A stretch of DNA of 64,000 nucleotides, taken from Halobacterium hubeiense (GTDB taxonomy: Archaea; Halobacteriota; Halobacteria; Halobacteriales; Halobacteriaceae). Position 1 is the stretch's first letter; each line of letters opens with the position of its first letter. This document shows, piece after piece, positions 1-64,000 of the stretch. The position numbers were made by a program, and so were the translations under genes. The stretch is taken from positions 2,294,001 through 2,358,000 of the forward strand of contig NZ_LN831302.1 of assembly GCF_001488575.1 (NCBI RefSeq), written 5' to 3'. The notes under the pieces were generated by a model. It saw only the letters and a list, made by a program, of their open reading frames with translations, made no database searches and was not told the DNA's origin.

Positions 1-105
1 GACGAGGGCCCCGAGTCCCGACTCGTCATCGCGGACATCTCCTGCGACGAGGCGTGGATGTCGGTGACAGCGGACCACGCGACCGCGCTCTCGGCGTGGC
101 GATAG
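1..105 (+). CDS. C-terminal end of a small haloarchaeal protein (DUF7556-like), partial
   Basis: An open frame enters from the left edge and stops with TAG at 103-105, giving 34 C-terminal residues that include VIADISCDEAWMSV and end in LSAWR. The pattern of a VIAD strand followed by DEAW resembles the C-terminus of small (about 50-60 aa) haloarchaeal proteins of the DUF7556 type. That name is recalled, not searched. No function is known. The start lies outside the window. Confidence 0.55.
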   Translation, partial: DEGPESRLVIADISCDEAWMSVTADHATALSAWR

Positions 106-191
106 GCCGACTGCGGCGGCGTACTAACTGCTCGTAGTTCCGTAGCACCCAGACGGTAGGACTTTTGCTGGCGCGTCCGTTGGGTGCATCC

Positions 192-611
192 ATGAACGTT
201 CGCGAAGTCTCTGGCGGCCGCGAGTTCGTCGCGCGACTCGACCACGGCGCCGACTGGCGCGAGGAAATCGAGTCGCTGGCTGCCAACAAGGGCATCGACG
301 CCGCGTGGTTCGTCGGCATGGGCGCGGTGCAGGACGCCGAACTCTGGTACTACGACCAGGACGACTTCGAGTACAAGGCCGCGCGCTTCGAGGAACCCCT
401 CGAAGTGGCGGCCTGCGTCGGGAACCTTTCCGAGCTAGACGGTGAACCGTTCGCGCACACGCACGTGACCCTCTCGCGGCGGTCCGGGCAGGCGCTTGCG
501 GGCCACCTCGACCGCGCGACCGTGTTCGCGGGCGAGCTGTACGTCCGCGAACTCGACACCGAGCTGGTCCGCGAGCACGACGACGCCACCGACCTCGACC
601 TCTGGCTTTGA
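192..611 (+). CDS. PPC/DUF296 domain DNA-binding-like protein
   Basis: This is a 139-residue single-domain protein. The pattern DAAWFVGMGAV, then AHTHVTLS and AGHL in the middle, matches the PPC (DUF296) fold, in which conserved histidines sit on a trimeric beta barrel. The fold is shared with plant AT-hook proteins; prokaryotic members lack the AT hook and their role is unclear. ATG 192 is chosen over an upstream TTG because homology begins at MNVREV. A T-rich ACTTTTGC element about 28 nt upstream could be the TATA box. The stop codon abuts the left terminus of the TnpB element. Confidence 0.85.
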   Translation: MNVREVSGGREFVARLDHGADWREEIESLAANKGIDAAWFVGMGAVQDAELWYYDQDDFEYKAARFEEPLEVAACVGNLSELDGEPFAHTHVTLSRRSGQALAGHLDRATVFAGELYVRELDTELVREHDDATDLDLWL

Positions 612-851
612 CATCCTCCCCGCGCTATAGGGCGAGGATTCCCCGAAGGGGATATTCAGGTTGCGCGTTTCCTCGGTTCTCAAGTACGCTTTCGCGTGGA
701 ACGTCAAAGGTCGCCACCGAGTTGTGACCAACGGTGTGCTTTCCAGCGCGTACAGCCGTGTCAAAGCGGCCTTCCTCCCCGGTCACGCCGGGCGTCGAAG
801 ACAGCGGGTTCTTCAGTCCGCGAGGCCGCACGGTTCGCGTCAGCCGAACTG
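612..851 (-). ncRNA. Candidate TnpB guide RNA (omega/reRNA) scaffold at the element's 3' end
   Basis: The 240 nt downstream of tnpB, read on the minus strand, carries no gene. It ends in two hairpins: CCCC-TTC-GGGG at 641-651, and a CCTCGCCC/GGGGAGG stem at about 616-638. In this family the reRNA derives from the tnpB 3' end and runs past the element end, so that flanking host DNA becomes the guide. Here the guide would be antisense to the last codons of the DUF296 gene (below 611). This is inferred from family knowledge and position; no expression evidence is visible. Confidence 0.4.
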
Positions 852-1901
<1,050 letters not shown>

Positions 1902-2051
1902 GATTGCAGTTGGTATATCTCTGCCATTAGTGGAAAGGCTTTCGTAGAACCCGCGGGAATATCGGTCTATGCTACCGACTGCGGTTGTGGAATCGGGCTT
2001 ACGGATTGATCCTCGCCCTGAAGCGCGGGGCTTTCTCCTGCGGTCCACGTA

Positions 2052-5000
2052 ATGCGGCCCGAGGACGAGGACTACTTCGAGTCGCTGGAAGCCGGCCTCG
2101 ACGAGGCCTTCGACGTCGCCGAGCGCGCGAAGCGCCGCGGCGAGGACCCCAAGCCCGAGGTCGAGATTCCGGTCGCCAAGGACATGGCCGACCGCGTCGA
2201 GAACATCCTCGGCATCGACGGCGTCGCCGAGCGCGTGCGCGACCTCGAAGGGGAGATGAGCCGCGAGGAGGCCGCGCTCGAACTCGTCGAGGACTTCGTT
2301 GAGGGCCGCGTCGGCGACTACGAGACGAAAGCCGGGAAAGTCGAGGGCGCGGTCCGCACCGCGGTCGCGCTCCTCACGGAGGGCGTGGTCGCGGCGCCCA
2401 TCGAAGGCATCGACCGCGTCGAGGTCAACGCCAACGACGACGGCACCGAGTACGTCGCCGTCTACTACGCCGGCCCCATCCGGTCCGCGGGCGGGACCGC
2501 GCAGGCGCTGTCCGTTCTGGTCGCGGACTACGCCCGCGCGCTGCTGGACATCGACCGGTTCAAGCCCCGCGACGACGAAATCGAGCGCTACGCCGAGGAG
2601 GTGGACCTCTACGACTCCGAGACCGGCCTCCAGTACTCGCCGAAGGACAAGGAGACGAAGTTCATCACCGAGCACTGTCCCGTCATGCTGGACGGGGAGG
2701 CAACCGGCGACGAGGAAGTCGACGGTTTCCGCGACCTCGAGCGCATCGCGACGAACTCCGCGCGCGGCGGGATGTGCCTCGTGCTCGCAGAGGGCATCGC
2801 GCTGAAGGCGCCGAAGATTCAGCGCTACACGCGGAATCTGGAGGAGGTCGAGTGGCCGTGGCTGCAGGACCTCATCGACGGCACCATCGGCAAAGACGAC
2901 AGCGAGGGCGACGACGACAACAGCGACGACGCTGCAGACGAGGCCGAGGTGTCCACCGACGCCGACGACGCCAGCGACGAACCGGAGGGCCCACCGCGCG
3001 TGGACCCGTCGAACAAGTTCCTCCGGGACCTCATCGCGGGCCGTCCCGTCTTCGGCCACCCCTCGAACGAGGGCGGCTTCCGGCTTCGCTACGGCCGCTC
3101 GCGCAACCACGGGTTCGCGACCGCCGGCATCCACCCGGCGACGATGCACCTCGTGGACGACTTCCTCGCGACCGGCACGCAGATCAAGACCGAGCGCCCC
3201 GGGAAGGCCGCCGGCATCGTCCCCGTGGACTCCATCGAGGGCCCGACGGTCAAACTCGCGAACGGCGACGTCCGCCGCATCGACGACCCCGAGGAAGCCC
3301 TGGAAGTCAGGAACGGCGTCGTCGAGATTCTGGACGTCGGCGAGTACCTCGTGAACTACGGGGAGTTCGTGGAGAACAACCACGAGCTCGCGCCCGCCTC
3401 CTACGCCCCGGAGTGGTGGATTCAGGACTTCGAGGCCGCAGGTGCGGACGTGCAGGCGCTCCGGGACTCGCCGTACGTCGACCTCGAAGCGCCCGACGCC
3501 GACCAGGCGCTCGAATGGGCGACCGAGTACGACGCCCCCCTCCACCCGGCGTACACGTACCTCTGGCACGACATCGAGGTCGCGGACTTCGAAGCCTTGG
3601 CGGACGCCGTCGCAAACGCCCGCACGGAGGCCGGCGACCTCGTCCTCAACAACGAGGACGCGGTCCGCGAGCCGCTGGAAGCGCTGCTCGTCGAACACAG
3701 GCAGGACGACGACGAGATTCGCATCCCGGACTGGCTGCCGCTCGTGCGCTCGCTCGGGGTTACCGAGGATCTGTCCCGCGAGTGGGACGACCTCTCCGCG
3801 GACGCCCGCGAGTGGCCGAACGCGCTCGCCGCCGTCAACGAGGTCGCGCCCTTCGAGGTCCGCGAGCGTGCGCCCACGCGCATCGGGAACCGGATGGGTC
3901 GCCCGGAGAAGTCCGAGTCCCGCGACCTCTCGCCCGCGGTCCACACGCTGTTCCCCATCGGGGAGGCCGGCGGCAGCCAGCGCGACGTCAGCGAGGCCGC
4001 CCGCTACGCGCCCGACATGAAAGACACGCCCGGCAAGCTCGACGTCCAACTGGGCGTCCGCGAGTGCCCGTCCTGTGGCGACCACACGTTCGAGCCGCGC
4101 TGCGGGGACTGCGGCGAGTGGACCGACCCGCACTACGAGTGCCCGGACTGCAACGTGAGCGCCGAACCCGACGAGTCCGGCCGCGTCGAGTGCCCGCGCT
4201 GCGAGCGCGAACTCGACAACGTCGCCGTCCAGACCGTCGACGTCGGCGCCGAGTACCGCGACGCCCTGCAAGCCGTCGGCGAGCGCGAGAACGCCTTCGA
4301 CCAGCTCAAGGGCGTCAAGGGGCTGTCCTCCGCGGAGAAAGTCCCCGAGCCGATGGAGAAAGGCGTGCTCCGCGCGAAACACGACGTCTCCACGTTCAAG
4401 GACGGCACCGTCCGCTACGACATGACCGACCTTCCGGTCACGTCGGTCAAGCCCAGCGAACTCGACGTCACCGTCGAGCACTTCCGCGAACTCGGCTACG
4501 AGGAAGACATCCACGGCGACCCCCTCGAACACGACGACCAGCTCGTCGAACTCCGCGTGCAGGACGTCGTGCTTTCTGATGGTGCTGCCGAGCACATGCT
4601 CCAGACCGCGGACTTCGTCGACGACCTCCTCACCCAGTACTACGGCCTCGACCCGTTCTACGAGCTGGAGGAGCGCGACGACCTCGTCGGCGAGCTCGTC
4701 TTCGGGATGGCGCCCCACACCTCCGCCGCCGTCGTCGGCAGAGTTATCGGATTTACGTCAGCTTCGGTCGGATACGCGCACCCGTACTTTCACGCCGCGA
4801 AAAGACGCAATTGTGACGGGGACGAGGACTGCGTGATGCTCCTAATGGACGGTCTTATCAATTTCTCTAAATCGTACTTGCCGGACCAGCGTGGTGGCAG
4901 CGTTGCCGAGGATTCTCGACTCGTCGCTGTCGACCCCGACGGCGATGTGCGATTCCTGACGTTCGACGAGTTCTGGGATGAGCTTGAAGCACCGATTGAA

Positions 5001-7115
5001 ACGGACGGGAAGTTCCGCAAACGGACCTGTTACAGCGAAGGCTGGCAGACGTACGCGTTCGACGACAACCACGAGGCGTCACTGGAACCAATCGAGAAAG
5101 CGATTCGGTATCAAGCCGATGACGACGACCAACTCGTCCGCGTGGAGACGCAGTTCGGTCGGTCGCTGGAGATAACGGAACACCACAGCCTCTTCCGGTA
5201 CGATGATGGTATCGAGGAAGTTGCTGGTGCGGACCTCGAAGCCGGTGATTTGGTTGTCGCCCCACGCGACCTCGATGTCGACACCCGGGAAACCACCCTG
5301 GATGTTACTGACTGTGTCGATGACCCGTACGTTGTCATCGACGATGACGTCGAGGAACTCCTACGGACGGCCTGGGAGTCAACCGACCGAGGGAGCGAGA
5401 CGCATGGAGCGTTCAACGCGGGACTCGCATACAGGCTCAATAAGTCGAAAATCGGATTTGAGCGGTTCCAGCAGATTCTCGCCCACAGCGAACTTGACGT
5501 ACCGACTGACATCGAGGTCGGACTTGAAGGCTCCTCACTCGGCATTACGCGAACAATCGAGGTTGACGAGGACTTCGCCTGGCTCCTGGGCTTGTTCGTC
5601 GCTGAGGGAACTACCTCAAGCGTCAACCCCTGCATCCACAACGCCGACGAAGATCTCATCGACCGTGCGGCCGACATCGCAACGGACAAACTCGGGACCG
5701 AACCAGGACGACGCTGGTCGAATCGTGCCTACGAACTACGGTTCCCCGCCGTGTTCAGGGAGGTACTCTACTCGCTCGGCTTCGAGAACGCTGATTCGTA
5801 TGATTCGAGCGAGAAGGTTGTTCCAGAGTGTATCCTCCACGCACCGCGGTCGGTAGTGCTCGACTTCCTGCGAGGCTTTATTGCTGGTGACGGAAGCGAC
5901 AGTTCCAACGACAACGTGACGACAGTTAGCTTCCATACGACTAGCGACGACGTGAAAGATGGAATCATGTTCCTCTTACACCGTCTCGGACTCGTCGCGA
6001 ACGTTTCAACAAAAACGAACCGTGACGGCAACAGACAGGACATCCACACCGTAACAGTCTCCGGCGGCGCCAACGATAATCCGCTTCACCGACTTCTCGA
6101 CGGAGACGACCCGTATCTCCCCAAGAGTCTCGTCGTTTCGATTCCGTCTACGCTGATGGAACTCCGCGAGATGGATATTGCGGGCGTGAAACAGACAATT
6201 CCGAAGTACTTGAAGCGTCGCGACAACATCTCGTTGGAGAAACTCACCGAGATCGTCGACACGCTCGACGAACAGGAATTGCCGTCGCAGGCCGAGGCCG
6301 TGCTTGAGGAACTACGCCCGCTCGTGGACGGAGACCTCTCGTATCTGCGCGTCAAAGACATCGAGTCCGTCGACTACGACGGGTATCTCTACGACCTCCA
6401 GGTCGGGGGTGACCCCGTCTTCACCGCGAACTGGCTGTACGCTCACAATTCCATGGACGCGCCGCTGGTGATGTCCTCGCGCATCGACCCCAGCGAAATC
6501 GACGACGAGGCGCACAACATGGACGTCGTCAGCCAGTACCCGCGGGAGTTCTACGAGGCGACCCGGGAGCTGGCCGACCCCGGCGAGGTCGAGGACCTCG
6601 TGGAAATCGCCGAGGAGAGCCTCGGCACCGACACCGAGTACGCGGGCTTCGAGCACACCCACGACACGTCGGACATCCACCTCGGGCCGAGCCTGTCGGC
6701 GTACAAGACCCTCGGGTCGATGATGGACAAAATGGACGCGCAACTGGAGCTCGCGCGGAAGCTCCGCGCGGTCGACGAGACGGACGTCGCCGAGCGCGTC
6801 ATCGAGTACCACTTCCTCCCGGACCTCATCGGGAACCTCCGGGCGTTCAGCCGCCAGGAGACGCGCTGCCTGGATTGCGGAGAGAAGTACCGGCGGATGC
6901 CCCTGACGGGGGACTGCCGGGAGTGCGGCGGGCGCGTGAACCTCACCGTCCACGAGGGCTCCGTGAACAAGTACATGGACACCGCGATCACGGTCGCCGA
7001 GGAGTACGACTGCCGCGAGTACACGAAACAGCGCTTGGAAGTCCTCCAGAACAGCCTCGAATCCATCTTCGAGAATGACAAAAACAAGCAGTCAGGGATT
7101 GCGGACTTCATGTAA
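2052..7115 (+). CDS. polC: DNA polymerase D large subunit DP2, intein-containing precursor
   Basis: 1687-residue precursor of the catalytic subunit of archaeal replicative polymerase D; removing the 517-residue intein leaves a DP2 of 1170 residues. Visible features are the N-terminal [20 protein letters not shown] block, a haloarchaeal acidic insertion at about residues 280-320, a zinc cluster CPSCGDH/CGDCG/CPDC/CPRC at about 670-720, the active-site motif NCDGDED with candidate catalytic Asp922 and Asp924, and a C-terminal zinc knuckle [14 protein letters not shown] near 1605-1625. It works with DP1, which is not in the window. The TnpB element ends only about 15 nt before the ATG, so the ancestral promoter may be displaced. 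Confidence 0.97.
4899..6449 (+). other. Intein (LAGLIDADG homing endonuclease) within DP2, residues 950-1466
   Basis: The DP2 sequence YLPDQRGG is interrupted and resumes with [14 protein letters not shown]. The insert starts with Ser ([11 protein letters not shown], block A), has a block B ITEHHSLF with the T-x-x-H pattern, two LAGLIDADG-type motifs ([12 protein letters not shown] near residue 1175 and [10 protein letters not shown] near 1271), and ends in the splice motif WLYAHN with Ser as +1 residue. All splice residues are present (Ser1, block B His, penultimate His, terminal Asn, Ser+1), so it should be active. The site lies 25 residues after the catalytic Asp pair. Codon use is visibly less GC-rich than the exteins. 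Confidence 0.95.
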
Positions 7116-7145
7116 GCCGCTCGGGGCCGCCGGTCCCGCCCGCTG

Positions 7146-8369
7146 CTAGTCCTGCGGCCGCGGCGTCTCCTCGCGGCCGCCACCGTCGGCGTCGCCGGAG
7201 GCGTCCGCAGAGTCGTCGGACTCGTCCGAGTCATCGACGTCCTCGCTGGCCTCGACGAAGTCGGTGAGGTCGTCGAAGCCGGCGTCGCCCGCGTCCGAGT
7301 CGCGGGCCAGCGCGGGCGGTTCGTACGCGACCAGGAGCTGGTCGGCGACGGCGTAGAACGTCCCGGTTTCGGTGTCCTCGACGACGCCGGTGTCGGCGTC
7401 AATGGCGAAGTCCACGAGGTCCGCGAGCGACTCCGCTGTCGCGCGCGGGCGGTCGTGGACCGACTCGGGGAGGCTGGCGCGGACGACCCACTCGTCGAAC
7501 TCCGCGCGCTCGTCGCGGAACGCCAGCAGGTCGCGCTCGGCGTCCGAGAGCGCGAACGCGTCCCGGTGCCGGCCGACGCCGAGCGCGGCGAGCGCGCCGA
7601 GCCCGCTGACCAGCAGGAGCGGGCCGCCGACCGACCACAGCGGCCCGTAATCGTTGGTGACGGTCACGGTCTCTGTGGTCGTCATGGGCTGGCTGCCGGT
7701 CGCCGCGGGTCCGACGGTGTACGTGTCGCCGTCGACGGCGACCGGGAGGGTGTGGGTGAGCGACAGCGACGCGGGCTGGCCGTCTGCGGTCCCCTCGATG
7801 GTCGCATCGACTGCGACGAACGACTCGACGGTGCCGGGCGTCTGCCCGAGCGACGACTGAATCTCGGACTGGCGCTGGGCGATTCGCGTGGCGTTCAGCG
7901 AGAACGCGATGCTGGCCGAGTCGCCGGACTGCACCTCGCTGGCGCTGGTCTCGTCCAGCGGCGTGCGGTCGCTCCAGTAGACGGTGTTCCCGTCCTCGCC
8001 GACGGCGCGCACGACGAGCGTGGCGTCGAGGTCGATGGACGCGGGTGGCGCGTCGAGGCCGGAGTACGTCGCGACGTACCGGCCGTCGAGTTCCGGCGAC
8101 GCGCCCGTGAAGTACGTCGAGCGATTCGAGAGCGTCGTCCCCACGTCGAAAATCGGGTTCTCGCGGGTGACTTCGGCGGCGTGCTGGAACTCGCCGGAGA
8201 CCGTCCAGTGCGCCTGCTCGGACTGCTGGGTGGTGGTGCCGGGGGCGGCGTGGGCCGTATACGCCGCCCACCCGCCCGCGACTGCGAGCACGGCCAGTGC
8301 TGCCACGAGCACGGGAAACCACGACGATACGACTGCGCGAACCCGGAGCCAGCGCGTCCCCTCCCCCAT
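7146..8369 (-). CDS. DUF5305-like membrane protein next to a signal peptidase
   Basis: 407 residues from ATG 8369 (further upstream starts precede the signal anchor and look untranslated). An N-terminal anchor (WFPVLVAALAVLAVAGGWAAY) is followed by an extracellular beta-rich domain of about 210 residues containing FDVGTTLSNRSTYFTG, a second TM helix (GPLLLVSGLGALAALG), and a cytoplasmic part ending in a Ser/Asp-rich tail. This layout matches haloarchaeal DUF5305 proteins, which commonly follow an S26 signal peptidase gene, as here (stop 8425, gap 55 nt). The role is unknown; a scaffold or accessory for secreted-protein processing is an inference. Confidence 0.75.
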   Translation of the reverse strand: MGEGTRWLRVRAVVSSWFPVLVAALAVLAVAGGWAAYTAHAAPGTTTQQSEQAHWTVSGEFQHAAEVTRENPIFDVGTTLSNRSTYFTGASPELDGRYVATYSGLDAPPASIDLDATLVVRAVGEDGNTVYWSDRTPLDETSASEVQSGDSASIAFSLNATRIAQRQSEIQSSLGQTPGTVESFVAVDATIEGTADGQPASLSLTHTLPVAVDGDTYTVGPAATGSQPMTTTETVTVTNDYGPLWSVGGPLLLVSGLGALAALGVGRHRDAFALSDAERDLLAFRDERAEFDEWVVRASLPESVHDRPRATAESLADLVDFAIDADTGVVEDTETGTFYAVADQLLVAYEPPALARDSDAGDAGFDDLTDFVEASEDVDDSDESDDSADASGDADGGGREETPRPQD

Positions 8370-8424
8370 GGCTCCCCGTGTGTAACCCGGTTGTATAGAC
8401 TTGTCGGTGAACCAACCGGACACG

Positions 8425-9588
8425 TCACCGGAGGTAGCGGAGCGCGCGCCGCCACAGCGACCGGTCGTGGCGGGACTCGCGCTCGCGCATCCGGACGCGG
8501 CGCCCGCCGAGCACGAGCAGGCCCAACGCCGCCATACCGCCCGCGAGCGCTGCGTCGATGAGGAGAATCGGCAGCCACGGGTGGACGCCGTGCAGCGAGT
8601 CGAGAACCGATGTCGGGAACACCGCGAGGTAGCGGTGTTCGGTGACGAACCGCCGGTAGTAGCCGGTCTGCTCGGGCGCGGACAGCGTGACGTCGACAGT
8701 GGCTTCGCCGCGCCCGGCGACGCGGACGCGCTCGGGCGTCACCGAGACGCCCTCGCTGGCCGGTTGGACGTACGCGACGACGGGGACGAGGCCGGCGTTC
8801 GGGACGCTGTACGGCAGCGTCGCGGACTCCCCTTGCTCGATGACTGTGGGGTTCTCGGAGGCGAACTCCGCGCTCACGACGCCGAACTGCTGGGTGCCCG
8901 CGGGCACCACCATCGCGGCGGTCGCCGCGACCACGAGCACCGCGGCGAGCGCGGCGACGACGACACCCGGCGAGATACCCTGCTCGCGGCTCCGGTCTCG
9001 GTCGCGGTCGCGCTGGCGGCCATCGCTGGCGAAGAAGAGGTCGAACACGTACAGCAACGCCGAGAGCCCCAAGAGGAGGTACGCGATGCCCTGCGTACCG
9101 AGCAGCGCGCGCGTTCCGGTCGCGGCCGCGAGCCGCCGCTGGACGTCGGCGAACGCGCTCTGGAGGCCGGTGACGAGCGTGCCGAGGTTCGGGACTACGA
9201 CGACCGACCCGCCGACCTGGAGCGCTTTCGCGACGACTTGCGCGTCCTTCACCGGCGGTTCGCCACCGTCCTGGTCGGTGAAGGGGTTGGCGTCCCCCTG
9301 CGTGACGTACCCGCGCTCGGTCTCGCCGACGACGCGGTGGGTGGTCAGCCCGCCGCCCTGCAGCTCCTCGGCGCGGAAGACGACGACGTCGCCCACCTCG
9401 ACGTCGCCGTCGATGGCCGTCGGTATCGCGACGAAGCCGTCGCCGGGCTCCATCGTCGGCTCCATGCTCCCGGTCTCGACGTACCCCAACAGAACGGGCG
9501 TGCCGAGCACCTGGCCGACCAGCAGGGCGACGACCACGAGGACGACGAACGCTTCGGCGCCGAGCGTGAGCGCGCGGCGGACGGACAT
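8425..9588 (-). CDS. S26 family (archaeal SipW-like) signal peptidase I with C-terminal extension
   Basis: 387-residue membrane protease. An N-terminal TM helix is followed by the box ETGSMEPTM (Ser41), the THRVV box (His84) and GDANPFTD (Asp99 and Asp105). This is the Ser/His/Asp arrangement of archaeal and SipW-type signal peptidases rather than the bacterial Ser/Lys type. After a second and third TM region, residues about 225-385 form an extracellular domain plus a final TM and a basic tail, far larger than a minimal SPase. It sits between a DUF5305-like gene and a rhomboid gene, upstream of exported DUF1102-like proteins, suggesting a dedicated processing role. Confidence 0.9.
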   Translation of the reverse strand: MSVRRALTLGAEAFVVLVVVALLVGQVLGTPVLLGYVETGSMEPTMEPGDGFVAIPTAIDGDVEVGDVVVFRAEELQGGGLTTHRVVGETERGYVTQGDANPFTDQDGGEPPVKDAQVVAKALQVGGSVVVVPNLGTLVTGLQSAFADVQRRLAAATGTRALLGTQGIAYLLLGLSALLYVFDLFFASDGRQRDRDRDRSREQGISPGVVVAALAAVLVVAATAAMVVPAGTQQFGVVSAEFASENPTVIEQGESATLPYSVPNAGLVPVVAYVQPASEGVSVTPERVRVAGRGEATVDVTLSAPEQTGYYRRFVTEHRYLAVFPTSVLDSLHGVHPWLPILLIDAALAGGMAALGLLVLGGRRVRMRERESRHDRSLWRRALRYLR

Positions 9589-9605
9589 TCACTCGCCCCG
9601 ACGTG

Positions 9606-10451
9606 TCAATCCGTCAAAAATCCTGCGTCGGCGTCGAAGACGCCCGCGACGAACGCGACGTACGGCACGAGGAAGCCCAGACAGAACCCCAGCAGGTGCG
9701 CGTAGACGTTCACGACGGTCCCCTCGACGGGTGACGGCGCTGGAAAGCCGACGAACGGGTAGCCGAGGAACGCGACGGCGCCGAGCACGCCGACGTCGAC
9801 CCAGCCGCTCCCGACGTCGGGCTGGGATGCCGGCGCCGAGCGCCACGCGGTCCGCGCGGAGACAGCGTAGGCGAGCGCGAGCAGCGCGCTCGTCGCCGCG
9901 AGCGCGAACGCCACGCGCCCACCGGGGAGCGCGACCAGCGAGACGACGGCGACCGCGGCGAAGAATACGCCGGGTGCGTCCCGGACGCGAATCCGGCGGT
10001 CGAAGCGGCTCGCGTACGCCACCAGCACGAGCCCGAGCAGGCCGGCGAACGCCATATTCACGCCGGAGAGCCCGTAGCCAATCGCGTCCCGGGGCACCGC
10101 GAGGTTCAGCCCCGACAGCGCCAGCGGGAACGCCAGCACGTACGTCGCAGCGGCGGCGCCGAACAGCCGCCGACAGCCCGCCAGCGCGGCGAGCACGTAC
10201 CCGAACCCCGCGAGCAGCGCGTACCCGAGGAGGTTCGCCGCGAGGTGGTCGAACTCGAAGTGGACGAAGTGCGCCGCGTACGCCGTCGCGAGCGTCGGGT
10301 CGCGGTACGCGAACGCCAGCGACTCGCGCGTCCCCGGCGGCAGTGCGAAGACCGCGAGCGCCGCGGCCGGCACGACCGCCAGCGCGAGACAGTCCCGCAG
10401 CCGCACGGCGTCCCGGAGGGCCGCGCGGACCGACTGGGGCGACGCGCTCAT
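9606..10451 (-). CDS. Rhomboid family intramembrane serine protease
   Basis: 281-residue polytopic membrane protein with about seven TM helices. The rhomboid signature is intact: HFEFDHLAANLLGY (His/Asn of TM2), the nucleophile motif GYGLSGVN (Ser129) and the catalytic His in NVYAHLLGF (His252). Rhomboids cleave single-pass membrane proteins near or inside the membrane; haloarchaeal rhomboids have been linked to surface glycoprotein maturation in other species. It lies 17 nt upstream of the signal peptidase gene on the same strand, so both are probably cotranscribed. ATG 10451 is preferred over an upstream start lacking membrane-protein character. Confidence 0.88.
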   Translation of the reverse strand: MSASPQSVRAALRDAVRLRDCLALAVVPAAALAVFALPPGTRESLAFAYRDPTLATAYAAHFVHFEFDHLAANLLGYALLAGFGYVLAALAGCRRLFGAAAATYVLAFPLALSGLNLAVPRDAIGYGLSGVNMAFAGLLGLVLVAYASRFDRRIRVRDAPGVFFAAVAVVSLVALPGGRVAFALAATSALLALAYAVSARTAWRSAPASQPDVGSGWVDVGVLGAVAFLGYPFVGFPAPSPVEGTVVNVYAHLLGFCLGFLVPYVAFVAGVFDADAGFLTD

Positions 10452-10509
10452 GGGGCGAACTGGACGCGTGGCTGGCAAAAGGCTACCCGCCGTGCGGACC
10501 GCGGCCCGA

Positions 10510-11970
10510 CTATCGCCACGGTGTCCTCCGTGCGAGCGCCAGCGATGCCGCGACGACCGCGAGCAGCGCCACCAGCCCGAGCACCTCGGTTAGCCCGAAC
10601 CCGGCCGGCTCCCGGACCGGCTCGTCGGCGGTCGCTGGCTCACCAGCCGATTGTGCGGCCGCCGCGCCGTCGGTCTGATTCCCGGTTGCGACGGCGAGCG
10701 TCCCGGCTTCGACACCCCCGACAGTGACCGCGTACTCGCCGGTCACGTTGCGCGCGACCCGCGCCGTCAGCGTCGCCGTTTCGCTGGCCGAAACCTCGAC
10801 CGTGGGCTCCGCGACGACGGTCCCGCCGACGGCTACCGCGACGGTGCGCTCCCCGGCGATGTTGCCCGCGTTCGAGACGTTCGCCATCACCGTGACCGCC
10901 TCCCCGGGCGCGGCGCTCGCGGATTCGAGCGTCGCGTTCGCGACCCGGAGCCGCGCGCGGTCGGCCGCCACGACGAACGTGGAGAACCCTGGCGTCTCGG
11001 CCTCGAAGTGCAGCCGACCACCGCGCTCGCCGGTCGTCACGACCGCGAGCTTCGATAGGTCACCACCGTCGTCGCGGTAGACGGTGAGGTTCGCGGGCGC
11101 GACGCCGCGCTCCTCGAAGTACCCGACCGGGGCGCTGAACCGCAGCGTCGCGCGCCCCGCACTGTCCAGCCGGTCAGTCACGGTGACCGCGCCCAGCGGC
11201 GCCGCACCCCGCTGGGCGACCCGCGAGCTCGAGGCCGCCGTGCCAGCGGCCTCGACGTCAACCGAGACCGACCCGCCGGTGCTCGCGACGTCGACCTCGT
11301 CGAGAGCGAGGACGCCAGCTGCACCGTCCAGCACTAGCCGGGACGCGTCGAACGTGGTCGTCTCGCCCGCATCCGCACCGAACACCGTGAACCGCCGCGA
11401 AGTCTCGGTCAACGCTCGCGTCTGCACCGTTGAATCCTCGGCCAAGGGCGTGCCCGTATTCCCGGTGACGCTCGCGCCGCTGGCGACATCCGCGGGGTCG
11501 GCCGCCCGCGCGTGCACGGTGATTTTGTTGATGAGCCCGTCCGCGGTCTCTCCGGTCGTATCCACGCGCATCCCGACCGCCACGGTCGCGTTCGGCGCCA
11601 GCGTCACGTTCGTTGCCTGGGACTGCACGGGCGCGCCGTCCGCGTAGAACGTCACCGCGTCCGAGTCGTGCGTGATCCAGACGTGCGCGTACCGCGAGCC
11701 GTTGTACCGCACCCGAAACACGTCCTCGATACCTGTCACCGCGTCGTCGTTCACGCCCTCCGCATCCGGGTTCGCCGCCGACAGGTCGACGACGAGCTCG
11801 CCGTCGTCGAGACGCGCGTAGTCGCTGCTCGGCACGAGTTCCACGTCGACATCGTTGTTGCCAAGTTGGTCGGTCGCCCCGGAGAATAGTGGCGCGGCTA
11901 CCGACGGGAACGCCAGGGTTCCCGCAACGACGACTGCCGCGAGTACGGCAGCGTGCCGGAATCTTGTCAC
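10510..11970 (-). CDS. Exported surface protein with PGF-pre-PGF-like and CARDB-like domains
   Basis: 486 residues from GTG 11970. It has a Sec-type signal sequence (AAVLAAVVVAGTLAFPSVAA), an N-terminal domain resembling the DUF1102-like proteins upstream (DVELVPSSDYARL, then NPDAEGVNDDAVTGIEDVFRV), a segment ANLTVYRDDGGDLSKL...ETPGFSTFVVAAD typical of PGF-pre-PGF domains, a CARDB-like beta domain, and a C-terminal TM helix with an ARR tail. The end weakly resembles a PGF-CTERM sorting signal but the spacing is not canonical. It is probably a wall- or membrane-anchored partner of the small exported proteins. It has its own promoter at about 12032. Confidence 0.7.
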   Translation of the reverse strand: MTRFRHAAVLAAVVVAGTLAFPSVAAPLFSGATDQLGNNDVDVELVPSSDYARLDDGELVVDLSAANPDAEGVNDDAVTGIEDVFRVRYNGSRYAHVWITHDSDAVTFYADGAPVQSQATNVTLAPNATVAVGMRVDTTGETADGLINKITVHARAADPADVASGASVTGNTGTPLAEDSTVQTRALTETSRRFTVFGADAGETTTFDASRLVLDGAAGVLALDEVDVASTGGSVSVDVEAAGTAASSSRVAQRGAAPLGAVTVTDRLDSAGRATLRFSAPVGYFEERGVAPANLTVYRDDGGDLSKLAVVTTGERGGRLHFEAETPGFSTFVVAADRARLRVANATLESASAAPGEAVTVMANVSNAGNIAGERTVAVAVGGTVVAEPTVEVSASETATLTARVARNVTGEYAVTVGGVEAGTLAVATGNQTDGAAAAQSAGEPATADEPVREPAGFGLTEVLGLVALLAVVAASLALARRTPWR

Positions 11971-12031
11971 GCCTCAATCAGCTCCGTTACTGTCACGCTC
12001 GGTCAGTTACCCGGGCTTACCGCTCCCGAGA

Positions 12032-12054
12032 GGTAGTATTGGTTCGTCTGAACC
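12032..12054 (-). promoter_or_regulatory. Promoter and palindrome upstream of the surface-protein gene at 11970
   Basis: Minus-strand CAATACTACC (12032-12041) is a TATA-like element about 65 nt before GTG 11970. Directly upstream lies a perfect inverted repeat GGTTC-GTCT-GAACC (12041-12054). The same CAATACTAC core occurs upstream of the first DUF1102-like gene (about 14264-14272), suggesting shared control of two transcription units. The palindrome is a candidate operator. Confidence 0.45.
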
Positions 12055-12123
12055 ATCTCAGACAGGTCCTGTCACGCCGCCGCACCCCATTCGGCCGGGC
12101 TGCGCGGCGCGTCGACTACGGCG

Positions 12124-12804
12124 CTACTGCGTCGCACCGTCCGGGACGTACACCGGTGTGAGGACATCGGCGAGCGACGACCGCTCCGCAGTCGCGGTGA
12201 TGACTGGTCCCTGCCCGTCCTTAAGCACTCGACTCCCCGCGCTCCCCTCGGGCGCGTCAACGACCAACCCAACATCGACGTGACTGCCGACGCCCAGTTC
12301 GACGGCCGCGGTGTCGACCCCGGCATCGTGGGGTGGCTGGCGCTGCCGCCCATCCCCCTTCAGCGCGTCGAGATCGCCGTTGAAGTCCGCGATGCTGACC
12401 GCCGTCGCGTCCTCGTGCCACGACCCGACGTAGAAGGCGTGGCTCTTGCTCCCGTTACGGCCGCCGTCTTCCAGCATCCACACCCAGACCGGCTGGGTGC
12501 CCTGATTCTCGATTCGGAACAGGTCGTCGACGGTCGTGACCGCGCCGGCGTTCACGCCGTCTCCGAGCAGGCTGTCGTTCCCGCCGGAGAGGTCCCCCGA
12601 CAGCTGGCCGTCCTCGACCTCTACGTAATCGCTGTTCTCGCTCCCCGGAACCGAAACCATTCGCAGGAACGCGTTCGCGTCTTCCGCCACGTCAACGGTG
12701 AAACTGCGGTCGGCCGTGACGCTGGTGAACGCGCCAGTGCCGACGCCGGCCGCTCCTGCGGCTACGATCGACCCCACGCCAGCGAGTAATGTGCGTCGTT
12801 TCAT
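12124..12804 (-). CDS. Tat-exported DUF1102-like protein
   Basis: 226 residues starting MKRRTLLAGVGS. The twin-arginine motif RRTLLAG is followed by a small-residue hydrophobic stretch, then GAFTSVTADRSFTVDVA. That N-terminal pattern is shared with the genes ending at 12863 and 13459 and with the product at 15181. A mature domain of beta strands carries FRIENQGTQPVWVWM, a motif also present in both neighbours (VNQGTQ or VANQGTQ). ATG 12804 is chosen because it places the Tat motif at the very start. The family has no known function; resemblance to bacterial TasA/camelysin-type fibre subunits is a hypothesis. Confidence 0.8.
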   Translation of the reverse strand: MKRRTLLAGVGSIVAAGAAGVGTGAFTSVTADRSFTVDVAEDANAFLRMVSVPGSENSDYVEVEDGQLSGDLSGGNDSLLGDGVNAGAVTTVDDLFRIENQGTQPVWVWMLEDGGRNGSKSHAFYVGSWHEDATAVSIADFNGDLDALKGDGRQRQPPHDAGVDTAAVELGVGSHVDVGLVVDAPEGSAGSRVLKDGQGPVITATAERSSLADVLTPVYVPDGATQ

Positions 12805-12862
12805 AATCTTCCCCTCGAGAAGTCCCACCGGCGGAGTCGAACCGCCGTGCTCCGAGTGGGAA

Positions 12863-13438
12863 TCAGTCGGCGTCGGTGGCGACTGCAGTAATCGTCAACG
12901 TGACCTCGTACTCGGGGTCGTCTTCTTTGACCGGGACGCCGTGGGTGTCGATTTCGAGGCCGCAAGGTAGCGGGTCGCCACCAACGGCGAGCGGGTCGGA
13001 CGGACTGCTCTTCGTGAGCCGGTCCCCCGTTTCGGCGTCGTACATCACGACCGTCGGGACTCCCTCCGTTGACTGCTGGGTCGCGTACACTTCGACGGAC
13101 TGGGTTCCTTGGTTCGCGACGGTGAACAGCCCCGTCCTGTCGTGGGCCGCGTCGCCGCCGAACCGGTAGACTGAGTCGGTCCCGACCCCCTCGGGGTCCG
13201 TGCCACCGTAGTCGTCCTCCTCCGGAGAGGGAATATCGAACGCGACCGTACTCCCGTCCTTGAACGACCGGCGGCCGCTCCCGACTTCTTCGAGCTTGAG
13301 CAACGCCCTGTTATCGTCGGCCACGTCGACCGTAACGGTTCGCTCGGCGCTGACACTGGTGAACGCACCCGACCCCACCGCGAATATACTACTCACGGTG
13401 AGAGTGCCGAGGCCGGCGATGAGGGTGCGTCGTTTCAT
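12863..13438 (-). CDS. Tat-exported DUF1102-like protein
   Basis: 191 residues starting MKRRTLIAGLGTL, with a twin-arginine signal and a GAFTSVSAERTVTVDVA junction almost identical to its neighbours. The mature part includes FTVANQGTQSVEVYAT and ends in EYEVTLTITAV, consistent with a compact beta sandwich. The gap to the upstream gene is only 20 nt and to the downstream gene 58 nt, so the three paralogues probably form one operon arising by tandem duplication. The divergence between copies suggests distinct subunits rather than recent copies. Confidence 0.8.
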   Translation of the reverse strand: MKRRTLIAGLGTLTVSSIFAVGSGAFTSVSAERTVTVDVADDNRALLKLEEVGSGRRSFKDGSTVAFDIPSPEEDDYGGTDPEGVGTDSVYRFGGDAAHDRTGLFTVANQGTQSVEVYATQQSTEGVPTVVMYDAETGDRLTKSSPSDPLAVGGDPLPCGLEIDTHGVPVKEDDPEYEVTLTITAVATDAD

Positions 13439-13458
13439 TTGTCTAATACCTCGCCAGA

Positions 13459-14184
13459 TTACTCGGGCTGTCCGGTGGTGTTATCTCCAGTGTAGCTGTC
13501 GGGCACGCGGGTGGCGTCCGCAATGAGTTCAATCGTTGCGTCGATGTCCGAAGTGCTGTCGACGGTATCGTCCGTCTTGACGTACAGCCCGAAGTCGAAG
13601 GATTCGCCGGGTTCGAGGACGAACTCTTCGAGCGCGTCGGCGGTCCCCTGCTCGTTATCGTTGACGTACGCGCTGTAGGTCGGACCGTTACCGTTACCGG
13701 TAAGCGAAATCTGGTCGTTCTCGACACCTTGGATTATCGCACCGGTGTTGGTGTACTCGCCGTTCGGGCGGTTCGAGGCCTGTGGGTCGATCGCGATGCC
13801 CGACCAGTCTCCGTTCGTGTAGTTACTGTCAGAAATGCTGTCGGGGTCAACGTAGACGACGGCGGCCTGCGTCCCCTGATTGACGACCTTGAAGAGGTCG
13901 TTAATCTGGGTTGTCGCGTTCGCGTTGACACCAGAACCGGAAGAACCCGTGCCATTACTGAACGTATCGTCGACGTCGATGGACACCGCACTGTTGGACG
14001 TGCTGACGTATTCCGAGTTGTCGGCGTTTGACGTTTGGAAGGCGAGCAGGGCGTTACTGTCGCTGGCGACATTGACGTTGACGCTCCGGTTCGCCTGCAC
14101 AGTCGTGAACGCGCCCGTACCGATTCCAGCTGCCCCGGCGGCAGCGAGCGATCCGAGTCCGGCGATGAACTTGCGACGTTGCAT
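13459..14184 (-). CDS. Tat-exported DUF1102-like protein, first gene of the operon
   Basis: 241 residues starting MQRRKFIAGLGSL. Twin-arginine signal RRKFIAG, then GAFTTVQANRSVNVNVA. The mature domain contains NDLFKVVNQGTQAAVVYVD and, near the C-terminus, FVLEPGESFDFGLYVKT, a typical end strand of these proteins. It is richer in Asn, Ser and Thr than most proteins in the window, as is usual for exposed haloarchaeal surface proteins, and contains several N-x-S/T sequons. Likely the most abundant subunit, since it is promoter-proximal (inference). Confidence 0.8.
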   Translation of the reverse strand: MQRRKFIAGLGSLAAAGAAGIGTGAFTTVQANRSVNVNVASDSNALLAFQTSNADNSEYVSTSNSAVSIDVDDTFSNGTGSSGSGVNANATTQINDLFKVVNQGTQAAVVYVDPDSISDSNYTNGDWSGIAIDPQASNRPNGEYTNTGAIIQGVENDQISLTGNGNGPTYSAYVNDNEQGTADALEEFVLEPGESFDFGLYVKTDDTVDSTSDIDATIELIADATRVPDSYTGDNTTGQPE

Positions 14185-14563
14185 TTTCGAGTTACCTCGT
14201 TGTGCGCCCCGCGACCACCACGGTCCACGAGAGCGCTCACTTCCCCCATCACCCCATTGGTAAGTAGTATTGACACGACTGAGCGAGTTCAGCCCCGGTC
14301 TGCCGTTCGGGCCGGGAGCGTCTGACCGCGCCTGACGAGCGGCCCAACCGCGACAACCGTGGTCTGAGCGGCCGTCAGACCGCGCCTGAGCGGCCGATTA
14401 CCAGTTCGTATCAGTTATCTATTCGAGAACTAATGTCTGTAAATTGCGCCGAATAGCGCTTTAGCCGCGATTCACGGGGTTTCGCCGGGTTCCTATCGTC
14501 AGATGTTGATACGTTAATTATCGCCAACACTTATGATGGCGTAGTGGGTTAGCACCACTCGTC
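14185..14563. promoter_or_regulatory. Divergent intergenic control region of the exported-protein locus
   Basis: This 379-nt gap contains no gene. On the minus strand a CAATACTAC TATA-like element lies at 14264-14272, about 80 nt before ATG 14184. The middle has the repeat pair TCTGACCGCGCCTGA (14321-14335) and TCAGACCGCGCCTGA (14375-14389), each followed by GCGGCC, plus a perfect inverted repeat GGTCTGA/TCAGACC (arms 14361-14367 and 14375-14381). An AT-rich stretch at about 14505-14535 (TTAATTAT) probably holds the plus-strand promoter for GTG 14564. The repeats are candidate binding sites for the adjacent winged-helix protein. Confidence 0.5.
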
Positions 14564-15181
14564 GTGTCATCCGCGTCACAGCATCGGGGGCAGGGGGAGC
14601 CCGCCGACACGGGGGAAGGGGAACCGAGCGACGAGACCGTAACTGAGCCGCTGACCGAAGACGAGCTGTTCGACGTCCTCGCGAACCGGCGGCGGCGGTA
14701 CGCCGTCCACGCGCTCGAAGACGAGGACAGCTCCGTCGAACTCGGGGACGTCGCCGAGCAGGTCGCCGCGTGGGAGTACGGCGTCGACGTCGAGCAGGTG
14801 TCCTACGAGGAGCGCAAGCGCGTCTACACCGCGCTCCAGCAGTCGCACTTCCCGATGATGGACGACGCCGGCGTCGTGGACTTCGACAAGAACCGCGGCA
14901 CCGTCGAGCCCACCGAGTCGCTGGACGACGTCGAGGTCTACATGGACGTCGTGCAGGGCCACGAGATTCCGTGGAGCGTCTACTACCTCGGGCTGTCGGG
15001 CGTCGCGGCGTCGCTGATGGCGGCGGTCTGGACCGGGACGTGGCCGTTCGCGGTCCTGCCGGACGTCGCGTGGGGGGTCGCCGTCACGGCGATGTTCGGC
15101 GTCTCAGCGGTCGCGCACACGTACTACGCGCGCGGGCAACGCATCGGCGCGAGTGACGAACCACCGGAGCTTCGAGAGTGA
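14564..15181 (+). CDS. Membrane-anchored winged-helix regulator (DUF7344-like)
   Basis: 205 residues from GTG 14564. Residues about 25-115 look like a winged helix of the haloarchaeal DUF7344 type: LTEDELFDVLANRRRRYAVH, then YEERKRVYTALQQSHFPMMD and a VDFDKNRGTV wing. Two TM helices follow (YYLGLSGVAASLMAAVW and VAWGVAVTAMFGVSAVAHTYY). The layout suggests a membrane-tethered transcription regulator. It diverges from the DUF1102-like operon and overlaps the start of an exported-protein gene, so it probably controls this locus (inference from position). Confidence 0.8.
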   Translation: MSSASQHRGQGEPADTGEGEPSDETVTEPLTEDELFDVLANRRRRYAVHALEDEDSSVELGDVAEQVAAWEYGVDVEQVSYEERKRVYTALQQSHFPMMDDAGVVDFDKNRGTVEPTESLDDVEVYMDVVQGHEIPWSVYYLGLSGVAASLMAAVWTGTWPFAVLPDVAWGVAVTAMFGVSAVAHTYYARGQRIGASDEPPELRE

Positions 15182-15642
15182 TGAACGGGTCACGGGTCGC
15201 CAGCATCGTGCTCGCGCTCGCCGCGGTGAGCGTGCTCGCCACCGGGACGCTCGGGTTCACGAGCGTCAGCGCCGAGCGCGGCGTCTCCGTGAGCGTCGTG
15301 GACAGCGAGAGCGCGTACGTCGGCGTCACCGCGTGCGCTCCGACACACAGTGAGAACGAGACCGGGAACGGCAGCGGTGCCGGGAGCGCCGACGTGTACG
15401 TCACCGTGACGAACCAGTACTCGACGCCAGTGGTCGTCGAAGGAATCGAAGGGGACGGCGGGAACGACGGCGACCTCGACGATTCGAGTCGGGTGATACC
15501 GGTCGGCGAGACGAAGAAGTACTCGTTACAGTTCGAAGCCCGCGAGGTGACCGTCGACGCCACCGCCGACGCGTTCGACGCGACCGTCACCGCCACAGTC
15601 GTCGAGAAACGCCGACACGACTGCAATCCCAGTCAGCCGTGA
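15181..15642 (+). CDS. Exported protein sharing the DUF1102-like signal junction
   Basis: 153 residues. The ATG at 15181 overlaps the TGA of the regulator gene (TGATG), so translation is probably coupled. A hydrophobic signal sequence without twin arginines is followed by GFTSVSAERGVSVSVV, nearly the same junction as the Tat-exported paralogues on the other strand. The mature part has NETGNGS sequons, VYVTVTNQYSTPVVVEGI and two Cys (one near residue 57, one at the C-terminus) that could form a disulfide. Probably a further member of the surface system. Confidence 0.72.
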   Translation: MNGSRVASIVLALAAVSVLATGTLGFTSVSAERGVSVSVVDSESAYVGVTACAPTHSENETGNGSGAGSADVYVTVTNQYSTPVVVEGIEGDGGNDGDLDDSSRVIPVGETKKYSLQFEAREVTVDATADAFDATVTATVVEKRRHDCNPSQP

Positions 15643-15738
15643 CCGCGCGAGCGCTCGCGGGCGACCGGATGACAGCGCCCGTCACGGACGCCTCCGGCGG
15701 CAATTGATTTTATCAGGGCTCCCGGAGAACGACGACGT

Positions 15739-16032
15739 ATGAGTGGGGAACCACCCAGCGTCGGCCTCGGGACGGCCGTCTACGACGACGACGGCGAGAA
15801 ACTCGGGACGATTCGCGGCTTCGACGAGGACGGCTTCTTCGTGACGACCCGCGAGGGCGTCGACGCGCTCTCCATCGAGCACGAGCGCGCCGGCCACGAA
15901 TTCGGCGAAGCCGAGCTCATGTGGCGGTGCTCGGAGTGCGGCGAACTCGGCGACCTCCAGGAGTCGTTCCCCGAGGAGTGTCCGAACTGCGGCGTCGAGA
16001 AGGAAGCCATTTACTATTGGACTGAAGACTGA
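15739..16032 (+). CDS. DUF7130-like rubredoxin-type zinc protein
   Basis: 97 residues. The N-terminal half (VGLGTAVYDDDGEKLGTIRG) is a PRC-barrel-like beta segment. The C-terminal half has a CSECGELG ... CPNCGVEKEAIYYWTED knuckle pair, as in rubredoxin-like or zinc-ribbon proteins. This arrangement is typical of the haloarchaeal DUF7130 family (recalled name). No partner gene is obvious; the role is unknown. The four cysteines probably bind zinc or iron. Confidence 0.75.
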   Translation: MSGEPPSVGLGTAVYDDDGEKLGTIRGFDEDGFFVTTREGVDALSIEHERAGHEFGEAELMWRCSECGELGDLQESFPEECPNCGVEKEAIYYWTED

Positions 16033-16101
16033 CGTCGTCTCTCGGCGGTTCCACGGCGAAGCCGTCGCTCGGCACCGCGAAAAACGAAGGGAAGGTCGGC
16101 G

Positions 16102-16455
16102 TTAGAACGGGGCCTGCGGGCCTTCGTCTTCTTCGACATCCTCGCCGTCGGCGTCCTCGCCGGGGAACGAGGGGCTCATGCCCGTGTCGCCGCCGCCCAT
16201 GCCGGTGTCGGCGTTGACGGCGTCGATTTCGGGAATCTCCTTGGTCATCCGGGACTTGATGGCCTGAATCGTCATCGGGGAGATGCCACAGCCCGAACAC
16301 GCGCCGCCGAGCTGGAGGTCGACGACGCCCTCCTCGCGGTCGATGTTCTGGATGGCGGCCGTGCCGCCGTGCATCTGAATCTGGGGGAAGTTCCGGCGGA
16401 GGAAGTTGTTGACGCGCTCCTCCAGGTCGTCGCCGCTCTGACTCTCGGTGCTCAT
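16102..16455 (-). CDS. NifU-like Fe-S scaffold protein (C-terminal NifU domain)
   Basis: 117 residues. Residues 12-80 form a NifU C-terminal domain with the motif LGGACSGCGISPMT, whose CxxC pair holds a transient Fe-S cluster between protomers. A Gly-rich and acidic tail follows and is probably disordered. The protein likely delivers Fe-S clusters to client proteins. It is adjacent to and codirectional with the 109-aa gene upstream at 16848, 63 nt away. Confidence 0.9.
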   Translation of the reverse strand: MSTESQSGDDLEERVNNFLRRNFPQIQMHGGTAAIQNIDREEGVVDLQLGGACSGCGISPMTIQAIKSRMTKEIPEIDAVNADTGMGGGDTGMSPSFPGEDADGEDVEEDEGPQAPF

Positions 16456-16518
16456 GAGAACCCGTTGGTGCTCGTGTGGCTTAGCTCCTGTGGTGCAAGA
16501 TGTTCGCCCCGGTAGCAG

Positions 16519-16848
16519 TTACGCGTCCTCGCCGACGCCGAACTGCGCGCGCAGCTCCCCGCGCAGCTCCTCGAGGTAGCGGTCGAGGACGTGCTGGGTC
16601 TTCTCGTCGGTGGCGACGACGCCGTCGAGCTTACTCAGGGGGTCGTCGGGGAGGTCGACGGTGAACTCGCCGTCGCCCTCGTAGTGGGGCTCGCTCTCGG
16701 CAAGAATCGTCTGGTCGATGCCGTGGACCAAGTCCGAGTCGAAGGACTCGTTCATCGTCTCGAAGGCGCTCTTGTACGCGGTCTGGAGCTTCGGGAAGTA
16801 GTCGACGTACTTCTGTTCCTCGAACTCCTCCGGCGTCAGGTCGCTCAT
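16519..16848 (-). CDS. DUF5783-like conserved haloarchaeal protein
   Basis: 109-residue acidic soluble protein starting MSDLTPEEFEEQKYVDYFPK and containing YKSAFETMNESFDSDLVHGIDQ. The sequence matches the haloarchaeal DUF5783 family as I remember it. No enzymatic motif is seen. A mostly helical fold is likely. It is codirectional with the NifU-like gene, and its promoter region adjoins the insertion-rich island that starts near 17042. Confidence 0.75.
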   Translation of the reverse strand: MSDLTPEEFEEQKYVDYFPKLQTAYKSAFETMNESFDSDLVHGIDQTILAESEPHYEGDGEFTVDLPDDPLSKLDGVVATDEKTQHVLDRYLEELRGELRAQFGVGEDA

Positions 16849-17070
16849 TAGTCTCTGTTTGCCGTGTCAGATTGAAGTGCCCGTCGGTAGCCGCGGGCCC
16901 GAAAGAAGTGACGGGTTCTGAAGATAGGATATGATGCACAGGTCCGTGGGCAATAACTCGTGGGGTTGACCAGTCTCTGGGGCCCCCTGTTCGCAAGTGA
17001 ACGCGATGGACTTCTCAGAATAGCGAGACGATAATCAGTAAGGCACTGTCTAGTTAGGCCAGTTTGAGAA

Positions 17071-17715
17071 GTGAGCAGGTCGTTGAGTGAGTTGGCTAGG
17101 GTGCTCGCAGACCTGCTCAGCGAGTGCTTCGCGGCGGATTTAGAAGAATCTTGGGAGCGTGAGCGGACGGCGACACCCATTAGGGCGTTCGCCGTCCGCC
17201 TCCACGCGACCGGCTGTTCGCTTCGAGAGACAACAACGATTCTCGCGGAATTGGGCGTTAAAATCTCTCACGGGTCGTGTGGAACTGGATACATCGGCTG
17301 GCTGACAGCGAATGCGACCCGCGACGGCGATGCCGTCGGCGGGTCGCCATCGACGAGACCGCTGTCAAGATCAACGGCGAGTGGCCTTGGTTGTACGCTG
17401 CAATAGACATCGACACAAAACTGATTCTTGACGTTGCGCTGTTTAGCCGACATGGCACCGATCCGGCAGCTGCGTTTCTGCAGAAACTCCACGAGAAGCA
17501 CGATCTCTCTAATGCTGAGTTCCTCGTCGATTAATTTGGCTATCGGACTGCCCTTGCTCGAGTAAGGTTGAGCGGCAGGATCAACTATACCGACCGAAAC
17601 CTGATCGAAAAGTGGTTTCACACCCTCAAAATGCGTGTCGACCGCTTCCACAACTCATGGGTGGGCAGTCGGCGAAGCGTCCGCGAGTGGCTTGAACAGT
17701 TTATGCACTACTGTT
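17071..17715 (+). pseudogene. IS6 family transposase, frameshifted and truncated
   Basis: Three fragments together read as an IS6-type DDE transposase: PIRAFAVRLHATGCSLRETT and LGVKISHGS in one frame, then WNWIHRLAD, RVAIDETAVKINGEWPWLY (first Asp), LDVALFSRHGTDPAAAFLQK and AEFLVD (second Asp) in another, then after an in-frame TAA (17532-17534) NLIEKWFHTLKMRVDRF (Glu). A G appears lost at about 17275 and a second local shift is likely near 17315. The C-terminus stops after FMHYC, where IS6 enzymes normally continue. Start (GTG 17071) and end are approximate. Confidence 0.85.
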
Positions 17716-17731
17716 CTATGACACCCTATCT

Positions 17732-17740
17732 TTATTTTAC
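17732..17740 (+). promoter_or_regulatory. TATA box for the two-gene island operon
   Basis: TTTATTTTA is centred about 25 nt before GTG 17761, the right spacing for a leaderless haloarchaeal transcript starting at or next to the GTG. It lies just past the broken end of the IS6 remnant, so the operon brings its own promoter. Confidence 0.6.
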
Positions 17741-17760
17741 TAGCGTGTTAGGATGTAGTA

Positions 17761-18852
17761 GTGCCTATCTTGAGATTGGTTCTTATTGGTTTCCTACTTT
17801 TGCTGGGATATTGGTTTATCAGAGTGTGGTTAGGGGTGTTCTTGGACCCACGAGATTCGTTAGCCACTCAAGTCCGTTTTCGTGTCCTAGAGGATACGTT
17901 TTCGCCTCCTACGAAGCCAAACGCCAATTTGGCGTACCAGCTTCGGCAGACGCTTGAGTTGGCATATGAGGTGTTTGGACAGCGGGGAACAGTCGGCCAA
18001 GCACTTATCGCAATACTTGCTATTTCTTTCGTCTCCGTTGTTGCCTACATAAGCTCTTCTGCGGCCAAAAACGGAGTATATATTATCGGTCTGTCACCGT
18101 TCAATGCCGATCTCCTCAAAACATTTTGGCAAGTTCAAGCCACAATTGTCTCTTTCGCGTTCGTCATCGCTGTCTTCCTCTGGGAATCTCTCATCAGTGA
18201 CTCACCGTATACTATTGAACTACGAACCGCTATCCGGTATACTCATTCGCTATTTACTATTGGCTTCGCTCTCTTCGGAACTATCGCATCTGGCCTTCTT
18301 CTCTCTCAAGGTTGGGGACCGAATTCAGGTAGTGATCAGGCCATGAACCAAATAACAACGACAGATGGATTCATCGTTACATTTCTTTCAATCACAACGA
18401 TTGTACTCGTTTTTGTCTTGTTCCGACGTACTCTCGGGTATCTTGTCTATAATGAGGATCTAGATTTGAACGACAAGATCGCAAGTCTACGGCTGGACCG
18501 GGAGCTCGCTCCTAGTAGACATGACTATATGACAAAAATCCTCAAATCCTATACCGGGACCAGTAACTCCATGCCCGTGACTGCATACTTAGACGAGCCA
18601 ATTACTGTTATCCGGGCTTCTGATTTAGAGCTCACAGGAGAGATATCTGATATCCACCTAACAAAGATACAGACATTGGCTGCTGATATTCAGGACAGAG
18701 GATACGATGTTGAGTCTGTCCCACATATCGGAATGAACGTCGGGAACAATCCACCGATTATGGCAATACGCGGTGATATTAGTGGTTCGGAGGTAGACTG
18801 CGTTGAACGTTCCTTGACTAACGCTATTCGGACTCAGGAGGCCCTCTATTAA
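17761..18852 (+). CDS. Multi-spanning membrane protein of unknown function (island gene 1)
   Basis: 363 residues from GTG 17761. Five likely TM helices: near residues 4-25, 80-98, 122-145, 165-185 and 205-225, followed by a soluble, presumably cytoplasmic domain of about 135 residues that contains ITVIRASDLELTGE and HIGMNVGNNPP. I do not recognise the family. GC content is low and codon use is unlike the flanking genes, indicating recent transfer. The TAA stop overlaps the ATG of the next gene by 1 nt, so the two proteins are made together and probably act as one membrane-plus-soluble system. Confidence 0.75.
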   Translation: MPILRLVLIGFLLLLGYWFIRVWLGVFLDPRDSLATQVRFRVLEDTFSPPTKPNANLAYQLRQTLELAYEVFGQRGTVGQALIAILAISFVSVVAYISSSAAKNGVYIIGLSPFNADLLKTFWQVQATIVSFAFVIAVFLWESLISDSPYTIELRTAIRYTHSLFTIGFALFGTIASGLLLSQGWGPNSGSDQAMNQITTTDGFIVTFLSITTIVLVFVLFRRTLGYLVYNEDLDLNDKIASLRLDRELAPSRHDYMTKILKSYTGTSNSMPVTAYLDEPITVIRASDLELTGEISDIHLTKIQTLAADIQDRGYDVESVPHIGMNVGNNPPIMAIRGDISGSEVDCVERSLTNAIRTQEALY

Positions 18853-20882
18853 TGAAAAGCACAACTTCAAATCTCAAATTCCTTGTTGGAAAATGCATCC
18901 AAGCAATCGACCAGAGCGATAGTCGAGGTCTACAGGAGGTATTGCAACGCTATCGAGGCATCGTTAACGAACTCATATCAAAGACGGCATCTACCACTAG
19001 CATCAATAAATCTGCAGCAAACCAAATCACACAAACGGTCGTCGATGATTTTGAACTCCTTTGTGCACATGGCTTGAATCACCCGACTCAAACCTTCACA
19101 ACCCAGATTTTGAATTCACAAGGGGCCCTTCTTTCAACCACCCTTACTAAATCGAATTCAATTATCGGGAAGCAGCTACCAGACACCTTCTTCAAAGCAT
19201 ACCAAATAGGCTCTCAATCCGGTTCACCGCCTCCACAGTTTATCGACCGCTTGATGGATAATTTAGCGACGCCGATGAATAGAATGCCTTCAGAATTAAC
19301 ACGTGCCGACACTGAAGATGAAATAACACGAATCAGTGGGATTGGGGACGCTATTGTAGACGTATACTGGAAACTATTTCTTAATGCTATTGACGAGGAG
19401 GACGGATATCTCTTTAATATCTGTTGGGAGGGATTTGACCTCCAAGATACAGGCATCTCGGCGCAATCACATATTGATGCCTATTCAGACTTGGATGACG
19501 GGGAACGGCCCCAGATTGGCAGTCATTATGAGATCGACGATGCTGATTTAGAGCAACATCGTCGAGACTATTTCGACCAATTAGTCGATCGATTGTCGAA
19601 GTATCGGTTCGCGGCTGCTGCTTGGGCGTTCAGGCAGTACCGAGAAGAAAATATTTCCTCTCGGTTCTTCTCTGACATCTTCACCCAGTTAATTCACGAG
19701 GACTATCAGGAGGAGGGTCTCAGCACGATTTCTGAGGTATACTTCAGTATCTCTCTGGAGGACGACCGTCTTCTTGATTCTGGTCGTCATGCTGAGGTCT
19801 CCCCGATGAAACAGTCCTGGTCGTTCAGTTCGTCAATACAATCGTGGTTGCTCGATTTCTACTCGTTCCTTGGTCCGTTTATTATCTCAGATAGCTCGAT
19901 TGATGCAGTGCTTGAAGAGGGTGAGACACCAGTTCCAGTAACGGATTCTGTCGCTGCTCGATCCCAATCAGTAGCGGACCGTGTCTCGGAATTAGAAACC
20001 GGATATGAAGATTGGCAACAGCAATTTGGAGTTTCGTTCACGGAACGTGGAAAAGAAGCATTTATCGAAGCTCATTCGATTGCAAAAGATGAATTTCGTT
20101 CCGAAGAATTCGACGAGATTCGAGAGGCAACTCCGGAACGTGAGAAGGTGCGGGAATTTAAACAAGAAGCGGTAGAATCGTTTACTTCTGACTTTAAGCT
20201 ACGGATCGCACTTGACAGTTTCAACTCTTTAAGCCAGGTAAGTCAACTCTCAGCTGACAGCGAAGATGTTTCCTTTCTGGATTTTGTCCCGAAATCCCGT
20301 TTCACAACCTTCCAATCCTTCCATATGGCTTCGAGCCCCCGCGTTCGTCCGCTCCTATCTCTTGTGATGAACCGAACCGTGAATGAATCATCACTTCAGA
20401 TTGAACCGCTTCAAGAGTTTGAGAATCTTCCTGAGCGGCTACTCAGCGCCGTTGACCAACTTGGTGAGTTGGAAAACGCTGTAATTCTCACCACACCTGG
20501 CATCTCTTTCGGGGAATATCTCTCACATGATCGGTTTACGCGACCGGACAGAAACGAAAGCCAATCTCTTAGAGCGAGTTTCAGACTGGACGATACACCC
20601 GTAATAATGGACCATAGTATCGATCATGCAGGATATAATGCAATTGTTTTGAATGAACTCCAAGCTGTTTCGTGGACAGAACTGATTCGAGAAGGGTCAC
20701 CGCTGGGTATAACGATAGCACACGAGGATGACAATATTCAAGAACTTGTTGACCAGTACGACGTTCCTGAGTTTGAGTATGGGAGTGGTCGGCCTATGGT
20801 GGCTGTGGAGTATGAGTATGAGTTTGCTGTTGACAGCACAGAATTGTCTGGAGTAGCTATCAAGAGAGCGGGCTCAGACTAA
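18852..20882 (+). CDS. Large soluble protein of unknown function (island gene 2)
   Basis: 676 residues. No signal peptide or TM helix is visible; composition is acidic with many Ser/Gln, unlike the very Asp/Ala-rich chromosomal proteins. Predicted mostly helical up to residue about 470 (LETGYEDWQQQFGVSFTERG, REFKQEAVESF), then a mixed alpha/beta C-terminal part (TPVIMDHSIDHAGYNAIVLN, VDQYDVPEFEYGSGRPMVAV). No P-loop, HNH, PD-(D/E)xK or TIR motif could be identified by eye. Translation is coupled to the membrane protein upstream. A defence or conflict role is conceivable from context only. Confidence 0.72.
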   Translation: MKSTTSNLKFLVGKCIQAIDQSDSRGLQEVLQRYRGIVNELISKTASTTSINKSAANQITQTVVDDFELLCAHGLNHPTQTFTTQILNSQGALLSTTLTKSNSIIGKQLPDTFFKAYQIGSQSGSPPPQFIDRLMDNLATPMNRMPSELTRADTEDEITRISGIGDAIVDVYWKLFLNAIDEEDGYLFNICWEGFDLQDTGISAQSHIDAYSDLDDGERPQIGSHYEIDDADLEQHRRDYFDQLVDRLSKYRFAAAAWAFRQYREENISSRFFSDIFTQLIHEDYQEEGLSTISEVYFSISLEDDRLLDSGRHAEVSPMKQSWSFSSSIQSWLLDFYSFLGPFIISDSSIDAVLEEGETPVPVTDSVAARSQSVADRVSELETGYEDWQQQFGVSFTERGKEAFIEAHSIAKDEFRSEEFDEIREATPEREKVREFKQEAVESFTSDFKLRIALDSFNSLSQVSQLSADSEDVSFLDFVPKSRFTTFQSFHMASSPRVRPLLSLVMNRTVNESSLQIEPLQEFENLPERLLSAVDQLGELENAVILTTPGISFGEYLSHDRFTRPDRNESQSLRASFRLDDTPVIMDHSIDHAGYNAIVLNELQAVSWTELIREGSPLGITIAHEDDNIQELVDQYDVPEFEYGSGRPMVAVEYEYEFAVDSTELSGVAIKRAGSD

Positions 20883-21051
20883 AGCAGACTGGGGTTTGAG
20901 ACGATCACAACCAGAAACTGGAATACTACTATGCACGCAAAAGGGCGGGTCCACGTTTGTCCTGAGTACCGTCCGAATGTTATCTAGTGGAATATGCGGA
21001 AACCAGGCTGAAGTAGCCATTCGATAGGATGACTCGTTTTCAGTCTGGAGC

Positions 21052-21060
21052 TTTATATAT
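21052..21060 (+). promoter_or_regulatory. TATA box of the DDE transposase gene
   Basis: TTTATATAT lies about 26 nt before GTG 21084, suiting a leaderless transposase transcript. The preceding 170 nt after the island operon contains no gene. Confidence 0.6.
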
Positions 21061-21083
21061 GAGGCCGAAGTAACCAGCGAGTA

Positions 21084-23063
21084 GTGACAACACGCCCGGC
21101 GCAGGCCCCGACAGGGTCACGATGGACGCGTCTCGGACCACCGACGCGTCTTGACAACGCCGGCTACGCATCTACACCCAAAGACTACGAAGTAGAGGGA
21201 CTCTTCACCACGAAAACCGGAGATTTAGTCGAAGCGCACGCCTTCGACATGACGTTCCGGGAGATGGTTGATGGCGCTCTCAAATCGTATCCCCGCAAGC
21301 AACAGGTCCGCTACGACCGCTCGGTCACGCTTGAGGGCCTCGTCGCCGAGATCCCCGCGCAGTACGTTCGGTTCTACGACCCCTACGACCACGAACAGGG
21401 CGACCCGAAGCCCTGGGAAGCCGTCTTCCGAGCGCACGTGCTCCGCTGTGTAAAGGGCTGGAAGAACTCGACGGCGCTCCACACGTACCTCAAAGCGAAG
21501 CCGTTCCTCACGAGCGAGCTGGGCTTCAATGACATCCCCGACCAGTCCACGCTGTGGCGGGCGTGGGAGGACCGCCTCGCTGACGTCCAAGAGGCCGTTC
21601 GGACGGCCGCGGAGGTCGTCGTGGACATCGCCCGCTACCACGACATCCCCGCGCCCGAACCCGAGTTCCTCCCTGACCAACCGACGGGCACTGTTACGCG
21701 GTCGAAGAGCAAGGACACGCTCGCCCGCGAGAAAGCCCGCGAGGTCTGGAAAGGCGCGAAGCCCATCGTCGAGGACTGCTTCCACCTCAACCGCGCACAC
21801 AACGCGTCGATCCCCGAGGGCGCGTTCTGGGAGCAACAGTCCTACCTCGGGATGCGGACGGACATGCACCCGAACGACGGCGCGCAGTCGTTCGCGGAAG
21901 ATACCACCCGGGACCGGACGCCGTCCGGGGACTCTCACCGCCTCCAAACCACCGACCTCGGCGTGGGACGCATCCGGACGATGCTCCGCGAGACCAGCCG
22001 CACGCTCGTTGCCCGCGCGAAATCGAAGGACAGGATGGGGCGCAAGCAGATGGCGGCCATCGACATCACGAAAGGCCAGCCGTGGAGCGGGCACGTTGAA
22101 CGCGACCACAGAGGCCGGAATCAAGAAGACTGGATTCTCGGCTACAAGGGCGACGACGGCCCGTTCTTCCAGTGGGCGGTCATCAAACTCGTCGGCCACG
22201 ACGTCCCGCTTATTCTCGACGCCGTCCCGGTGCAGCGCGGCCAGAAACGCGAGGACCTCGTGGACGAACTCTTGGAGGGCGCGACCGACATAGTGCCCGG
22301 CCTCGACCTCGTGATGATGGACCGCGAGTTCGACCCGGACGGTATCAAAGACGTCTGCGAAGACCACGACGTCCACTACCTGAACCCTGCGACGGTGCGT
22401 TCCAGTAGCGACCACGAACACCAGATCGCCAAACTCGCCAACTCCGAGAAGGACTTCGACGTCGTCGAGCAGGAGCGCCTAGACGACGGGCCGACGCGGA
22501 ATGCAGTCTACCTCCCGAAGCGGGAATGGGAGCGCGAAGACGAGGACAACGACGGGACGGACGTGACGATTCGACAGGAGCTCCTGGAGGAGTTCGAAGA
22601 CGTCGGCGACGCCACGCCGCTATCCCAAAACCGTGACGGTGATTCGCCGCTAAGCAGCCTTCTGGATGACGTAGCGGACAAGGAGGAGATCGAGGAGCCG
22701 ACGCGTGTGGACGCGCCGACGGTGCCGTTTGAGACGAACCTGCCGTGGGTGGATGTCGATTCCGAGGACGAACGGGAGACGAAGCACCAGATCGGGCGGC
22801 TGATGTCGAAGTACAAGCGGCGGTGGGGTATCGAGAACGGGTTCAAGAAGGTGAAGAAGTTCCTCGCGGAAACGAAGACGCCGGACCACCGGTTCCGGTA
22901 CTTCAACTTCGCGTTCGCTTGCGTGCTGTACAACTGCTGGCGGCTCGTGGACGTGCTGGTCCAACTGGAACTGAACGGCGAGGTCAAAGATGGGCCGTCC
23001 GTCTCATCGAACTCGTTCCTGACGTTCGCCAAGAAGAATTACGGCCTCGATCCGCCGGACTAA
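21084..23063 (+). CDS. DDE transposase (IS4-like superfamily, large haloarchaeal type)
   Basis: 659 residues from GTG 21084. It has an N-terminal DNA-binding region, then catalytic blocks KQMAAIDITKGQPWSG (Asp), VPGLDLVMMDREFDPDG (Asp) and KRRWGIENGFKKVKKF (the R..E....K signature with Glu). The length and these motifs fit large haloarchaeal IS4-related transposases. A precise ISfinder name is not assigned. The gene is intact and GC-rich, unlike the operon before it, so this insertion is probably later. Clear terminal inverted repeats were not resolved: GAAACC at 20999-21004 and GGTTTC at about 23155-23160 are weak candidates. Confidence 0.85.
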   Translation: MTTRPAQAPTGSRWTRLGPPTRLDNAGYASTPKDYEVEGLFTTKTGDLVEAHAFDMTFREMVDGALKSYPRKQQVRYDRSVTLEGLVAEIPAQYVRFYDPYDHEQGDPKPWEAVFRAHVLRCVKGWKNSTALHTYLKAKPFLTSELGFNDIPDQSTLWRAWEDRLADVQEAVRTAAEVVVDIARYHDIPAPEPEFLPDQPTGTVTRSKSKDTLAREKAREVWKGAKPIVEDCFHLNRAHNASIPEGAFWEQQSYLGMRTDMHPNDGAQSFAEDTTRDRTPSGDSHRLQTTDLGVGRIRTMLRETSRTLVARAKSKDRMGRKQMAAIDITKGQPWSGHVERDHRGRNQEDWILGYKGDDGPFFQWAVIKLVGHDVPLILDAVPVQRGQKREDLVDELLEGATDIVPGLDLVMMDREFDPDGIKDVCEDHDVHYLNPATVRSSSDHEHQIAKLANSEKDFDVVEQERLDDGPTRNAVYLPKREWEREDEDNDGTDVTIRQELLEEFEDVGDATPLSQNRDGDSPLSSLLDDVADKEEIEEPTRVDAPTVPFETNLPWVDVDSEDERETKHQIGRLMSKYKRRWGIENGFKKVKKFLAETKTPDHRFRYFNFAFACVLYNCWRLVDVLVQLELNGEVKDGPSVSSNSFLTFAKKNYGLDPPD

Positions 23064-23889
23064 CCCCTTGTTTCTCCTAGGCTCGCGTCGGTTGTGAGCG
23101 GCGGCGCTGTCCTGACTGCGGTTTCTCCGGCGGTTTTCTAAACGCTATCTGATAGGTTTCTCAGAAGCGCGTTCTGAGAGTTACGCAGACGCTTCTTTCA
23201 ACTACCTTAGTAGTGAAACCTGTGCATCATAGAGGGATCTTCGCAACATCAGAAGAAGTGTTTCTATATCGCAGAATAGGATTTATCGAGTGGCGTGCGA
23301 CTCGGTGAAGCGCCGCTTCGACGGGTCGCCGGGGCTCGACCACCGAGCACCGAGCCGTACGACCGACGAGGAGACCCTCCGTGGTGGGCAGAATTATCGA
23401 GGGCAACGCTATCGAGGAGCCGAATCGTATGCGAGAGCCGCGAAACAAGGGTTGTCGCACGCGCGCACGTAGCGCCACACCTGTGCCGGATTGTGGCTCG
23501 CACGAAAGAGACAACAGAACGCCAGCTGTCGGTTCGCCGACTCCAGCCGACGACTCGACTCGGTCGTGAACGCGAGAAGCCCCCGAAATCTGAGTCGTGA
23601 CTGCCGAACGCCGGCCAAGGTACCTGAGTCGTCGCCGGGGCATCAGCAGCCACAGCTTGTCTGATGACAGTGCTGCCCGTCGTAGAGACACACTCTGCGT
23701 CGCCAGCGCGCCGAGACTCCGCCACACCCCACAACCCCTATACTGTCACCCACACGACGGTCGTAAATTCTATTCTACGATATAGAATGTGGTCGGTGCG
23801 GTGAGTTACGTCGAACTGCTCGCAAAGCGAAGCGGTCGCTGGTCGCCGGTAGAACGACGCTACGTAGAAGAAACCCGGCCGCAGGCCGG
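23064..23889. other. Long region without a convincing protein gene
   Basis: 826 nt. Positions 23064-23230 are probably transposon end. From about 23290 to 23750 the DNA is GC-rich but no open frame shows haloarchaeal codon bias or acidity. TATA-like sequences face inward: GATTTATCG near 23280 on the plus strand and TTCTATATCG near 23775 on the minus strand; the latter sits in an imperfect palindrome TTCTATTCTACGATATAGAA. A structured or regulatory RNA, or a decayed gene, is possible. I could not match it to RNase P or SRP RNA. Confidence 0.5.
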
Positions 23890-25293
23890 TTACAGCTGGT
23901 CGGCGAGCACGTCGCCGACTTCGTCGAGGAACTCCTGCTCGCGGCCGCGAGGAACAGTCGCACCCGCGGCGACCGTGTGGCCGCCGCCGTCGCCGCCGAC
24001 GGCCTGCGACGCCTCGCTCATCACTTCGGAGAGGTCGAGGCCCTGGTCGACGAGCCGCGACGTGCCGCGCGCCGAGACTTTCGTCTCCTCGTCGTTCTTG
24101 TACCCGAACCCGATAATCGGGCGGTCGCTCTCGGTGGCGTCGCTGCCCAGCGCCATCCCCGCGACGATGCCGACGATGGTCTCGCGGATGCGGTCCTCGG
24201 CGTGGAACCACTGGAGGTCGTCCTCGACGGTGACGCCCTCGCGTTTCACCCACGACAGGCCCTCTGAGAGGTTCCGGCGGTGTTCGCGCAGGAGCTCGCG
24301 GGCCGCCTCCAGGGGCTCGCCGCGCTCGCCGAGACAGACCGCGAGCCCGACGTCCGCGCGCTCGTAGCGCGCCGTCGCGTTGAGGAGGGTGGAGAACTCG
24401 CTGGCATCCCGGAGTTCGGTGCCGGGCTCCTCGGCCGTGAGCGTGTACGTCTGCCCGACAAGCTTCGTCACGTCCTCGCTGGAGACGCCGTGGCGGACCG
24501 CGCGCTTCAACAGCGCGCTCACGACCGTCTGGCGCTCGTCGTGGGAGAGGTCCGCCCACGTCCGCCAGTTGCCGCCGTCGTGGAGTTCGAGGTCAAGGCC
24601 GTCGAGGAAGCGCACGGCGCCGTTCTCGTCGTTCGTGATGCCGGGGACGTACACCTCGCTGGCGTACTCCAGCAGTTTCGGGAGCGGCCGCGTCTGCGTG
24701 CCGTACAGCGCGAGGTCCTTCGCAGTGTCGAGCACGCCCGCCTCGACGCCCTCGGCGGCAATCTGGGTGTTCGCGCCGACGAGTTCGCCGTCGACGGTCT
24801 GCCGGTCGCCGACCGCGCCGACGACCGCGAGCGCCGCGAGGTCGGTCGCGTCCTCACCGAGCAGAGCTCTCGCGAGCACGTACGCTGCGCCCGCACCCGA
24901 CAGTTCCTTCCCACCGTCAACGTCCTCCAGCAGGGGGTTCAGGTGGAACTGCGTGTCCGCGTCGGCGGGCTGGTGGTGGTCGGCGATGACGGGCGTGAAG
25001 TCGCCCGACCGCTCGTGTTCCGTGATTGCTTCTAACTGTCCGCTCCCGAAGTCCGTGAACAGTACCGTGTCGTGGTCGTGGGCCGCGAGGCCCGCGATTT
25101 CCTCGTCGTCGAGCTGTTTCGAGAAGACGACGTCGTGGGGAATGTCGGCGCGTTCGAGCGCGGTCGCGGCGATGCCCGCGCTCGTCAGGCCGTCGGCGTC
25201 GATGTGCGACGCGAGGAGCACGGAGTCGGCGTCGCGGAGTGCGTCCGCGCACGCTGCCGCCCGTGCTTGGAGTTCCGGGACCGGAGCGTCCAT
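23890..25293 (-). CDS. DHH family single-strand exonuclease (archaeal RecJ/GAN-like)
   Basis: 467 residues. DHH phosphoesterase motifs: ASHIDADGLTSAG (His30, Asp32, Asp34), FTDFGSGQ, VIADHHQPA (Asp-His-His 105-107), and the C-terminal DHHA1 motif GGDGGGHTVAAGA. Archaeal RecJ homologues degrade single-stranded DNA or RNA and some associate with GINS/MCM like eukaryotic Cdc45. ATG 25293 is chosen over GTG 25296. It is convergent with nothing on its left and 41 nt downstream of hemD on the same strand, so read-through from the tetrapyrrole genes is possible. Confidence 0.9.
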   Translation of the reverse strand: MDAPVPELQARAAACADALRDADSVLLASHIDADGLTSAGIAATALERADIPHDVVFSKQLDDEEIAGLAAHDHDTVLFTDFGSGQLEAITEHERSGDFTPVIADHHQPADADTQFHLNPLLEDVDGGKELSGAGAAYVLARALLGEDATDLAALAVVGAVGDRQTVDGELVGANTQIAAEGVEAGVLDTAKDLALYGTQTRPLPKLLEYASEVYVPGITNDENGAVRFLDGLDLELHDGGNWRTWADLSHDERQTVVSALLKRAVRHGVSSEDVTKLVGQTYTLTAEEPGTELRDASEFSTLLNATARYERADVGLAVCLGERGEPLEAARELLREHRRNLSEGLSWVKREGVTVEDDLQWFHAEDRIRETIVGIVAGMALGSDATESDRPIIGFGYKNDEETKVSARGTSRLVDQGLDLSEVMSEASQAVGGDGGGHTVAAGATVPRGREQEFLDEVGDVLADQL

Positions 25294-25334
25294 CACGAGG
25301 ACGTAGCGCGGCTTCGCGTATAAACTGCCGGTCC

Positions 25335-26060
25335 TCAGAGTTCGTCGCAGACCGCGCGCGCCAGCTGCTCGAAGTCCGCGTCGTCGGGGACGACGGCCAC
25401 GTCCACGCCCGCCGATTCGGCGGTCTCGCGCGTCGGTGGCCCGATGCAGCCGACGACGGCGTCGTTCAGGCCGGCGAGCGCGGCTTCTCTGATGCCCCGC
25501 TGTTCGGCTTCGTCGAGCCAGTGGTCGACGGTCAGCGACGACGAGAACAGCGCGGCGTCGAGGTCGCCGTCGGCAGCCAGTTCCACGGAGTCGCCGGCCT
25601 CCGCAGGGACGACGAGTTCGTAGAGAATCGTCTCGTGGACGTACGCGCCGGCGTCGTCGAGGCCGTCCGTGAGCACCGCAGAGCCGTGGTCCGAGCGCGC
25701 GACCTCCACGCGCGCGCCGTCGACCTCGCCTTCGAGCGCGGCGACGAGCCCGGCGCTCGTGTACTCTGCGGGCACGAGGTCGACCGTCCAGCCCGCGTCC
25801 CGGCAGGCGTCGGCGGTCGATTCGCCGATGGCACAGAGCGTCGCGTCGCCGGGCGTCCAGCCCGCCTCGGCGGCGAGTTCGACGCCCGTCTTGCTCGTCA
25901 GAATCACGTAGTCGGCATCGTCTCTGGGGACTTCGCCGGTCGGCTCGACGGCGAGCATCGGATCCGGGACCGGCTCCGCGTCCAGCGATTCGAGGAGGTC
26001 GGTCGCGTCCGCGAGGCGGTCGTCGTCCGGCCGGAACACCGCGACGGTCGGCCCGGTCAT
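25335..26060 (-). CDS. hemD: Uroporphyrinogen-III synthase
   Basis: 241 residues. It cyclises hydroxymethylbilane with ring D inversion to uroporphyrinogen III. HemD proteins are poorly conserved, but VAVFRPDDDRLADATDLL, DADYVILTSKTGVELAAE and the C-terminal DAVVGCIGPPTRETAESAGV (TxxxAxxxG) are characteristic, and the position after cobA and hemC makes the call secure. The start overlaps the cobA stop by 4 nt (ATGA), indicating coupled translation in a hemC-cobA-hemD operon. Confidence 0.93.
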   Translation of the reverse strand: MTGPTVAVFRPDDDRLADATDLLESLDAEPVPDPMLAVEPTGEVPRDDADYVILTSKTGVELAAEAGWTPGDATLCAIGESTADACRDAGWTVDLVPAEYTSAGLVAALEGEVDGARVEVARSDHGSAVLTDGLDDAGAYVHETILYELVVPAEAGDSVELAADGDLDAALFSSSLTVDHWLDEAEQRGIREAALAGLNDAVVGCIGPPTRETAESAGVDVAVVPDDADFEQLARAVCDEL

Positions 26061-26788
26061 CGCGTCTCCTCCCGCACGCCCGCGACGCCGCCGATGACGG
26101 TGACTGCGGGCGGCTCGATGCCGGCCTCGTCGCGCGCCTCGACGATACTGTCGAGGGTGCCCGTGGCGACCTGCTGGCCGGGACGCGTCCCCTTCTCGAT
26201 GAGCGCGACCGGCGTCTCGGGGTCCATCCCCGCGTCCCGGAGTGCTTGCGTGTAGTCGGGGAGCTTGCCGACGCCCATCAGCACGACGATGGTGCCGCCG
26301 GTGTCCGCCAGCGCCTGCCAGTCCACCGCGGACTCCTCCTTCGTCGGGTCCTCGTGGCCCGTGACGAACGAGACGGAGGAGGCGTGGTCGCGGTGCGTGA
26401 CGGGGATATCCGCGGCCGCGGGCGCCGCGACCGCCGACGAGATGCCGGGCACGACCTCGAAGGGGACGTCGCGCTCCGCGAGGTAGACCATCTCCTCGCC
26501 GCCGCGCCCGAACACGAACGGGTCGCCGCCCTTCAGGCGGACGACGTCGTTCCCCTCACGGGCGAGTTCGACCATCCGCGCGTTGATTTCCGACTGGGGG
26601 GTGCGCTCGCCGCCCGCGCGCTTGCCCACGTCCTCACGTTTGTCCTCGGGAATCTCGGAGAGAATCTCGGGGCCGGGGAGCTTGTCGTGGAGCACCACGT
26701 CCGCGTCTTCGAGGAGCCGCGCGGCCTTCACCGTCAACAGCTCGGGGTCGCCCGGGCCGCTCCCGACGAGGTAGACGGTCCCGGTCAT
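26057..26788 (-). CDS. cobA: Uroporphyrinogen-III C-methyltransferase
   Basis: 243 residues. It transfers methyl groups from SAM to C2 and C7 of uroporphyrinogen III to give precorrin-2, the branch point for siroheme, cobalamin and archaeal heme. Motifs: VYLVGSGPGDPELLTVKA at the N-terminus, VVRLKGGDPFVFGRGGEE, VVPGISSAVAAPAAADIPVTHR and IVVLMGVGKLPD. Length is that of a single-domain SUMT (no CysG fusion). It overlaps both hemC and hemD by 4 nt. Confidence 0.96.
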   Translation of the reverse strand: MTGTVYLVGSGPGDPELLTVKAARLLEDADVVLHDKLPGPEILSEIPEDKREDVGKRAGGERTPQSEINARMVELAREGNDVVRLKGGDPFVFGRGGEEMVYLAERDVPFEVVPGISSAVAAPAAADIPVTHRDHASSVSFVTGHEDPTKEESAVDWQALADTGGTIVVLMGVGKLPDYTQALRDAGMDPETPVALIEKGTRPGQQVATGTLDSIVEARDEAGIEPPAVTVIGGVAGVREETR

Positions 26789-27969
26789 TCCCGCTTGGCC
26801 TCCTCGATGAGGTCGGTCGCGCCGCGGTCGCGGAGGTCCGCCGCGAACTCGCGGGCCTCGGCGGCGTAGTTCTCCACGTCGAGTTCGCGCGTCTCCCCAA
26901 CCTGGTCGGTGCCGTCCCGGCTGAACACTTGGACGTCCGCCCGCACGGTGTCGCCCTGCACGAGCGCGTACACGCCGATGGGCGCGATGCAGCCGCCGCC
27001 CACCTCTTCGAGGATGACGCGCTCGGTCGTCGTCTCCACCCGGGAGCGCACGTGGTCGAGCGCGTCACGGAGCGCGTCCGCGACATCGCTATCCTTGCGC
27101 GCCGTAATCGCGAGCGCGCCCTGGCCCGGCGCCGGGACGTGCGTGTTCGTCGGGAGTTCCTCGTCGTGGACGTGGTGGGTCAGGCCCGTGCGTTCGAGGC
27201 CGACCTGCGCGAGCACGACCGCGTCGAACTCGGTGTCGACCTCGCGTTCGAGCGCGGACTGCTGGAGCACCGACAGCGACTCGAACCACTCCTCGACCGT
27301 CTGGTCGAACTCCGCGTTCTGTCGGTTGTCGCGGTCGCTCTCGCTGTCGTCGTCGCTCTCGTTGTCGAGGTTCTCGACGCCCTCCTCGACGGTCTCGCTG
27401 GCCTCGTAGTCGCCGCGCTCCTGCTGGCGGGCGTCCTCGCTCATGCGCTCCTTCTCGGCTTCCGTGCGGCGCTCGTGTTCGTCCTGGAGCGCGGGCGCGA
27501 GCAGTTTCTCCACGCGCGTATCGACGTTCCCGCGAATCGGCTCCACTTCGAGGTCGGGGCGGTGAGCCTGCACCTGTGCGCCCCGGCGGAGGCTCGCGGT
27601 CCCCACGACGCTGCCCGCCGGGAGGTTCTCGAGGCTGGTGCCGTTCGGCGTGACGAGCGCGTCCGCGGGGTTCCCGCGCCGCGGCACCGCCGCCACCACG
27701 AGGTCGTCGGGCACGTCGGTCGGCACGTCCTTCATCGAGTGGACAGCCGCGTCCACGTCGCCGTCGAGGACTTTCCGGTCGAGCGAGCGCACGAACGCGC
27801 CGGTCTTCCCGAGGTCCTGAATCAGGGCGTCGTCAACGCGGTCGCCGGTCGTCTCCACCTCGACGAGTTCGACGTCGTGGCGGTGGTCCTCGAGTTCGGT
27901 CTTGACCTCGCCGGCTTGCCGGAGCGCCAGGTCCGACCCGCGGGTGGCGAGGCGTATCGCGTCGGTCAT
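26785..27969 (-). CDS. hemC: Hydroxymethylbilane synthase with long acidic insertion
   Basis: 394 residues versus about 310 for the family. It polymerises four porphobilinogens on a dipyrromethane cofactor. Seen: LATRGSDLALRQAG, the substrate-binding VHSMKDVPTD, GTASLRRGAQ and RGNVDTRVEKLL, and the cofactor cysteine in EEVGGGCIAPIG (Cys327). Between RGNVDTRVEKLL and FDAVVLAQVGLERTGL there is an extra segment of about 85-90 residues (158-246) dominated by Asp, Glu, Arg and Asn. It lies beside the active-site loops. First gene of the hemC-cobA-hemD operon. Confidence 0.95.
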   Translation of the reverse strand: MTDAIRLATRGSDLALRQAGEVKTELEDHRHDVELVEVETTGDRVDDALIQDLGKTGAFVRSLDRKVLDGDVDAAVHSMKDVPTDVPDDLVVAAVPRRGNPADALVTPNGTSLENLPAGSVVGTASLRRGAQVQAHRPDLEVEPIRGNVDTRVEKLLAPALQDEHERRTEAEKERMSEDARQQERGDYEASETVEEGVENLDNESDDDSESDRDNRQNAEFDQTVEEWFESLSVLQQSALEREVDTEFDAVVLAQVGLERTGLTHHVHDEELPTNTHVPAPGQGALAITARKDSDVADALRDALDHVRSRVETTTERVILEEVGGGCIAPIGVYALVQGDTVRADVQVFSRDGTDQVGETRELDVENYAAEAREFAADLRDRGATDLIEEAKRE

Positions 27970-28174
27970 ACGTCACACTCCGCGCGCTGGGTTGAAACCC
28001 CCTGCGTTTGCATGCGTGGCGCGCCGGCGGCGCGCCACGTTATGGCGAACGGCGAACGGAGTGAGCCGCGTGGCCGAGCGCAGCGAGGCCACGTTAGCGC
28101 GAACGCGGAGCGTAGCGACCCGCGAGCAGTGTGGCGGACCGCAGGGAGACCACGGAAACAGAGCGCCTACCAGC
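27970..28174. repeat. Intergenic degenerate repeats (GCCACGTTA / GAACGGAGTGAGC type)
   Basis: The 205-nt gap upstream of hemC carries two related copies: GCCACGTTA (28034-28042) followed by GAACGGAGTGAGC, and GCCACGTTA (28088-28096) followed by GAACGCGGAGCGTAGCGA, then GACCGCAGGGAGACCACGG. Similar strings recur at about 31195-31275 and 56700-56820. Such GxGAGCGA-rich intergenic sequence is common in haloarchaea. The hemC promoter must also lie here but no clear TATA box is evident. Confidence 0.45.
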
Positions 28175-28696
28175 CTACCGCTTCCCGCTCGTTCGGTCCG
28201 CGCGCTCCCTGCGGTCGCCCGCGCGCAGTTCGTCGCGCCACTCCCAGAAGGAGGCGGGCATGGCGACGTGGTCGCGGCGCTCGCGGAGGTACCGAATCGC
28301 CACCCACGAGCCCAGTCCCGCGCCGACGACGACGCCGAGCGCGCCGACGGTCGACCCGCGGAACAGCAACACGCTGCCGCCGACGACGAACACGTCCGCG
28401 AGCACGGCGATGCCGGGCGCGGGGAAGTCGTCGCCGGGCCAGTCGCCGCCCGCGTCGTCGATTGCGTGGCCGTCCATCCACAGCGCCAGCGGCATCGCGA
28501 GGAAGGCGACGAGCGCGGGGATGCCGAGCGCGACGGCGGGCAGCGAGAGCACGTCGCCGGCGTCCGCGACGACGGCCTCCGGGACGAGCTGGACGACGAC
28601 GTACGTCCACGCCGAACACACAACCCAGAAAGCGGTGACCAGCGGGACGGCGGCGACCCAGTACCACCACCGCGAGTCCACGCGCAGTTCACTCAT
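28175..28696 (-). CDS. Four-helix-type membrane protein, paralogue of its neighbour
   Basis: 173 residues. It begins MSELRVDSRWWYWVAAVPLV and has about four TM helices and a basic, Arg-rich C-terminal tail after RYLRERRDHVAMPASFWEWR. The start SRWWYWVAAVP recurs in the next upstream gene (SNWWYWVAAVP), so the two arose by duplication. Family unknown to me; the gene pair separates hemC from hemL. Acidic loop DGHAIDDAGGDWPGDD lies between helices 2 and 3. Confidence 0.7.
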   Translation of the reverse strand: MSELRVDSRWWYWVAAVPLVTAFWVVCSAWTYVVVQLVPEAVVADAGDVLSLPAVALGIPALVAFLAMPLALWMDGHAIDDAGGDWPGDDFPAPGIAVLADVFVVGGSVLLFRGSTVGALGVVVGAGLGSWVAIRYLRERRDHVAMPASFWEWRDELRAGDRRERADRTSGKR

Positions 28697-28728
28697 AACC
28701 GTGCGTTAGGCGTCACGGCGTTTGTAGC

Positions 28729-29196
28729 TCACGGGACGCCCACCGAGTCGCGGCGCTTGTAGAGGTAGTAGACGGCCAGCGGCACCTGGAGCGGCTGGGC
28801 GACGAGGCCCGCGAGCCCGAGCAGGCCGTAGAGCGCGGGGTCGGGGTCCCACGAGCCGGGCGCGTCCGCGACGGCGGTCGCGTCGTAGTAGATGGCCAGC
28901 GGGAACACCACCGACAACAGCAGGCCGACGCCCCCCAGCAGGACGGCGAGCAGGAACACGCCGGCGAACCCGAAGCCGACGCCAATCGGCATCATCCCGG
29001 GGTCCATCGTTCCGGGGTCCATCGTGCCCGCGCCGGTGAGGGCGAGGACGAACATGGCGACCCCGACGAGGAACCCGACGACGGTCCCGACGACGTAGTA
29101 GACGGGGACGGCGGCGACCCAGTACCACCAGTTCGAGTCCGGGTCGGAGTCGGTTCGCTCGTCGGCGGATGCGTCCGCGGCGGGCGTGGCTGACAT
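28729..29196 (-). CDS. Small membrane protein, paralogue of its neighbour
   Basis: 155 residues with an acidic N-terminus and four likely TM helices: WWYWVAAVPVYYVVGTVVGF, an internal Met/Pro loop repeating TMDPG (GTMDPGTMDPGMMP), GVFLLAVLLGGVGLLLSVV, and a last pair ending PLAVYYLYKRRDSVGVP. Shares the SxWWYWVAAVP start with the gene at 28696. Located 31 nt downstream of the hemL stop on the same strand, so likely cotranscribed with hemL. No function can be assigned. Confidence 0.7.
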   Translation of the reverse strand: MSATPAADASADERTDSDPDSNWWYWVAAVPVYYVVGTVVGFLVGVAMFVLALTGAGTMDPGTMDPGMMPIGVGFGFAGVFLLAVLLGGVGLLLSVVFPLAIYYDATAVADAPGSWDPDPALYGLLGLAGLVAQPLQVPLAVYYLYKRRDSVGVP

Positions 29197-29227
29197 GGCC
29201 GGACGTTCGCGGCGGGAGCAGAAAAGC

Positions 29228-30565
29228 TTAGAGGGCGTTCCGGTAGGCTTCCAGCGTGCGTTCGACGTCCTCCTCGGTGTGGCCGTAGGCGACGAACTGG
29301 GACTCGAACTGGTTCTGGGAGAGCAGGATTCCGTCGTCGAGCATCTGCGGCCGGAACACGCGGTTCCAGCGCTCGACGGCGCCGCGGGCGACGTCCGCGC
29401 CGTTCTTCGGGCAGGCGTCGAAGCGGTCGCAGTCGGGGTCCTGTTCGCAGCCGTCCGCGCAGGCGCCGGACTGGGCGTCGCCGCGGCGCGTGAACAGCAC
29501 CTTGAACAGGCTGTCCGTGCCGACGACGGTGTACTCGGGCGCTTGGTCGGCGACGATTTCGGAGAGCCCCTCGCGGAGTTTGCGGCCGAGGCCGTTGACG
29601 TGCTCGTAGACGTCGTTCTCGGCGGCGTACTGCAGGGTCTCCAGCCCCGCGGCCATCGTCACGGGGTGGCCGGAGAACGTCCCGGCTTGGAAGACGTCAC
29701 CGACGGGCGTGAACGCCTCCATGATGTCGGTGCGGCCGCCGATGGCGCCGACGGGGAAGCCGCCGCCGATTATCTTCCCGAACGTCGTGAGGTCAGGCGT
29801 GACGCCGTACTTCGACTGCGCGCAGCCGAGGCCGCCGACGCGGAAGCCGGTGATGACCTCGTCCCAGATGAGGAGCGCGCCGGCGTCGTCGGTGAGGTCG
29901 CGCAGCGTCTCGTGGTATCCGTCGACCGGTTCGACGATGCCCTTGTTCGCGAGCAGCGGTTCGACGAGCACGCAGGCGATGTCGTCGCCGTGCTCCTCGA
30001 AGACCTCCGTAACCGCGTCCTCGTCGTTGAACGGGACGGGAATCGTGTGTTCGGCGAACTCCGCGGGGATGCCCGCGCTGGACGGCCCGCGCTCCTCGCG
30101 GTCGCCCTCGACGAGCGTGGACTCCTGGGCGCCGTGGTAGCCCGACTGCATCACGACGATCTTGTCGCGGCCGGTGTAGCCGCGGGCGAGCCGGACCGCG
30201 GAGGTGGTGGCTTCGGTGCCGGAGTTGACGAACCGCAGCATCTCGACGCTGGGGACGTGGCGGGCGACGAACTCCGCGTGTTCGACTTCGAGTTCGGTCG
30301 GCATCCCGTACATCGGGCCCTCGCTGGTGCGGCGCTGAATCGCCGCCTGCACGGGCTCGGGGAGGTCGTGGCCGAGCAGGAGCGGGCCCAGTCCCATCAC
30401 CCAGTCGACGTAGCGGTTGCCGTCCGCGTCGACGACGTGGCCGCCGTCGCCCTTCCGGACGAACGTCGGGTACGGCTGCGGGGCGGCCCGCACCGAGGAG
30501 TTCACGCCGCCGACGAGCACGTCGAGCGCGCGGTCGTAGAGGTCGCGTGACGTCTCGTGGTTCAT
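29228..30565 (-). CDS. hemL: Glutamate-1-semialdehyde 2,1-aminomutase
   Basis: 445 residues. It makes 5-aminolevulinate in the C5 pathway using PLP. Motifs: [51 protein letters not shown] and the PLP lysine in [16 protein letters not shown]. Near the C-terminus (about residues 365-385, DNA 29408-29468) there is a Cys-rich insertion with CADGC, PDCDRF and DACPK, absent from bacterial HemL. ATG 30565 has a TATTTTC element about 25 nt upstream, consistent with its own promoter. Confidence 0.96.
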
Positions 30566-30621
30566 ACGACGTGGTTAGGGGGGTCCGTGAAAATAGCTGG
30601 CGGGTTACGCGTTCGGCGTCG

Positions 30622-30744
30622 CTACGGAGTCGGGGTCACACAGAACGAGTCGCAACGGCAACCGCAAAAGGTGCCGGCCAGCGAGCACAGTCCGACAGCG
30701 GTGGGGCCGGCGCACACACGGTGAGCACAGTCCACTGTGGTCAC
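30622..30744 (-). CDS. Candidate 40-residue cysteine-rich microprotein
   Basis: A frame from GTG 30744 to TAG 30622-30624 encodes 40 residues with seven Cys, including CAHRVC and TFCGCRCDSFC. Just upstream a strong ribosome-binding sequence GGAGGTGAT (30768-30776, minus strand) precedes a GTG that encodes a 7-residue peptide MTRPECL. Its TGA overlaps the GTG of the Cys-rich frame (GTGA). The arrangement suggests coupled translation. No homologue is recalled and the frame may be chance; the high Cys density is nevertheless very unusual for a haloarchaeal random frame. Confidence 0.3.
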   Translation of the reverse strand: MTTVDCAHRVCAGPTAVGLCSLAGTFCGCRCDSFCVTPTP

Positions 30745-30760
30745 AGGCACTCCGGTCGTG

Positions 30761-30979
30761 TCACTGTATCACCTCCGTGGAGATGCGCGAGCCGACGCCG
30801 CCGGCGGCGGACCCTAGACGGGGCACGACTGCCCGAGAGAGCGGCCCCGTCGGGGTCGCGAGCACACAGTCCGGGTTTCGGGTGGGTCCGCCGTCGAATC
30901 CGGGCGTGGCTGACACAGGCGTTATGGATGTACGCACGTCCACTCCCAGATTCGAAGCCGGGGCGTTCGTTTCACGCAT
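30761..30979 (-). CDS. Possible small protein upstream of the Cys-rich frame
   Basis: 72 residues from ATG 30979 to TGA 30761-30763, starting MRETNAPASNLGVDVRTS. Codon third positions are moderately GC-rich. Composition is not notably acidic and no motif is seen. Its last codons contain the ribosome-binding sequence used by the next frame, and its TGA overlaps the following GTG. A short secreted or leader-type protein, or a non-coding frame, are both possible. Confidence 0.25.
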   Translation of the reverse strand: MRETNAPASNLGVDVRTSITPVSATPGFDGGPTRNPDCVLATPTGPLSRAVVPRLGSAAGGVGSRISTEVIQ

Positions 30980-31202
30980 CTACAGTTCAGTGACAGGACC
31001 GGGAGGTATGTAAAAGTTTGCTTGACGTTCGTAGTATTCTGTTCGCGTAGGGTAGACGAGCGCTCGAATTACAAGCGGATTTAGTCCATATAAGGTCGTA
31101 AATCGTACAGATTACTGGGCGTTCGGCCGTCGAGACTGGACGCACGTTGGCGCAAGAATTGCCGGCTGCGGCCGGTGGAGCGAGCGCGCGGTCGAGCGTA
31201 GT

Positions 31203-31245
31203 GAGGGACGGAGTCCCTCGGAGCATTCGAGCGGGCGAAGCCCGC
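31203..31245 (-). terminator. Tandem hairpins downstream of hemB
   Basis: Two perfect hairpins follow the hemB stop on the minus strand: GAGGGAC-GGA-GTCCCTC (31203-31219) and GCGGGC-GAA-GCCCGC (31231-31245). There is no T-tract, so the mode of termination is uncertain; they could also stabilise the transcript end. Confidence 0.4.
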
Positions 31246-31298
31246 GAGAAGACGGCGACCACAGGGAACCGTGAGCAAAGCGGCCCGCGAGCCGCGCG

Positions 31299-32285
31299 CT
31301 ACTCGGTCAGCGACGCCGCGACGTCCTCCGCGAAGTAGGTGATGATGAGGTCGGCGCCCGCGCGCTTGATGGACAGCAGCGACTCGCGGGCGGTCTCCTC
31401 GACGTCCAGCCAGCCGTTCTCGGCGGCCGCGTGCAGCATCGCGTACTCGCCGGAGACGTTGTATGCCGCCACCGGCCGGTCGAAGTTCTCGCGGACGTCC
31501 GCGACGACGTCGAGGTACGGGAGCGCGGGCTTGACCATCAGCACGTCCGCGCCCTGCTCGACGTCGAGCGCGACTTCTCGACTCGCTTCGCGGCGGTTCG
31601 CGGGGTCCATCTGGTAGTGCCGGCGGTCCCCGAACGCGGGCGCGCCGTCCGCGGCGTCCCGGAACGGCCCGTAGAACGCCGACTCGTACTTCGCCGCGTA
31701 GCTCATGATGGGGACGTCCGCGAAGCCCGCGTCGTCCAGCGCCTCCCGGATGGCGCCGACCATCCCGTCGGTCATCGACGACGGCGCAATCATCTCCGCG
31801 CCCGCCTCCGCGTGCGAGACCGCCGTCTCCGCCAGCAGGTCGAGCGTCTCGTCGTTCTTCACCGTGAGGTCGGGGTCGTCGTCGGCGTGCTCCTCCAAGA
31901 CCCCGCAGTGGCCGTGGCTCGTGTACTCGCAGAGGCAGACGTCCGTGATGACGTACGCGTCCGTCTCGCTCGTGATGCGCCGCACGGCCTCCTGCACGAC
32001 GCCGTCGTCGGCGTACGCCCGCGTCCCGCGCTCGTCTTTTGACTCCGGGATGCCGAACACGATGACGGCCTCCACGCCCGTTTCGAGCACCTCCTCGACG
32101 CGCGGTACCGCCTCGTCGAGTGGCACGCGCTCGTGCCCCGGCATCGACTCGATGGGCACGCGCTCGTCGGTCGTCGCGTCCACGAAGACGGGCGCCACGA
32201 AGTCCGTCGGTTCGAGGGTCGTCTCCGAGACCAGCCCGCGCACGCCGTCCCGCCGCAGCCGCCGCGGTCGGTCCGTCAAGTTCAT
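31299..32285 (-). CDS. hemB: Porphobilinogen synthase (delta-aminolevulinate dehydratase)
   Basis: 328 residues. It condenses two 5-aminolevulinates. The zinc site [19 protein letters not shown] (Cys117, Cys119, Cys127) is of the Zn-dependent type. Catalytic lysines sit in [15 protein letters not shown] and [13 protein letters not shown]. The allosteric Mg-region [10 protein letters not shown] also matches. It is separated from hemL by 733 nt but points the same way, completing the HemL-HemB-HemC-HemD-CobA set. No hemA gene is in the window. Confidence 0.96.
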
Positions 32286-32515
32286 GCACGTGTCTGGGAG
32301 CCGCGAGCCAAAAGGGTTCGCGGAACCGGCGCCCGTCTTCAGTTGTTGCGACGAAGCTGACGGCGTGGTCGTTACTACCTGAAAGCCCTCGCCCTTTCAA
32401 TCCGCCAAGGGTGGCGGTCGTCTCATCGGCTGATACTATCGGCTTTGGCGTCTCCGGAGACGACGTCGCCGCCCGGTTCCACAACCGTCTTTGCCCACCC
32501 AGTCTACCCGCGACT

Positions 32516-33760
32516 GTGGACAGCGACCGACTCCAACTCTACTCGCTGTACGTCTCGCGGTTCGCGGGCGGGTTCGGGTTCAGCGCGCTCTCCGTGCTGC
32601 TCCCGAAGTACGCCAACGCGCTGGACGCCTCGGGCATCATGCTCGGGCTGTTCTACACGGGCTTCACGGCGACGCAGGCGCTGGTGGTCGTGCCGCTGGC
32701 GTGGGCGGGCGACCGCTACGACAAGCGCGCCATCTTCCTCGGGCTGCTCGGGTTCGGCGTCGTCGTCTCGCTGGCGTTCACGCTCGTCGAGACGTCGTGG
32801 CAGCTCGTCGCCGTCCGCGGCGGGCAGGGCGTTCTCGCGACCGGGATGGGGCTGTTGAGTCTCTCGCTGGTCGGCGAACTCGCCACCCCGGCGACGCGCG
32901 CGAACTACATCGGGAAGGCGAACTCGTGGCGGCTCGCCGCGTCGCTGCTCGGGCTCGCCTCGGCGGGCGTGCTGTTCGACCGCTACGGCTTCGAGCCCGT
33001 CTTCTACGTGCTCGCGGTGCTGTTCGTCGTCGCGTTCGCCGCCGTGCTCGTGTTGCTGGACGCCGACGACACCCGCATCGAGGGGTTCCCGTTCAGCGAC
33101 CTCGCGCTGAACGGCCGCATCCTCACGCTCACGAGCTTCCGCGCGCAGTACGCCGTCGCGGTCACGCTCGTCCGGTCGTGGGTCGCCGTCTTCGCCGGCG
33201 TCACCGCCGCGCAGGGCGGCCTCGCGTACAGCGGCACCGTGCTCGCGGTCGTGCTCAGCGCCGAGAAGTTCACGAACATGCTGTTCCAGCCGTTCACGGG
33301 CCGGCTCTCAGACCGCTACGGCCGGTCGCTGTTCGTCGCCGCGGGCGGCGCCGCCTACGGCTTCGTCGCGCTCGTCGTCCCGTTCACGCCCGCCATCGGG
33401 AGCGCGCTCGGGATGCCGTCCTCGCTCCCACTGCTGGGCGCGGCCTCGACGGCGTTCGTGCCGCTCGTCGCCGCCAACGGCCTGCTCGGCGTCGCGGACT
33501 CGTTCCGCGAGCCCGCGAGCATGGCGCTGTTCGCCGACGAGGGCATCGACGGCGAGGGCATCGCCTCCTCATTCGGCGTGCGCGAACTCGTCTGGCGGCC
33601 GGGGAGCGTGCTCGCGCCCGTGCTCGGCGGCTACCTCATGGCCGAGTTCGGGATGCAGTGGGCGTTCTACGTCGGCGGCGCGTTCGCGCTCACCGGCGTC
33701 GCGACGTTCCTTGCGGTGCTCGTGCGCTCGCACGGCGCGCAGGCACTCACCGAGTGGTGA
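32516..33760 (+). CDS. MFS transporter
   Basis: 414 residues from GTG 32516. Twelve likely TM helices. The cytoplasmic loop between TM2 and TM3 has WAGDRYDKRAIFLGLL and the equivalent loop of the second half has GRLSDRYGRSLFVAAGG, both versions of the MFS motif A. The substrate cannot be told. The closest families are drug-efflux-like MFS proteins. The gene diverges from hemB; the 230-nt gap holds no other gene. Confidence 0.9.
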   Translation: MDSDRLQLYSLYVSRFAGGFGFSALSVLLPKYANALDASGIMLGLFYTGFTATQALVVVPLAWAGDRYDKRAIFLGLLGFGVVVSLAFTLVETSWQLVAVRGGQGVLATGMGLLSLSLVGELATPATRANYIGKANSWRLAASLLGLASAGVLFDRYGFEPVFYVLAVLFVVAFAAVLVLLDADDTRIEGFPFSDLALNGRILTLTSFRAQYAVAVTLVRSWVAVFAGVTAAQGGLAYSGTVLAVVLSAEKFTNMLFQPFTGRLSDRYGRSLFVAAGGAAYGFVALVVPFTPAIGSALGMPSSLPLLGAASTAFVPLVAANGLLGVADSFREPASMALFADEGIDGEGIASSFGVRELVWRPGSVLAPVLGGYLMAEFGMQWAFYVGGAFALTGVATFLAVLVRSHGAQALTEW

Positions 33761-33808
33761 ACTGAGTTTCAGCGAACCTATAACCGCTGGCGGGCGTCAC
33801 CCTCGGGT

Positions 33809-34341
33809 ATTCCCGGACCAGCGTTCGCGACAGGTGACACCGTCTCGCTGCACCCCATCGAGGAGGAGGACCACGAGTTCATCCAGTACGGCCGCAACCA
33901 CCCGACGTGCGCGTGCCGCTGACGGACACGACAATCAAGTCCGTCGAGGACGTCGCGGAGATGCTCGAAGACGAGGACTACTACTTCTTAATCTGTGTCA
34001 AGGGGGAGGACGGCGACCCCGAGCCGGTGGGCGTCGTGGCGTTCGGCTGGGTGAGTTCGCCCGGCGAGCGCGGCAACCTCATGTACTGGGTGGCGCCGGA
34101 GCACCAGGGCAACGGCTACGTCACGGAGGGGACGGAGCTGTTCCTCGACTACGCGTTCGGCGAGTGCGGCTTCCACAAGGTGGACGCGCGCGTGCTCGTC
34201 CCGAACGAGCCGTCGTGGAAGGCCCTGGAGAAGCTCGGCTTCGAGCGCGAGGGGCAGCGCCGCGACGACGCCATCCTCGACGGCGAGTACGTGGACGCGT
34301 ACTCCTACGGCCTGCTCGACGAGGAGTGGCTGGACAACTGA
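33809..34341 (+). pseudogene. GNAT family N-acetyltransferase, frameshifted near its start
   Basis: The upstream frame reads PGPAFATGDTVSLHPIEEED and HEFIQYGRNHP, typical of the N-terminus of haloarchaeal RimJ/RimL-like acetyltransferases. It then shifts at about 33902-33906, where a G seems missing (CACCCGACGTGC instead of CACCCGGACGTGC). The other frame continues VRVPLTDTTIKSVEDVAEML, then MYWVAPEHQGNGYVTEGTEL (acetyl-CoA loop) and VPNEPSWKALEKLGFERE. At the expected start there is ATT (33809), not ATG or GTG. A truncated protein could start at GTG 33907. A sequencing error is possible. Confidence 0.75.
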
Positions 34342-34357
34342 CGGGCTCCGTCAGTTG
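34335..34357 (+). terminator. Hairpin overlapping the acetyltransferase stop codon
   Basis: Perfect 10-bp inverted repeat CAACTGACGG-GCT-CCGTCAGTTG (34335-34357) includes the TGA stop (34339-34341). It lies between two convergent genes and could end transcription from either side. No poly-T tract follows. Confidence 0.5.
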
Positions 34358-34419
34358 ACCGCGCTGCTCGCGGCTCCGCCGCTCGCGGTGACGTCACCTC
34401 GCTGCGCTCGGTGACGCTA

Positions 34420-36555
34420 CTAGTCCGCGGCCGCGCTCGTCGCGCCCGCACCGCTCCGCTCGTTCTTCGCCTCGATTGCTTCCACGAGCAGTTCGGTGAC
34501 GTCCGTGATTTCGATGTCGTCCTCGTAGCCGCCGGTCTTCCGACCGTCCTCGTACATCGTCATGCACATCGGGCACGCGACGACGAAGCGGTCCACGTCG
34601 GGACCGGCGTCGGTGTCTTCGAGGGCTTCGCGGATGCGCTCCTCGCTGGGTTTGGTCTCCTCTTCGAAGTCCATCCAGAGGCCGCCACCGCCGCCGCCAC
34701 AGCAAAAGGAATCGTCGCGGTTGCGCGGCATCTCGTCGAGCGTGACGCCCGTGGCGCGCACGACCTCGCGGGGCGCCTCGAACTCGCCGTTGTACCGCCC
34801 GAGGTGGCAGGGGTCGTGGTAGGTGACGGTGTCGTCCAACTCCGTGCCGGAGAGGCCGAGCGCGCCCCGATTGACGAGGTTCTCGACGACCTGCGTGTAG
34901 TGGTAGACGGAGTCGCCGTCCTCGAAGCCGAACTGCTCGTACTCGTTCGAGAAGGTGTTGTACGAGTGGGGGTCCGTGCAGACGATTTTCTCGTAGTCGC
35001 AGTTCTGGAAGGCCTCGATGTTCTCCTCGGCGACCATCTCGTAGAGGCCTTCCTCGCCGACGCGCCGGATGTCGTTGCCGTCGTTCTGTTCGTCCTCGTA
35101 GAGGATGCCGTAGGAGACGCCGGCCTCCTCGAAGACCTTCGCCAGCGAGCGCGCGACGTGTTGGTTGCGCTCGTCGTAGCTCGGGTAGTCGCCGACGTAC
35201 CAGAGGTACTCCACGTCCTGCTCGCGGGCGTCGGGCACCTCGAAGTCCAGTTCCTCGGTCCAGTCGGGGCGCTTGCGGTCGGGGTCGCCGAACGTGTTGC
35301 CCTTCTGGAAGACGTTCATCACGGCCTCCTCGACGTTCTTGTTCATCTGGCCGGACTCGGTGAGCCGGCGGTTCATCTCCGTGAACTGCGTGACGTGCTC
35401 GATGTCCACCGGGCAGGCGTCCATGCACGCCATACAGGACATGCAGGACTCCATCGTCTCGGCGTCCACGACTGAGGTGCCGCCGTCCGCGACGATGTCC
35501 ACTTCCTCGCGGTCGCCCGCTTCGAGGCCTTCGCGGTAGGATTTCAGGTCGAGGATGACGTCGCGGGGGTCCAGCGGGCGGCCGGCGGCCTTCGCGGGGC
35601 AGGCCGACGAGCAGCGCCCGCACTTCGTGCAGGCGTCGTGGTCGAGCAGCTGCTTCCACGTGAAGTCCTCAATCTCCGAGGGGCCGATTTCCTCCGGGCT
35701 GGCGTCCTCCGGCACGCGCGGGAGGCGGCGGCCGGCGTCCTCGTCGCGCGTGACGAGGTTCGCGTAACTGGAGAGCATGTGGAACGGCTTGGCGTAGGGG
35801 ACGCTGGCGACGAACGCGAGCGCGAGCAGCGCGTGACTCCACCACACCACGGGGTAGGCGGCGGCCGCGGCGTCGGCGGTGACGCCCGCCGCCTGCAGCA
35901 CGTCCTTGACGAACCAGCCGACGAACGAGACGGTCTCGAAGGAGACGTCGCGGGTGGCGCTGGTGCCGAGGATGCGGACGCCCTCGGTGACGTAGCCGCC
36001 GACGCCCAGCAGGAACAGCGTCCACACGAAGAGGTCGTCCTCGGTGCTGATGTGTTTCCCCCAGAGGCGGCCGTAGCGCACCCAGTAGCGGCGGTAGATG
36101 GCCATCCCGACGCCGACGACGAACAGCAGGCCCATCGCGTCCGCGACGAACGAGTACGCGAGGTAGAAGTCGCCGACGAAGAAGGAGGGCTGGCCGAGCA
36201 CGAGCGTCCAGAGGTCCATGTCGATGCCGAGGATGGTGGTCGCGATGAGCAGCGTCAGGAACCCCCAGAGGATGAACGTGTGCATCACGCCCGCGTAGAG
36301 GTCGCGGTCGAACTGCTTCTCGTTGGACGCGACGAGCTTCGCGGCGGTGAGCACGCGGGAGGGGAGGTCGGTGAGTCGGTCGATGGGGTCGTCGGCGCCG
36401 CGCGCGTACGTCGCGAAGCGCCGGTAGACGCCGAACAGGAAGATGGCGACGGCGACCGCGGCGAGGTAGTAGAACAGCGCCTCGCCGACGTGGCCGATGC
36501 GCCAGAACGTCGGCCGGGTCTCGGTCCCGGCCTGCGCGAGCACGAACGAAGACAT
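34420..36555 (-). CDS. Membrane Fe-S oxidoreductase (HdrD-like fused to a b-type cytochrome domain)
   Basis: 711 residues. The N-terminal 280 residues hold about six TM helices with histidines (MHTFILWGF, WWSHALLAL) like a NarI/HdrE-type heme b domain. Next come two 4Fe-4S motifs, CTKCGRCSSACP and CMSCMACMDACP, then two CCG-type domains: CHLGRYNGEFEAP with DSFCCGGGGGG, preceded by a CTDPHSYNTF variant, and a final ACPMCMTMYE. This architecture matches haloarchaeal heterodisulfide-reductase-related proteins, thought to pass electrons between a cytoplasmic donor and the quinone pool. The donor is not identifiable here. Confidence 0.88.
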   Translation of the reverse strand: MSSFVLAQAGTETRPTFWRIGHVGEALFYYLAAVAVAIFLFGVYRRFATYARGADDPIDRLTDLPSRVLTAAKLVASNEKQFDRDLYAGVMHTFILWGFLTLLIATTILGIDMDLWTLVLGQPSFFVGDFYLAYSFVADAMGLLFVVGVGMAIYRRYWVRYGRLWGKHISTEDDLFVWTLFLLGVGGYVTEGVRILGTSATRDVSFETVSFVGWFVKDVLQAAGVTADAAAAAYPVVWWSHALLALAFVASVPYAKPFHMLSSYANLVTRDEDAGRRLPRVPEDASPEEIGPSEIEDFTWKQLLDHDACTKCGRCSSACPAKAAGRPLDPRDVILDLKSYREGLEAGDREEVDIVADGGTSVVDAETMESCMSCMACMDACPVDIEHVTQFTEMNRRLTESGQMNKNVEEAVMNVFQKGNTFGDPDRKRPDWTEELDFEVPDAREQDVEYLWYVGDYPSYDERNQHVARSLAKVFEEAGVSYGILYEDEQNDGNDIRRVGEEGLYEMVAEENIEAFQNCDYEKIVCTDPHSYNTFSNEYEQFGFEDGDSVYHYTQVVENLVNRGALGLSGTELDDTVTYHDPCHLGRYNGEFEAPREVVRATGVTLDEMPRNRDDSFCCGGGGGGLWMDFEEETKPSEERIREALEDTDAGPDVDRFVVACPMCMTMYEDGRKTGGYEDDIEITDVTELLVEAIEAKNERSGAGATSAAAD

Positions 36556-36623
36556 ACCTCAAACCGTGGGCACGATTCGCATAAAGCTTGGCAACCCGAA
36601 GACCACTCGCTAACGGTTTCTTC

Positions 36624-37331
36624 TCAGCGGAGCGCGGCGGCCGCCAGCGCGAGCGCCGCGCCGGTCGCCAGCCAGTCGCGGGAGCGGTACGCCAGCGGCG
36701 GCGGCGTGGGGTTCCACGCGAAACACCGGGCGCGGAGCGCGACCGACAGCCGGTCGGCGCGGTCGAGCGCGCGGGCGAGGCCGCCGACGGCGACCAGCCG
36801 GATGCGCTCGCGGAGCGGGCGTTCGCTCCCGAGGCGGGCGTTCACGGCGTCCCGGCGGCCCGCGATGTCCGACTGGAGGACGGGGAGGAATCGGAAGACG
36901 AGCGCGACGCCGACGCCCGTCGCCTGTCCGACGCGGCCCGGCAGCAGCCACCGGACGGCGGCCCGCGAGTCCCGCGTCGGCGTGCTGTAGACGTACGCCG
37001 CGGCGACGAGCAACACGAGGACGACGCGGTAGGACGCCAGCGCCGCCGAGACGGCCGCGTCGGGGCGAATCCACGGCGGCCCGAGCGTGAGGGCGGTGAC
37101 GACGGGGCCGGCGACGAGGAACGGGAGGACGACGCGGAACTCCCCGAGGGCGGCGCGCGGCGAGGCGTCCGCGAGGTACGGCGCGAGCACCGCCAGCGGC
37201 GTCAACAGCGCGAGCCCGAGCGGGGTAGTGTGGGCGAACGCGACGAGCGCGAACGCGGTCTGGAGCGCGAGCTTCGCGCGCGGGTCGAGGGCGTGGAGGA
37301 CGCCGTCTCCGGGTCGGTACGCGAGCGTCAC
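36624..37331 (-). CDS. Energy-coupling factor transporter transmembrane subunit EcfT (BioN-like)
   Basis: 235 residues from GTG 37331, overlapping the ecfA stop by 4 nt (GTGA). It starts with VTLAYRPGDGVLHALDPRAK, the typical EcfT opening, and has about five TM helices. The coupling-helix motifs appear as a degenerate Ala-Arg-Gly set, RPLRERIRLVAVGGLARALDRADRLSVALRARCF. It couples ATPase movement to the BioY substrate-binding component. Last gene of the bioY-ecfA-ecfT operon. Confidence 0.88.
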   Translation of the reverse strand: MTLAYRPGDGVLHALDPRAKLALQTAFALVAFAHTTPLGLALLTPLAVLAPYLADASPRAALGEFRVVLPFLVAGPVVTALTLGPPWIRPDAAVSAALASYRVVLVLLVAAAYVYSTPTRDSRAAVRWLLPGRVGQATGVGVALVFRFLPVLQSDIAGRRDAVNARLGSERPLRERIRLVAVGGLARALDRADRLSVALRARCFAWNPTPPPLAYRSRDWLATGAALALAAAALR

Positions 37332-38026
37332 GGCAGGCGCACCCCGAGGTCGGGGAGCCGGTCGCGCACGCTCTCGGGCGGGCCGTCGGCCGCGATTTCG
37401 CCGTCCGCGAGCGCGACCACGCGGTCGGCGAACGCCCAGACGTCGCGGAGGTCGTGGGTGACGACGACGAGGCTCGTCCCGGACTCGTGGAGCCCGCGCA
37501 AGCGGTCGAGGACGGACTGGCGGGCGGGCCAGTCCAGTCCCGTGAACGGCTCGTCGAGCACGAGGTGGTCGGGCCGCATCGCGAGCGCGCCGGCGACGGC
37601 GACGCGGGCCTGCTCGCCGCCCGAGAGCTCGTCGATGCGCTCGTCGCGGCGGTCCGCGAGCTCCACCGCGTCGAGGGCTTCGGCGACGCGTTCGTCGATG
37701 TCCTCTCGTGGGAGGCCGAGGTTCTCGGGGCCGAACGCGACGTCCGCGCCGACGGTCGCACCGACGAAGCCGTCGCGGGGGTCCTGGAAGACCATCCCCA
37801 CGCTTGCGCGCGCGGCCACGAGGTCGTCGTGGACGGGCGTGCCGTTGACCCTGACTTCGCCCTCGTCGGGTTCCAGCAGGCCGTTGAGGTGGCGCACGAG
37901 CGTCGTCTTCCCGCAGCCGTTCGCGCCCGCAAGCAGCACGCACTCGCCGTCCGCGACGCGGAGGCTGACGCCGTCGAGGGCGGTGGTGTCGCCGTAGCGG
38001 TGCGTGAGGTCGTCGACGGCGAGCAT
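37328..38026 (-). CDS. Energy-coupling factor ABC ATPase (BioM-like)
   Basis: 232 residues. ABC ATPase with Walker A LLAGANGCGKTTLVRHL, Q-loop VGMVFQDP, signature LSGGEQARVAVAGAL, Walker B HLVLDEPFTGLD and H-loop VVVTHDLRDV. A single ATPase would work as a homodimer with EcfT and BioY. Its ATG overlaps the bioY stop by one nucleotide, and its own stop overlaps the EcfT start, so the three are translationally coupled. Confidence 0.93.
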   Translation of the reverse strand: MLAVDDLTHRYGDTTALDGVSLRVADGECVLLAGANGCGKTTLVRHLNGLLEPDEGEVRVNGTPVHDDLVAARASVGMVFQDPRDGFVGATVGADVAFGPENLGLPREDIDERVAEALDAVELADRRDERIDELSGGEQARVAVAGALAMRPDHLVLDEPFTGLDWPARQSVLDRLRGLHESGTSLVVVTHDLRDVWAFADRVVALADGEIAADGPPESVRDRLPDLGVRLP

Positions 38027-38607
38027 CAGGCGGCGCCGAGGTCCTCGGTGCGCGTGATGCCGACCGCGGCCGCGATCTTGAACGCCTCGGCGGGGACGAA
38101 CGCGACGGCGGTGACGAGGAACGACCGGTAGAGGCCGACGTCCTGCACGAACGCGTACCCGAGCGTGCCGCCCGCGTAGATGACGGCGGTGCCGGCGACC
38201 ATCGCGGCGACGAGCCGCGGGACGGAGCCGTCTCGGGGTTTCGTGAGGGCGCTGGTGCCGTGCGCGAGCAGTCCGGTCAGGGCGGCTGCGACGGGGTACG
38301 ACCAGAGGTAGCCGCCGTACGGCCCGAGTAGTGCGCCGAGGCCCGCGCTCCCGCCGGAGAAGACCGGCGCGCCGACCGCGCCGGCCGCGACGTACAACAG
38401 CATGGAGAAGCCGCCCCAGACGGGACCGAGGTAGATGCCAGCGAGGAACACGCCGAGCACCTGTAGCGTGACCGGCGCCGGGGAGAACGGGTTCTGGAAC
38501 GATACGTACGCGAACGCGCCCGTCAGGGCTGCGAAGACGGCGGCGCGGGCGACGTTCTCGACGGTCTCGTCGCCGACGAGGTCGACGGAGTCGGATTCGA
38601 CGCTCAC
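38026..38607 (-). CDS. bioY: Biotin transporter S-component BioY
   Basis: 193 residues from GTG 38607 (MSVESDSVDLVGDE). A TTG ten codons upstream (38637) is possible but less likely. Six TM helices. BioY motifs: AYVSFQNPFSPAPVTLQVLG, where the PVT/LQ segment contacts biotin, and GPYGGYLWSYPVAA. It captures biotin and hands it to the EcfA/EcfT module encoded directly downstream. Expression is probably controlled at the inverted repeat at 38644-38669. Confidence 0.93.
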   Translation of the reverse strand: MSVESDSVDLVGDETVENVARAAVFAALTGAFAYVSFQNPFSPAPVTLQVLGVFLAGIYLGPVWGGFSMLLYVAAGAVGAPVFSGGSAGLGALLGPYGGYLWSYPVAAALTGLLAHGTSALTKPRDGSVPRLVAAMVAGTAVIYAGGTLGYAFVQDVGLYRSFLVTAVAFVPAEAFKIAAAVGITRTEDLGAA

Positions 38608-38643
38608 GGCCCGACCACTCTCGTCAACCGGTTTCAATTCTCT

Positions 38644-38682
38644 GGTTTACGGGGCTCGCGTGGTAAGCCAACAGACATATAG
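38644..38682. promoter_or_regulatory. Divergent promoter with inverted repeat between bioY and the Cmi4-like gene
   Basis: The only AT-rich element in the gap, CATATAGC (about 38675-38682), can serve both directions: about 31-38 nt before ATG 38713 on the plus strand, and as CTATATG on the minus strand ahead of bioY. Just bioY-side of it lies an inverted repeat GGTTTAC-N12-GTAAGCC (38644-38650 and 38663-38669, six of seven positions pairing), placed where a repressor would block the bioY start. A biotin-responsive regulator is a guess. Confidence 0.5.
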
Positions 38683-38712
38683 CGACGCGCTCCGCTAGGG
38701 TGTCACTATTAC

Positions 38713-39294
38713 ATGGACGAGAAGACCGAGGAACTCCGGGACATCTTCGTCGACGTGGCCGACGGCGACACGGTCACCGAGTCCCAGGAGGAGACCCACG
38801 GGTCGCTCGCCTCCGAGGCCGACGTCGAAGCCCGGCTCCGCGAGACGGTCGCGGAGATGCGAGAGGACCTCGACTTCGAGACGTCGCTGTCCGTCGACGA
38901 ACTCACGGCGCTCGTCGAGCGCTTCTACGAGGAGGACAGCGACGCCGAAATCGCCGAGGTTCTCGGCGTCGACGAGCAGACCGTAATCGACGCCCGCCTC
39001 GACCTCCACCTGCTCCGGGAGGCCGACACCGACGCGCCCCTCGACCGCGTTCGCGACGCCGACGACTCCGTCGAGGCCCTCGCCGACGACCTCGGCGTCG
39101 ACGCGGGGACCATCCAACACTACCAGCGCGTCGTCGAGACCCGCGAACAGCGCCGCCGGCTCAACGACCGCTACCGCGCGGAGTTCGAGAACGCCTTACA
39201 GGACCGCGAGCTCTCCGAGCGGCTCACCAGCTCCGTCCACGAGGACGGCCTCGAAGGCGCCACCGAGGGCCAGGAGACGGACATCGACATCTGA
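38713..39294 (+). CDS. Conditioned medium-induced protein 4-like (Cmi4)
   Basis: 193-residue acidic soluble protein beginning MDEKTEELRDIFVDVADGDT. Two helix-turn-helix-like segments are visible: ERFYEEDSDAEIAEVLGVDE with TVIDARLDLHLL, and SVEALADDLGVDAGTIQHYQ. A long helix follows (RRRLNDRYRAEFENALQ). The sequence matches the haloarchaeal family annotated as conditioned medium-induced protein 4 (recalled). Probably a DNA-binding protein; targets unknown. Confidence 0.8.
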   Translation: MDEKTEELRDIFVDVADGDTVTESQEETHGSLASEADVEARLRETVAEMREDLDFETSLSVDELTALVERFYEEDSDAEIAEVLGVDEQTVIDARLDLHLLREADTDAPLDRVRDADDSVEALADDLGVDAGTIQHYQRVVETREQRRRLNDRYRAEFENALQDRELSERLTSSVHEDGLEGATEGQETDIDI

Positions 39295-39349
39295 CGCCGG
39301 CCGCGCGTGCCGGCGGTTTTATGCCGGTTTCTCTCTACACCACGAACGA

Positions 39350-39988
39350 ATGAGCGACGGCGCCCCCTCTGACCAGACCACCGGCGCGGAGTACGCCGAG
39401 GACGTGCTCGAACGGCTGTTCCGGGACAGCTGGACGAACGCCGTGCTCGCGTGGCTGCTGGTCGCCGTGCTCGCGCTCGTGTTCGTGGACAGCGTCCTCG
39501 ACTTCGACCAGCAGTGGATGGTGTTCGTCGCCGCCGTCGGCGCCATCGTCCTCGTGCCGCCGGTGGCGTTCCGTGAGTGGCGCGTGATGCTCCCGTGGGA
39601 GCTGCTGGTGCTCGCGCTGCTCCCGATTCTCGTCGCCGGGCTGTTCGGCGGCACCCTCGGCACGTTCGCGACGTACCTCTCGCTGGCCGGCGTCGCGCTC
39701 ATCGTCGTCGTCGAACTCCACCTGTTCACCGAACTGGAGGTCACCCACTGGTTCGCCGTCGTCCTCGTCGTGTTGACGACGCTGGCGTCGGGCGCCGCGT
39801 GGGCAATCGTCCGGTGGAACTTCGACCAGTACCTCGGCACCTCGTACCTCACGGACAACCACGCGCTGATGATGGAGTTCGTGTGGGTGACCCTCGCCGG
39901 GTTCGCCGCGGGCGTCCTCTTCGACGCGTACTTCCGGCGCCGGGACCGCTGGCTGCGCCGCGCGCTCTCCCGGGTGGTGCCGGTATGA
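39350..39988 (+). CDS. Conserved haloarchaeal membrane protein
   Basis: 212 residues with an acidic N-terminus and about six TM helices (for example TNAVLAWLLVAVLALVFVD, ELLVLALLPILVAGLFGG and ALIVVVELHLFTELEV), ending in a basic FRRRDRWLRRALSRV tail. The TGA overlaps the ATG of the next gene (ATGA). The two membrane proteins are therefore likely made together. No family function is known to me. Confidence 0.75.
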   Translation: MSDGAPSDQTTGAEYAEDVLERLFRDSWTNAVLAWLLVAVLALVFVDSVLDFDQQWMVFVAAVGAIVLVPPVAFREWRVMLPWELLVLALLPILVAGLFGGTLGTFATYLSLAGVALIVVVELHLFTELEVTHWFAVVLVVLTTLASGAAWAIVRWNFDQYLGTSYLTDNHALMMEFVWVTLAGFAAGVLFDAYFRRRDRWLRRALSRVVPV

Positions 39989-40611
39989 CGCTGCTCCCGC
40001 GGCCGTCCGCGAGCGCCCAGCGCGCCATCACGCGCACGATGCAGGTCGTGCTCGCGGGACTGGTCGTCTACGGGTTCGCCCGCGGCAACTCCAAGGCCGT
40101 CGTGAACGGCTCGATTACGCTGCTCATCACGTTCGTGCCCGCGCTGCTGGAGCGCCGCTACGACCTCCCGCTGGACCCGTGGCTGGCGCTGTGGCTCACC
40201 GCCGCCGTCTTCCTCCACGTGCTCGGCTCCTCGGGGCTGTACGTCCACATCCCGTGGTGGGACCACGTCACGCACGCGCTGTCGGCGTCGCTGGTCGCGG
40301 GCGCCGGCTACACGGTCGCGCGCGCCGTCGACCTCCACCACGAGGACATCACCATCCCCTCCCGAATCGCGTTCGTCTACCTCTTCGTCGTCGTGCTGGC
40401 GTTCGGCGTCGTCTGGGAGCTGTTCGAGTTCGGCCTCGACGTCGCCGCCCAGCAGACCGGGCTGACGATGCCGCTGGCCCAGCACGGCCTCGACGACACG
40501 GTCAAGGACTTCATGTACAACTCGCTGGGCGCGCTCGTCGTCGGCGTGTTCGGGCAGGCCCACCTCGTCGGCGTCGCCGAGACCGTCGAGGACTGGTGGC
40601 TCGCCCGGTAG
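39985..40611 (+). CDS. Membrane protein, DUF2238/YjdF-like
   Basis: 208 residues with about six TM helices. The HIPWWDHVTHALSASLVAGAG and GVVWELFEFGLDVAA motifs, with conserved His/Asp/Glu near helix ends, and a C-terminal DTVKDFMYNSLGALVVGVFG are characteristic of DUF2238 (YjdF) proteins. The ATG overlaps the stop of the preceding membrane-protein gene by 4 nt. Function unknown; the buried polar residues could bind a metal or lipid headgroup. Confidence 0.78.
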   Translation: MTLLPRPSASAQRAITRTMQVVLAGLVVYGFARGNSKAVVNGSITLLITFVPALLERRYDLPLDPWLALWLTAAVFLHVLGSSGLYVHIPWWDHVTHALSASLVAGAGYTVARAVDLHHEDITIPSRIAFVYLFVVVLAFGVVWELFEFGLDVAAQQTGLTMPLAQHGLDDTVKDFMYNSLGALVVGVFGQAHLVGVAETVEDWWLAR

Positions 40612-40648
40612 CGAACGTTCAAGTGCGGGAACGGGACCACTCCGTGGC

Positions 40649-41311
40649 GTGTCCGAGACCGTCGCGTTCAGCGACCTCGCGCGCGCCGCGTACTGCCCGC
40701 GCCAACTGTACTACGCGCGCCGCGACGACCGCGAGCCGCCGCCCGAGCACGACCACGCCCGCGACCTCGCGGGCCAGTACGACGCCCTCGCAGTCGCCTC
40801 CGAGACTGCGCTGGCGACCTACGACCTCGCGGTCGAACCCCCCGAGTTCCGGTCGAACCTCCGCGCCAGCCTCGACCGTCACCCCCGCGTCGCCGACCCC
40901 GCGGAGACCGGCGCGTTCGTCCGCGGGAAGGACGCACGCGGCCGCGTGGGGAAAGTTCACACCGACCCGCTGGCGGTGTCGGTGGTCACGCCCGGGCGCC
41001 CACCCGAAGCCGGGGTGTGGGAGCCCCAGTCGGTGCGCGCGGTCGCCGCCGCGAAGGCGCTGTCGTGGCGGGAGCAAGAGCCGGTCGAGCGCGCGTACGT
41101 CGAGTATTCCCGACACGGCGTCGTCCGCGAGCTCTCCCTGACGACCCGCCGGAAGGCCGCCTACCGGCGGGCGCTCCGCGCCGTCCGCGCGCTCGACGGC
41201 CCGCCGCCGCGGCTCCACGACGACGCGAAGTGCGGCGCCTGCGAGTACAGCGACGAGTGCGGGACGAAAACCCGGACGCTCAGTTCGCTGCTGTCGTTCG
41301 GCGACGACTGA
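40649..41311 (+). CDS. Cas4/Dna2-like PD-(D/E)xK Fe-S nuclease
   Basis: 220 residues from GTG 40649. An N-terminal cysteine (AAYCPRQLYYARR) and a C-terminal cluster CGACEYSDEC supply the four cysteines of a Cas4-type 4Fe-4S site. The PD-(D/E)xK core is plausible around VGKVHTDPLAVSVV and VERAYVEYSRHGVVREL but is more diverged than in CRISPR Cas4. There are no cas genes or repeats in the window, so this is a solitary Cas4-like protein, perhaps in repair or DNA processing. Confidence 0.8.
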   Translation: MSETVAFSDLARAAYCPRQLYYARRDDREPPPEHDHARDLAGQYDALAVASETALATYDLAVEPPEFRSNLRASLDRHPRVADPAETGAFVRGKDARGRVGKVHTDPLAVSVVTPGRPPEAGVWEPQSVRAVAAAKALSWREQEPVERAYVEYSRHGVVRELSLTTRRKAAYRRALRAVRALDGPPPRLHDDAKCGACEYSDECGTKTRTLSSLLSFGDD

Positions 41312-41313
41312 AC

Positions 41314-41913
41314 TCAGGCGTGCTCGGCGAGCCACTCGCGCACCGCGTCGCCGACCGCTCCCTCGCGGAGAATCTCGTTCTGTTCGACGTCGACGACCGT
41401 GCTCCCGGTTCCTCCCGGAGTCTCGCCGGCGTCCAGCACGGCGTCCACCCGCTCGCGGAACGCGGGGTCGAGGTCGGCGGGGTCCGTGACGCTCGGTTCG
41501 CCGGAGACGTTCGCGCTCGTCGAGGTGATGGGGGCGACGCGGTCAAGGAGCGCGAGCGCGGCGTCGTGGTCGGGGACGCGGACGCCGACCTTCGCGCGGC
41601 CGGCCGTGAGGACCTCGGGCACGCTGTCGCGCTTCTCGCAGACGAGCGTCACGGGGCCGGGGAGGAACGCGTCGGCGAACGCGCGCTCGGTGTCGCTCCA
41701 GCGCACGTGCTCGCTGGCGGCGGCCGCGTCCGGGAACGCGAACGACAGCGGCTTCTCGCGGCTCCGGCCCTTCGCCTCGAAGACGGCCTCGACAGCGGCC
41801 GCCTCGAGGGCGTCCGCGCCGAGGCCGTACACCGTCTCCGTCGGGTAGACGACGAGGCCGCCGTCCCGGATGGCGGCGGCGGCCGCGTCGAGGTCCGCGT
41901 CGCTGACAGGCAT
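41314..41913 (-). CDS. L-threonylcarbamoyladenylate synthase (Sua5/YrdC)
   Basis: 199 residues. It forms threonylcarbamoyl-AMP from Thr, bicarbonate and ATP for tRNA t6A. Motifs: GGLVVYPTETVYGLGADA, KGRSREKPLSFAF, FLPGPVTLVCEK, VGVRVPDH and PITSTSANVSGEP. It corresponds to the YrdC domain plus a short tail, without the extra Sua5 domain. ATG 41913 precedes the first strand appropriately. Convergent with the Cas4-like gene, with 2 nt between stops. Confidence 0.93.
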   Translation of the reverse strand: MPVSDADLDAAAAAIRDGGLVVYPTETVYGLGADALEAAAVEAVFEAKGRSREKPLSFAFPDAAAASEHVRWSDTERAFADAFLPGPVTLVCEKRDSVPEVLTAGRAKVGVRVPDHDAALALLDRVAPITSTSANVSGEPSVTDPADLDPAFRERVDAVLDAGETPGGTGSTVVDVEQNEILREGAVGDAVREWLAEHA

Positions 41914-41950
41914 ACTCGGGCAGTCGCCCGCCGCGCGAAAAAGCGTTACA

Positions 41951-42469
41951 CTACAGGCCGGCGAGCGCGTCCTCGACGGCGTCGTAGTCCGGGAAGTTCG
42001 GCCACTCGTCGGCGACCCACGCGTACTCGACGGTGCCGTCGGCGGCGACGAGGAACACCGCGGGCCGGGGTTCGCTGACGCCCGCCATCCCGTCGAGGTC
42101 GTGGCTGACGCCGTACTGCTCGGCGACGCCGTTCTGCGGGTCGCTGAACAGGCCCGCGAAGTCCTGGATGTCGCGCTCCTCGATGGTGGTCTTGTGCTCG
42201 TACGGCGACGAGATGGAGACGCCCGCAATCTGGGCGCCGTACTCCGCGACGCCGCGGTCGCGGAGCTCGTTCCAGATGTACGTCGAGGGGAACGCGCCGT
42301 CCATCGGCGTGAACACCAGCAGAACGGGACCGTCATTCAGGAGGTCCGACAGCGCGACGTCCTCCCAGTACTCGTCGTTGACGAGCGGGCGCGTGAAGTC
42401 CGGTGCCTCGTCGCCCTCCTCGACGTGGTCGGCGTCCGGCAGGTCCACGACCTCGAAGTCCAGCTCCAT
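41951..42469 (-). CDS. Redoxin (peroxiredoxin-fold) protein lacking cysteine
   Basis: 172 residues. The thioredoxin/peroxiredoxin fold is shown by GDEAPDFTRPLVNDEYWEDV, LSDLLNDGPVLLVFTPMDGA and PRPAVFLVAADGTVEYAWVA. Where AhpC/TSA proteins have T-x-x-C, this protein reads PMDGAFPST, and there is no Cys in the whole sequence. It therefore cannot act as a thiol peroxidase alone. Its ATG overlaps the TGA of the glutaredoxin gene, so the two are translated together. A non-catalytic partner role is possible. Confidence 0.85.
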   Translation of the reverse strand: MELDFEVVDLPDADHVEEGDEAPDFTRPLVNDEYWEDVALSDLLNDGPVLLVFTPMDGAFPSTYIWNELRDRGVAEYGAQIAGVSISSPYEHKTTIEERDIQDFAGLFSDPQNGVAEQYGVSHDLDGMAGVSEPRPAVFLVAADGTVEYAWVADEWPNFPDYDAVEDALAGL

Positions 42470-42759
42470 CAGTCCTCACCCCCGTAGGTGGCGTCGAGGT
42501 ACTCCACGATGTTCGCGCTCTCGGCCATCGCCACGCCGGTCTCGTCGTCGATGATGGCGGGGACGGTGCGCGCGCCGACGATGCGCTTGACTGCGTCGCG
42601 CTCGGAGTGCATCGGCTCCACGAACCGGGACTGGTAGTCGATGTTCAGTTCGTCCAGTTTGCGGACGACGCGCTCGCAGAACGGGCACGCCTGCAGGCGG
42701 TACAGCGTGACGTGGGCGTCGCTGTGCTCGGGTCGCGGCGGTGCGGTTCGCGCGCTCAT
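42469..42759 (-). CDS. Glutaredoxin-like protein
   Basis: 96 residues. GST-N/glutaredoxin fold with the active-site motif LYRLQACPFCERVVRKL (CPFC), the cis-Pro loop ARTVPAIIDDE and the C-terminal ESANIVEYLDATY. It would reduce disulfides or handle low-molecular-weight thiols; haloarchaea use gamma-glutamylcysteine rather than glutathione. Coupled (TGATG) to the Cys-less redoxin downstream. Confidence 0.92.
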   Translation of the reverse strand: MSARTAPPRPEHSDAHVTLYRLQACPFCERVVRKLDELNIDYQSRFVEPMHSERDAVKRIVGARTVPAIIDDETGVAMAESANIVEYLDATYGGED

Positions 42760-42866
42760 GTGGGTTCGTTCGCTCGAAACCCGGGTAAACGCTTCGCCCG
42801 CGGCGGCCTCCGCGGGTGCAGCGAGTGAGTAAACTCTTAACCCGCGCGCTGAAAAGGGAGGCTGGA

Positions 42867-44237
42867 ATGGGTACTTCGTCGCTCCCGCTGGCAGTGTCCC
42901 TGTTCGGGGTTGAGCTCACGCAGGACGTCGTCGCCGCCGTCGGCGTCGTCGCGATGGTCGTCCTGATGGGGCTGTCGGCGTTCTTCTCGTCGTCGGAGCT
43001 GGCGATGTTCTCGCTGGCGCGCCACCGCATCGAGGCGCTCCAGGAGGACGGCCGGCCCGGCGCCAACCTCGTCGCAGAGCTCAAGAGCGACCCGCATCGC
43101 CTGCTCATCACGATTCTCGTCGGCAACAACCTCGTGAACATCGCGATGTCCTCCATCGCGACGGGCCTGCTGGGCTTCTACCTCTCGCAGGGGCAGGCCG
43201 TGCTCGCGGCGACGTTCGGCGTCACCGCGCTCGTCCTGTTGTTCGGCGAGAGCGCGCCGAAGTCCTACGCCGTCGAGAACACGGAGTCGTGGGCGCTCAC
43301 CATCGCCGGCCCCCTGAAGTGGTCCGAGCGCCTGCTGTACCCGCTCGTGGTTCTGTTCGACCACCTGACGCGGTGGGTCAATCAGGTGACCGGCGGCCGC
43401 GCCGCCATCGAGACCAGCTACGTCACGCGCTCCGAGATTCAGGACATGATCAAGACCGGGGAGCGCGAGGGCGTCATCGAGGAGGACGAGCGGGAGATGC
43501 TCCAGCGCATCTTCCGGTTCAACAACACCATCGCGAAGGAGGTGATGACGCCGCGGCTGGACATGAACGCCGTCTCGAAGGACGACAGCATCGAGGAGGC
43601 GATTCAGACGTGCACGCAGGCCGGCCACGAGCGCGTCCCCGTCTACGAGGGCGAACTCGACAACGTCATCGGCGTCGTCAGCCTCGAAGACCTCGTCCGC
43701 GAGTACCTCTACGGCGAGAGCGACGAGGTGGAGCTGGAGGACCTCATCGAGCCGACGCTGCACGTCCCCGAGTCGAAGAACGTCGACGACCTGCTCCGCG
43801 AGATGCAGGAGAAACGCGTCCAGCTGGTCATCGTCATCGACGAGTTCGGCACCACCGAGGGCCTGCTCACCGCCGAGGACATCACCGAGGAAATCGTCGG
43901 CGAGATCCTGGAGGGCGAGGAGGAACTCCCCATCAACTTCGTGGACGAGGACACCGTCCGCGTGCGCGGCGAGGTGAACATCGAGGAGGTCAACGACGCC
44001 CTCGACATCGAGCTGCCGGAGGGCGAGGAGTTCGAGACCATCGCGGGGTTCATCTTCAACCGCGCGGGCCGGCTCGTCGAGGAGGACGAGACGTTCCGCT
44101 TCGGACACGTCGAGCTCACCGCCGAGCGCGTGGAGAACACGCGCATCATGAAGGCGCGCGTGCGCCGGCTCCCCGAGGAGGAAGCCACCGAGGAAACCGA
44201 CCACGAGTCCCTCGAAGACGACGAGCACGAAGCGTAG
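42867..44237 (+). CDS. CNNM/CorC-type (hemolysin family) membrane protein with CBS domains
   Basis: 456 residues. DUF21/CNNM membrane domain with about four TM helices (LSAFFSSSELAMFSLARHRI, LLITILVGNNLVNIAMSSI, LLFGESAPKSYAVE), then two CBS domains (VMTPRLDMNAVSKDDSIEEA, VIDEFGTTEGLLTAEDITEE) and a CorC_HlyC domain (EELPINFVDEDTVRVRGEVN), with an acidic tail. Family members transport or sense Mg2+/Na+. ATG 42867 is chosen since it immediately precedes the first hydrophobic segment. Confidence 0.93.
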   Translation: MGTSSLPLAVSLFGVELTQDVVAAVGVVAMVVLMGLSAFFSSSELAMFSLARHRIEALQEDGRPGANLVAELKSDPHRLLITILVGNNLVNIAMSSIATGLLGFYLSQGQAVLAATFGVTALVLLFGESAPKSYAVENTESWALTIAGPLKWSERLLYPLVVLFDHLTRWVNQVTGGRAAIETSYVTRSEIQDMIKTGEREGVIEEDEREMLQRIFRFNNTIAKEVMTPRLDMNAVSKDDSIEEAIQTCTQAGHERVPVYEGELDNVIGVVSLEDLVREYLYGESDEVELEDLIEPTLHVPESKNVDDLLREMQEKRVQLVIVIDEFGTTEGLLTAEDITEEIVGEILEGEEELPINFVDEDTVRVRGEVNIEEVNDALDIELPEGEEFETIAGFIFNRAGRLVEEDETFRFGHVELTAERVENTRIMKARVRRLPEEEATEETDHESLEDDEHEA

Positions 44238-44457
44238 CCCGCCGTACTCGTTTTCCCGTGGAGTGATTCTGCTGACTCGGGGAGACGTGTCAGTAGTCCC
44301 GTGAGATACAGGGCGAGTCGTCGAGCCACTCCCGGAGCCCGAGTGACCGAGGTGAAAAACACGTTGGACAACCATGGGGGATTCTCACAGGCCTACTCGT
44401 CCAAGGATACGACGGGAGCGGGGGTGACTGGGAACTCGTCGGTCTCGCTAACCAACC

Positions 44458-44622
44458 ATGACCGAGTGCCACGAATGCCAACGAGATGGCGCGGGGGTAG
44501 TACGAGTGACGTACACGTCGGGTGAAACCGAGGAGCTACGTCTTTGCACGCGTTGTACGGGTGAGTACAGGAAGGGTGGATTCGTCTCCAGCGTTTCGGA
44601 ACATGCGCCCACCCACGAGTAG
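44458..44622 (+). CDS. Small four-cysteine zinc-finger protein
   Basis: 54 residues, starting MTECHECQRDGAGVVRVTY and ending SEHAPTHE. Two knuckles, CHEC and CTRC, separated by about 25 residues with a VTYTSGETEELRL beta hairpin, form a small zinc ribbon like many haloarchaeal microproteins. It is too short for most gene callers but has a proper ATG, stop and conserved-looking spacing. It lies alone between the CorC-like gene and the MEDS kinase; the flanking 220 nt on each side hold nothing else. Role unknown. Confidence 0.7.
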   Translation: MTECHECQRDGAGVVRVTYTSGETEELRLCTRCTGEYRKGGFVSSVSEHAPTHE

Positions 44623-44853
44623 AACTGCGCCGGATGACCGAGCACACGAACCGTAGAATATACGGCCGGCATTACTCACCAGTCTATTTATCAGTAATCC
44701 GGCGTCGGAATCTCGGAACGTAGTCGTTACGCTGGCTTCAGGCTCTCTATTGGCCAGCTCTCGACCTGACGTTCTCGCGATGGTACTCGGCAGCTAACTG
44801 CTCGGTATCCAGTGGCACAGTTCTTATGCCCTCATCTCGAAGAGGTGACAACG

Positions 44854-46230
44854 ATGGCGGAACGACCCGAGTCGCAGTTGGCCGCCGAGACGACGCGCCG
44901 AGCGACCGACGCCGGCCTCCGGGCAGAACTCGGGTCCCAGACCCTCCCACGGCATCTCGCGCTCTTCTATCGGTCGAACGAGGCCCAACTGGCTGCCAGC
45001 ACGGCCTTCCTCGTCGAGGGTCTCCAGTCCGGCAACCGCTGCATCTACCTGCTCGACGTCAACACCGCCGCCGACATCAAAGCCGAACTCCGGCGAGCCA
45101 ACATCGACGCCGAGGCACGCATCGACGCCGGCGACCTCGTCATCCGAGACGCCGAAGAGGTCTACCTCGCGTCCGGGTTCGACCCGACCAAGATGATTGC
45201 GACGGTCGAAGACGAAGCCAACACCAGTATCGCGGACGGCTACGACGGGTTGTGGCTCGCCGGCGAGAACTCGTGGTGTTTCCACACCGACCTGTCGTTC
45301 GACCCCATCCTCGACTTCGAAGCGGAGTTCGACGCCGCCTGTCCGGACCTCCCAGTCACCGCACTCTGCCAGTACGACCTCGACCGCTTCAGCGAGACGT
45401 CGACCGCGAAAGCCCTGCGCACCCACGAACAGATCATCTACCAAAACCAGCTCTGCGAGAACCCCTTCTACATTCCACCCGAGGAGTATCGCTCCGCCGG
45501 TGGCGCGGATTTGAACGTGCAACTGATGCTGGAGCAGGCGTACTCGCTGACGAACGCCCGCCGCAACGTCGATGAACGCGAACAGCGGCTGGGTATCGTC
45601 AACCGCGTGCTCCGGCACAACATCCGCAACGACCTGAACCTCGTGAAGGGGGTTCTCGAACTGGTGGACGAGACGGAGTCGTTGTCCGCCGAGAGCCACC
45701 AACAGCTCGCGATAGCCATCGAGCATGCCGAGTTGGTCGTCGAAACCGCCGAGAAAGCCCGCTACATCCAACAAACGACGGGCAACACGTCCGTCGAGCC
45801 ACAGAACCTCACTCCACCGCTCGAGAGGGCCATCGAGGCGGTGACAGCGGAATATTCGAACGCCGACGTCCAGTTCTCCGGGGCAAACGACGTGACGGTA
45901 CTCGCGGACGAGAATCTCGACGTTGCGTTGCGTGAGGCCATCGAGAACGGAATCGTCCATCAGGAGACGGACTCTCCGACCGTGGTCGTGGCTGTCTCGA
46001 CGCCGAGCGAAGACATGGCCCGGATAGAGATTCGGAACGAGGGAACCATTCCGGACTCGGAGCGATACACGCTGGAGAAAGACGAGGAGACCCCGTTAGA
46101 GCATTCGAGCGGGCTCGGACTCTGGCTGGTCAAGTGGATCGTCGAGACCGCGCACGGGTCGATCGAGTTCTCGGACTCGACTTCAGGAGAGGTATGCCTA
46201 CAGATCGAACTGTACCGGGTGCCCGCGTAG
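44854..46230 (+). CDS. MEDS-domain sensor histidine kinase
   Basis: 458 residues from ATG 44854, which has GAGGTG 7 nt upstream as a ribosome-binding site. Residues about 25-190 are a MEDS domain (HLALFYRSNEAQLAASTAFL, GLQSGNRCIYLLDVN, FDPTKMI), predicted to sense one-carbon or hydrocarbon-derived ligands. A dimerisation helix with IVNRVLRHNIRNDLNLVKG supplies the phospho-His, followed by an ATPase domain with LREAIENGIVHQ (N-box) and SSGLGLWLVKWIVE (G-box). No TM helix, so a cytosolic sensor. No receiver domain is attached. Confidence 0.9.
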   Translation: MAERPESQLAAETTRRATDAGLRAELGSQTLPRHLALFYRSNEAQLAASTAFLVEGLQSGNRCIYLLDVNTAADIKAELRRANIDAEARIDAGDLVIRDAEEVYLASGFDPTKMIATVEDEANTSIADGYDGLWLAGENSWCFHTDLSFDPILDFEAEFDAACPDLPVTALCQYDLDRFSETSTAKALRTHEQIIYQNQLCENPFYIPPEEYRSAGGADLNVQLMLEQAYSLTNARRNVDEREQRLGIVNRVLRHNIRNDLNLVKGVLELVDETESLSAESHQQLAIAIEHAELVVETAEKARYIQQTTGNTSVEPQNLTPPLERAIEAVTAEYSNADVQFSGANDVTVLADENLDVALREAIENGIVHQETDSPTVVVAVSTPSEDMARIEIRNEGTIPDSERYTLEKDEETPLEHSSGLGLWLVKWIVETAHGSIEFSDSTSGEVCLQIELYRVPA

Positions 46231-46462
46231 GAGACCAAGCCGTACGGGAACGCCGTTGTCTGGGCAGTCCACGGAGAACAGTCCGCCCGATTCCAGCACT
46301 CCGTGTCGTCTCACGATTTGTTTCGTCGGCGACCAGAAACGACCGGGTGGTATGTACACGGTGGTACACCATGCCAAAATCCCTCGGAGGAGGCGTTTTT
46401 TGGGAGAAATAGATGGACGTCATGCACAGAGAGACGGCTACCGAGACGACGCACTCACAACG

Positions 46463-46651
46463 ATGATGACGACAACACCGCCTACGAATACGTGTGCTGA
46501 GTGCGGGCGTGAGACGCGCCACACCGTGCAAGTAGAGCTCCGGACCGAGAGTGACAAGGAAGAAAACGCCAAGTTCTCCCGAGAACCGTACCGCGTTGCC
46601 ACCTGTGCGAACTGCGGAACAGAACAGGCTAGGCGAATGAACAACGCGTAG
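46463..46651 (+). CDS. Small zinc beta-ribbon protein (DUF7835-like)
   Basis: 62 residues from ATG 46463 (or 46466). Two knuckles, CAECGRETRH and CANCGTEQ, bracket a beta hairpin (TVQVELRTESDKEENAKFS) and the segment REPYRVATC that is strongly conserved in a recalled haloarchaeal zinc-ribbon family (DUF7835). The gene follows the sensor kinase by about 230 nt of gene-free sequence and has no obvious partner. A role in nucleic-acid or protein contact is guesswork. Confidence 0.78.
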   Translation: MMTTTPPTNTCAECGRETRHTVQVELRTESDKEENAKFSREPYRVATCANCGTEQARRMNNA

Positions 46652-46708
46652 TTTCCGTTTTACCGGCAGCTGACGCCCGAATCGGCTCAAATAGCGGCGC
46701 CACTCGAA

Positions 46709-47365
46709 TCAGTTAGTCTCCGGGTCGACCAACAGCGTGTTCGACACCAGGGTCGAAATTCCCCGCCGGAGCCGTTCCGTTACTGCCTGGTCGGAGATAT
46801 CGAACTGCTCCGCGAGTTCCTGCGTCGTCACGTTGCGGGGCAGCGAATAGTACCCCGACTCCACCGCGTGCGCCAGCGTTTCGCGCTGCGCCGGCGTCAC
46901 CCCGAACCAGGGGCCGGCGTCGGGCTTCGTGGGGTTGTAGATGTGCTTAATCGACACCGGGATGTCTTCTTCGAGGTAGTACTCCTGGAACTCCGAGAGC
47001 GCGCTGTGGGTCGGAAATCGGAGTTCGAGACTCCAGGTGTCGGCGGTTCCGGTCGCGCTCAACAACACGCCATCCAAATCGAGAATCGTCTGCAACAGCG
47101 AGGCGTCCGACGAGTCCCAATCGAGTGCGTACAGCGTTTCCTCATCGTGTGAGTTGACGAGTTGAATCTCGTTGACCGCCGGATGGTCTCGGACGGTGCG
47201 TTCGAATGCGTCCCGTGTGCCGTTCTGAATCTGAACGAACGGTATTGGTCTCCCCCCTAACGGGACCATCGTCTCCACCGTAATCTGTGTCGACCCCTCT
47301 ATCCGGAGGATTTGCCCCAGTTCGAACGTGTCGGCTGGAAGAGTCAGATCGACGATAACAGCCAT
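46709..47365 (-). CDS. Bat-type helix-turn-helix transcription regulator
   Basis: 218 residues from ATG 47365 (MAVIVDLTLPADTFELGQIL). The N-terminal half is the conserved Bat-associated domain seen in haloarchaeal regulators; the C-terminus is HTH_10: WFGVTPAQRETLAHAVESGY, YSLPRNVTTQELAEQFDISD and QAVTERLRRGISTLV. It binds DNA; the target is unknown. Its leaderless promoter is visible as CTTTATCG on the minus strand at about 47393-47400. No sensor domain is attached. Confidence 0.9.
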   Translation of the reverse strand: MAVIVDLTLPADTFELGQILRIEGSTQITVETMVPLGGRPIPFVQIQNGTRDAFERTVRDHPAVNEIQLVNSHDEETLYALDWDSSDASLLQTILDLDGVLLSATGTADTWSLELRFPTHSALSEFQEYYLEEDIPVSIKHIYNPTKPDAGPWFGVTPAQRETLAHAVESGYYSLPRNVTTQELAEQFDISDQAVTERLRRGISTLVSNTLLVDPETN

Positions 47366-47583
47366 TCGTACTCCCGTATTTTGTCGCAATTACGATAAAG
47401 ACTTGGCAGCCCGGTTCTCGCTGAGCTTCTCGGCCTTGGTGTACCATGCTTTCCGATACTGCTATCTGGCGTGGAGACATATCAAGAGACGTAGAAGCGC
47501 ACGGCTGTGTTCCCTACTGTTCGTGTGGTCTCGAACCACACGCTGTACTACTGCCGTATCACAGACGGCGCGTCCTTCCCATC

Positions 47584-47763
47584 ATGACAAACGACTCTCC
47601 CTCCGACGACGAGATCTCGAGTGCGGACGACTTCGACGCTGCGCTCGGCCGGATAGTTCTCGCTGCCCTCCAGAATGACATCGACCTACGGGGAACGTGG
47701 GAGTACCGCAGCGACGGGGAGACCCCCGACGTGGAAGTTATGGTCGTCGAACTCGCGGCGTAA
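47584..47763 (+). CDS. Small acidic hypothetical protein
   Basis: 59 residues from ATG 47584, starting MTNDSPSDDEISSADDFDA. A helix (ALGRIVLAALQNDIDLRGTW) is followed by two strands ending VEVMVVELAA. Charged, no Cys, typical of the many short soluble haloarchaeal proteins that sit beside HTH_10 regulators. A longer start at 47446 would add a basic, Cys-containing leader unlike a haloarchaeal protein and is rejected. Divergent from the bat-type regulator. Confidence 0.6.
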   Translation: MTNDSPSDDEISSADDFDAALGRIVLAALQNDIDLRGTWEYRSDGETPDVEVMVVELAA

Positions 47764-47832
47764 CGCTCACCGACGGCAGCGAACGGCCGTTTCACGCCTC
47801 ACACTGGCTGACGCAATCGTCGGGGAAACTGG

Positions 47833-49008
47833 TCACAGAATCGCGTCCACCGCGAGGAAGCCACCGTAGCCGACGCCGAGCGCGAGCGCCAGCGACGCCA
47901 CCCACGCCAGCACCGTGAACAGCATCTTGCGCTTGCTGACGCCGCCGCCCGTGGAGGCGGCGTAGCCAGAGCCGACGATGGCGGAGACGATGATTTCGTT
48001 GAAGGAGACGGGGATGCCGAAGAAGACGGCGGTCTGGGCGATGGCGAAACTCGGGATGAGCGCGGCGATAGAGCGCCGCGGCCCCAGCGAGGAGTAGTCC
48101 TGACTGATGGCCTTGATCATCCGGGGCGCGCCCGTCCACGACCCGACGAGCAGGCCGATGCCGCCGCCGACGAGCACGTACGTCAACGGGACGTCGCCGC
48201 CGACCAGCGGGAGGAGCGGGCCGACCGCGAGGCCGACCTGACTGCCGCCCGCGGAGAACGCGACGAGCCCGCCGAGCGCGAGCAGGAAGTGGCGCTGGCC
48301 GCGCTCGGGGTCGCCCTTGAGGTCCTGGTAGAGCACGCCCGCGACGACCAGCGCGGTGAGGAGCGTGACACCGGCGTGAACGGCGAGTTCGAACTGGCCG
48401 ACGCTGACTGCGGCCGCGCGCGCCAGCGACCGGCTCGTCCCCGGCGGCCCGAGGAAGACGAACTGGATGTTCGCGAGGATGACGCCGACGACCGCCGCCA
48501 GCACGGGGACAGTCTCGGTGTCGCGGTCGATGCTGCGGAGGCCGCGGGCGGTCGCGTACGCGATGCCGCCGCCGACGAACGGCACGAGCACCCACAGCGT
48601 CGCGATCTGCTGGTATTTCGCCCACGCCGGGCCGGCGCCCATCGCCAGCCCGGTGCCGACGACTGCGCCCGTCACCGTGAACGCGGTCGCTATCGGGTAG
48701 CCGGCGAACACGCCGACGGCGACCAGCGTCGCGGCGATGATGAGCGCGGTCGTGGCGGCCAGCGGCGACAGGTTCGCGCCGACCAGCAGCTCGCTGCCGA
48801 CCGCCTCGGAGACGTTCGCGCCCTGGAAGACCGCGCCCGCGAACCCGAGAATGCCGACGATAAAGCCGGCGCGCATCACCGTGATGGCGTTCGCGCCGAC
48901 CGCGGGCGCGAACGGCGTCGACCCCGAGGAGCCGGCTCCGATGGCCCACGCCATGAAGAGGCTCGCTACCGCCGCGACCACGAGTACCGCGAGTCCGGCT
49001 CCAGCCAT
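47833..49008 (-). CDS. PiT family inorganic phosphate transporter
   Basis: 391 residues with about ten TM helices. Duplicated PiT signatures: GANAITVMRAGFIVGILGFA with FQGANVSEAVGSELL in the first half, and SFNEIIVSAIVGSGYAAS with VSKRKMLFTVLAWVASLALA in the second. Imports phosphate with a cation. It is followed upstream on the same strand by a DUF5828-like protein gene, 61 nt away. PiT proteins often pair with a PhoU-like partner; that neighbour is not a recognisable PhoU. Confidence 0.9.
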   Translation of the reverse strand: MAGAGLAVLVVAAVASLFMAWAIGAGSSGSTPFAPAVGANAITVMRAGFIVGILGFAGAVFQGANVSEAVGSELLVGANLSPLAATTALIIAATLVAVGVFAGYPIATAFTVTGAVVGTGLAMGAGPAWAKYQQIATLWVLVPFVGGGIAYATARGLRSIDRDTETVPVLAAVVGVILANIQFVFLGPPGTSRSLARAAAVSVGQFELAVHAGVTLLTALVVAGVLYQDLKGDPERGQRHFLLALGGLVAFSAGGSQVGLAVGPLLPLVGGDVPLTYVLVGGGIGLLVGSWTGAPRMIKAISQDYSSLGPRRSIAALIPSFAIAQTAVFFGIPVSFNEIIVSAIVGSGYAASTGGGVSKRKMLFTVLAWVASLALALGVGYGGFLAVDAIL

Positions 49009-49069
49009 TACGCCCGTTGTCCGTGCGGCCGACCTAAGAGGCTACCGACCTGCGCGGCAGACGCCGCGT

Positions 49070-49762
49070 TCAGTTCGTCGTCGAGGTGGTGTCCGCGTCG
49101 TCGCCGTTCTGCTCGGGGGGTTCGACCCCCTCGACGGCCTCGGCGGTCTCGGTCTCGCGCTCGGTGTCGACGTGCCAGCGGTCGATGTCCTCGAAGGATT
49201 CGAGGTGGTCGCGGACGCCGTCCTTGACGTCGTCGTCGTTGACGTTCACCTCGAAGACGAACTCCTCCTGGCTGCGGATGCGCTGGATGTTCGCGCTCAC
49301 GAGGTCGTTGTCGAAGTAGTAGGGCGCGACCTGCGTCATCACGCGCTGGTAGACGACGTTCTCGACCTTGCGGAGGGCTTGCCGGCCGGCGGTGTCGGCG
49401 GCGCGCTTGACGTGCCCGAGCGTGTCCTGCCACTTCTCGACGGCGGTGTCGGCCTCGCCCTCTTCGAGTTCCTCGTAGGACTCGGTGAGCCGCTCGCCCG
49501 CCGTCTGGAGGTCGTCGTCGGGCGACTGGCCTTCCTTCTCGCCGGCGCCCTCGCCGACGCTGGCCTGCTCGGCGGTCTTCTCGCTGACCTCCTCCTCGAT
49601 GCGCTCGTGGGACTTGGGTCGCCACTCGTTCCACTCCACGAACGCGTCCGGGTACTGCTCGTGGGCGTCGGCCTCGCGCAGCGCCTGTGTCACGCGCTCC
49701 CCGTGCTCGACGACGTCTCCCCACGTGCCGCGTTCCTTGAACCCGGCGACGCTCTCCTCCAT
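49070..49762 (-). CDS. DUF5828-like acidic protein
   Basis: 230 residues from ATG 49762 ([20 protein letters not shown]). Largely helical and acidic with a Glu-rich central linker ([18 protein letters not shown]), then [20 protein letters not shown] and [20 protein letters not shown], and a disordered Asp/Thr tail. The sequence fits a recalled conserved haloarchaeal family (DUF5828). It precedes the phosphate transporter on the same strand. No catalytic motif is seen. Confidence 0.72.
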
Positions 49763-49860
49763 CGTTGCCACACCTACGACGCGCGCGAATAAACATCTTG
49801 TCGCGTGGCGCGCCGCCGCGTCGTGTGCACGCACCACACCCGACGCGCGCGATGGCGGGA

Positions 49861-49866
49861 TTTAAG
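49861..49866 (+). promoter_or_regulatory. TATA box of upp
   Basis: TTTAAG, preceded by GGGA, lies 25-30 nt before ATG 49891, consistent with a near-leaderless upp transcript. Confidence 0.5.
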
Positions 49867-49890
49867 CGGACTCGGACTCGCTCGTTACGT

Positions 49891-50571
49891 ATGCCCATCG
49901 AGGACCGCGGCGACGCGAACGTGCTCACGCACGCGCTGGCGAAGGACACGCTCTCGCGGCTCCGCGACGTCGAAACCGAACAGGTGGAGTTCCGCAAGGG
50001 GCTCGTGAAGCTCGGCCGCATCTGCGGGTACGAGATCATCGACGGCGCGATGGAGACGGAGTTCGTCGCCATCGAGACGCCGCTGACGGAGACGACCGGC
50101 GAGCGCGTGAAGGGACTGGACGACGTCGTCATCATCAACGTCCTGCGCGCGGCGACGCCATTCGTGGAGGGCCTGCTGAAGGCGTTCCCGCGCGCCAAGC
50201 AGGGCGTCATCAGCGCGGGCCGCGACGAGGAAGCCGGGATGAACGACGACGGCGAGTTCCCCATCACCATCGACTACGTCAAGCTCCCCGAAATCAAGCC
50301 CGAGGACACCGTCATCGTCGCGGATCCGATGCTCGCGACGGGCTCGACGATGTGTACGGTGCTGGACCACGTCACCGACGAGGCGCCCGACGACGTCGAG
50401 GACCTGTTCGTGCTGTCCGCGGTGAGCGCGCCCGACGGCCTCCTGCGCGTCGGCGAGCAGTTCCCGGACGCCGACCTGCTGACGGTCGCCATCGACGACC
50501 ACCTCGACGACGACGGCTTCATCGTCCCCGGCCTCGGCGACGCCGGCGACCGCGCGTTCCGCACGACCTGA
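49891..50571 (+). CDS. upp: Uracil phosphoribosyltransferase
   Basis: 226 residues. It converts uracil and PRPP to UMP. Visible: [47 protein letters not shown], the PRPP-binding loop [20 protein letters not shown] and the uracil site [20 protein letters not shown]. The length is typical of archaeal Upp. Monocistronic by appearance, with a small zinc-finger gene 83 nt downstream. Confidence 0.95.
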
Positions 50572-50653
50572 TTCGGGCTCGCGCGCCGGAAGTCGCCGCT
50601 GCGGGCGCTCGCGGTGCCGAATGTATAAGACGCCGGCCGTTCTGGTCGTGGCC

Positions 50654-50887
50654 ATGAGCGAGGACACGGAGCCGTGTGACTGGTGCGGGGACGCGGTCGC
50701 GGACCCCCTCTCGCGGACGGTCCGCGTGACCGTCGACCGCTCGCAAATCGACAGCCAGCGGCTCTGCCCCGAGTGTTTCGCGAACTGGATCGACCGCTAC
50801 GACGAAGAGATGCGGCCGGAGGACGACGACCCGGACCAGACCGTCATCGAGGACGACGACAGCGACGCCGACATCATCGTCGACTGA
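50654..50887 (+). CDS. Small zinc-finger protein (DUF7569-like)
   Basis: 77 residues from ATG 50654. Knuckles CDWCGDAVADPLSRTV and LCPECFANWIDRYDEE give four cysteines for one zinc, followed by a disordered acidic tail ending DSDADIIVD. It matches a recalled haloarchaeal small zinc-protein family (DUF7569). Separated by 120 gene-free nt from the convergent S9 peptidase gene. Confidence 0.75.
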   Translation: MSEDTEPCDWCGDAVADPLSRTVRVTVDRSQIDSQRLCPECFANWIDRYDEEMRPEDDDPDQTVIEDDDSDADIIVD

Positions 50888-51007
50888 CCGCCCCGCACCC
50901 CTTCGTTTCACCTCCCGAACAGCCCGCAGTCACGCGGTTTCCGGAATCAGCGGGCACTCCCGAAGCCGACCCCGGGACCGCTCTATAGTCGTCCCGAGCG
51001 CTCCCGA

Positions 51008-53050
51008 CTACTCGCCGTCGTTCTCGTCGGCGCTCTCCTCGCCAGCCGTGAGGCCGTCGTTCCGCGGGCGGTCGAGCGCGGGGTCGGCATCCCGGTGGCT
51101 GGAGTAGCCGTCGAACCACCGGACGATGCGCTCGATGCGGTCGACGACGTGGCCGGGTTCGCCGGAACGGGAGAGCTCGTGGCCCTCGCGGGGGTAGCGC
51201 ACGAGCCGCGTGTCCACGTCCTGTTTCTTCAACGAGAGGTAGAACAGTTCGGCGGTGTTGGCGGGCGTGCGGTAGTCCTGCTCGGAGTGCACGAGGAGCG
51301 TAGGCGTGTCCACGTACTCGACGTACGCCGCGGGCGACTGGTCCCAGAGGAACTCGGGGTCCGACCAGGGGACCGCGCGGAAGTCACCCTCCACGAGCTT
51401 GTAGGCGTCCGTGGAGCCGTAGAACCCCGTGAGGTCGTAGACGCCGCGCTGGGCGACCGCGCCCGCGAAGAAGTCCGTGTGGCCGACCACCCACGCGGTC
51501 ATGAACCCGCCGAAGCTCCCGCCGGTGACGAACGCGTCGTCCTCGTCCACGTACTCCCGTTTTGCGACCTCGCGGGTACCGGCCATCACGTCCTGCATCG
51601 TCACGTCCCCCCAGTCGCGCTCGATTGCGGTCATGAACTCCTCGCCGTAGCCCGTGGACCCTCTCGGATTACACCAGAAGACGACGTAGCCGCGCGCGGC
51701 CAGCGTCTGGAACTCGTGCCACATCGACCCGGTCGTCGACCACATCCGGTGGGGACCGCCGTGAATCTCGACGGCGAGCGGGTACTGTTCGTCCGGGTCA
51801 AAATCCGGCGGCGTGAGCACCCACCCCTGAATCTCGGTGTCGCCGGACTCGAAGCGGACCTCCTCGGGTTCGCGGACCGCGCGGTCGTCGAGGTAGTCGG
51901 CGTTCACGCGCGTCAGTTGCACTTCCTCGGCGCCGCCCGGCGTCGCCGCCACCACGTCCCCGGGGTGGTCCCACTCCGACTGGACGACGCCGACGGCGTC
52001 ACGGGAGACGGAGAAGCCGTGGACGTGGCGGTCGCCGCCGAGCACGACCTCGTCGTCGCCGGTCTCCGGGTCAAGGCGGCGCAACACGTAGCCGCCCTCG
52101 TCGGGCGTGCAGACGTAGAGGGCGTCGCCGTCCGGCCCCCACTCGGGCGCGTGGCTGGCGTTCCACAGTTCGAGGTCGCGGTCGAGGTCCGCCGTGAGGT
52201 GCGTGACATCGCCGACCTCGCGCGTGAACACCTCGACCTCGGTCTGGACGAGCGTCGGGTCGTCGGCGGGCGTCGTCGTGTACGCGATGCGGTCGTGGGG
52301 TCGCGAGGCGTCCACGGCGAGCGTCGGCCCCCAGCCCTCCACGACGGTGACTGTCTCCGTCTCGTCGCTCTCGGAGTCGTAGGCCTCCACTTCCCACCGG
52401 AGGTCGTCGTCGCTGCCGTACCGAATCGGGTAGTAGAGGTCGGTCTCGCCCCACGCCGGCCGCAAGCAGTCGACCTCGCCGCTCGTGACGCGCTCGACGT
52501 CGCCCGCGTCCACGTCCACGGTGTAGACGTGCGAGCGCGCGCCGTCGCTGTACGACTCGTGCGAGCGGTAGACGTGGCGGTCGATCACTCTGGGGTCGGG
52601 GTCCTCGCGCTCGTACTCCTCGCCCACCGCGAGGTCGTGGTCGGCCTCGACTTCTCCAGGGCGCACCGACTGCAGGAAGGCGATGCGGTCGCCCTCGGGC
52701 CCCCACGCGATGCCGGAGACGCCGCCCACCACGTCCGTCACCTGCTCGGCTTCGCCGCCGTCCGTCGGGACGACCCACAACTGCGGTCGTTCGTCGTCGG
52801 CCCCGCGCGTGGACACGAACGCGATGCGGTCCCCCGAGGGGCTCCACGTCGGCTCGGAGTCCACGCCCTCCTCGACGGTGAACCGCCGGGGCTCGCCGCC
52901 GTCGGTCGGCGCGACGTAGACGGTCGCCTCGTAGTCGGTCTCGGATTCCGGGGTCTGCTGGACGTACGCCACGCGCTCCCCCTCCGGCGACACCGCCGGG
53001 TGGGAGAGCCGCGAGAACTCGAAGTAGTCGTCGGCCTCGACGCGATTCAT
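51008..53050 (-). CDS. S9 family prolyl-oligopeptidase-like serine peptidase
   Basis: 680 residues from ATG 53050. Residues 1-400 form a beta-propeller with TolB-like repeats (LSHPAVSPEGERVAYVQQTP, EPTWSPSGDRIAFVSTR, GIAWGPEGDRIAFLQ). The C-terminal alpha/beta hydrolase has VEIHGGPHRMW, the nucleophile motif TGGSFGGFMTAW, the Asp loop LLVHSEQDYRTP and the His in YPREGHELSRSGEPGH. No signal peptide, so probably a cytoplasmic acylaminoacyl/dipeptidyl peptidase. Confidence 0.93.
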   Translation of the reverse strand: MNRVEADDYFEFSRLSHPAVSPEGERVAYVQQTPESETDYEATVYVAPTDGGEPRRFTVEEGVDSEPTWSPSGDRIAFVSTRGADDERPQLWVVPTDGGEAEQVTDVVGGVSGIAWGPEGDRIAFLQSVRPGEVEADHDLAVGEEYEREDPDPRVIDRHVYRSHESYSDGARSHVYTVDVDAGDVERVTSGEVDCLRPAWGETDLYYPIRYGSDDDLRWEVEAYDSESDETETVTVVEGWGPTLAVDASRPHDRIAYTTTPADDPTLVQTEVEVFTREVGDVTHLTADLDRDLELWNASHAPEWGPDGDALYVCTPDEGGYVLRRLDPETGDDEVVLGGDRHVHGFSVSRDAVGVVQSEWDHPGDVVAATPGGAEEVQLTRVNADYLDDRAVREPEEVRFESGDTEIQGWVLTPPDFDPDEQYPLAVEIHGGPHRMWSTTGSMWHEFQTLAARGYVVFWCNPRGSTGYGEEFMTAIERDWGDVTMQDVMAGTREVAKREYVDEDDAFVTGGSFGGFMTAWVVGHTDFFAGAVAQRGVYDLTGFYGSTDAYKLVEGDFRAVPWSDPEFLWDQSPAAYVEYVDTPTLLVHSEQDYRTPANTAELFYLSLKKQDVDTRLVRYPREGHELSRSGEPGHVVDRIERIVRWFDGYSSHRDADPALDRPRNDGLTAGEESADENDGE

Positions 53051-53106
53051 GCCCGCACCCAGTCCCGGCGCGCGCATAGGCGTTTGGCTCCCCGAACCTC
53101 GGCTCG

Positions 53107-53727
53107 CTACTCGATGGCCGCCCGCCCGCTGGTCGCACTCTGGATGCGCTCGCGGAGGCCCGCGGCGTCCTCGCTGGCGACGGTCACGTCGAAGGAGACA
53201 GCTTCGCCGTAGTCGGCGTCGAACTCGCAATCCGCGCTCTCCAGAATCCCCCGCACGGTGCCCGAATCGTCGTACTCGACGGTGACGGTGAACCGCTCCT
53301 GTGGCCGCCGCTCGGCGACGCCCGCGGCCTCGATGGCCTCCTTCGTGGCCCGCGAGTACGCCCGCGCGAGCCCGCCGACGCCGAGTTCAGTGCCGCCGAA
53401 GTACCGCGTCACGACGACCACCGCGTTCTCGATGTCCTGCTGCTGGAGGACGTTCAGCGCGGGCTTGCCCGCGGAACCCGTCGGCTCGCCGTCGTCGGAC
53501 TGGTACTCGCGGAGCATGTACCCATCCCCCGGTCCGCCGGACTCCACGCGCACCCGATAGGCGGGCACGTTGTGCGTGGCGTCGGCGTGCTCGCGCTCGA
53601 CGGACTCCACGAACGCCTCCGCGTCCTCGACGGTCGCGGCGGGCGCGGCGTACCCGATGAACTCCGAGCCCTGCACCTCGAAGTCGGCGTCCGCGCGCTC
53701 CGCCAGCGTCTGGTACGCGTCGGTCAC
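53107..53727 (-). CDS. YigZ/IMPACT family protein
   Basis: 206 residues from GTG 53727. N-terminal UPF0029 domain with FEVQGSEFIGYAAPAATVED, AYRVRVES, SDDGEPTGSAGKPALNVL and VVVTRYFGGTELGVGGLARA, which are hallmark YigZ motifs. A C-terminal ferredoxin-like domain (FTVTVEYDDSGTVRGILESA) follows. YigZ proteins are linked to translation or proteolysis control, by analogy with IMPACT; the exact role is unknown. It lies 56 nt upstream of the S9 peptidase gene, same strand. Confidence 0.9.
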   Translation of the reverse strand: MTDAYQTLAERADADFEVQGSEFIGYAAPAATVEDAEAFVESVEREHADATHNVPAYRVRVESGGPGDGYMLREYQSDDGEPTGSAGKPALNVLQQQDIENAVVVVTRYFGGTELGVGGLARAYSRATKEAIEAAGVAERRPQERFTVTVEYDDSGTVRGILESADCEFDADYGEAVSFDVTVASEDAAGLRERIQSATSGRAAIE

Positions 53728-53873
53728 GTCCCAGACTCGGGGAGCGAGAACGTTCCCGTTTGCGGTTGCGCGCGCCGCGTCAGCCGAGCGGCGAACGGCT
53801 GCGCGCCGCGCGAATCACGGGCCGGCGCCGCGCTCCCAAAGGGTTATGCGTGCGCTCGCGCAACAGAACGTCG

Positions 53874-54164
53874 ATGGCCGCGCTGACGACGCTGGAACTC
53901 ATCTACGTGTTCTTCAGCATCGCGCTCTCCCTCTCGGGACTGGCGATGGTGGCGATAGCCGCCAACGCCTACCTCCAGACCGAGCGCCGGGAGATGCTGT
54001 TGCTCTCGCTTGGCTTCTCCGTCATCGTCGCGGCCGCAATCGCCACCACCGTCTCGGCGTTCTCGCTGAACTTCCAGAACGCCATCGTCCTCCTGACGGT
54101 CAACTACGCGCTGACGACCATCGGCTACCTCTTCGTCATCGCGAGCGTCGTCGGCCAGAACTAG
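53874..54164 (+). CDS. Small three-helix membrane protein (DUF7521-like)
   Basis: 96 residues from ATG 53874. Three TM helices: LIYVFFSIALSLSGLAMVAI, LLLSLGFSVIVAAAIATTV and VLLTVNYALTTIGYLFVIAS, joined by short loops with NAYLQTERRE. It resembles three-helix DUF7521 proteins, which elsewhere accompany HTH regulators. Its stop overlaps the end of the convergent ACT-domain gene by 4 nt. Function unknown. Confidence 0.65.
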   Translation: MAALTTLELIYVFFSIALSLSGLAMVAIAANAYLQTERREMLLLSLGFSVIVAAAIATTVSAFSLNFQNAIVLLTVNYALTTIGYLFVIASVVGQN

Positions 54165-54664
54165 GAGAGCTCCACGGAGCGCACGAACGGCTCGTTCATC
54201 AGCTCGGTCAACACGTCGCCCGGGAGCTCCTCGTCCGTGACGAGGTAGAGCCGCGGCTCGTCGGTGAACTCGGGGTCCTCGCTGATGGTCTGGCGGATGC
54301 TGATGCCGTGCTCGGCGAGCAGGCCCGTCACCGCCGCGACGATGCCGGGCTCGTCGGCGTCCTGCACCTCGACGGTGACGACCGTGAGGTCCAGAACGGG
54401 CGCGAGGTCCATCAGGCTCGGAATCTGGCTGATGTTCTGGAAGATGCGGCGGAGTTCGTCGTCCTCGAGGATGGCTTCCGTCGTCGAGTCCACGACGCGG
54501 CGGTCCACCCCGGCGGCGTCGGCGACCTGCGTGTACGGAATCTCGATGTCGCCGGAGACCACGCGGCCGTCGTCGTTCACGGAGAACCCCCGTTCGAGCA
54601 GCAGCCGGATGACGGACTGCTGGCCGGGGCTGCCCGCGAACTTCTGCATGATGTCCTCGAACAT
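54161..54664 (-). CDS. ACT-domain regulator of amino acid metabolism
   Basis: 167 residues from ATG 54664 (MFEDIMQKFAGSPGQQSVIR). Residues 1-70 form a winged-helix-like domain (LLLERGFSVNDDGRVVSGD, IPYTQVADAAGVDRRVVDST); residues about 90-165 form an ACT domain (LTVVTVEVQDADEPGIVAAV, LLAEHGISIRQTIS). Known haloarchaeal and methanogen proteins of this layout are annotated as regulators that bind amino acids. Targets cannot be seen here. Start chosen to match the family N-terminus; longer starts are Arg-rich and unlikely. Confidence 0.85.
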   Translation of the reverse strand: MFEDIMQKFAGSPGQQSVIRLLLERGFSVNDDGRVVSGDIEIPYTQVADAAGVDRRVVDSTTEAILEDDELRRIFQNISQIPSLMDLAPVLDLTVVTVEVQDADEPGIVAAVTGLLAEHGISIRQTISEDPEFTDEPRLYLVTDEELPGDVLTELMNEPFVRSVELS

Positions 54665-54749
54665 ACGACGACGCAGGCGGCGGGCCGGCAAAACGGTGTG
54701 GGTGCGCGACTCGGCAGGACTTTTGCCGCCCCGCCCCGTCCGCTCGTGC

Positions 54750-55322
54750 ATGCGCCAACTCGACACGTGTGACTTCTGCGCCGACGCCGCCAACGGCGTT
54801 TACGAGGTCGTGCCAGCCTCCGTCGCCGGCGAGTCCCGACGGCTCGCGCTCTGCGCGGACTGCCGCGCCACCCTCCAGTCGGTCGTGGACCCGCTGCTCG
54901 ACGCTGCGGGTACGCCGGCCGCCGCACCCGAAGCCGAATCCAAGTCGGAGACAGAACCCGAATCTGAATCCGAGAGCGACCGGCGCGACGACGCCGACGC
55001 GGACGCCTCGCCGTCGGTGGACTCGGCCGCCGAATCCGGCGACGACGAGGACGGCATCGTCATCGAGTCCGGGAGCCGCGACGAGCAGGAAGGGGGAAAC
55101 GCGGAGAACGCCGACAGCGGGAAGCCCGAGCGCCGGCCGTCGGGCTACGGACAGGTGATTCGCCTGCTTCAGAACCGGGACGGCGCGATGCCCCGCGACG
55201 ACCTGCGCGCGCTCGCGACGAACGCCTACAACCTCGGCGGCCGCGAGTTCGAGGACGCCGTCGAGGCCGCCGTCGAGAACGGCGACGTCGAGGAGTCCCC
55301 CGACGGCCTGCGGACGACCTGA
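54750..55322 (+). CDS. Zinc-ribbon plus winged-helix protein with acidic linker
   Basis: 190 residues from ATG 54750. N-terminal zinc ribbon TCDFCADAANGVYEVVPAS with CADCRATL, then a linker of about 75 residues made mainly of Glu, Ser and Asp (residues 55-130), then a compact helical domain YGQVIRLLQNRDGAMPRDDL with GREFEDAVEAAVENGDVEES that looks like a winged helix. The architecture suggests a nucleic-acid-binding factor. Codirectional with nothing; divergent from the ACT regulator. Confidence 0.72.
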   Translation: MRQLDTCDFCADAANGVYEVVPASVAGESRRLALCADCRATLQSVVDPLLDAAGTPAAAPEAESKSETEPESESESDRRDDADADASPSVDSAAESGDDEDGIVIESGSRDEQEGGNAENADSGKPERRPSGYGQVIRLLQNRDGAMPRDDLRALATNAYNLGGREFEDAVEAAVENGDVEESPDGLRTT

Positions 55323-55356
55323 CGGTCGCTGCGGTGCGTTCCGAGAGATTCGTCGG

Positions 55357-55962
55357 TCAGCCGTCGAACTCTGCCTCCCCAGTTTCGAGTGCGCGTTCGA
55401 GTTCCGGCGTCCCGCGGAGCGCCGACAGCGGCGTCGGGGGGTCCGGGTCGGCCGAGAGCGCCGCGAGCTGGCGGTACCACCACTGGATGTCGTGCCACTC
55501 GCCCTGCTTGAAGCCGGCTGCAGGGAACGTGCCGACGGGCTCGAAGTCGAACCGCTCGTGGAGCGCCACGCTCGCGGGGTTCGGGAGCGTCACCACCGCG
55601 TACGCGTTCCGGTAGCCCTGCACCGCCAGCGTCTCCAGTAGCGACGCGTACAGCGCCGACCCTACGCCCTCGCCGTGGGCCTCCGCAGCGACGTACACCG
55701 ACAGTTCGACCGTCCACGCGTACGGCGGCGTCGACCGCAACGCGTCCGCCGCCGCGTACCCGAGCACGTCGCCGGCCGCCGTCTCGCAGACAAGCCACGG
55801 GTACTCCCAGAGCGTCGACTCGACCCGTTCGGCCAGCTCCGCGGCCGTCGGCACTTCGACCTCGAACGAGATTGGCGTTGCCTCGACGAACGGCGCGTAG
55901 ACGTCCCGGAGCGCGGGCGCGTCCGCCGGTTCGGCGAGCCGGATGCCGTAGCCGTCGGTCAT
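55357..55962 (-). CDS. GNAT N-acetyltransferase (phosphinothricin acetyltransferase-like)
   Basis: 201 residues. GNAT fold with IRLAEPADAPALRDVYAPFV, the acetyl-CoA loop SVYVAAEAHGEGVGSALYAS and YAVVTLPNPASVALHERFDF. A segment FPAAGFKQGEWHDIQWWYRQ is diagnostic of the Pat/Bar subgroup, which N-acetylates small amines such as methionine sulfone or phosphinothricin. It lies 17 nt downstream of hisB on the same strand and may be cotranscribed. Confidence 0.9.
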   Translation of the reverse strand: MTDGYGIRLAEPADAPALRDVYAPFVEATPISFEVEVPTAAELAERVESTLWEYPWLVCETAAGDVLGYAAADALRSTPPYAWTVELSVYVAAEAHGEGVGSALYASLLETLAVQGYRNAYAVVTLPNPASVALHERFDFEPVGTFPAAGFKQGEWHDIQWWYRQLAALSADPDPPTPLSALRGTPELERALETGEAEFDG

Positions 55963-55979
55963 CTCTCCGAGGTCGCCGT

Positions 55980-56567
55980 CTACAGCTCGCCCTTCGTCGA
56001 CGGTGTCCCGGGCCGCCGCTCGTCGATGCGCGTCGCGTCGTCCAGCGCCCGCGCGACGCCCTTGAACAGCGCCTCTATCTCGTGGTGCGCGTTCTCCCCC
56101 TCGACTTCACAGTGCAGCGTCAAGCCGGCGTGCATCGCCAGCGACCGGAAGAAGTGTCGCGCCATCGCGCTCGTGAACTCGCCGACGTACGGCTGGCTGA
56201 ACTCGCCGTCGAACTCGTACAGCGGCCGCCCCGAGACGTCGACGACGACGCTCGCCACCGCCTCGTCCAGGGGCACGCGGCGGTCCGCGAACCGCTCGAT
56301 GCCGCGCTTGTCGCCGAGCGCCTCGTCGAACGCCTTCCCGAGCGTAATCGCCACATCCTCGACCGTGTGGTGGTCGTCGACGCCGAGGTCGCCGTCGCAG
56401 CGCACGGTCAAATCGAACAGGCCGTGCTTCGCGAACGACTCCAGCATGTGGTCGAAAAAGCCCACGCCAGTCTCGACGGTGCTGTCGCCGTCCCCGTCCA
56501 CGTCCAGCGTCACGTCGATGTCCGTCTCCGCCGTCTCCCGGCTCACGGCGGCCGTCCGGTCGGTCAT
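55980..56567 (-). CDS. hisB: Imidazoleglycerol-phosphate dehydratase
   Basis: 195 residues. Step 6 of histidine synthesis. Conserved metal-binding histidines: [50 protein letters not shown] and [15 protein letters not shown]. Single-domain HisB without the phosphatase fusion of enterobacteria. On the same strand as hisA (gap 334 nt) and near hisI and hisG, forming a loose histidine cluster. Confidence 0.96.
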
Positions 56568-56901
56568 GTACGGGGTGTAGGCGTCCGTCTACAAGGCCGT
56601 TCCGCCTGCTAGGTGAGCTCCACCGCGACACCTGCAAGAACGTGGGCGACGCTTCCCCGAAAGCCCCCTCCCGCTCGCGGCGCGTGCCGACGCAAGCACC
56701 GAAGCGAACGTAGTGAGCGAGGAGCACAGCGAGGCACGCGCCGCGACCGGTCGGCCCCTTTCAGTCCCGGAAGACTCACTGCGTTCGTCTTCCGACCCTC
56801 GCGAACGCGGAGCGTTCGCTCAGTCCCGCCCCTCGGCTGGTCAATCAGCTACGGTCCGTCGGCCGGCCCGTCGGCTGTAATCCGGGTCGCAGAAACAGCA
56901 G
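56568..56901. repeat. Gene-free region with degenerate intergenic repeats
   Basis: 334 nt between hisA and hisB. It contains strings such as GAACGTAGTGAGCGAGGAGC, CGAACGCGGAGCGTTCGC and AGACTCACTGCGTTCGTCTT, related to the GAGCGA-type intergenic sequence near 28050 and 31200. GCGAACGCGGAGCGTTCGC (about 56802-56820) is a hairpin (GCGAACGC/GCGTTCGC). No protein frame with suitable codon use and no RNA gene are seen. Confidence 0.45.
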
Positions 56902-57624
56902 CTACAGCGCGTCCTTGGCTTCTTCGAGGGTGAAGTTCCCCTCGTAGAGCGCGGTGCCGACGACGACGGCGGCGGCGCCCGCGGCGCGGAGCGCGAGGAC
57001 GTCGTCGATGTCGGCGACGCCGCCGCTCGCGACGACGGGGATGTCCACGCTGTCGGCGAGTCGCCGGACGGGCTCGGTCTCGACGCCCGCCTGCTGGCCT
57101 TCGACGTCGACGTTCGTGAACAGAATCGAGCCCGCGCCGAGGTCCGCGTAGCGCTGGGCGGCCTCCGCGGGGTCAAGGCCCGTGCCCTCCGTCCACCCCT
57201 CGACGACGACCTCACCGTCCTTCGCGTCGAGGCTCACCATCACGCTGCCCGGGTACTCCGCGCTGATTTCGCCGACGATTTCGGGGTTCTCGACGGCCGC
57301 AGTGCCGAGGATGACGCGGTCGACGCCGCGCTCCAGGAGTTCAGTGGCATCCGCGACGCTGCGGATGCCGCCGCCGACCTGCACGTCCACGCCCGTCGCG
57401 TCGAGGATGCGTTCGACGGCGTCAGCGTTGCCGCGCTCGCCCTCGAACGCGCCGTCGAGGTCGACGAGGTGGAGGGTTCGCGCGCCCGCCGACACCCACC
57501 GCTGGGCGGCCTCCACGGGGTCGCCGTAGCGCTTCTCGGTGCCGCGCTCGCCCTGCACGAGCTGGACGACCTCGCCGTCCTGCATGTCCACCGCCGGTAC
57601 GACCTCGAAGGACTCGAACGCCAT
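56902..57624 (-). CDS. hisA: Phosphoribosylformimino-AICAR ribotide isomerase
   Basis: 240 residues. (beta-alpha)8 barrel catalysing the fourth step of histidine synthesis. Catalytic Asp in FEVVPAVDMQDGEVVQLVQG and the half-barrel phosphate sites VQVGGGIRSVADATELLERG and IPVVASGGVADIDDVLAL. The opening VDMQDG (rather than VDVKDG) is a common archaeal variant. Complete, with start ATG 57624 beside a divergent ferredoxin gene. Confidence 0.95.
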   Translation of the reverse strand: MAFESFEVVPAVDMQDGEVVQLVQGERGTEKRYGDPVEAAQRWVSAGARTLHLVDLDGAFEGERGNADAVERILDATGVDVQVGGGIRSVADATELLERGVDRVILGTAAVENPEIVGEISAEYPGSVMVSLDAKDGEVVVEGWTEGTGLDPAEAAQRYADLGAGSILFTNVDVEGQQAGVETEPVRRLADSVDIPVVASGGVADIDDVLALRAAGAAAVVVGTALYEGNFTLEEAKDAL

Positions 57625-57734
57625 ACCGTCGTGTGCGGGTGGCTCCCCTAAAAGCGTCCCGTCACTGACGAACTACCGGAAAATCGAACGTTCGTGGGGT
57701 GTTGCGTCCATTCCCGTCGTTCGCCAAGAACGAA

Positions 57735-57744
57735 AACTACTATG
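57735..57744 (+). promoter_or_regulatory. TATA box of the ferredoxin gene
   Basis: AAACTACTAT (about 57735-57744) lies about 27-36 nt before ATG 57771, a suitable TATA position for a leaderless or very short-leader transcript of a highly expressed ferredoxin. Confidence 0.45.
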
Positions 57745-57770
57745 CCGGCGGACTGCGAACGCTTCGAACG

Positions 57771-58160
57771 ATGCCGACGGTTGAATACCTCAACTACGAG
57801 ACTCTGGACGACCAGGGCTGGGACATGGACGACGACGACCTCTTCGAGAAGGCGGCCGACGCCGGCCTCGACGACGAGGACTACGGCACGCTCGAAGTCG
57901 CCGAGGGCGAGTACATCCTCGAAGCCGCCGAGGCGCAGGGCTACGACTGGCCGTTCTCGTGCCGCGCCGGCGCGTGTGCGAACTGCGCGTCCATCGTGAA
58001 GGAAGGCGACATCGACATGGACATGCAGCAGATTCTCTCCGACGAGGAAGTCGAAGAGAAGAACGTCCGCCTGACCTGCATCGGCTCCCCGGCGGCCGAC
58101 GAGGTCAAGATCGTCTACAACGCCAAGCACCTCGACTACCTGCAGAACCGCGTCATCTAA
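57771..58160 (+). CDS. fer: 2Fe-2S ferredoxin, halophilic plant type
   Basis: 129 residues. Plant-type ferredoxin fold with ligands in [15 protein letters not shown] (three Cys) and [10 protein letters not shown] (fourth). The N-terminal acidic insertion of about 25 residues ([19 protein letters not shown]) is the hallmark of the haloarchaeal ferredoxin that supplies 2-oxoacid oxidoreductases. Length matches the well-studied Halobacterium protein (about 128 aa). Confidence 0.96.
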
Positions 58161-58303
58161 GCGGCGACACGGGTCGTTCGCGACCCCGAATTTTTGCGGA
58201 GCGCCGTCCGGCAGGGCGGCGTATCTCTACTCGCGCGCACAGTTGCGTCGCCGTCCCCGGGTAAGGACAACACCTAAGCCGGCGGCGTTCCCGACACCCG
58301 GTA

Positions 58304-59242
58304 GTGGACGCCTCGATACCCGACCTCCTGCGGTTGCTCGTCGTGCCGGCGTTGGGCTGGGCGGCGCTCCGGGACTTGCGGACGCGCCGCGTCCCGAACG
58401 GCCTCTGGCGGCCGCTGGTCCTGCTCGGCGTCGTCCTCGTCGTCTGGGAGGGCTACGTCGCGTTCGGGACGCCGTACGTCTTCCAGCGGTTCGCAATCCG
58501 CGTCGCGTTCAGCATCCTGTTCGTCGTCCCGCTGGCGTACGCGTTCTGGTACATCGGCGGGTTCGGCGGCGCCGACGCCCGCGCGTTTATGACGCTCGCC
58601 GTGTTGTACCCGACGTATCCGTCCTACGAGCTGCTGGGGTACTCGCTGCCCGTGGTGGAGACCGCGCTCGGCGTGTTCTCGCTGACGATTCTCACGAACA
58701 CCGTCATCCTCGGGCTGGCGTACCCGCTCGTGCTCGGCGCCCAGAACGCCCTCTCGAGGGAGTTCTCCGTCGTGATGTTCGTCGGCCGCCGCGTCCCGGT
58801 CGGCGAACTCACTGACACCCACGGCAGCCTCCTCGAAACCCACGACGGCTTCACCCGGGACGGCCTCGACCTGGACGCGCTCCGGATGTACCTCCGGTGG
58901 CGCGGCCTCACGCTCGCGGACCTCCGCGAGAACCGCGAACTCCGTGACCCCGACACGCTCCCCGACGACCCCAACGACCCGACTGGTGGCGCGGTCGTCG
59001 CGGACGGCAGCGGCGACCCGTGGGGCGCCGCGGCGTTCCTCGACGACATCGAGGGCTCTGCGTACGGCACGACGCCAGCGGACCTCCGCGAGGGCCTCGA
59101 CCTCATCGTCGACAGCGAGGACGTCTGGGTGACGCCGGGCGTCCCGTTCATTATCCCGCTGTTCGTCGGCCTGCTGGTCGCGCTGACGGGCGGGGACGTG
59201 CTCTTCTGGGTGATGGACGCGCTCGGCCTCGTGCCCGCCTGA
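58304..59242 (+). CDS. A24 family prepilin/preflagellin peptidase
   Basis: 312 residues from GTG 58304. Aspartyl membrane protease with active-site aspartates in LRDLRTRRVPNGLWRP and FGGADARAFMTLAVLYP (an FGGAD variant of the GxGD motif). About six TM helices. A large soluble loop of about 120 residues (TDTHGSLLETHDGFTRDGLD to LIVDSEDVWVTPG) sits before the last TM, longer than in bacterial PilD. It removes class III signal peptides from archaellins and type IV pilins. Confidence 0.92.
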   Translation: MDASIPDLLRLLVVPALGWAALRDLRTRRVPNGLWRPLVLLGVVLVVWEGYVAFGTPYVFQRFAIRVAFSILFVVPLAYAFWYIGGFGGADARAFMTLAVLYPTYPSYELLGYSLPVVETALGVFSLTILTNTVILGLAYPLVLGAQNALSREFSVVMFVGRRVPVGELTDTHGSLLETHDGFTRDGLDLDALRMYLRWRGLTLADLRENRELRDPDTLPDDPNDPTGGAVVADGSGDPWGAAAFLDDIEGSAYGTTPADLREGLDLIVDSEDVWVTPGVPFIIPLFVGLLVALTGGDVLFWVMDALGLVPA

Positions 59243-59284
59243 CTGGGACGTAACCGCTAACCGGCCGGCCCGCGTCGCCCCCGT

Positions 59285-59650
59285 ATGGACTTCGAGGTAG
59301 ACCTCGACTTCGGCGACGACGGCCTCGTCACGGTCGTCGCGCAGGACGTCGAGACCGAGGAGGTCGTGATGCTCGCGCACGCCACCCGCGAGGCCGTCGA
59401 GAAGACTGTCGAGACGGACCGTGCGCACTACTACTCGCGCTCCCGCGAGGAGCTCTGGGAGAAGGGCGCGACCAGCGGCCACACGCAGGAAATCGAGGAG
59501 ATCCGGGTGGACTGCGACGGCGACGCCCTGCTGTACCGGGTGCACCAATCCGGCGGTGCTTGCCACACCGGCTACCACTCCTGTTTCCACCGCACGCTCG
59601 ACGGCGAGGTCGTCGGCGAGCAGGTGTTCGACCCCGACGACGTCTACTGA
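59285..59650 (+). CDS. hisI: Phosphoribosyl-AMP cyclohydrolase
   Basis: 121 residues. Third step of histidine synthesis. Motifs: [52 protein letters not shown] and [11 protein letters not shown], with the zinc cysteines. Single-domain HisI without HisE. 42 nt after the prepilin peptidase gene and 54 nt before hisG, same strand. Confidence 0.96.
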
Positions 59651-59704
59651 CCGCGCGGCCGCGTCGTCCAAAACCTATTCCCCCCGGTCGACGTAGCGTT
59701 CGGT

Positions 59705-60553
59705 ATGCGAATTGCCGTGCCCAACAAGGGCCGCTTGCACGACCCGACGCTGGAACTCTTGGACAGAGCCGGTATCGGCGTGGAGAGCGGCGCGGACCGC
59801 CAGTTGTACGCCGACACCGTCGACCCCGAGATTACCGTGTTGTACGCGCGGGCGGCGGACATCCCCGAGTACGTCGCGGACGGCGCGGCGGACCTCGGCA
59901 TCACTGGCCTCGACCAAGTGCGCGAATCCGGCGCGGACAACGTCGAGGACCTGCTGGACCTCGACTACGGGAAGTGCCGGCTGGTGCTGGCGGCGCCTGA
60001 GGACGGTGACATCGACGCCGCCGAGGACCTCGCGAGGAAGACTGTCGCCACCGAGTTCCCGACGATTACGCGCGACTACTTCGACGGGAAGGACGTCAGC
60101 CCGGACATCGTGGAGGTCACGGGTGCGACCGAACTCACGCCCCACGTCGAGATGGCGGACGCCATCGTGGATATCACCTCGACGGGGACGACGCTGCGCG
60201 TGAACCGACTGAAGGTCGTCGACGAGGTGCTCCAGAGTTCGGTGCGGCTGTTCGCGCGTGACGACGTCGTCGACGACCCGAAAGTCGAGCAGGTGCGGAC
60301 GGCGCTGCAGTCCGTGCGCTCCGCGGAGGGGAAGCGCTACCTGATGTTGAACGCGCCCGAGGAGAACCTCGACGCCATCGAGGACGTGATTCCCGGGCTG
60401 GGCGGCCCCACGGTCCTCGACGTCGACGAACCCGGGATGGTCGCGGTGCACGCGGTCGTCGAGGAGCGCGACGTCTTCGAGGCGGTCAACGACCTCAAGT
60501 GCGAGGGGGCCTCGGGCATCCTCGTCACGGAAATCGAGCGCCTCGTCAAGTAG
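59705..60553 (+). CDS. hisG: ATP phosphoribosyltransferase, long form
   Basis: 282 residues. First, committed step of histidine synthesis. [20 protein letters not shown] opens the protein. [11 protein letters not shown] and [15 protein letters not shown] (PRPP loop) follow, and a C-terminal ACT-like regulatory domain (about 205-282) identifies the long, histidine-inhibited HisG-L form that needs no HisZ. A TATA-like AAAACCTATT lies about 30 nt before the ATG, so it has its own promoter. Confidence 0.96.
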
Positions 60554-60901
60554 TCACCCGCGGCGGCCGCGGCCGACGGCGCGCGCGGCGGACGCGGTCA
60601 GCGGGTAGACGACGAACCCGAGGACGCTCAGGCCCGCGAGCGCGAGCGCCGCGAGGCGGAGGTCGGCGGCGGCGTCCGCGACCACCGCGAGTGCGGCGGC
60701 TCCCGTCGGGGAGAGCCACACGCCCGCGGCGGTGTCCGGGTCGCCGAGCGCGTGGTACGCGCCGAGCAGCACCGCGGCGATACCGAAGACGGCGGCGACG
60801 TCGGGGCCGGGCCGGTGGACGTAGGAGGAGGCGTACGCGAGTGCGGCGGCCGCGAGCGCGAGGCTGCTCGCGTGGAGGGCGCGCCGCTCGTAGCCGTTCA
60901 T
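60554..60901 (-). CDS. Small membrane protein of unknown function
   Basis: 115 residues from ATG 60901 (MNGYERRALHASSLALAAAA). About four Ala-rich TM helices, with a basic end AVGRGRRG. The stop codon directly abuts the hisG stop on the other strand (60553/60554). No recognised family. An upstream start would add a basic leader and is disfavoured. Confidence 0.6.
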   Translation of the reverse strand: MNGYERRALHASSLALAAAALAYASSYVHRPGPDVAAVFGIAAVLLGAYHALGDPDTAAGVWLSPTGAAALAVVADAAADLRLAALALAGLSVLGFVVYPLTASAARAVGRGRRG

Positions 60902-60959
60902 ATTCTGTCGTACGCGGGACGGGCCAAAAAGCGGGACGGGCGTTCTCCGCGCGTGCAAC

Positions 60960-61325
60960 TCAGGCCGGCGCCGTGCTCAACAGCGCCAGCAGGTTCGCGG
61001 CGAGCACGACGAGCGCCAGCGAGACGACGTAGTGCATCACGACGACGAGCGCGGCGGTCCGGTACTTCACGCGGTAGACCGCGTGGACGGCCGCGAAGTC
61101 CGCGGCGAGGCTGACCGCGATGATGACTGCGGGGTTGTACCGGACGAGCGCGACCGTGACGACCGCGGGCGCGACGCCGACGAGGAGCGCGCGCTTCCAC
61201 GGCACCTCGCCGAGGATGTACGTCGCGGCGACGTGCGCGGTGAACGCGAACAGCAGCCAGCCGCCGACGAGCGTGCCGACGTACTGGCCGAGCGTGCCGG
61301 GCGCGGGCTGAACCTGGAGGACCAC
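60960..61325 (-). CDS. DUF7473-like membrane protein
   Basis: 121 residues. Begins MVLQVQPAPGTLGQYVGTLV, with about four TM helices and the central motif YILGEVPWKRALLVGVAPAV. This pattern is found in a recalled haloarchaeal family (DUF7473) usually next to tbp, as here (gap 6 nt to the tbp stop at 61332). The gene order suggests cotranscription with tbp. Function unknown. Confidence 0.72.
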   Translation of the reverse strand: MVLQVQPAPGTLGQYVGTLVGGWLLFAFTAHVAATYILGEVPWKRALLVGVAPAVVTVALVRYNPAVIIAVSLAADFAAVHAVYRVKYRTAALVVVMHYVVSLALVVLAANLLALLSTAPA

Positions 61326-61331
61326 GTCGCC

Positions 61332-61892
61332 TTATTCGAGGAGGCCGAGCTCTTCGAGCCGGGAGACGATCTTGTCGACGGCGTGTTCGGCGTCCTCGGG
61401 CTTCTTCCCGCCGGTGATGACGAGTTTGCCGGAGCCGAACAGTAGTGCGACGACCTCCGGTTCGTCGAGGCGGTAGACGAGGCCGGGGAACTGCTCGGGC
61501 TCGTACTCGATGTTCTCGAGGCCGAGGCCGATGGCGATGGCGTTGAGGTTGAGCTGGCGGCCGAGGTCCGCAGACGTGACGATGTTCTGGACGACGATTT
61601 CGGGTTCGTCCTCGACTTCGATGGAGAGCTCGCGGAGCTTGTCGAAGACGATGCGGAGGCTCTCGTGGACGTCGTCGGTGGATTTCGCGCCGGTGCAGAC
61701 GATCTTGCCGGACCGGAAGATGAGCGCGGCGCTCTTGGGGTCCTGCGTGCGGTAGACGAGGCCGGGGAACTGCTCGGGGTCGTAGTCGGCCCCCTCCAAG
61801 TCCATCGCGACGCTCTGGAGGTCGAGCTCCTGGCCGATGCCGGTGGAGGCGACCACGTTTTCAATATTGATGGTTTCCTTGGGGTCGGTCAT
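61332..61892 (-). CDS. tbp: TATA-box-binding protein
   Basis: 186 residues. Two imperfect repeats of the saddle fold: repeat 1 has NIENVVASTGIGQELDLQSV, FPGLVYRTQDPKSAALIFRS and GKIVCTGAK; repeat 2 has VQNIVTSADLGRQLNLNAIA, FPGLVYRLDEPEVVALLFGS and GKLVITGGK. Binds TATA boxes and recruits TFB. Haloarchaea often carry several TBPs; this chromosomal, full-length copy next to conserved genes is probably the main one. Its own promoter contains several TATA elements. Confidence 0.97.
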   Translation of the reverse strand: MTDPKETINIENVVASTGIGQELDLQSVAMDLEGADYDPEQFPGLVYRTQDPKSAALIFRSGKIVCTGAKSTDDVHESLRIVFDKLRELSIEVEDEPEIVVQNIVTSADLGRQLNLNAIAIGLGLENIEYEPEQFPGLVYRLDEPEVVALLFGSGKLVITGGKKPEDAEHAVDKIVSRLEELGLLE

Positions 61893-61897
61893 CGTAC

Positions 61898-61927
61898 GGT
61901 TTAAACCACGTATTTAAGGTTTATAAA
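61898..61927 (-). promoter_or_regulatory. tbp promoter with palindromic TATA elements
   Basis: Within 35 nt upstream of ATG 61892 there are three AT-rich elements: the palindrome GGTTTAAACC (61898-61907), TTAAATACG on the minus strand (about 61908-61916), and the symmetric TTTATAAA (61920-61927). TTTATAAA is at the distance expected for the functional TATA box. The element next to the ATG could let TBP or another factor block its own transcription. Confidence 0.55.
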
Positions 61928-62006
61928 GGTTGGTAGTCCGGGGAACAACGCCTCAAGTACCCCGCGATGCCGGCAGGCTGATTGCCCACGGGCGTCCAGT
62001 TGTGGT

Positions 62007-62969
62007 GTGTTCGTCCTCGAACTCGGCGGCGCCGACGACGACTTCGCCGCCGCCGAAGCCCGCGCCGCCGCGACCGACGCCCGCGTCGCGGCCCCCGGTA
62101 TCGGTCTCGCCAGCGACGTCGACCGCGAGCGCTTCCGCGGCCTCGCGTACGCGCACCGCGCCGGCCACCACGTCGCCACGACCGACGCCAGCGTCGCCGC
62201 CGCTGCCGACGCGCTCCGGGAGGCCGACGTCGCTCGCGAGGGCACTGTCGCGGTCCGCGCGCGCAACGTCCGCAACACGACTGACGTGGACACCCAGCAG
62301 GCCGAGCGCGACCTCGGCGGCGTGCTCGTCGACGTCGGCTTCGACGTGGACTTAGAGGAACCCGACCACGAACTCCGGGCGCTCTTCGCGGACGACTCCT
62401 GTTTTCTCGCGTGGCTCGCCGCCGAGTCCGTCCGCGACTTCGGCGAGCGCAAGCCCACCGACCGCCCATTCTTCCAGCCGGGCAGCATGGACCCGCTGTT
62501 GGCGCGCGCGCTCTGTAACCTCGCGCGCGTCCAGCCCGGCGACGTCGTTCTCGACCCGATGTGCGGCACGGGCGGCGTGCTCATCGAAGCCGGCTTGCTG
62601 GGCGCCCGCCCGGTCGGCACCGACGCCCAGCAGAAGATGGTCGAAGGCGCCCGCGAGAACCTCGACGCCTACGCTGCCGACTTCGGCGTCGCGCGGGCCG
62701 ACGCCACCCGGCTCCCGCTGCGCGACGGCGCGGCGGACGCAGTTATCTTCGACGCGCCGTACGGTCGGCAGTCGAAAATCGAGACGCACGAGCTCGCGGA
62801 CCTCGTGGCGGGCGCGCTCGCCGAGGCGCGGCGGGTCACTGACCGTTGCGTGCTGGTCGCCGACCGTGACTGGCGCGACGCCGCTCGCGACGCCGGCTGG
62901 TCGGTCACCGAGCGTTTCGAGCGCCGCGTCCACCGCTCCCTGACGCGGTACGTCCTCGTACTCGATTGA
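62007..62969 (+). CDS. tRNA (guanine-N2)-methyltransferase, TrmG10/Trm11-like
   Basis: 320 residues from GTG 62007. An N-terminal THUMP-type RNA-binding region (about 1-150, FRGLAYAHRAGHHVATTDAS, GTVAVRARNVRNTTDVD) precedes a SAM-dependent N-methylase with motif I VVLDPMCGTGGVLIEAGLLG and the catalytic motif IV IFDAPYGRQSK (D-P-P-Y replaced by D-A-P-Y). Archaeal TrmG10 methylates G10 of tRNA. The DAPY variant is normal for Trm11-type enzymes. Confidence 0.9.
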   Translation: MFVLELGGADDDFAAAEARAAATDARVAAPGIGLASDVDRERFRGLAYAHRAGHHVATTDASVAAAADALREADVAREGTVAVRARNVRNTTDVDTQQAERDLGGVLVDVGFDVDLEEPDHELRALFADDSCFLAWLAAESVRDFGERKPTDRPFFQPGSMDPLLARALCNLARVQPGDVVLDPMCGTGGVLIEAGLLGARPVGTDAQQKMVEGARENLDAYAADFGVARADATRLPLRDGAADAVIFDAPYGRQSKIETHELADLVAGALAEARRVTDRCVLVADRDWRDAARDAGWSVTERFERRVHRSLTRYVLVLD

Positions 62970-63136
62970 CACGGCGGACGTGACAGCAGTCCTGAACGAA
63001 CGGCGCGGTCGGTGAGACGCTGTACGGCTCTATTTCGCTATGTATCCGAGCCGGTAGTGACCAGTGCGACAACGATTCACGGATAAGACTTTTGGCCACG
63101 TATCGGAGAACCTAGGGTATCAACGCCGAAACTGCC

Positions 63137-63382
63137 GTGCGTCTCTGTGCCGTCGCTGCCGCCGTCTGCCTGCTGGTGGGTGCCGGCGTCCAATCTGTCG
63201 CCGCAGGCGGCGAATCGACAGCGGCGCTCGGGGACTCCGACTACCTCGCTGCTGCCACCGACGCCGCCGCCGACGCCGCCGACGACACGCAGCTCACGCT
63301 CGGCATCAGTCCGAAGCGCGCGCTCGTCTCGCTGGCGTTCTTCGGCGCCGTCGCCGCGCGGAAGCGACGAGACACCGCCTGA
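63137..63382 (+). CDS. Small exported or membrane hypothetical protein
   Basis: 81 residues from GTG 63137. A hydrophobic signal-like start (LCAVAAAVCLLVGAGVQSVAA) is followed by an Ala/Asp-rich segment and a short hydrophobic C-terminus ALVSLAFFGAVAARKRRDTA. The 167 nt upstream hold no other gene. No family recognised; the basic tail suggests the C-terminus stays inside. Confidence 0.55.
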   Translation: MRLCAVAAAVCLLVGAGVQSVAAGGESTAALGDSDYLAAATDAAADAADDTQLTLGISPKRALVSLAFFGAVAARKRRDTA

Positions 63383-63389
63383 GGGCCAG

Positions 63390-63737
63390 CTATCGGTAGC
63401 CGTCCGCGACGACCGCGACCGCGAACGACGCGACGAGCACGACCAGCACGCTCGTCGTGTGCTCGTAGACGGGCACCAGTTCGAGCAGGCTAATTGTCGC
63501 GACCGAGAGCACGTAGCCCGCGAAGCAGACGAACCAGACGCTCCCGTACGCCACCGGGAGGTCGTCGGTGGCCGCCGCCCACCCGACGACGAACCCGGGC
63601 GCGAGGACGACGAGGAGTTGCCACCACGGCGTCGCCGGGCCGACGACCGCGTCCACGGCCAGCGACAGCGGCAGCGCCACTAGCAGGACGGCACCGACGA
63701 CGACTCCGACGCGCTCGAACTGGTCGGCAAGAGACAC
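63390..63737 (-). CDS. Small membrane protein of unknown function
   Basis: 115 residues from GTG 63737. Four TM helices: VGVVVGAVLLVALPLSLAVD, WWQLLVVLAPGFVVGWAAAT, YGSVWFVCFAGYVLSVATIS and TTSVLVVLVASFAVAVVADG. No motif suggests a function. Convergent with the preceding 81-aa gene (7 nt between stops). Confidence 0.65.
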   Translation of the reverse strand: MSLADQFERVGVVVGAVLLVALPLSLAVDAVVGPATPWWQLLVVLAPGFVVGWAAATDDLPVAYGSVWFVCFAGYVLSVATISLLELVPVYEHTTSVLVVLVASFAVAVVADGYR

Positions 63738-63779
63738 ACCGGGTCTCCGTGGCGACGCGTAGAAAAGCTACTCCTTCGG

Positions 63780-64000
63780 TCACGCCTCCCGGCCCAGCTC
63801 CGCGAGCAGCCGCCCGACCTGAATCCGGTCGCTGTTGCCCGCGTGCAGGTCGAACTCCACGTCGCCCGCGAGCCGGTGGAGTTCCGCGAGCTCCTCGCCG
63901 TCGTAGCGCGAGCGCCCGACGCGCAGAATCTCTTCGAGCACCTCCTCGCCGCTGAGGCCGTCGTCGACGAGCAGGTCGTCGAGCGTCGAGCGCGCGTCCG
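63780..64000 (-). CDS. C-terminal part of a replication factor C small subunit, partial
   Basis: A frame runs in from the right edge and ends with TGA at 63780-63782, giving 72 complete C-terminal residues with STLDDLLVDDGLSGEEVLEE and HRLAGDVEFDLHAGNSDRIQ and the end LLAELGREA. This is the helical collar domain of archaeal RFC small-type clamp-loader subunits. The ATPase part lies outside. Which of the haloarchaeal RFC paralogues it is cannot be told from this end. Confidence 0.75.
   Translation of the reverse strand, partial: DARSTLDDLLVDDGLSGEEVLEEILRVGRSRYDGEELAELHRLAGDVEFDLHAGNSDRIQVGRLLAELGREA

Follow-up and report, generated by a model that had tools for sequence, protein, structure and literature searches.

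Tat-fimbriae ('tafi') were reportedly described by Galeva et al. in iScience in 2025. The PDB entry 9P0A is titled 'Structure of Natrinema sp. J7-2 Tafi pilus', and the Natrinema genes whose products are 90-92% identical to the 9P0A pilin lie in loci with the gene order winged helix (WH), pilin, DUF1102, S26 signal peptidase and DUF5305. In Bacillus, the fibre protein TasA has a dedicated Ser-His (ER-type) signal peptidase and carries F just after its cleavage site (PMC10269814), and it forms a donor-strand fibre (PMC9674648).

Here we analysed a 64 kb stretch of DNA from Halobacterium hubeiense (the window), using its six-frame translation for the motif searches. Comparison of the sequences suggests, with a probability that we put at about 85%, that one of its loci encodes a tafi-type (Tat-fimbria) fibre with its own maturation machinery. 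All nine open reading frames that the first-pass annotation had placed in a surface-protein locus at 7146-15642 were found there:

7146..8423, minus strand: DUF5305 membrane protein (PF17231)
8425..9588, minus strand: S26, ER/archaeal-type signal peptidase (TIGR02228; conserved catalytic residues)
9606..10478, minus strand: rhomboid intramembrane protease (Ser138, in GLSG, and His261 kept)
10510..11970, minus strand: DUF1102 protein, 486 aa
12124..12804, minus strand: T5, Tat-type pilin-like protein (BLASTP match to T7; TafE model 1e-13)
12863..13438, minus strand: T6, Tat-type pilin-like protein, 191 aa (9P0A, phmmer E 2.4e-7; TafE model 6e-15)
13459..14184, minus strand: T7, Tat-type pilin-like protein, 241 aa, MQRRKF...GTGAFTTV (9P0A by phmmer; AF2 fold; TafE 72 bits)
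14564..15181, plus strand: DUF7344 winged-helix protein with C-terminal TM helices (PF24035)
15178..15642, plus strand: T9, non-Tat pilin-like protein, 154 aa, GFTSVSAERGVSVSV (hhalign to the pilin alignment, E 1.7e-7; TafC model 1.1e-3)

The DUF5305 gene begins 1 base past the S26 gene, and the T9 and DUF7344 genes share 4 bases of overlap. Note that the ATG at 12804 is the likely start of T5; the list of open reading frames puts it at 12828.

Four exported proteins had been noted as sharing the junction GAFTSVxAxRxVxVxV. A search of all six frames located the pattern G.?FT[ST]V.A.R at just four sites in the 64 kb (complement 14115, 13369 and 12735; plus strand 15253), which coincide with these four proteins. 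The four-site pattern therefore holds, but the exact GAFTSV is present in just two of them, T7 having GAFTTV and T9 GFTSV. The NQGTQ motif attributed to three proteins was located at 13881, 13114 and 12507, and nowhere else in the 64 kb. Since T7 matches T5 by BLASTP (E 1e-20), and since relatives from other haloarchaea retain the junction (117/126) and the twin arginine (122/126), the shared junction reflects homology and not chance. These family sets come from single-pass phmmer, because iterated profiles over-expanded and were dropped. As judged by motif, twin-arginine (RR) signals are carried by T7, T6 and T5, and not by T9 or the DUF1102 protein. Thus three of the four junction proteins have predicted Tat signals, a point overlooked by the first-pass annotation. 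Since T7 heads the operon and is of the type found in one-pilin loci, it is probably the core or major fibre subunit; T9 is possibly a minor one.

The only PDB sequence match for T7 was 9P0A (phmmer E 1.7e-13; profile E 1.4e-26). The AF2 model of T7 also matched 9P0A with Foldseek (E 3.1e-6), at a TM-score of only 0.43-0.48. With VIA-align, the best matches of this model were AbpA from Pyrobaculum (7UEG; Z 9.1, 149 aligned, 4.6 A), 9P0A (Z 9.0, 147 aligned, 4.1 A) and the Sulfolobus thread (7PNB; Z 8.0), and the following entry scored 6.2. AbpA and the threads are thus alike in predicted fold, whereas a profile search of the PDB sequences detected no match between either of them and the pilin-like proteins. 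TasA was absent from the structural matches listed for T7. The idea of a haloarchaeal fibre, for which a structure check had been set beforehand, is supported by this fold, which matches the donor-strand archaeal fibres 9P0A and AbpA. In the monomer model the T7 core has a pLDDT of about 90, whereas residues 1-20 have a pLDDT of 60 and form no strand, which fits the expectation for a donor strand.

These results suggest how the fibre would be made. T7, T6 and T5 would be exported by the Tat pathway and cleaved by S26 at GA/F, where the F would occupy P1' or P2' as it does in TasA. Cleavage would free an N-terminal beta strand, which would then insert into the incomplete beta sandwich of a neighbouring subunit. 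However, another possibility could be that the pilin-like proteins belong to a matrix, secreted or bound to the surface, and share the fold without polymerising into fibres. The presence of several divergent paralogues in the locus (T5, T6, T7 and T9) would suit such proteins. Moreover, tafi genomes encode a fusion of the pilin domain to an extracellular nuclease, which we report here as new, and elsewhere the domain is joined to nuclease or PKD/propeller domains, so that by itself it does not imply a fibre. We consider this possibility improbable, because a solved structure shows the 90-92% identical product of the same type of locus as a pilus subunit, and because conservation in the pilin-like proteins is highest in the N-terminal donor-strand region.

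The S26 protein had been called archaeal/SipW-like. The archaeal part of this description stands, with TIGR02228 scoring 60.5 bits (cut-off 51.85), but the Bacillus SipW model NF046067 scored 31.1 bits against a cut-off of 190. Ser41, His84, Asp99 and Asp105 are invariant or nearly so across 99 sequences, and the extra extracellular domain previously noted is predicted at about residues 228-340, between TM helices. Could this be a general housekeeping signal peptidase, located here by chance? It scores above the cut-off of the general model for archaeal signal peptidases, as no other protein of the genome does, a second S26-like match (C1:6926-7081) being weak. However, this S26 is missing, along with the pilins and DUF5305, from four Halobacterium genomes, and must therefore be dispensable. 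Since pilin or DUF5305 genes adjoin it nearly always, and since it bears the extra domain, a housekeeping role is very improbable.

Next to it, the DUF5305-like assignment of the membrane protein proved correct, with PF17231 scoring 168.7 bits, far above the cut-off. Its AF2 model (pLDDT 95.9) comprises 2 TM helices, an extracellular beta sandwich and a small cytoplasmic domain. The structure matches listed were generic Ig-like/beta-sandwich domains only (best Z 9.0, a transglutaminase); SPC22/23, the eukaryotic signal peptidase subunit to which DUF5305 might have been related, was not among the entries listed. DUF5305 genes adjoin S26 genes far outside Halobacteria, which we also report as new, and several of these pairs lie near classical SipW-type junction proteins (GTLAYFSDTETS). 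The probable role of DUF5305 is that of an S26 partner or of an assembly factor, and the constant adjacency makes it a candidate for the missing partner of the archaeal SipW-type peptidases.

The loci compared were gathered with an S26 query, so that the co-location counts are conditional on S26. Among 64 well-covered loci, the pilin was present in 62, DUF5305 in 61, the WH protein in 60 and the rhomboid in 13. As for the conservation of the set across haloarchaea, it co-occurs in many of them: by a hand tally of 194 genomes, 129 had both pilin and DUF5305, 57 had neither and 8 had one alone. Neither of the two checks set beforehand, on fold and on co-occurrence, refuted the idea of a fibre. 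The whole set is also present in a non-haloarchaeal genome (L220), where the signal peptides are without twin arginine.

The 486-aa protein had been described as PGF-pre-PGF-like. It falls short of the PGF-pre-PGF model (25.3 vs 28 bits) and exceeds that of DUF1102 (37.6 vs 22.2 bits), but the likeness persists in its middle region, which is PGF-pre-PGF-like and CARDB-like. Its N-terminus (about residues 15-162) is a pilin-like domain (hhalign to the pilin alignment, E 3.2e-13), and C-terminal comparison and TM prediction place a TM helix at 462-480 with an AGFGL...ARRTPWR tail. Thus, as predicted from its sequence, the DUF1102 protein combines a pilin domain with a membrane anchor at its C-terminus, which is new. 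It is a candidate cell anchor, probably holding the base of the fibre through this helix.

Its C-terminus would probably be processed by the rhomboid. The rhomboid call was upheld: the Pfam score is below the cut-off (15.4 vs 22.6), yet the active-site Ser138 is conserved in 26/26 relatives and His261 in 25/26. The rhombosortase model TIGR03902 gave 20.8 bits (E 3e-4), below its cut-off of 84 bits. The rhomboid gene sits between the DUF1102 and S26 genes, and rhomboids occur only with a DUF1102 gene (22/22 rhomboid loci vs 29/61 others; Fisher 4e-6, uncorrected, one truncated contig left out), again a new observation. In addition, [AGS]G[FIL] precedes the DUF1102 TM helix in 19 of the 21 loci with a rhomboid and in 3 of the 29 without, the motif having been picked after inspection. 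This placement and these counts argue against a rhomboid unrelated to the fibre, whether hitch-hiking or serving as a surface protease of general function, like Haloferax Rho1/Rho2. However, just 13/64 loci contain it, its link to the DUF1102 gene or C-terminal motif is not significant once corrected for phylogeny on the S26 tree (3:0 pairs, p 0.25), and the substrates of haloarchaeal rhomboids are not known (PMC11985538). An unrelated rhomboid is consequently a serious contender, if the less likely one.

The membrane-tethered winged-helix protein of the first-pass annotation corresponds to DUF7344 (PF24035, 108 bits, far above the cut-off), with C-terminal TM helices. Its gene is divergent from the pilin operon in the window, and is divergent beside a pilin or DUF1102 gene in 48/64 loci, suggesting that the protein is probably the regulator controlling the divergent operon. 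A promoter scan of 14150-14600 with models of bacterial promoters found nothing, the host being archaeal. No paper among those listed by a literature search names DUF5305, DUF1102 or DUF7344.

The locus ties a widespread haloarchaeal surface-protein family, together with DUF1102, DUF5305 and DUF7344, to a fibre system for which a structure has been solved, giving each DUF a testable role. The Tat/Sec split would be a clear case of an appendage switching its export route. We tentatively propose, with confidence somewhat short of even, that archaea have long possessed a two-subunit maturation/assembly unit of the SipW type, made up of S26 and DUF5305, and that the haloarchaeal tafi are this older Sec-type fibre system moved to Tat. 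Some lineages would have added a rhomboid to process a membrane anchor that carries a pilin domain, and this domain would also have been put to new use in tethering enzymes such as nucleases.

How does the locus compare with the known systems? It resembles Bacillus TasA/SipW/TapA in the dedicated Ser-His (ER-type) peptidase, the F just past the predicted cleavage site and the proposed donor-strand fibre, but TasA is a Sec substrate (PMC10269814), whereas the window pilins have Tat-type signals. The curated NCBIfam models NF052520-22 set cut-offs for TafA/TafC/TafE of 190/410/155 bits, and the best scores of the window proteins were 38/20/72 bits, so the window holds a divergent tafi variant. 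The TafA/C/E cluster of genome G027 (L080) is alike in its related pilins, its S26 with an extra domain and its DUF7344 gene; neither DUF5305 nor a rhomboid was detected in it, and G027 carries both types of cluster. With the Natrinema J7-2 Tafi pilus the locus shares the Tat-type signal, the GAF(S/T)SV.A.R junction, homologous sequence and fold, and with the loci of close relatives of 9P0A the gene order. Compared with these, the window holds a rhomboid, three pilin genes with Tat-type signals and a fourth that is non-Tat, and a DUF1102 C-terminus of another type. Its S26 also lies in a different half of the tree from the Natrinema 9P0A-type and TafA/C/E loci, in a tree whose root and split are weakly supported. 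On these comparisons the kind of fibre is already known, and the window carries a predicted variant of Tat-fimbriae, informative for its arrangement and for an apparent relationship to systems found across other archaea.

All nine genes of the feature are present in the window, which includes a compact minus-strand operon in the order T7, T6, T5, DUF1102 protein, rhomboid, S26 signal peptidase and DUF5305 protein, the last two spaced by one base. The start of T9, the fourth junction protein, is overlapped by four bases by the divergent DUF7344 winged-helix gene. The first-pass annotation had described a junction motif common to four exported proteins and an NQGTQ motif common to three; a six-frame search of the window found 4 and 3 sites, respectively, in the named proteins only. 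The T7-T5 alignment has E 1e-20. Three of the four junction proteins carry an N-terminal twin-arginine signal, M(Q/K)RR(K/T)(F/L), which that annotation did not mention.

Elsewhere in the window, the gene for the large subunit DP2 of DNA polymerase II (2052-7115, plus strand) is split by an intein with a LAGLIDADG domain. Antisense to the polymerase gene runs a long open frame, whose end encodes a TnpB-like protein (OrfB_IS605, Cas12f1-like TNB domain; 855-2024, minus strand). The region 17000-20900 is a low-GC island (46% at 18-20 kb), and its two ORFs of 363 and 676 aa have no Pfam family matches.

Pfam gave few matches for the junction proteins, and in NCBIfam they matched, below threshold, TafE, TafA and TafC, which are haloarchaeal Tat-fimbria (tafi) families. 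At the level of sequence, the PDB search was decisive for the tafi identity: its sole significant relative was 9P0A, entitled 'Structure of Natrinema sp. J7-2 Tafi pilus' (T7 alone, E 1.7e-13; T6, 2.4e-7; profile, 1.4e-26). Both the earlier observation and its proposal of a haloarchaeal fibre system hold. Two Natrinema loci, L083 and L155, encode proteins 90-92% identical to the 9P0A pilin; their order (divergent winged helix, pilin, DUF1102, S26, DUF5305) is the architecture of the window minus the rhomboid. According to PMC12687288, which cites Galeva et al., iScience 2025, 111793 for the tafi work, haloarchaea export through the Tat system the components of thin filamentous appendages, with TafA as core component. 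The kind to which the window system belongs was described in 2025. New here are the constant pairing of S26 with DUF5305, the putative anchor built on a pilin domain and the rhomboid that goes with it, the Tat/Sec split, and the fusions to a nuclease.

In the S26 tree, whose deepest split is weakly supported, the window lies among Halobacterium and Halolamina loci, apart from the Natrinema 9P0A-type and TafA/C/E-type (L080) loci. In addition, genome G027 has both a TafA/C/E cluster scoring above the cut-offs and a window-type cluster, and two cluster types also occur within Natrinema species. Because of this separation and coexistence, the locus is best called a divergent tafi variant, not TafA/TafC/TafE itself.

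Scanning whole genomes for S26 relatives yielded 80 loci, 64 of them at least 15 kb long. Of these 64, where all counts are conditional on S26, 62 have a pilin-like gene, 61 have DUF5305 (directly after S26 in 55), 60 have DUF7344, 35 have the DUF1102 gene and 13 have the rhomboid. In a scan of 194 genomes of the order that was not conditional on S26, 140 had S26, 135 had DUF5305 and 131 had pilins. A hand tally puts pilin and DUF5305 together in 129 of these genomes, one without the other in 8 and neither in 57. The system is optional, since four Halobacterium genomes lack S26, DUF5305 and pilins. Note that a haloarchaeal-type tafi-like locus (L167) stands in a record titled 'Mollicutes bacterium', probably a wrongly labelled metagenome bin.

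DUF5305 also occurs elsewhere in the phylum, outside Halobacteria. In 13 such loci, picked by DUF5305 score, an S26 gene on the same strand is never more than about 5 kb away, and in 10 of them no more than about 1.1 kb; several of the loci encode proteins whose junctions are of the classical SipW type, e.g. GSGTLAYFSDTETS. One of the 13, the non-haloarchaeal locus L220 (G351:C2:183000-197000), has the full gene set of winged helix, two pilins, DUF1102, S26 and DUF5305, but its signal peptides have no twin arginine. These 13 loci suggest that the S26-DUF5305 module is old in archaea and that the Tat route is a haloarchaeal change.

Across 99 relatives, S26 Ser41, His84, Asp99 and Asp105 are completely or almost completely conserved, and between its TM helices S26 has an extra domain about 110 residues long. 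Since the DUF1102 protein has a pilin-like N-terminal domain (residues 15-162; hhalign E 3e-13) and a C-terminal TM helix, its sequence would suit a membrane-anchored base subunit of the fibre. The rhomboid, whose active site is kept in relatives, was found only alongside the DUF1102 gene, which is present in 22/22 loci with a rhomboid vs 29/61 without (one truncated contig excluded). In rhomboid loci the DUF1102 C-terminus usually has AGFGL or GGFGL, followed by the TM helix and RR; other tails, e.g. RELSxATTAALAPP, occur in loci without the rhomboid. This motif, chosen after inspection, was found in 19/21 rhomboid loci vs 3/29 others. Tree-corrected rhomboid/DUF1102 tests went in the same direction, with too few contrasts (3:0, p 0.25). 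The DUF5305 model (pLDDT 95.9) predicts two TM helices and an extracellular beta sandwich, with generic fold matches only.

A pilin-nuclease fusion is encoded elsewhere in this genome, beyond the window:

C1 about 1860104-1862662 (L171:5105-7663), plus strand: 852-aa protein with a Tat-type pilin domain, then DUF4350, then a staphylococcal-type nuclease (SNase, thermonuclease)

Of the 12 best relatives found for the nuclease part, six come from genomes with tafi genes, and five of these have the pilin domain; none of the six from genomes without tafi genes has it, and there the protein has a plain Tat signal. The tafi genomes G004, G027, G120 and G104 carry such relatives, those of G004 and G027 adding a Lamin Tail Domain. 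These fusions hint at enzymes tethered to fibres. A Halobacterium relative (G008) encodes a 2807-aa protein (L172:4359-12782, plus strand) that combines a pilin-like domain at its N-terminus with some ten PKD domains and a propeller of the PQQ type; it is a candidate giant adhesin or fibre-tip protein.

Finally, mature T7 was modelled with AlphaFold2 from an 84-sequence alignment (pLDDT 77.5, pTM 0.75). The core is a beta-sandwich with pLDDT near 90; the N-terminal 20 residues (about 60) form no strand. With this model, 9P0A was the only Foldseek match at E < 1e-3, followed by 7PNB and 7UEG. The predicted fold resembles AbpA (7UEG; VIA-align Z 9.1), as well as 9P0A (Z 9.0) and the Sulfolobus thread (7PNB; Z 8.0); ASH/PapD-like folds and pilin folds of the Fim type followed at Z 6.2 and lower. 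Donor-strand fibres include the threads (PMC9715654) and TasA, to which archaeal bundling pili are described as structurally related (PMC9674648). The 9P0A chain is numbered 28-215 (188 residues), and its model begins at the F of GAF, counting the precursor methionine as residue 3 of the PDB-search sequence, which fits cleavage at GA/F. In TasA, the F at P2' is accepted by SipW, its dedicated ER-type peptidase, but handled poorly by E. coli LepB (PMC10269814); we infer that the window pilins, like TasA, would be cut with F just after the cleavage site.
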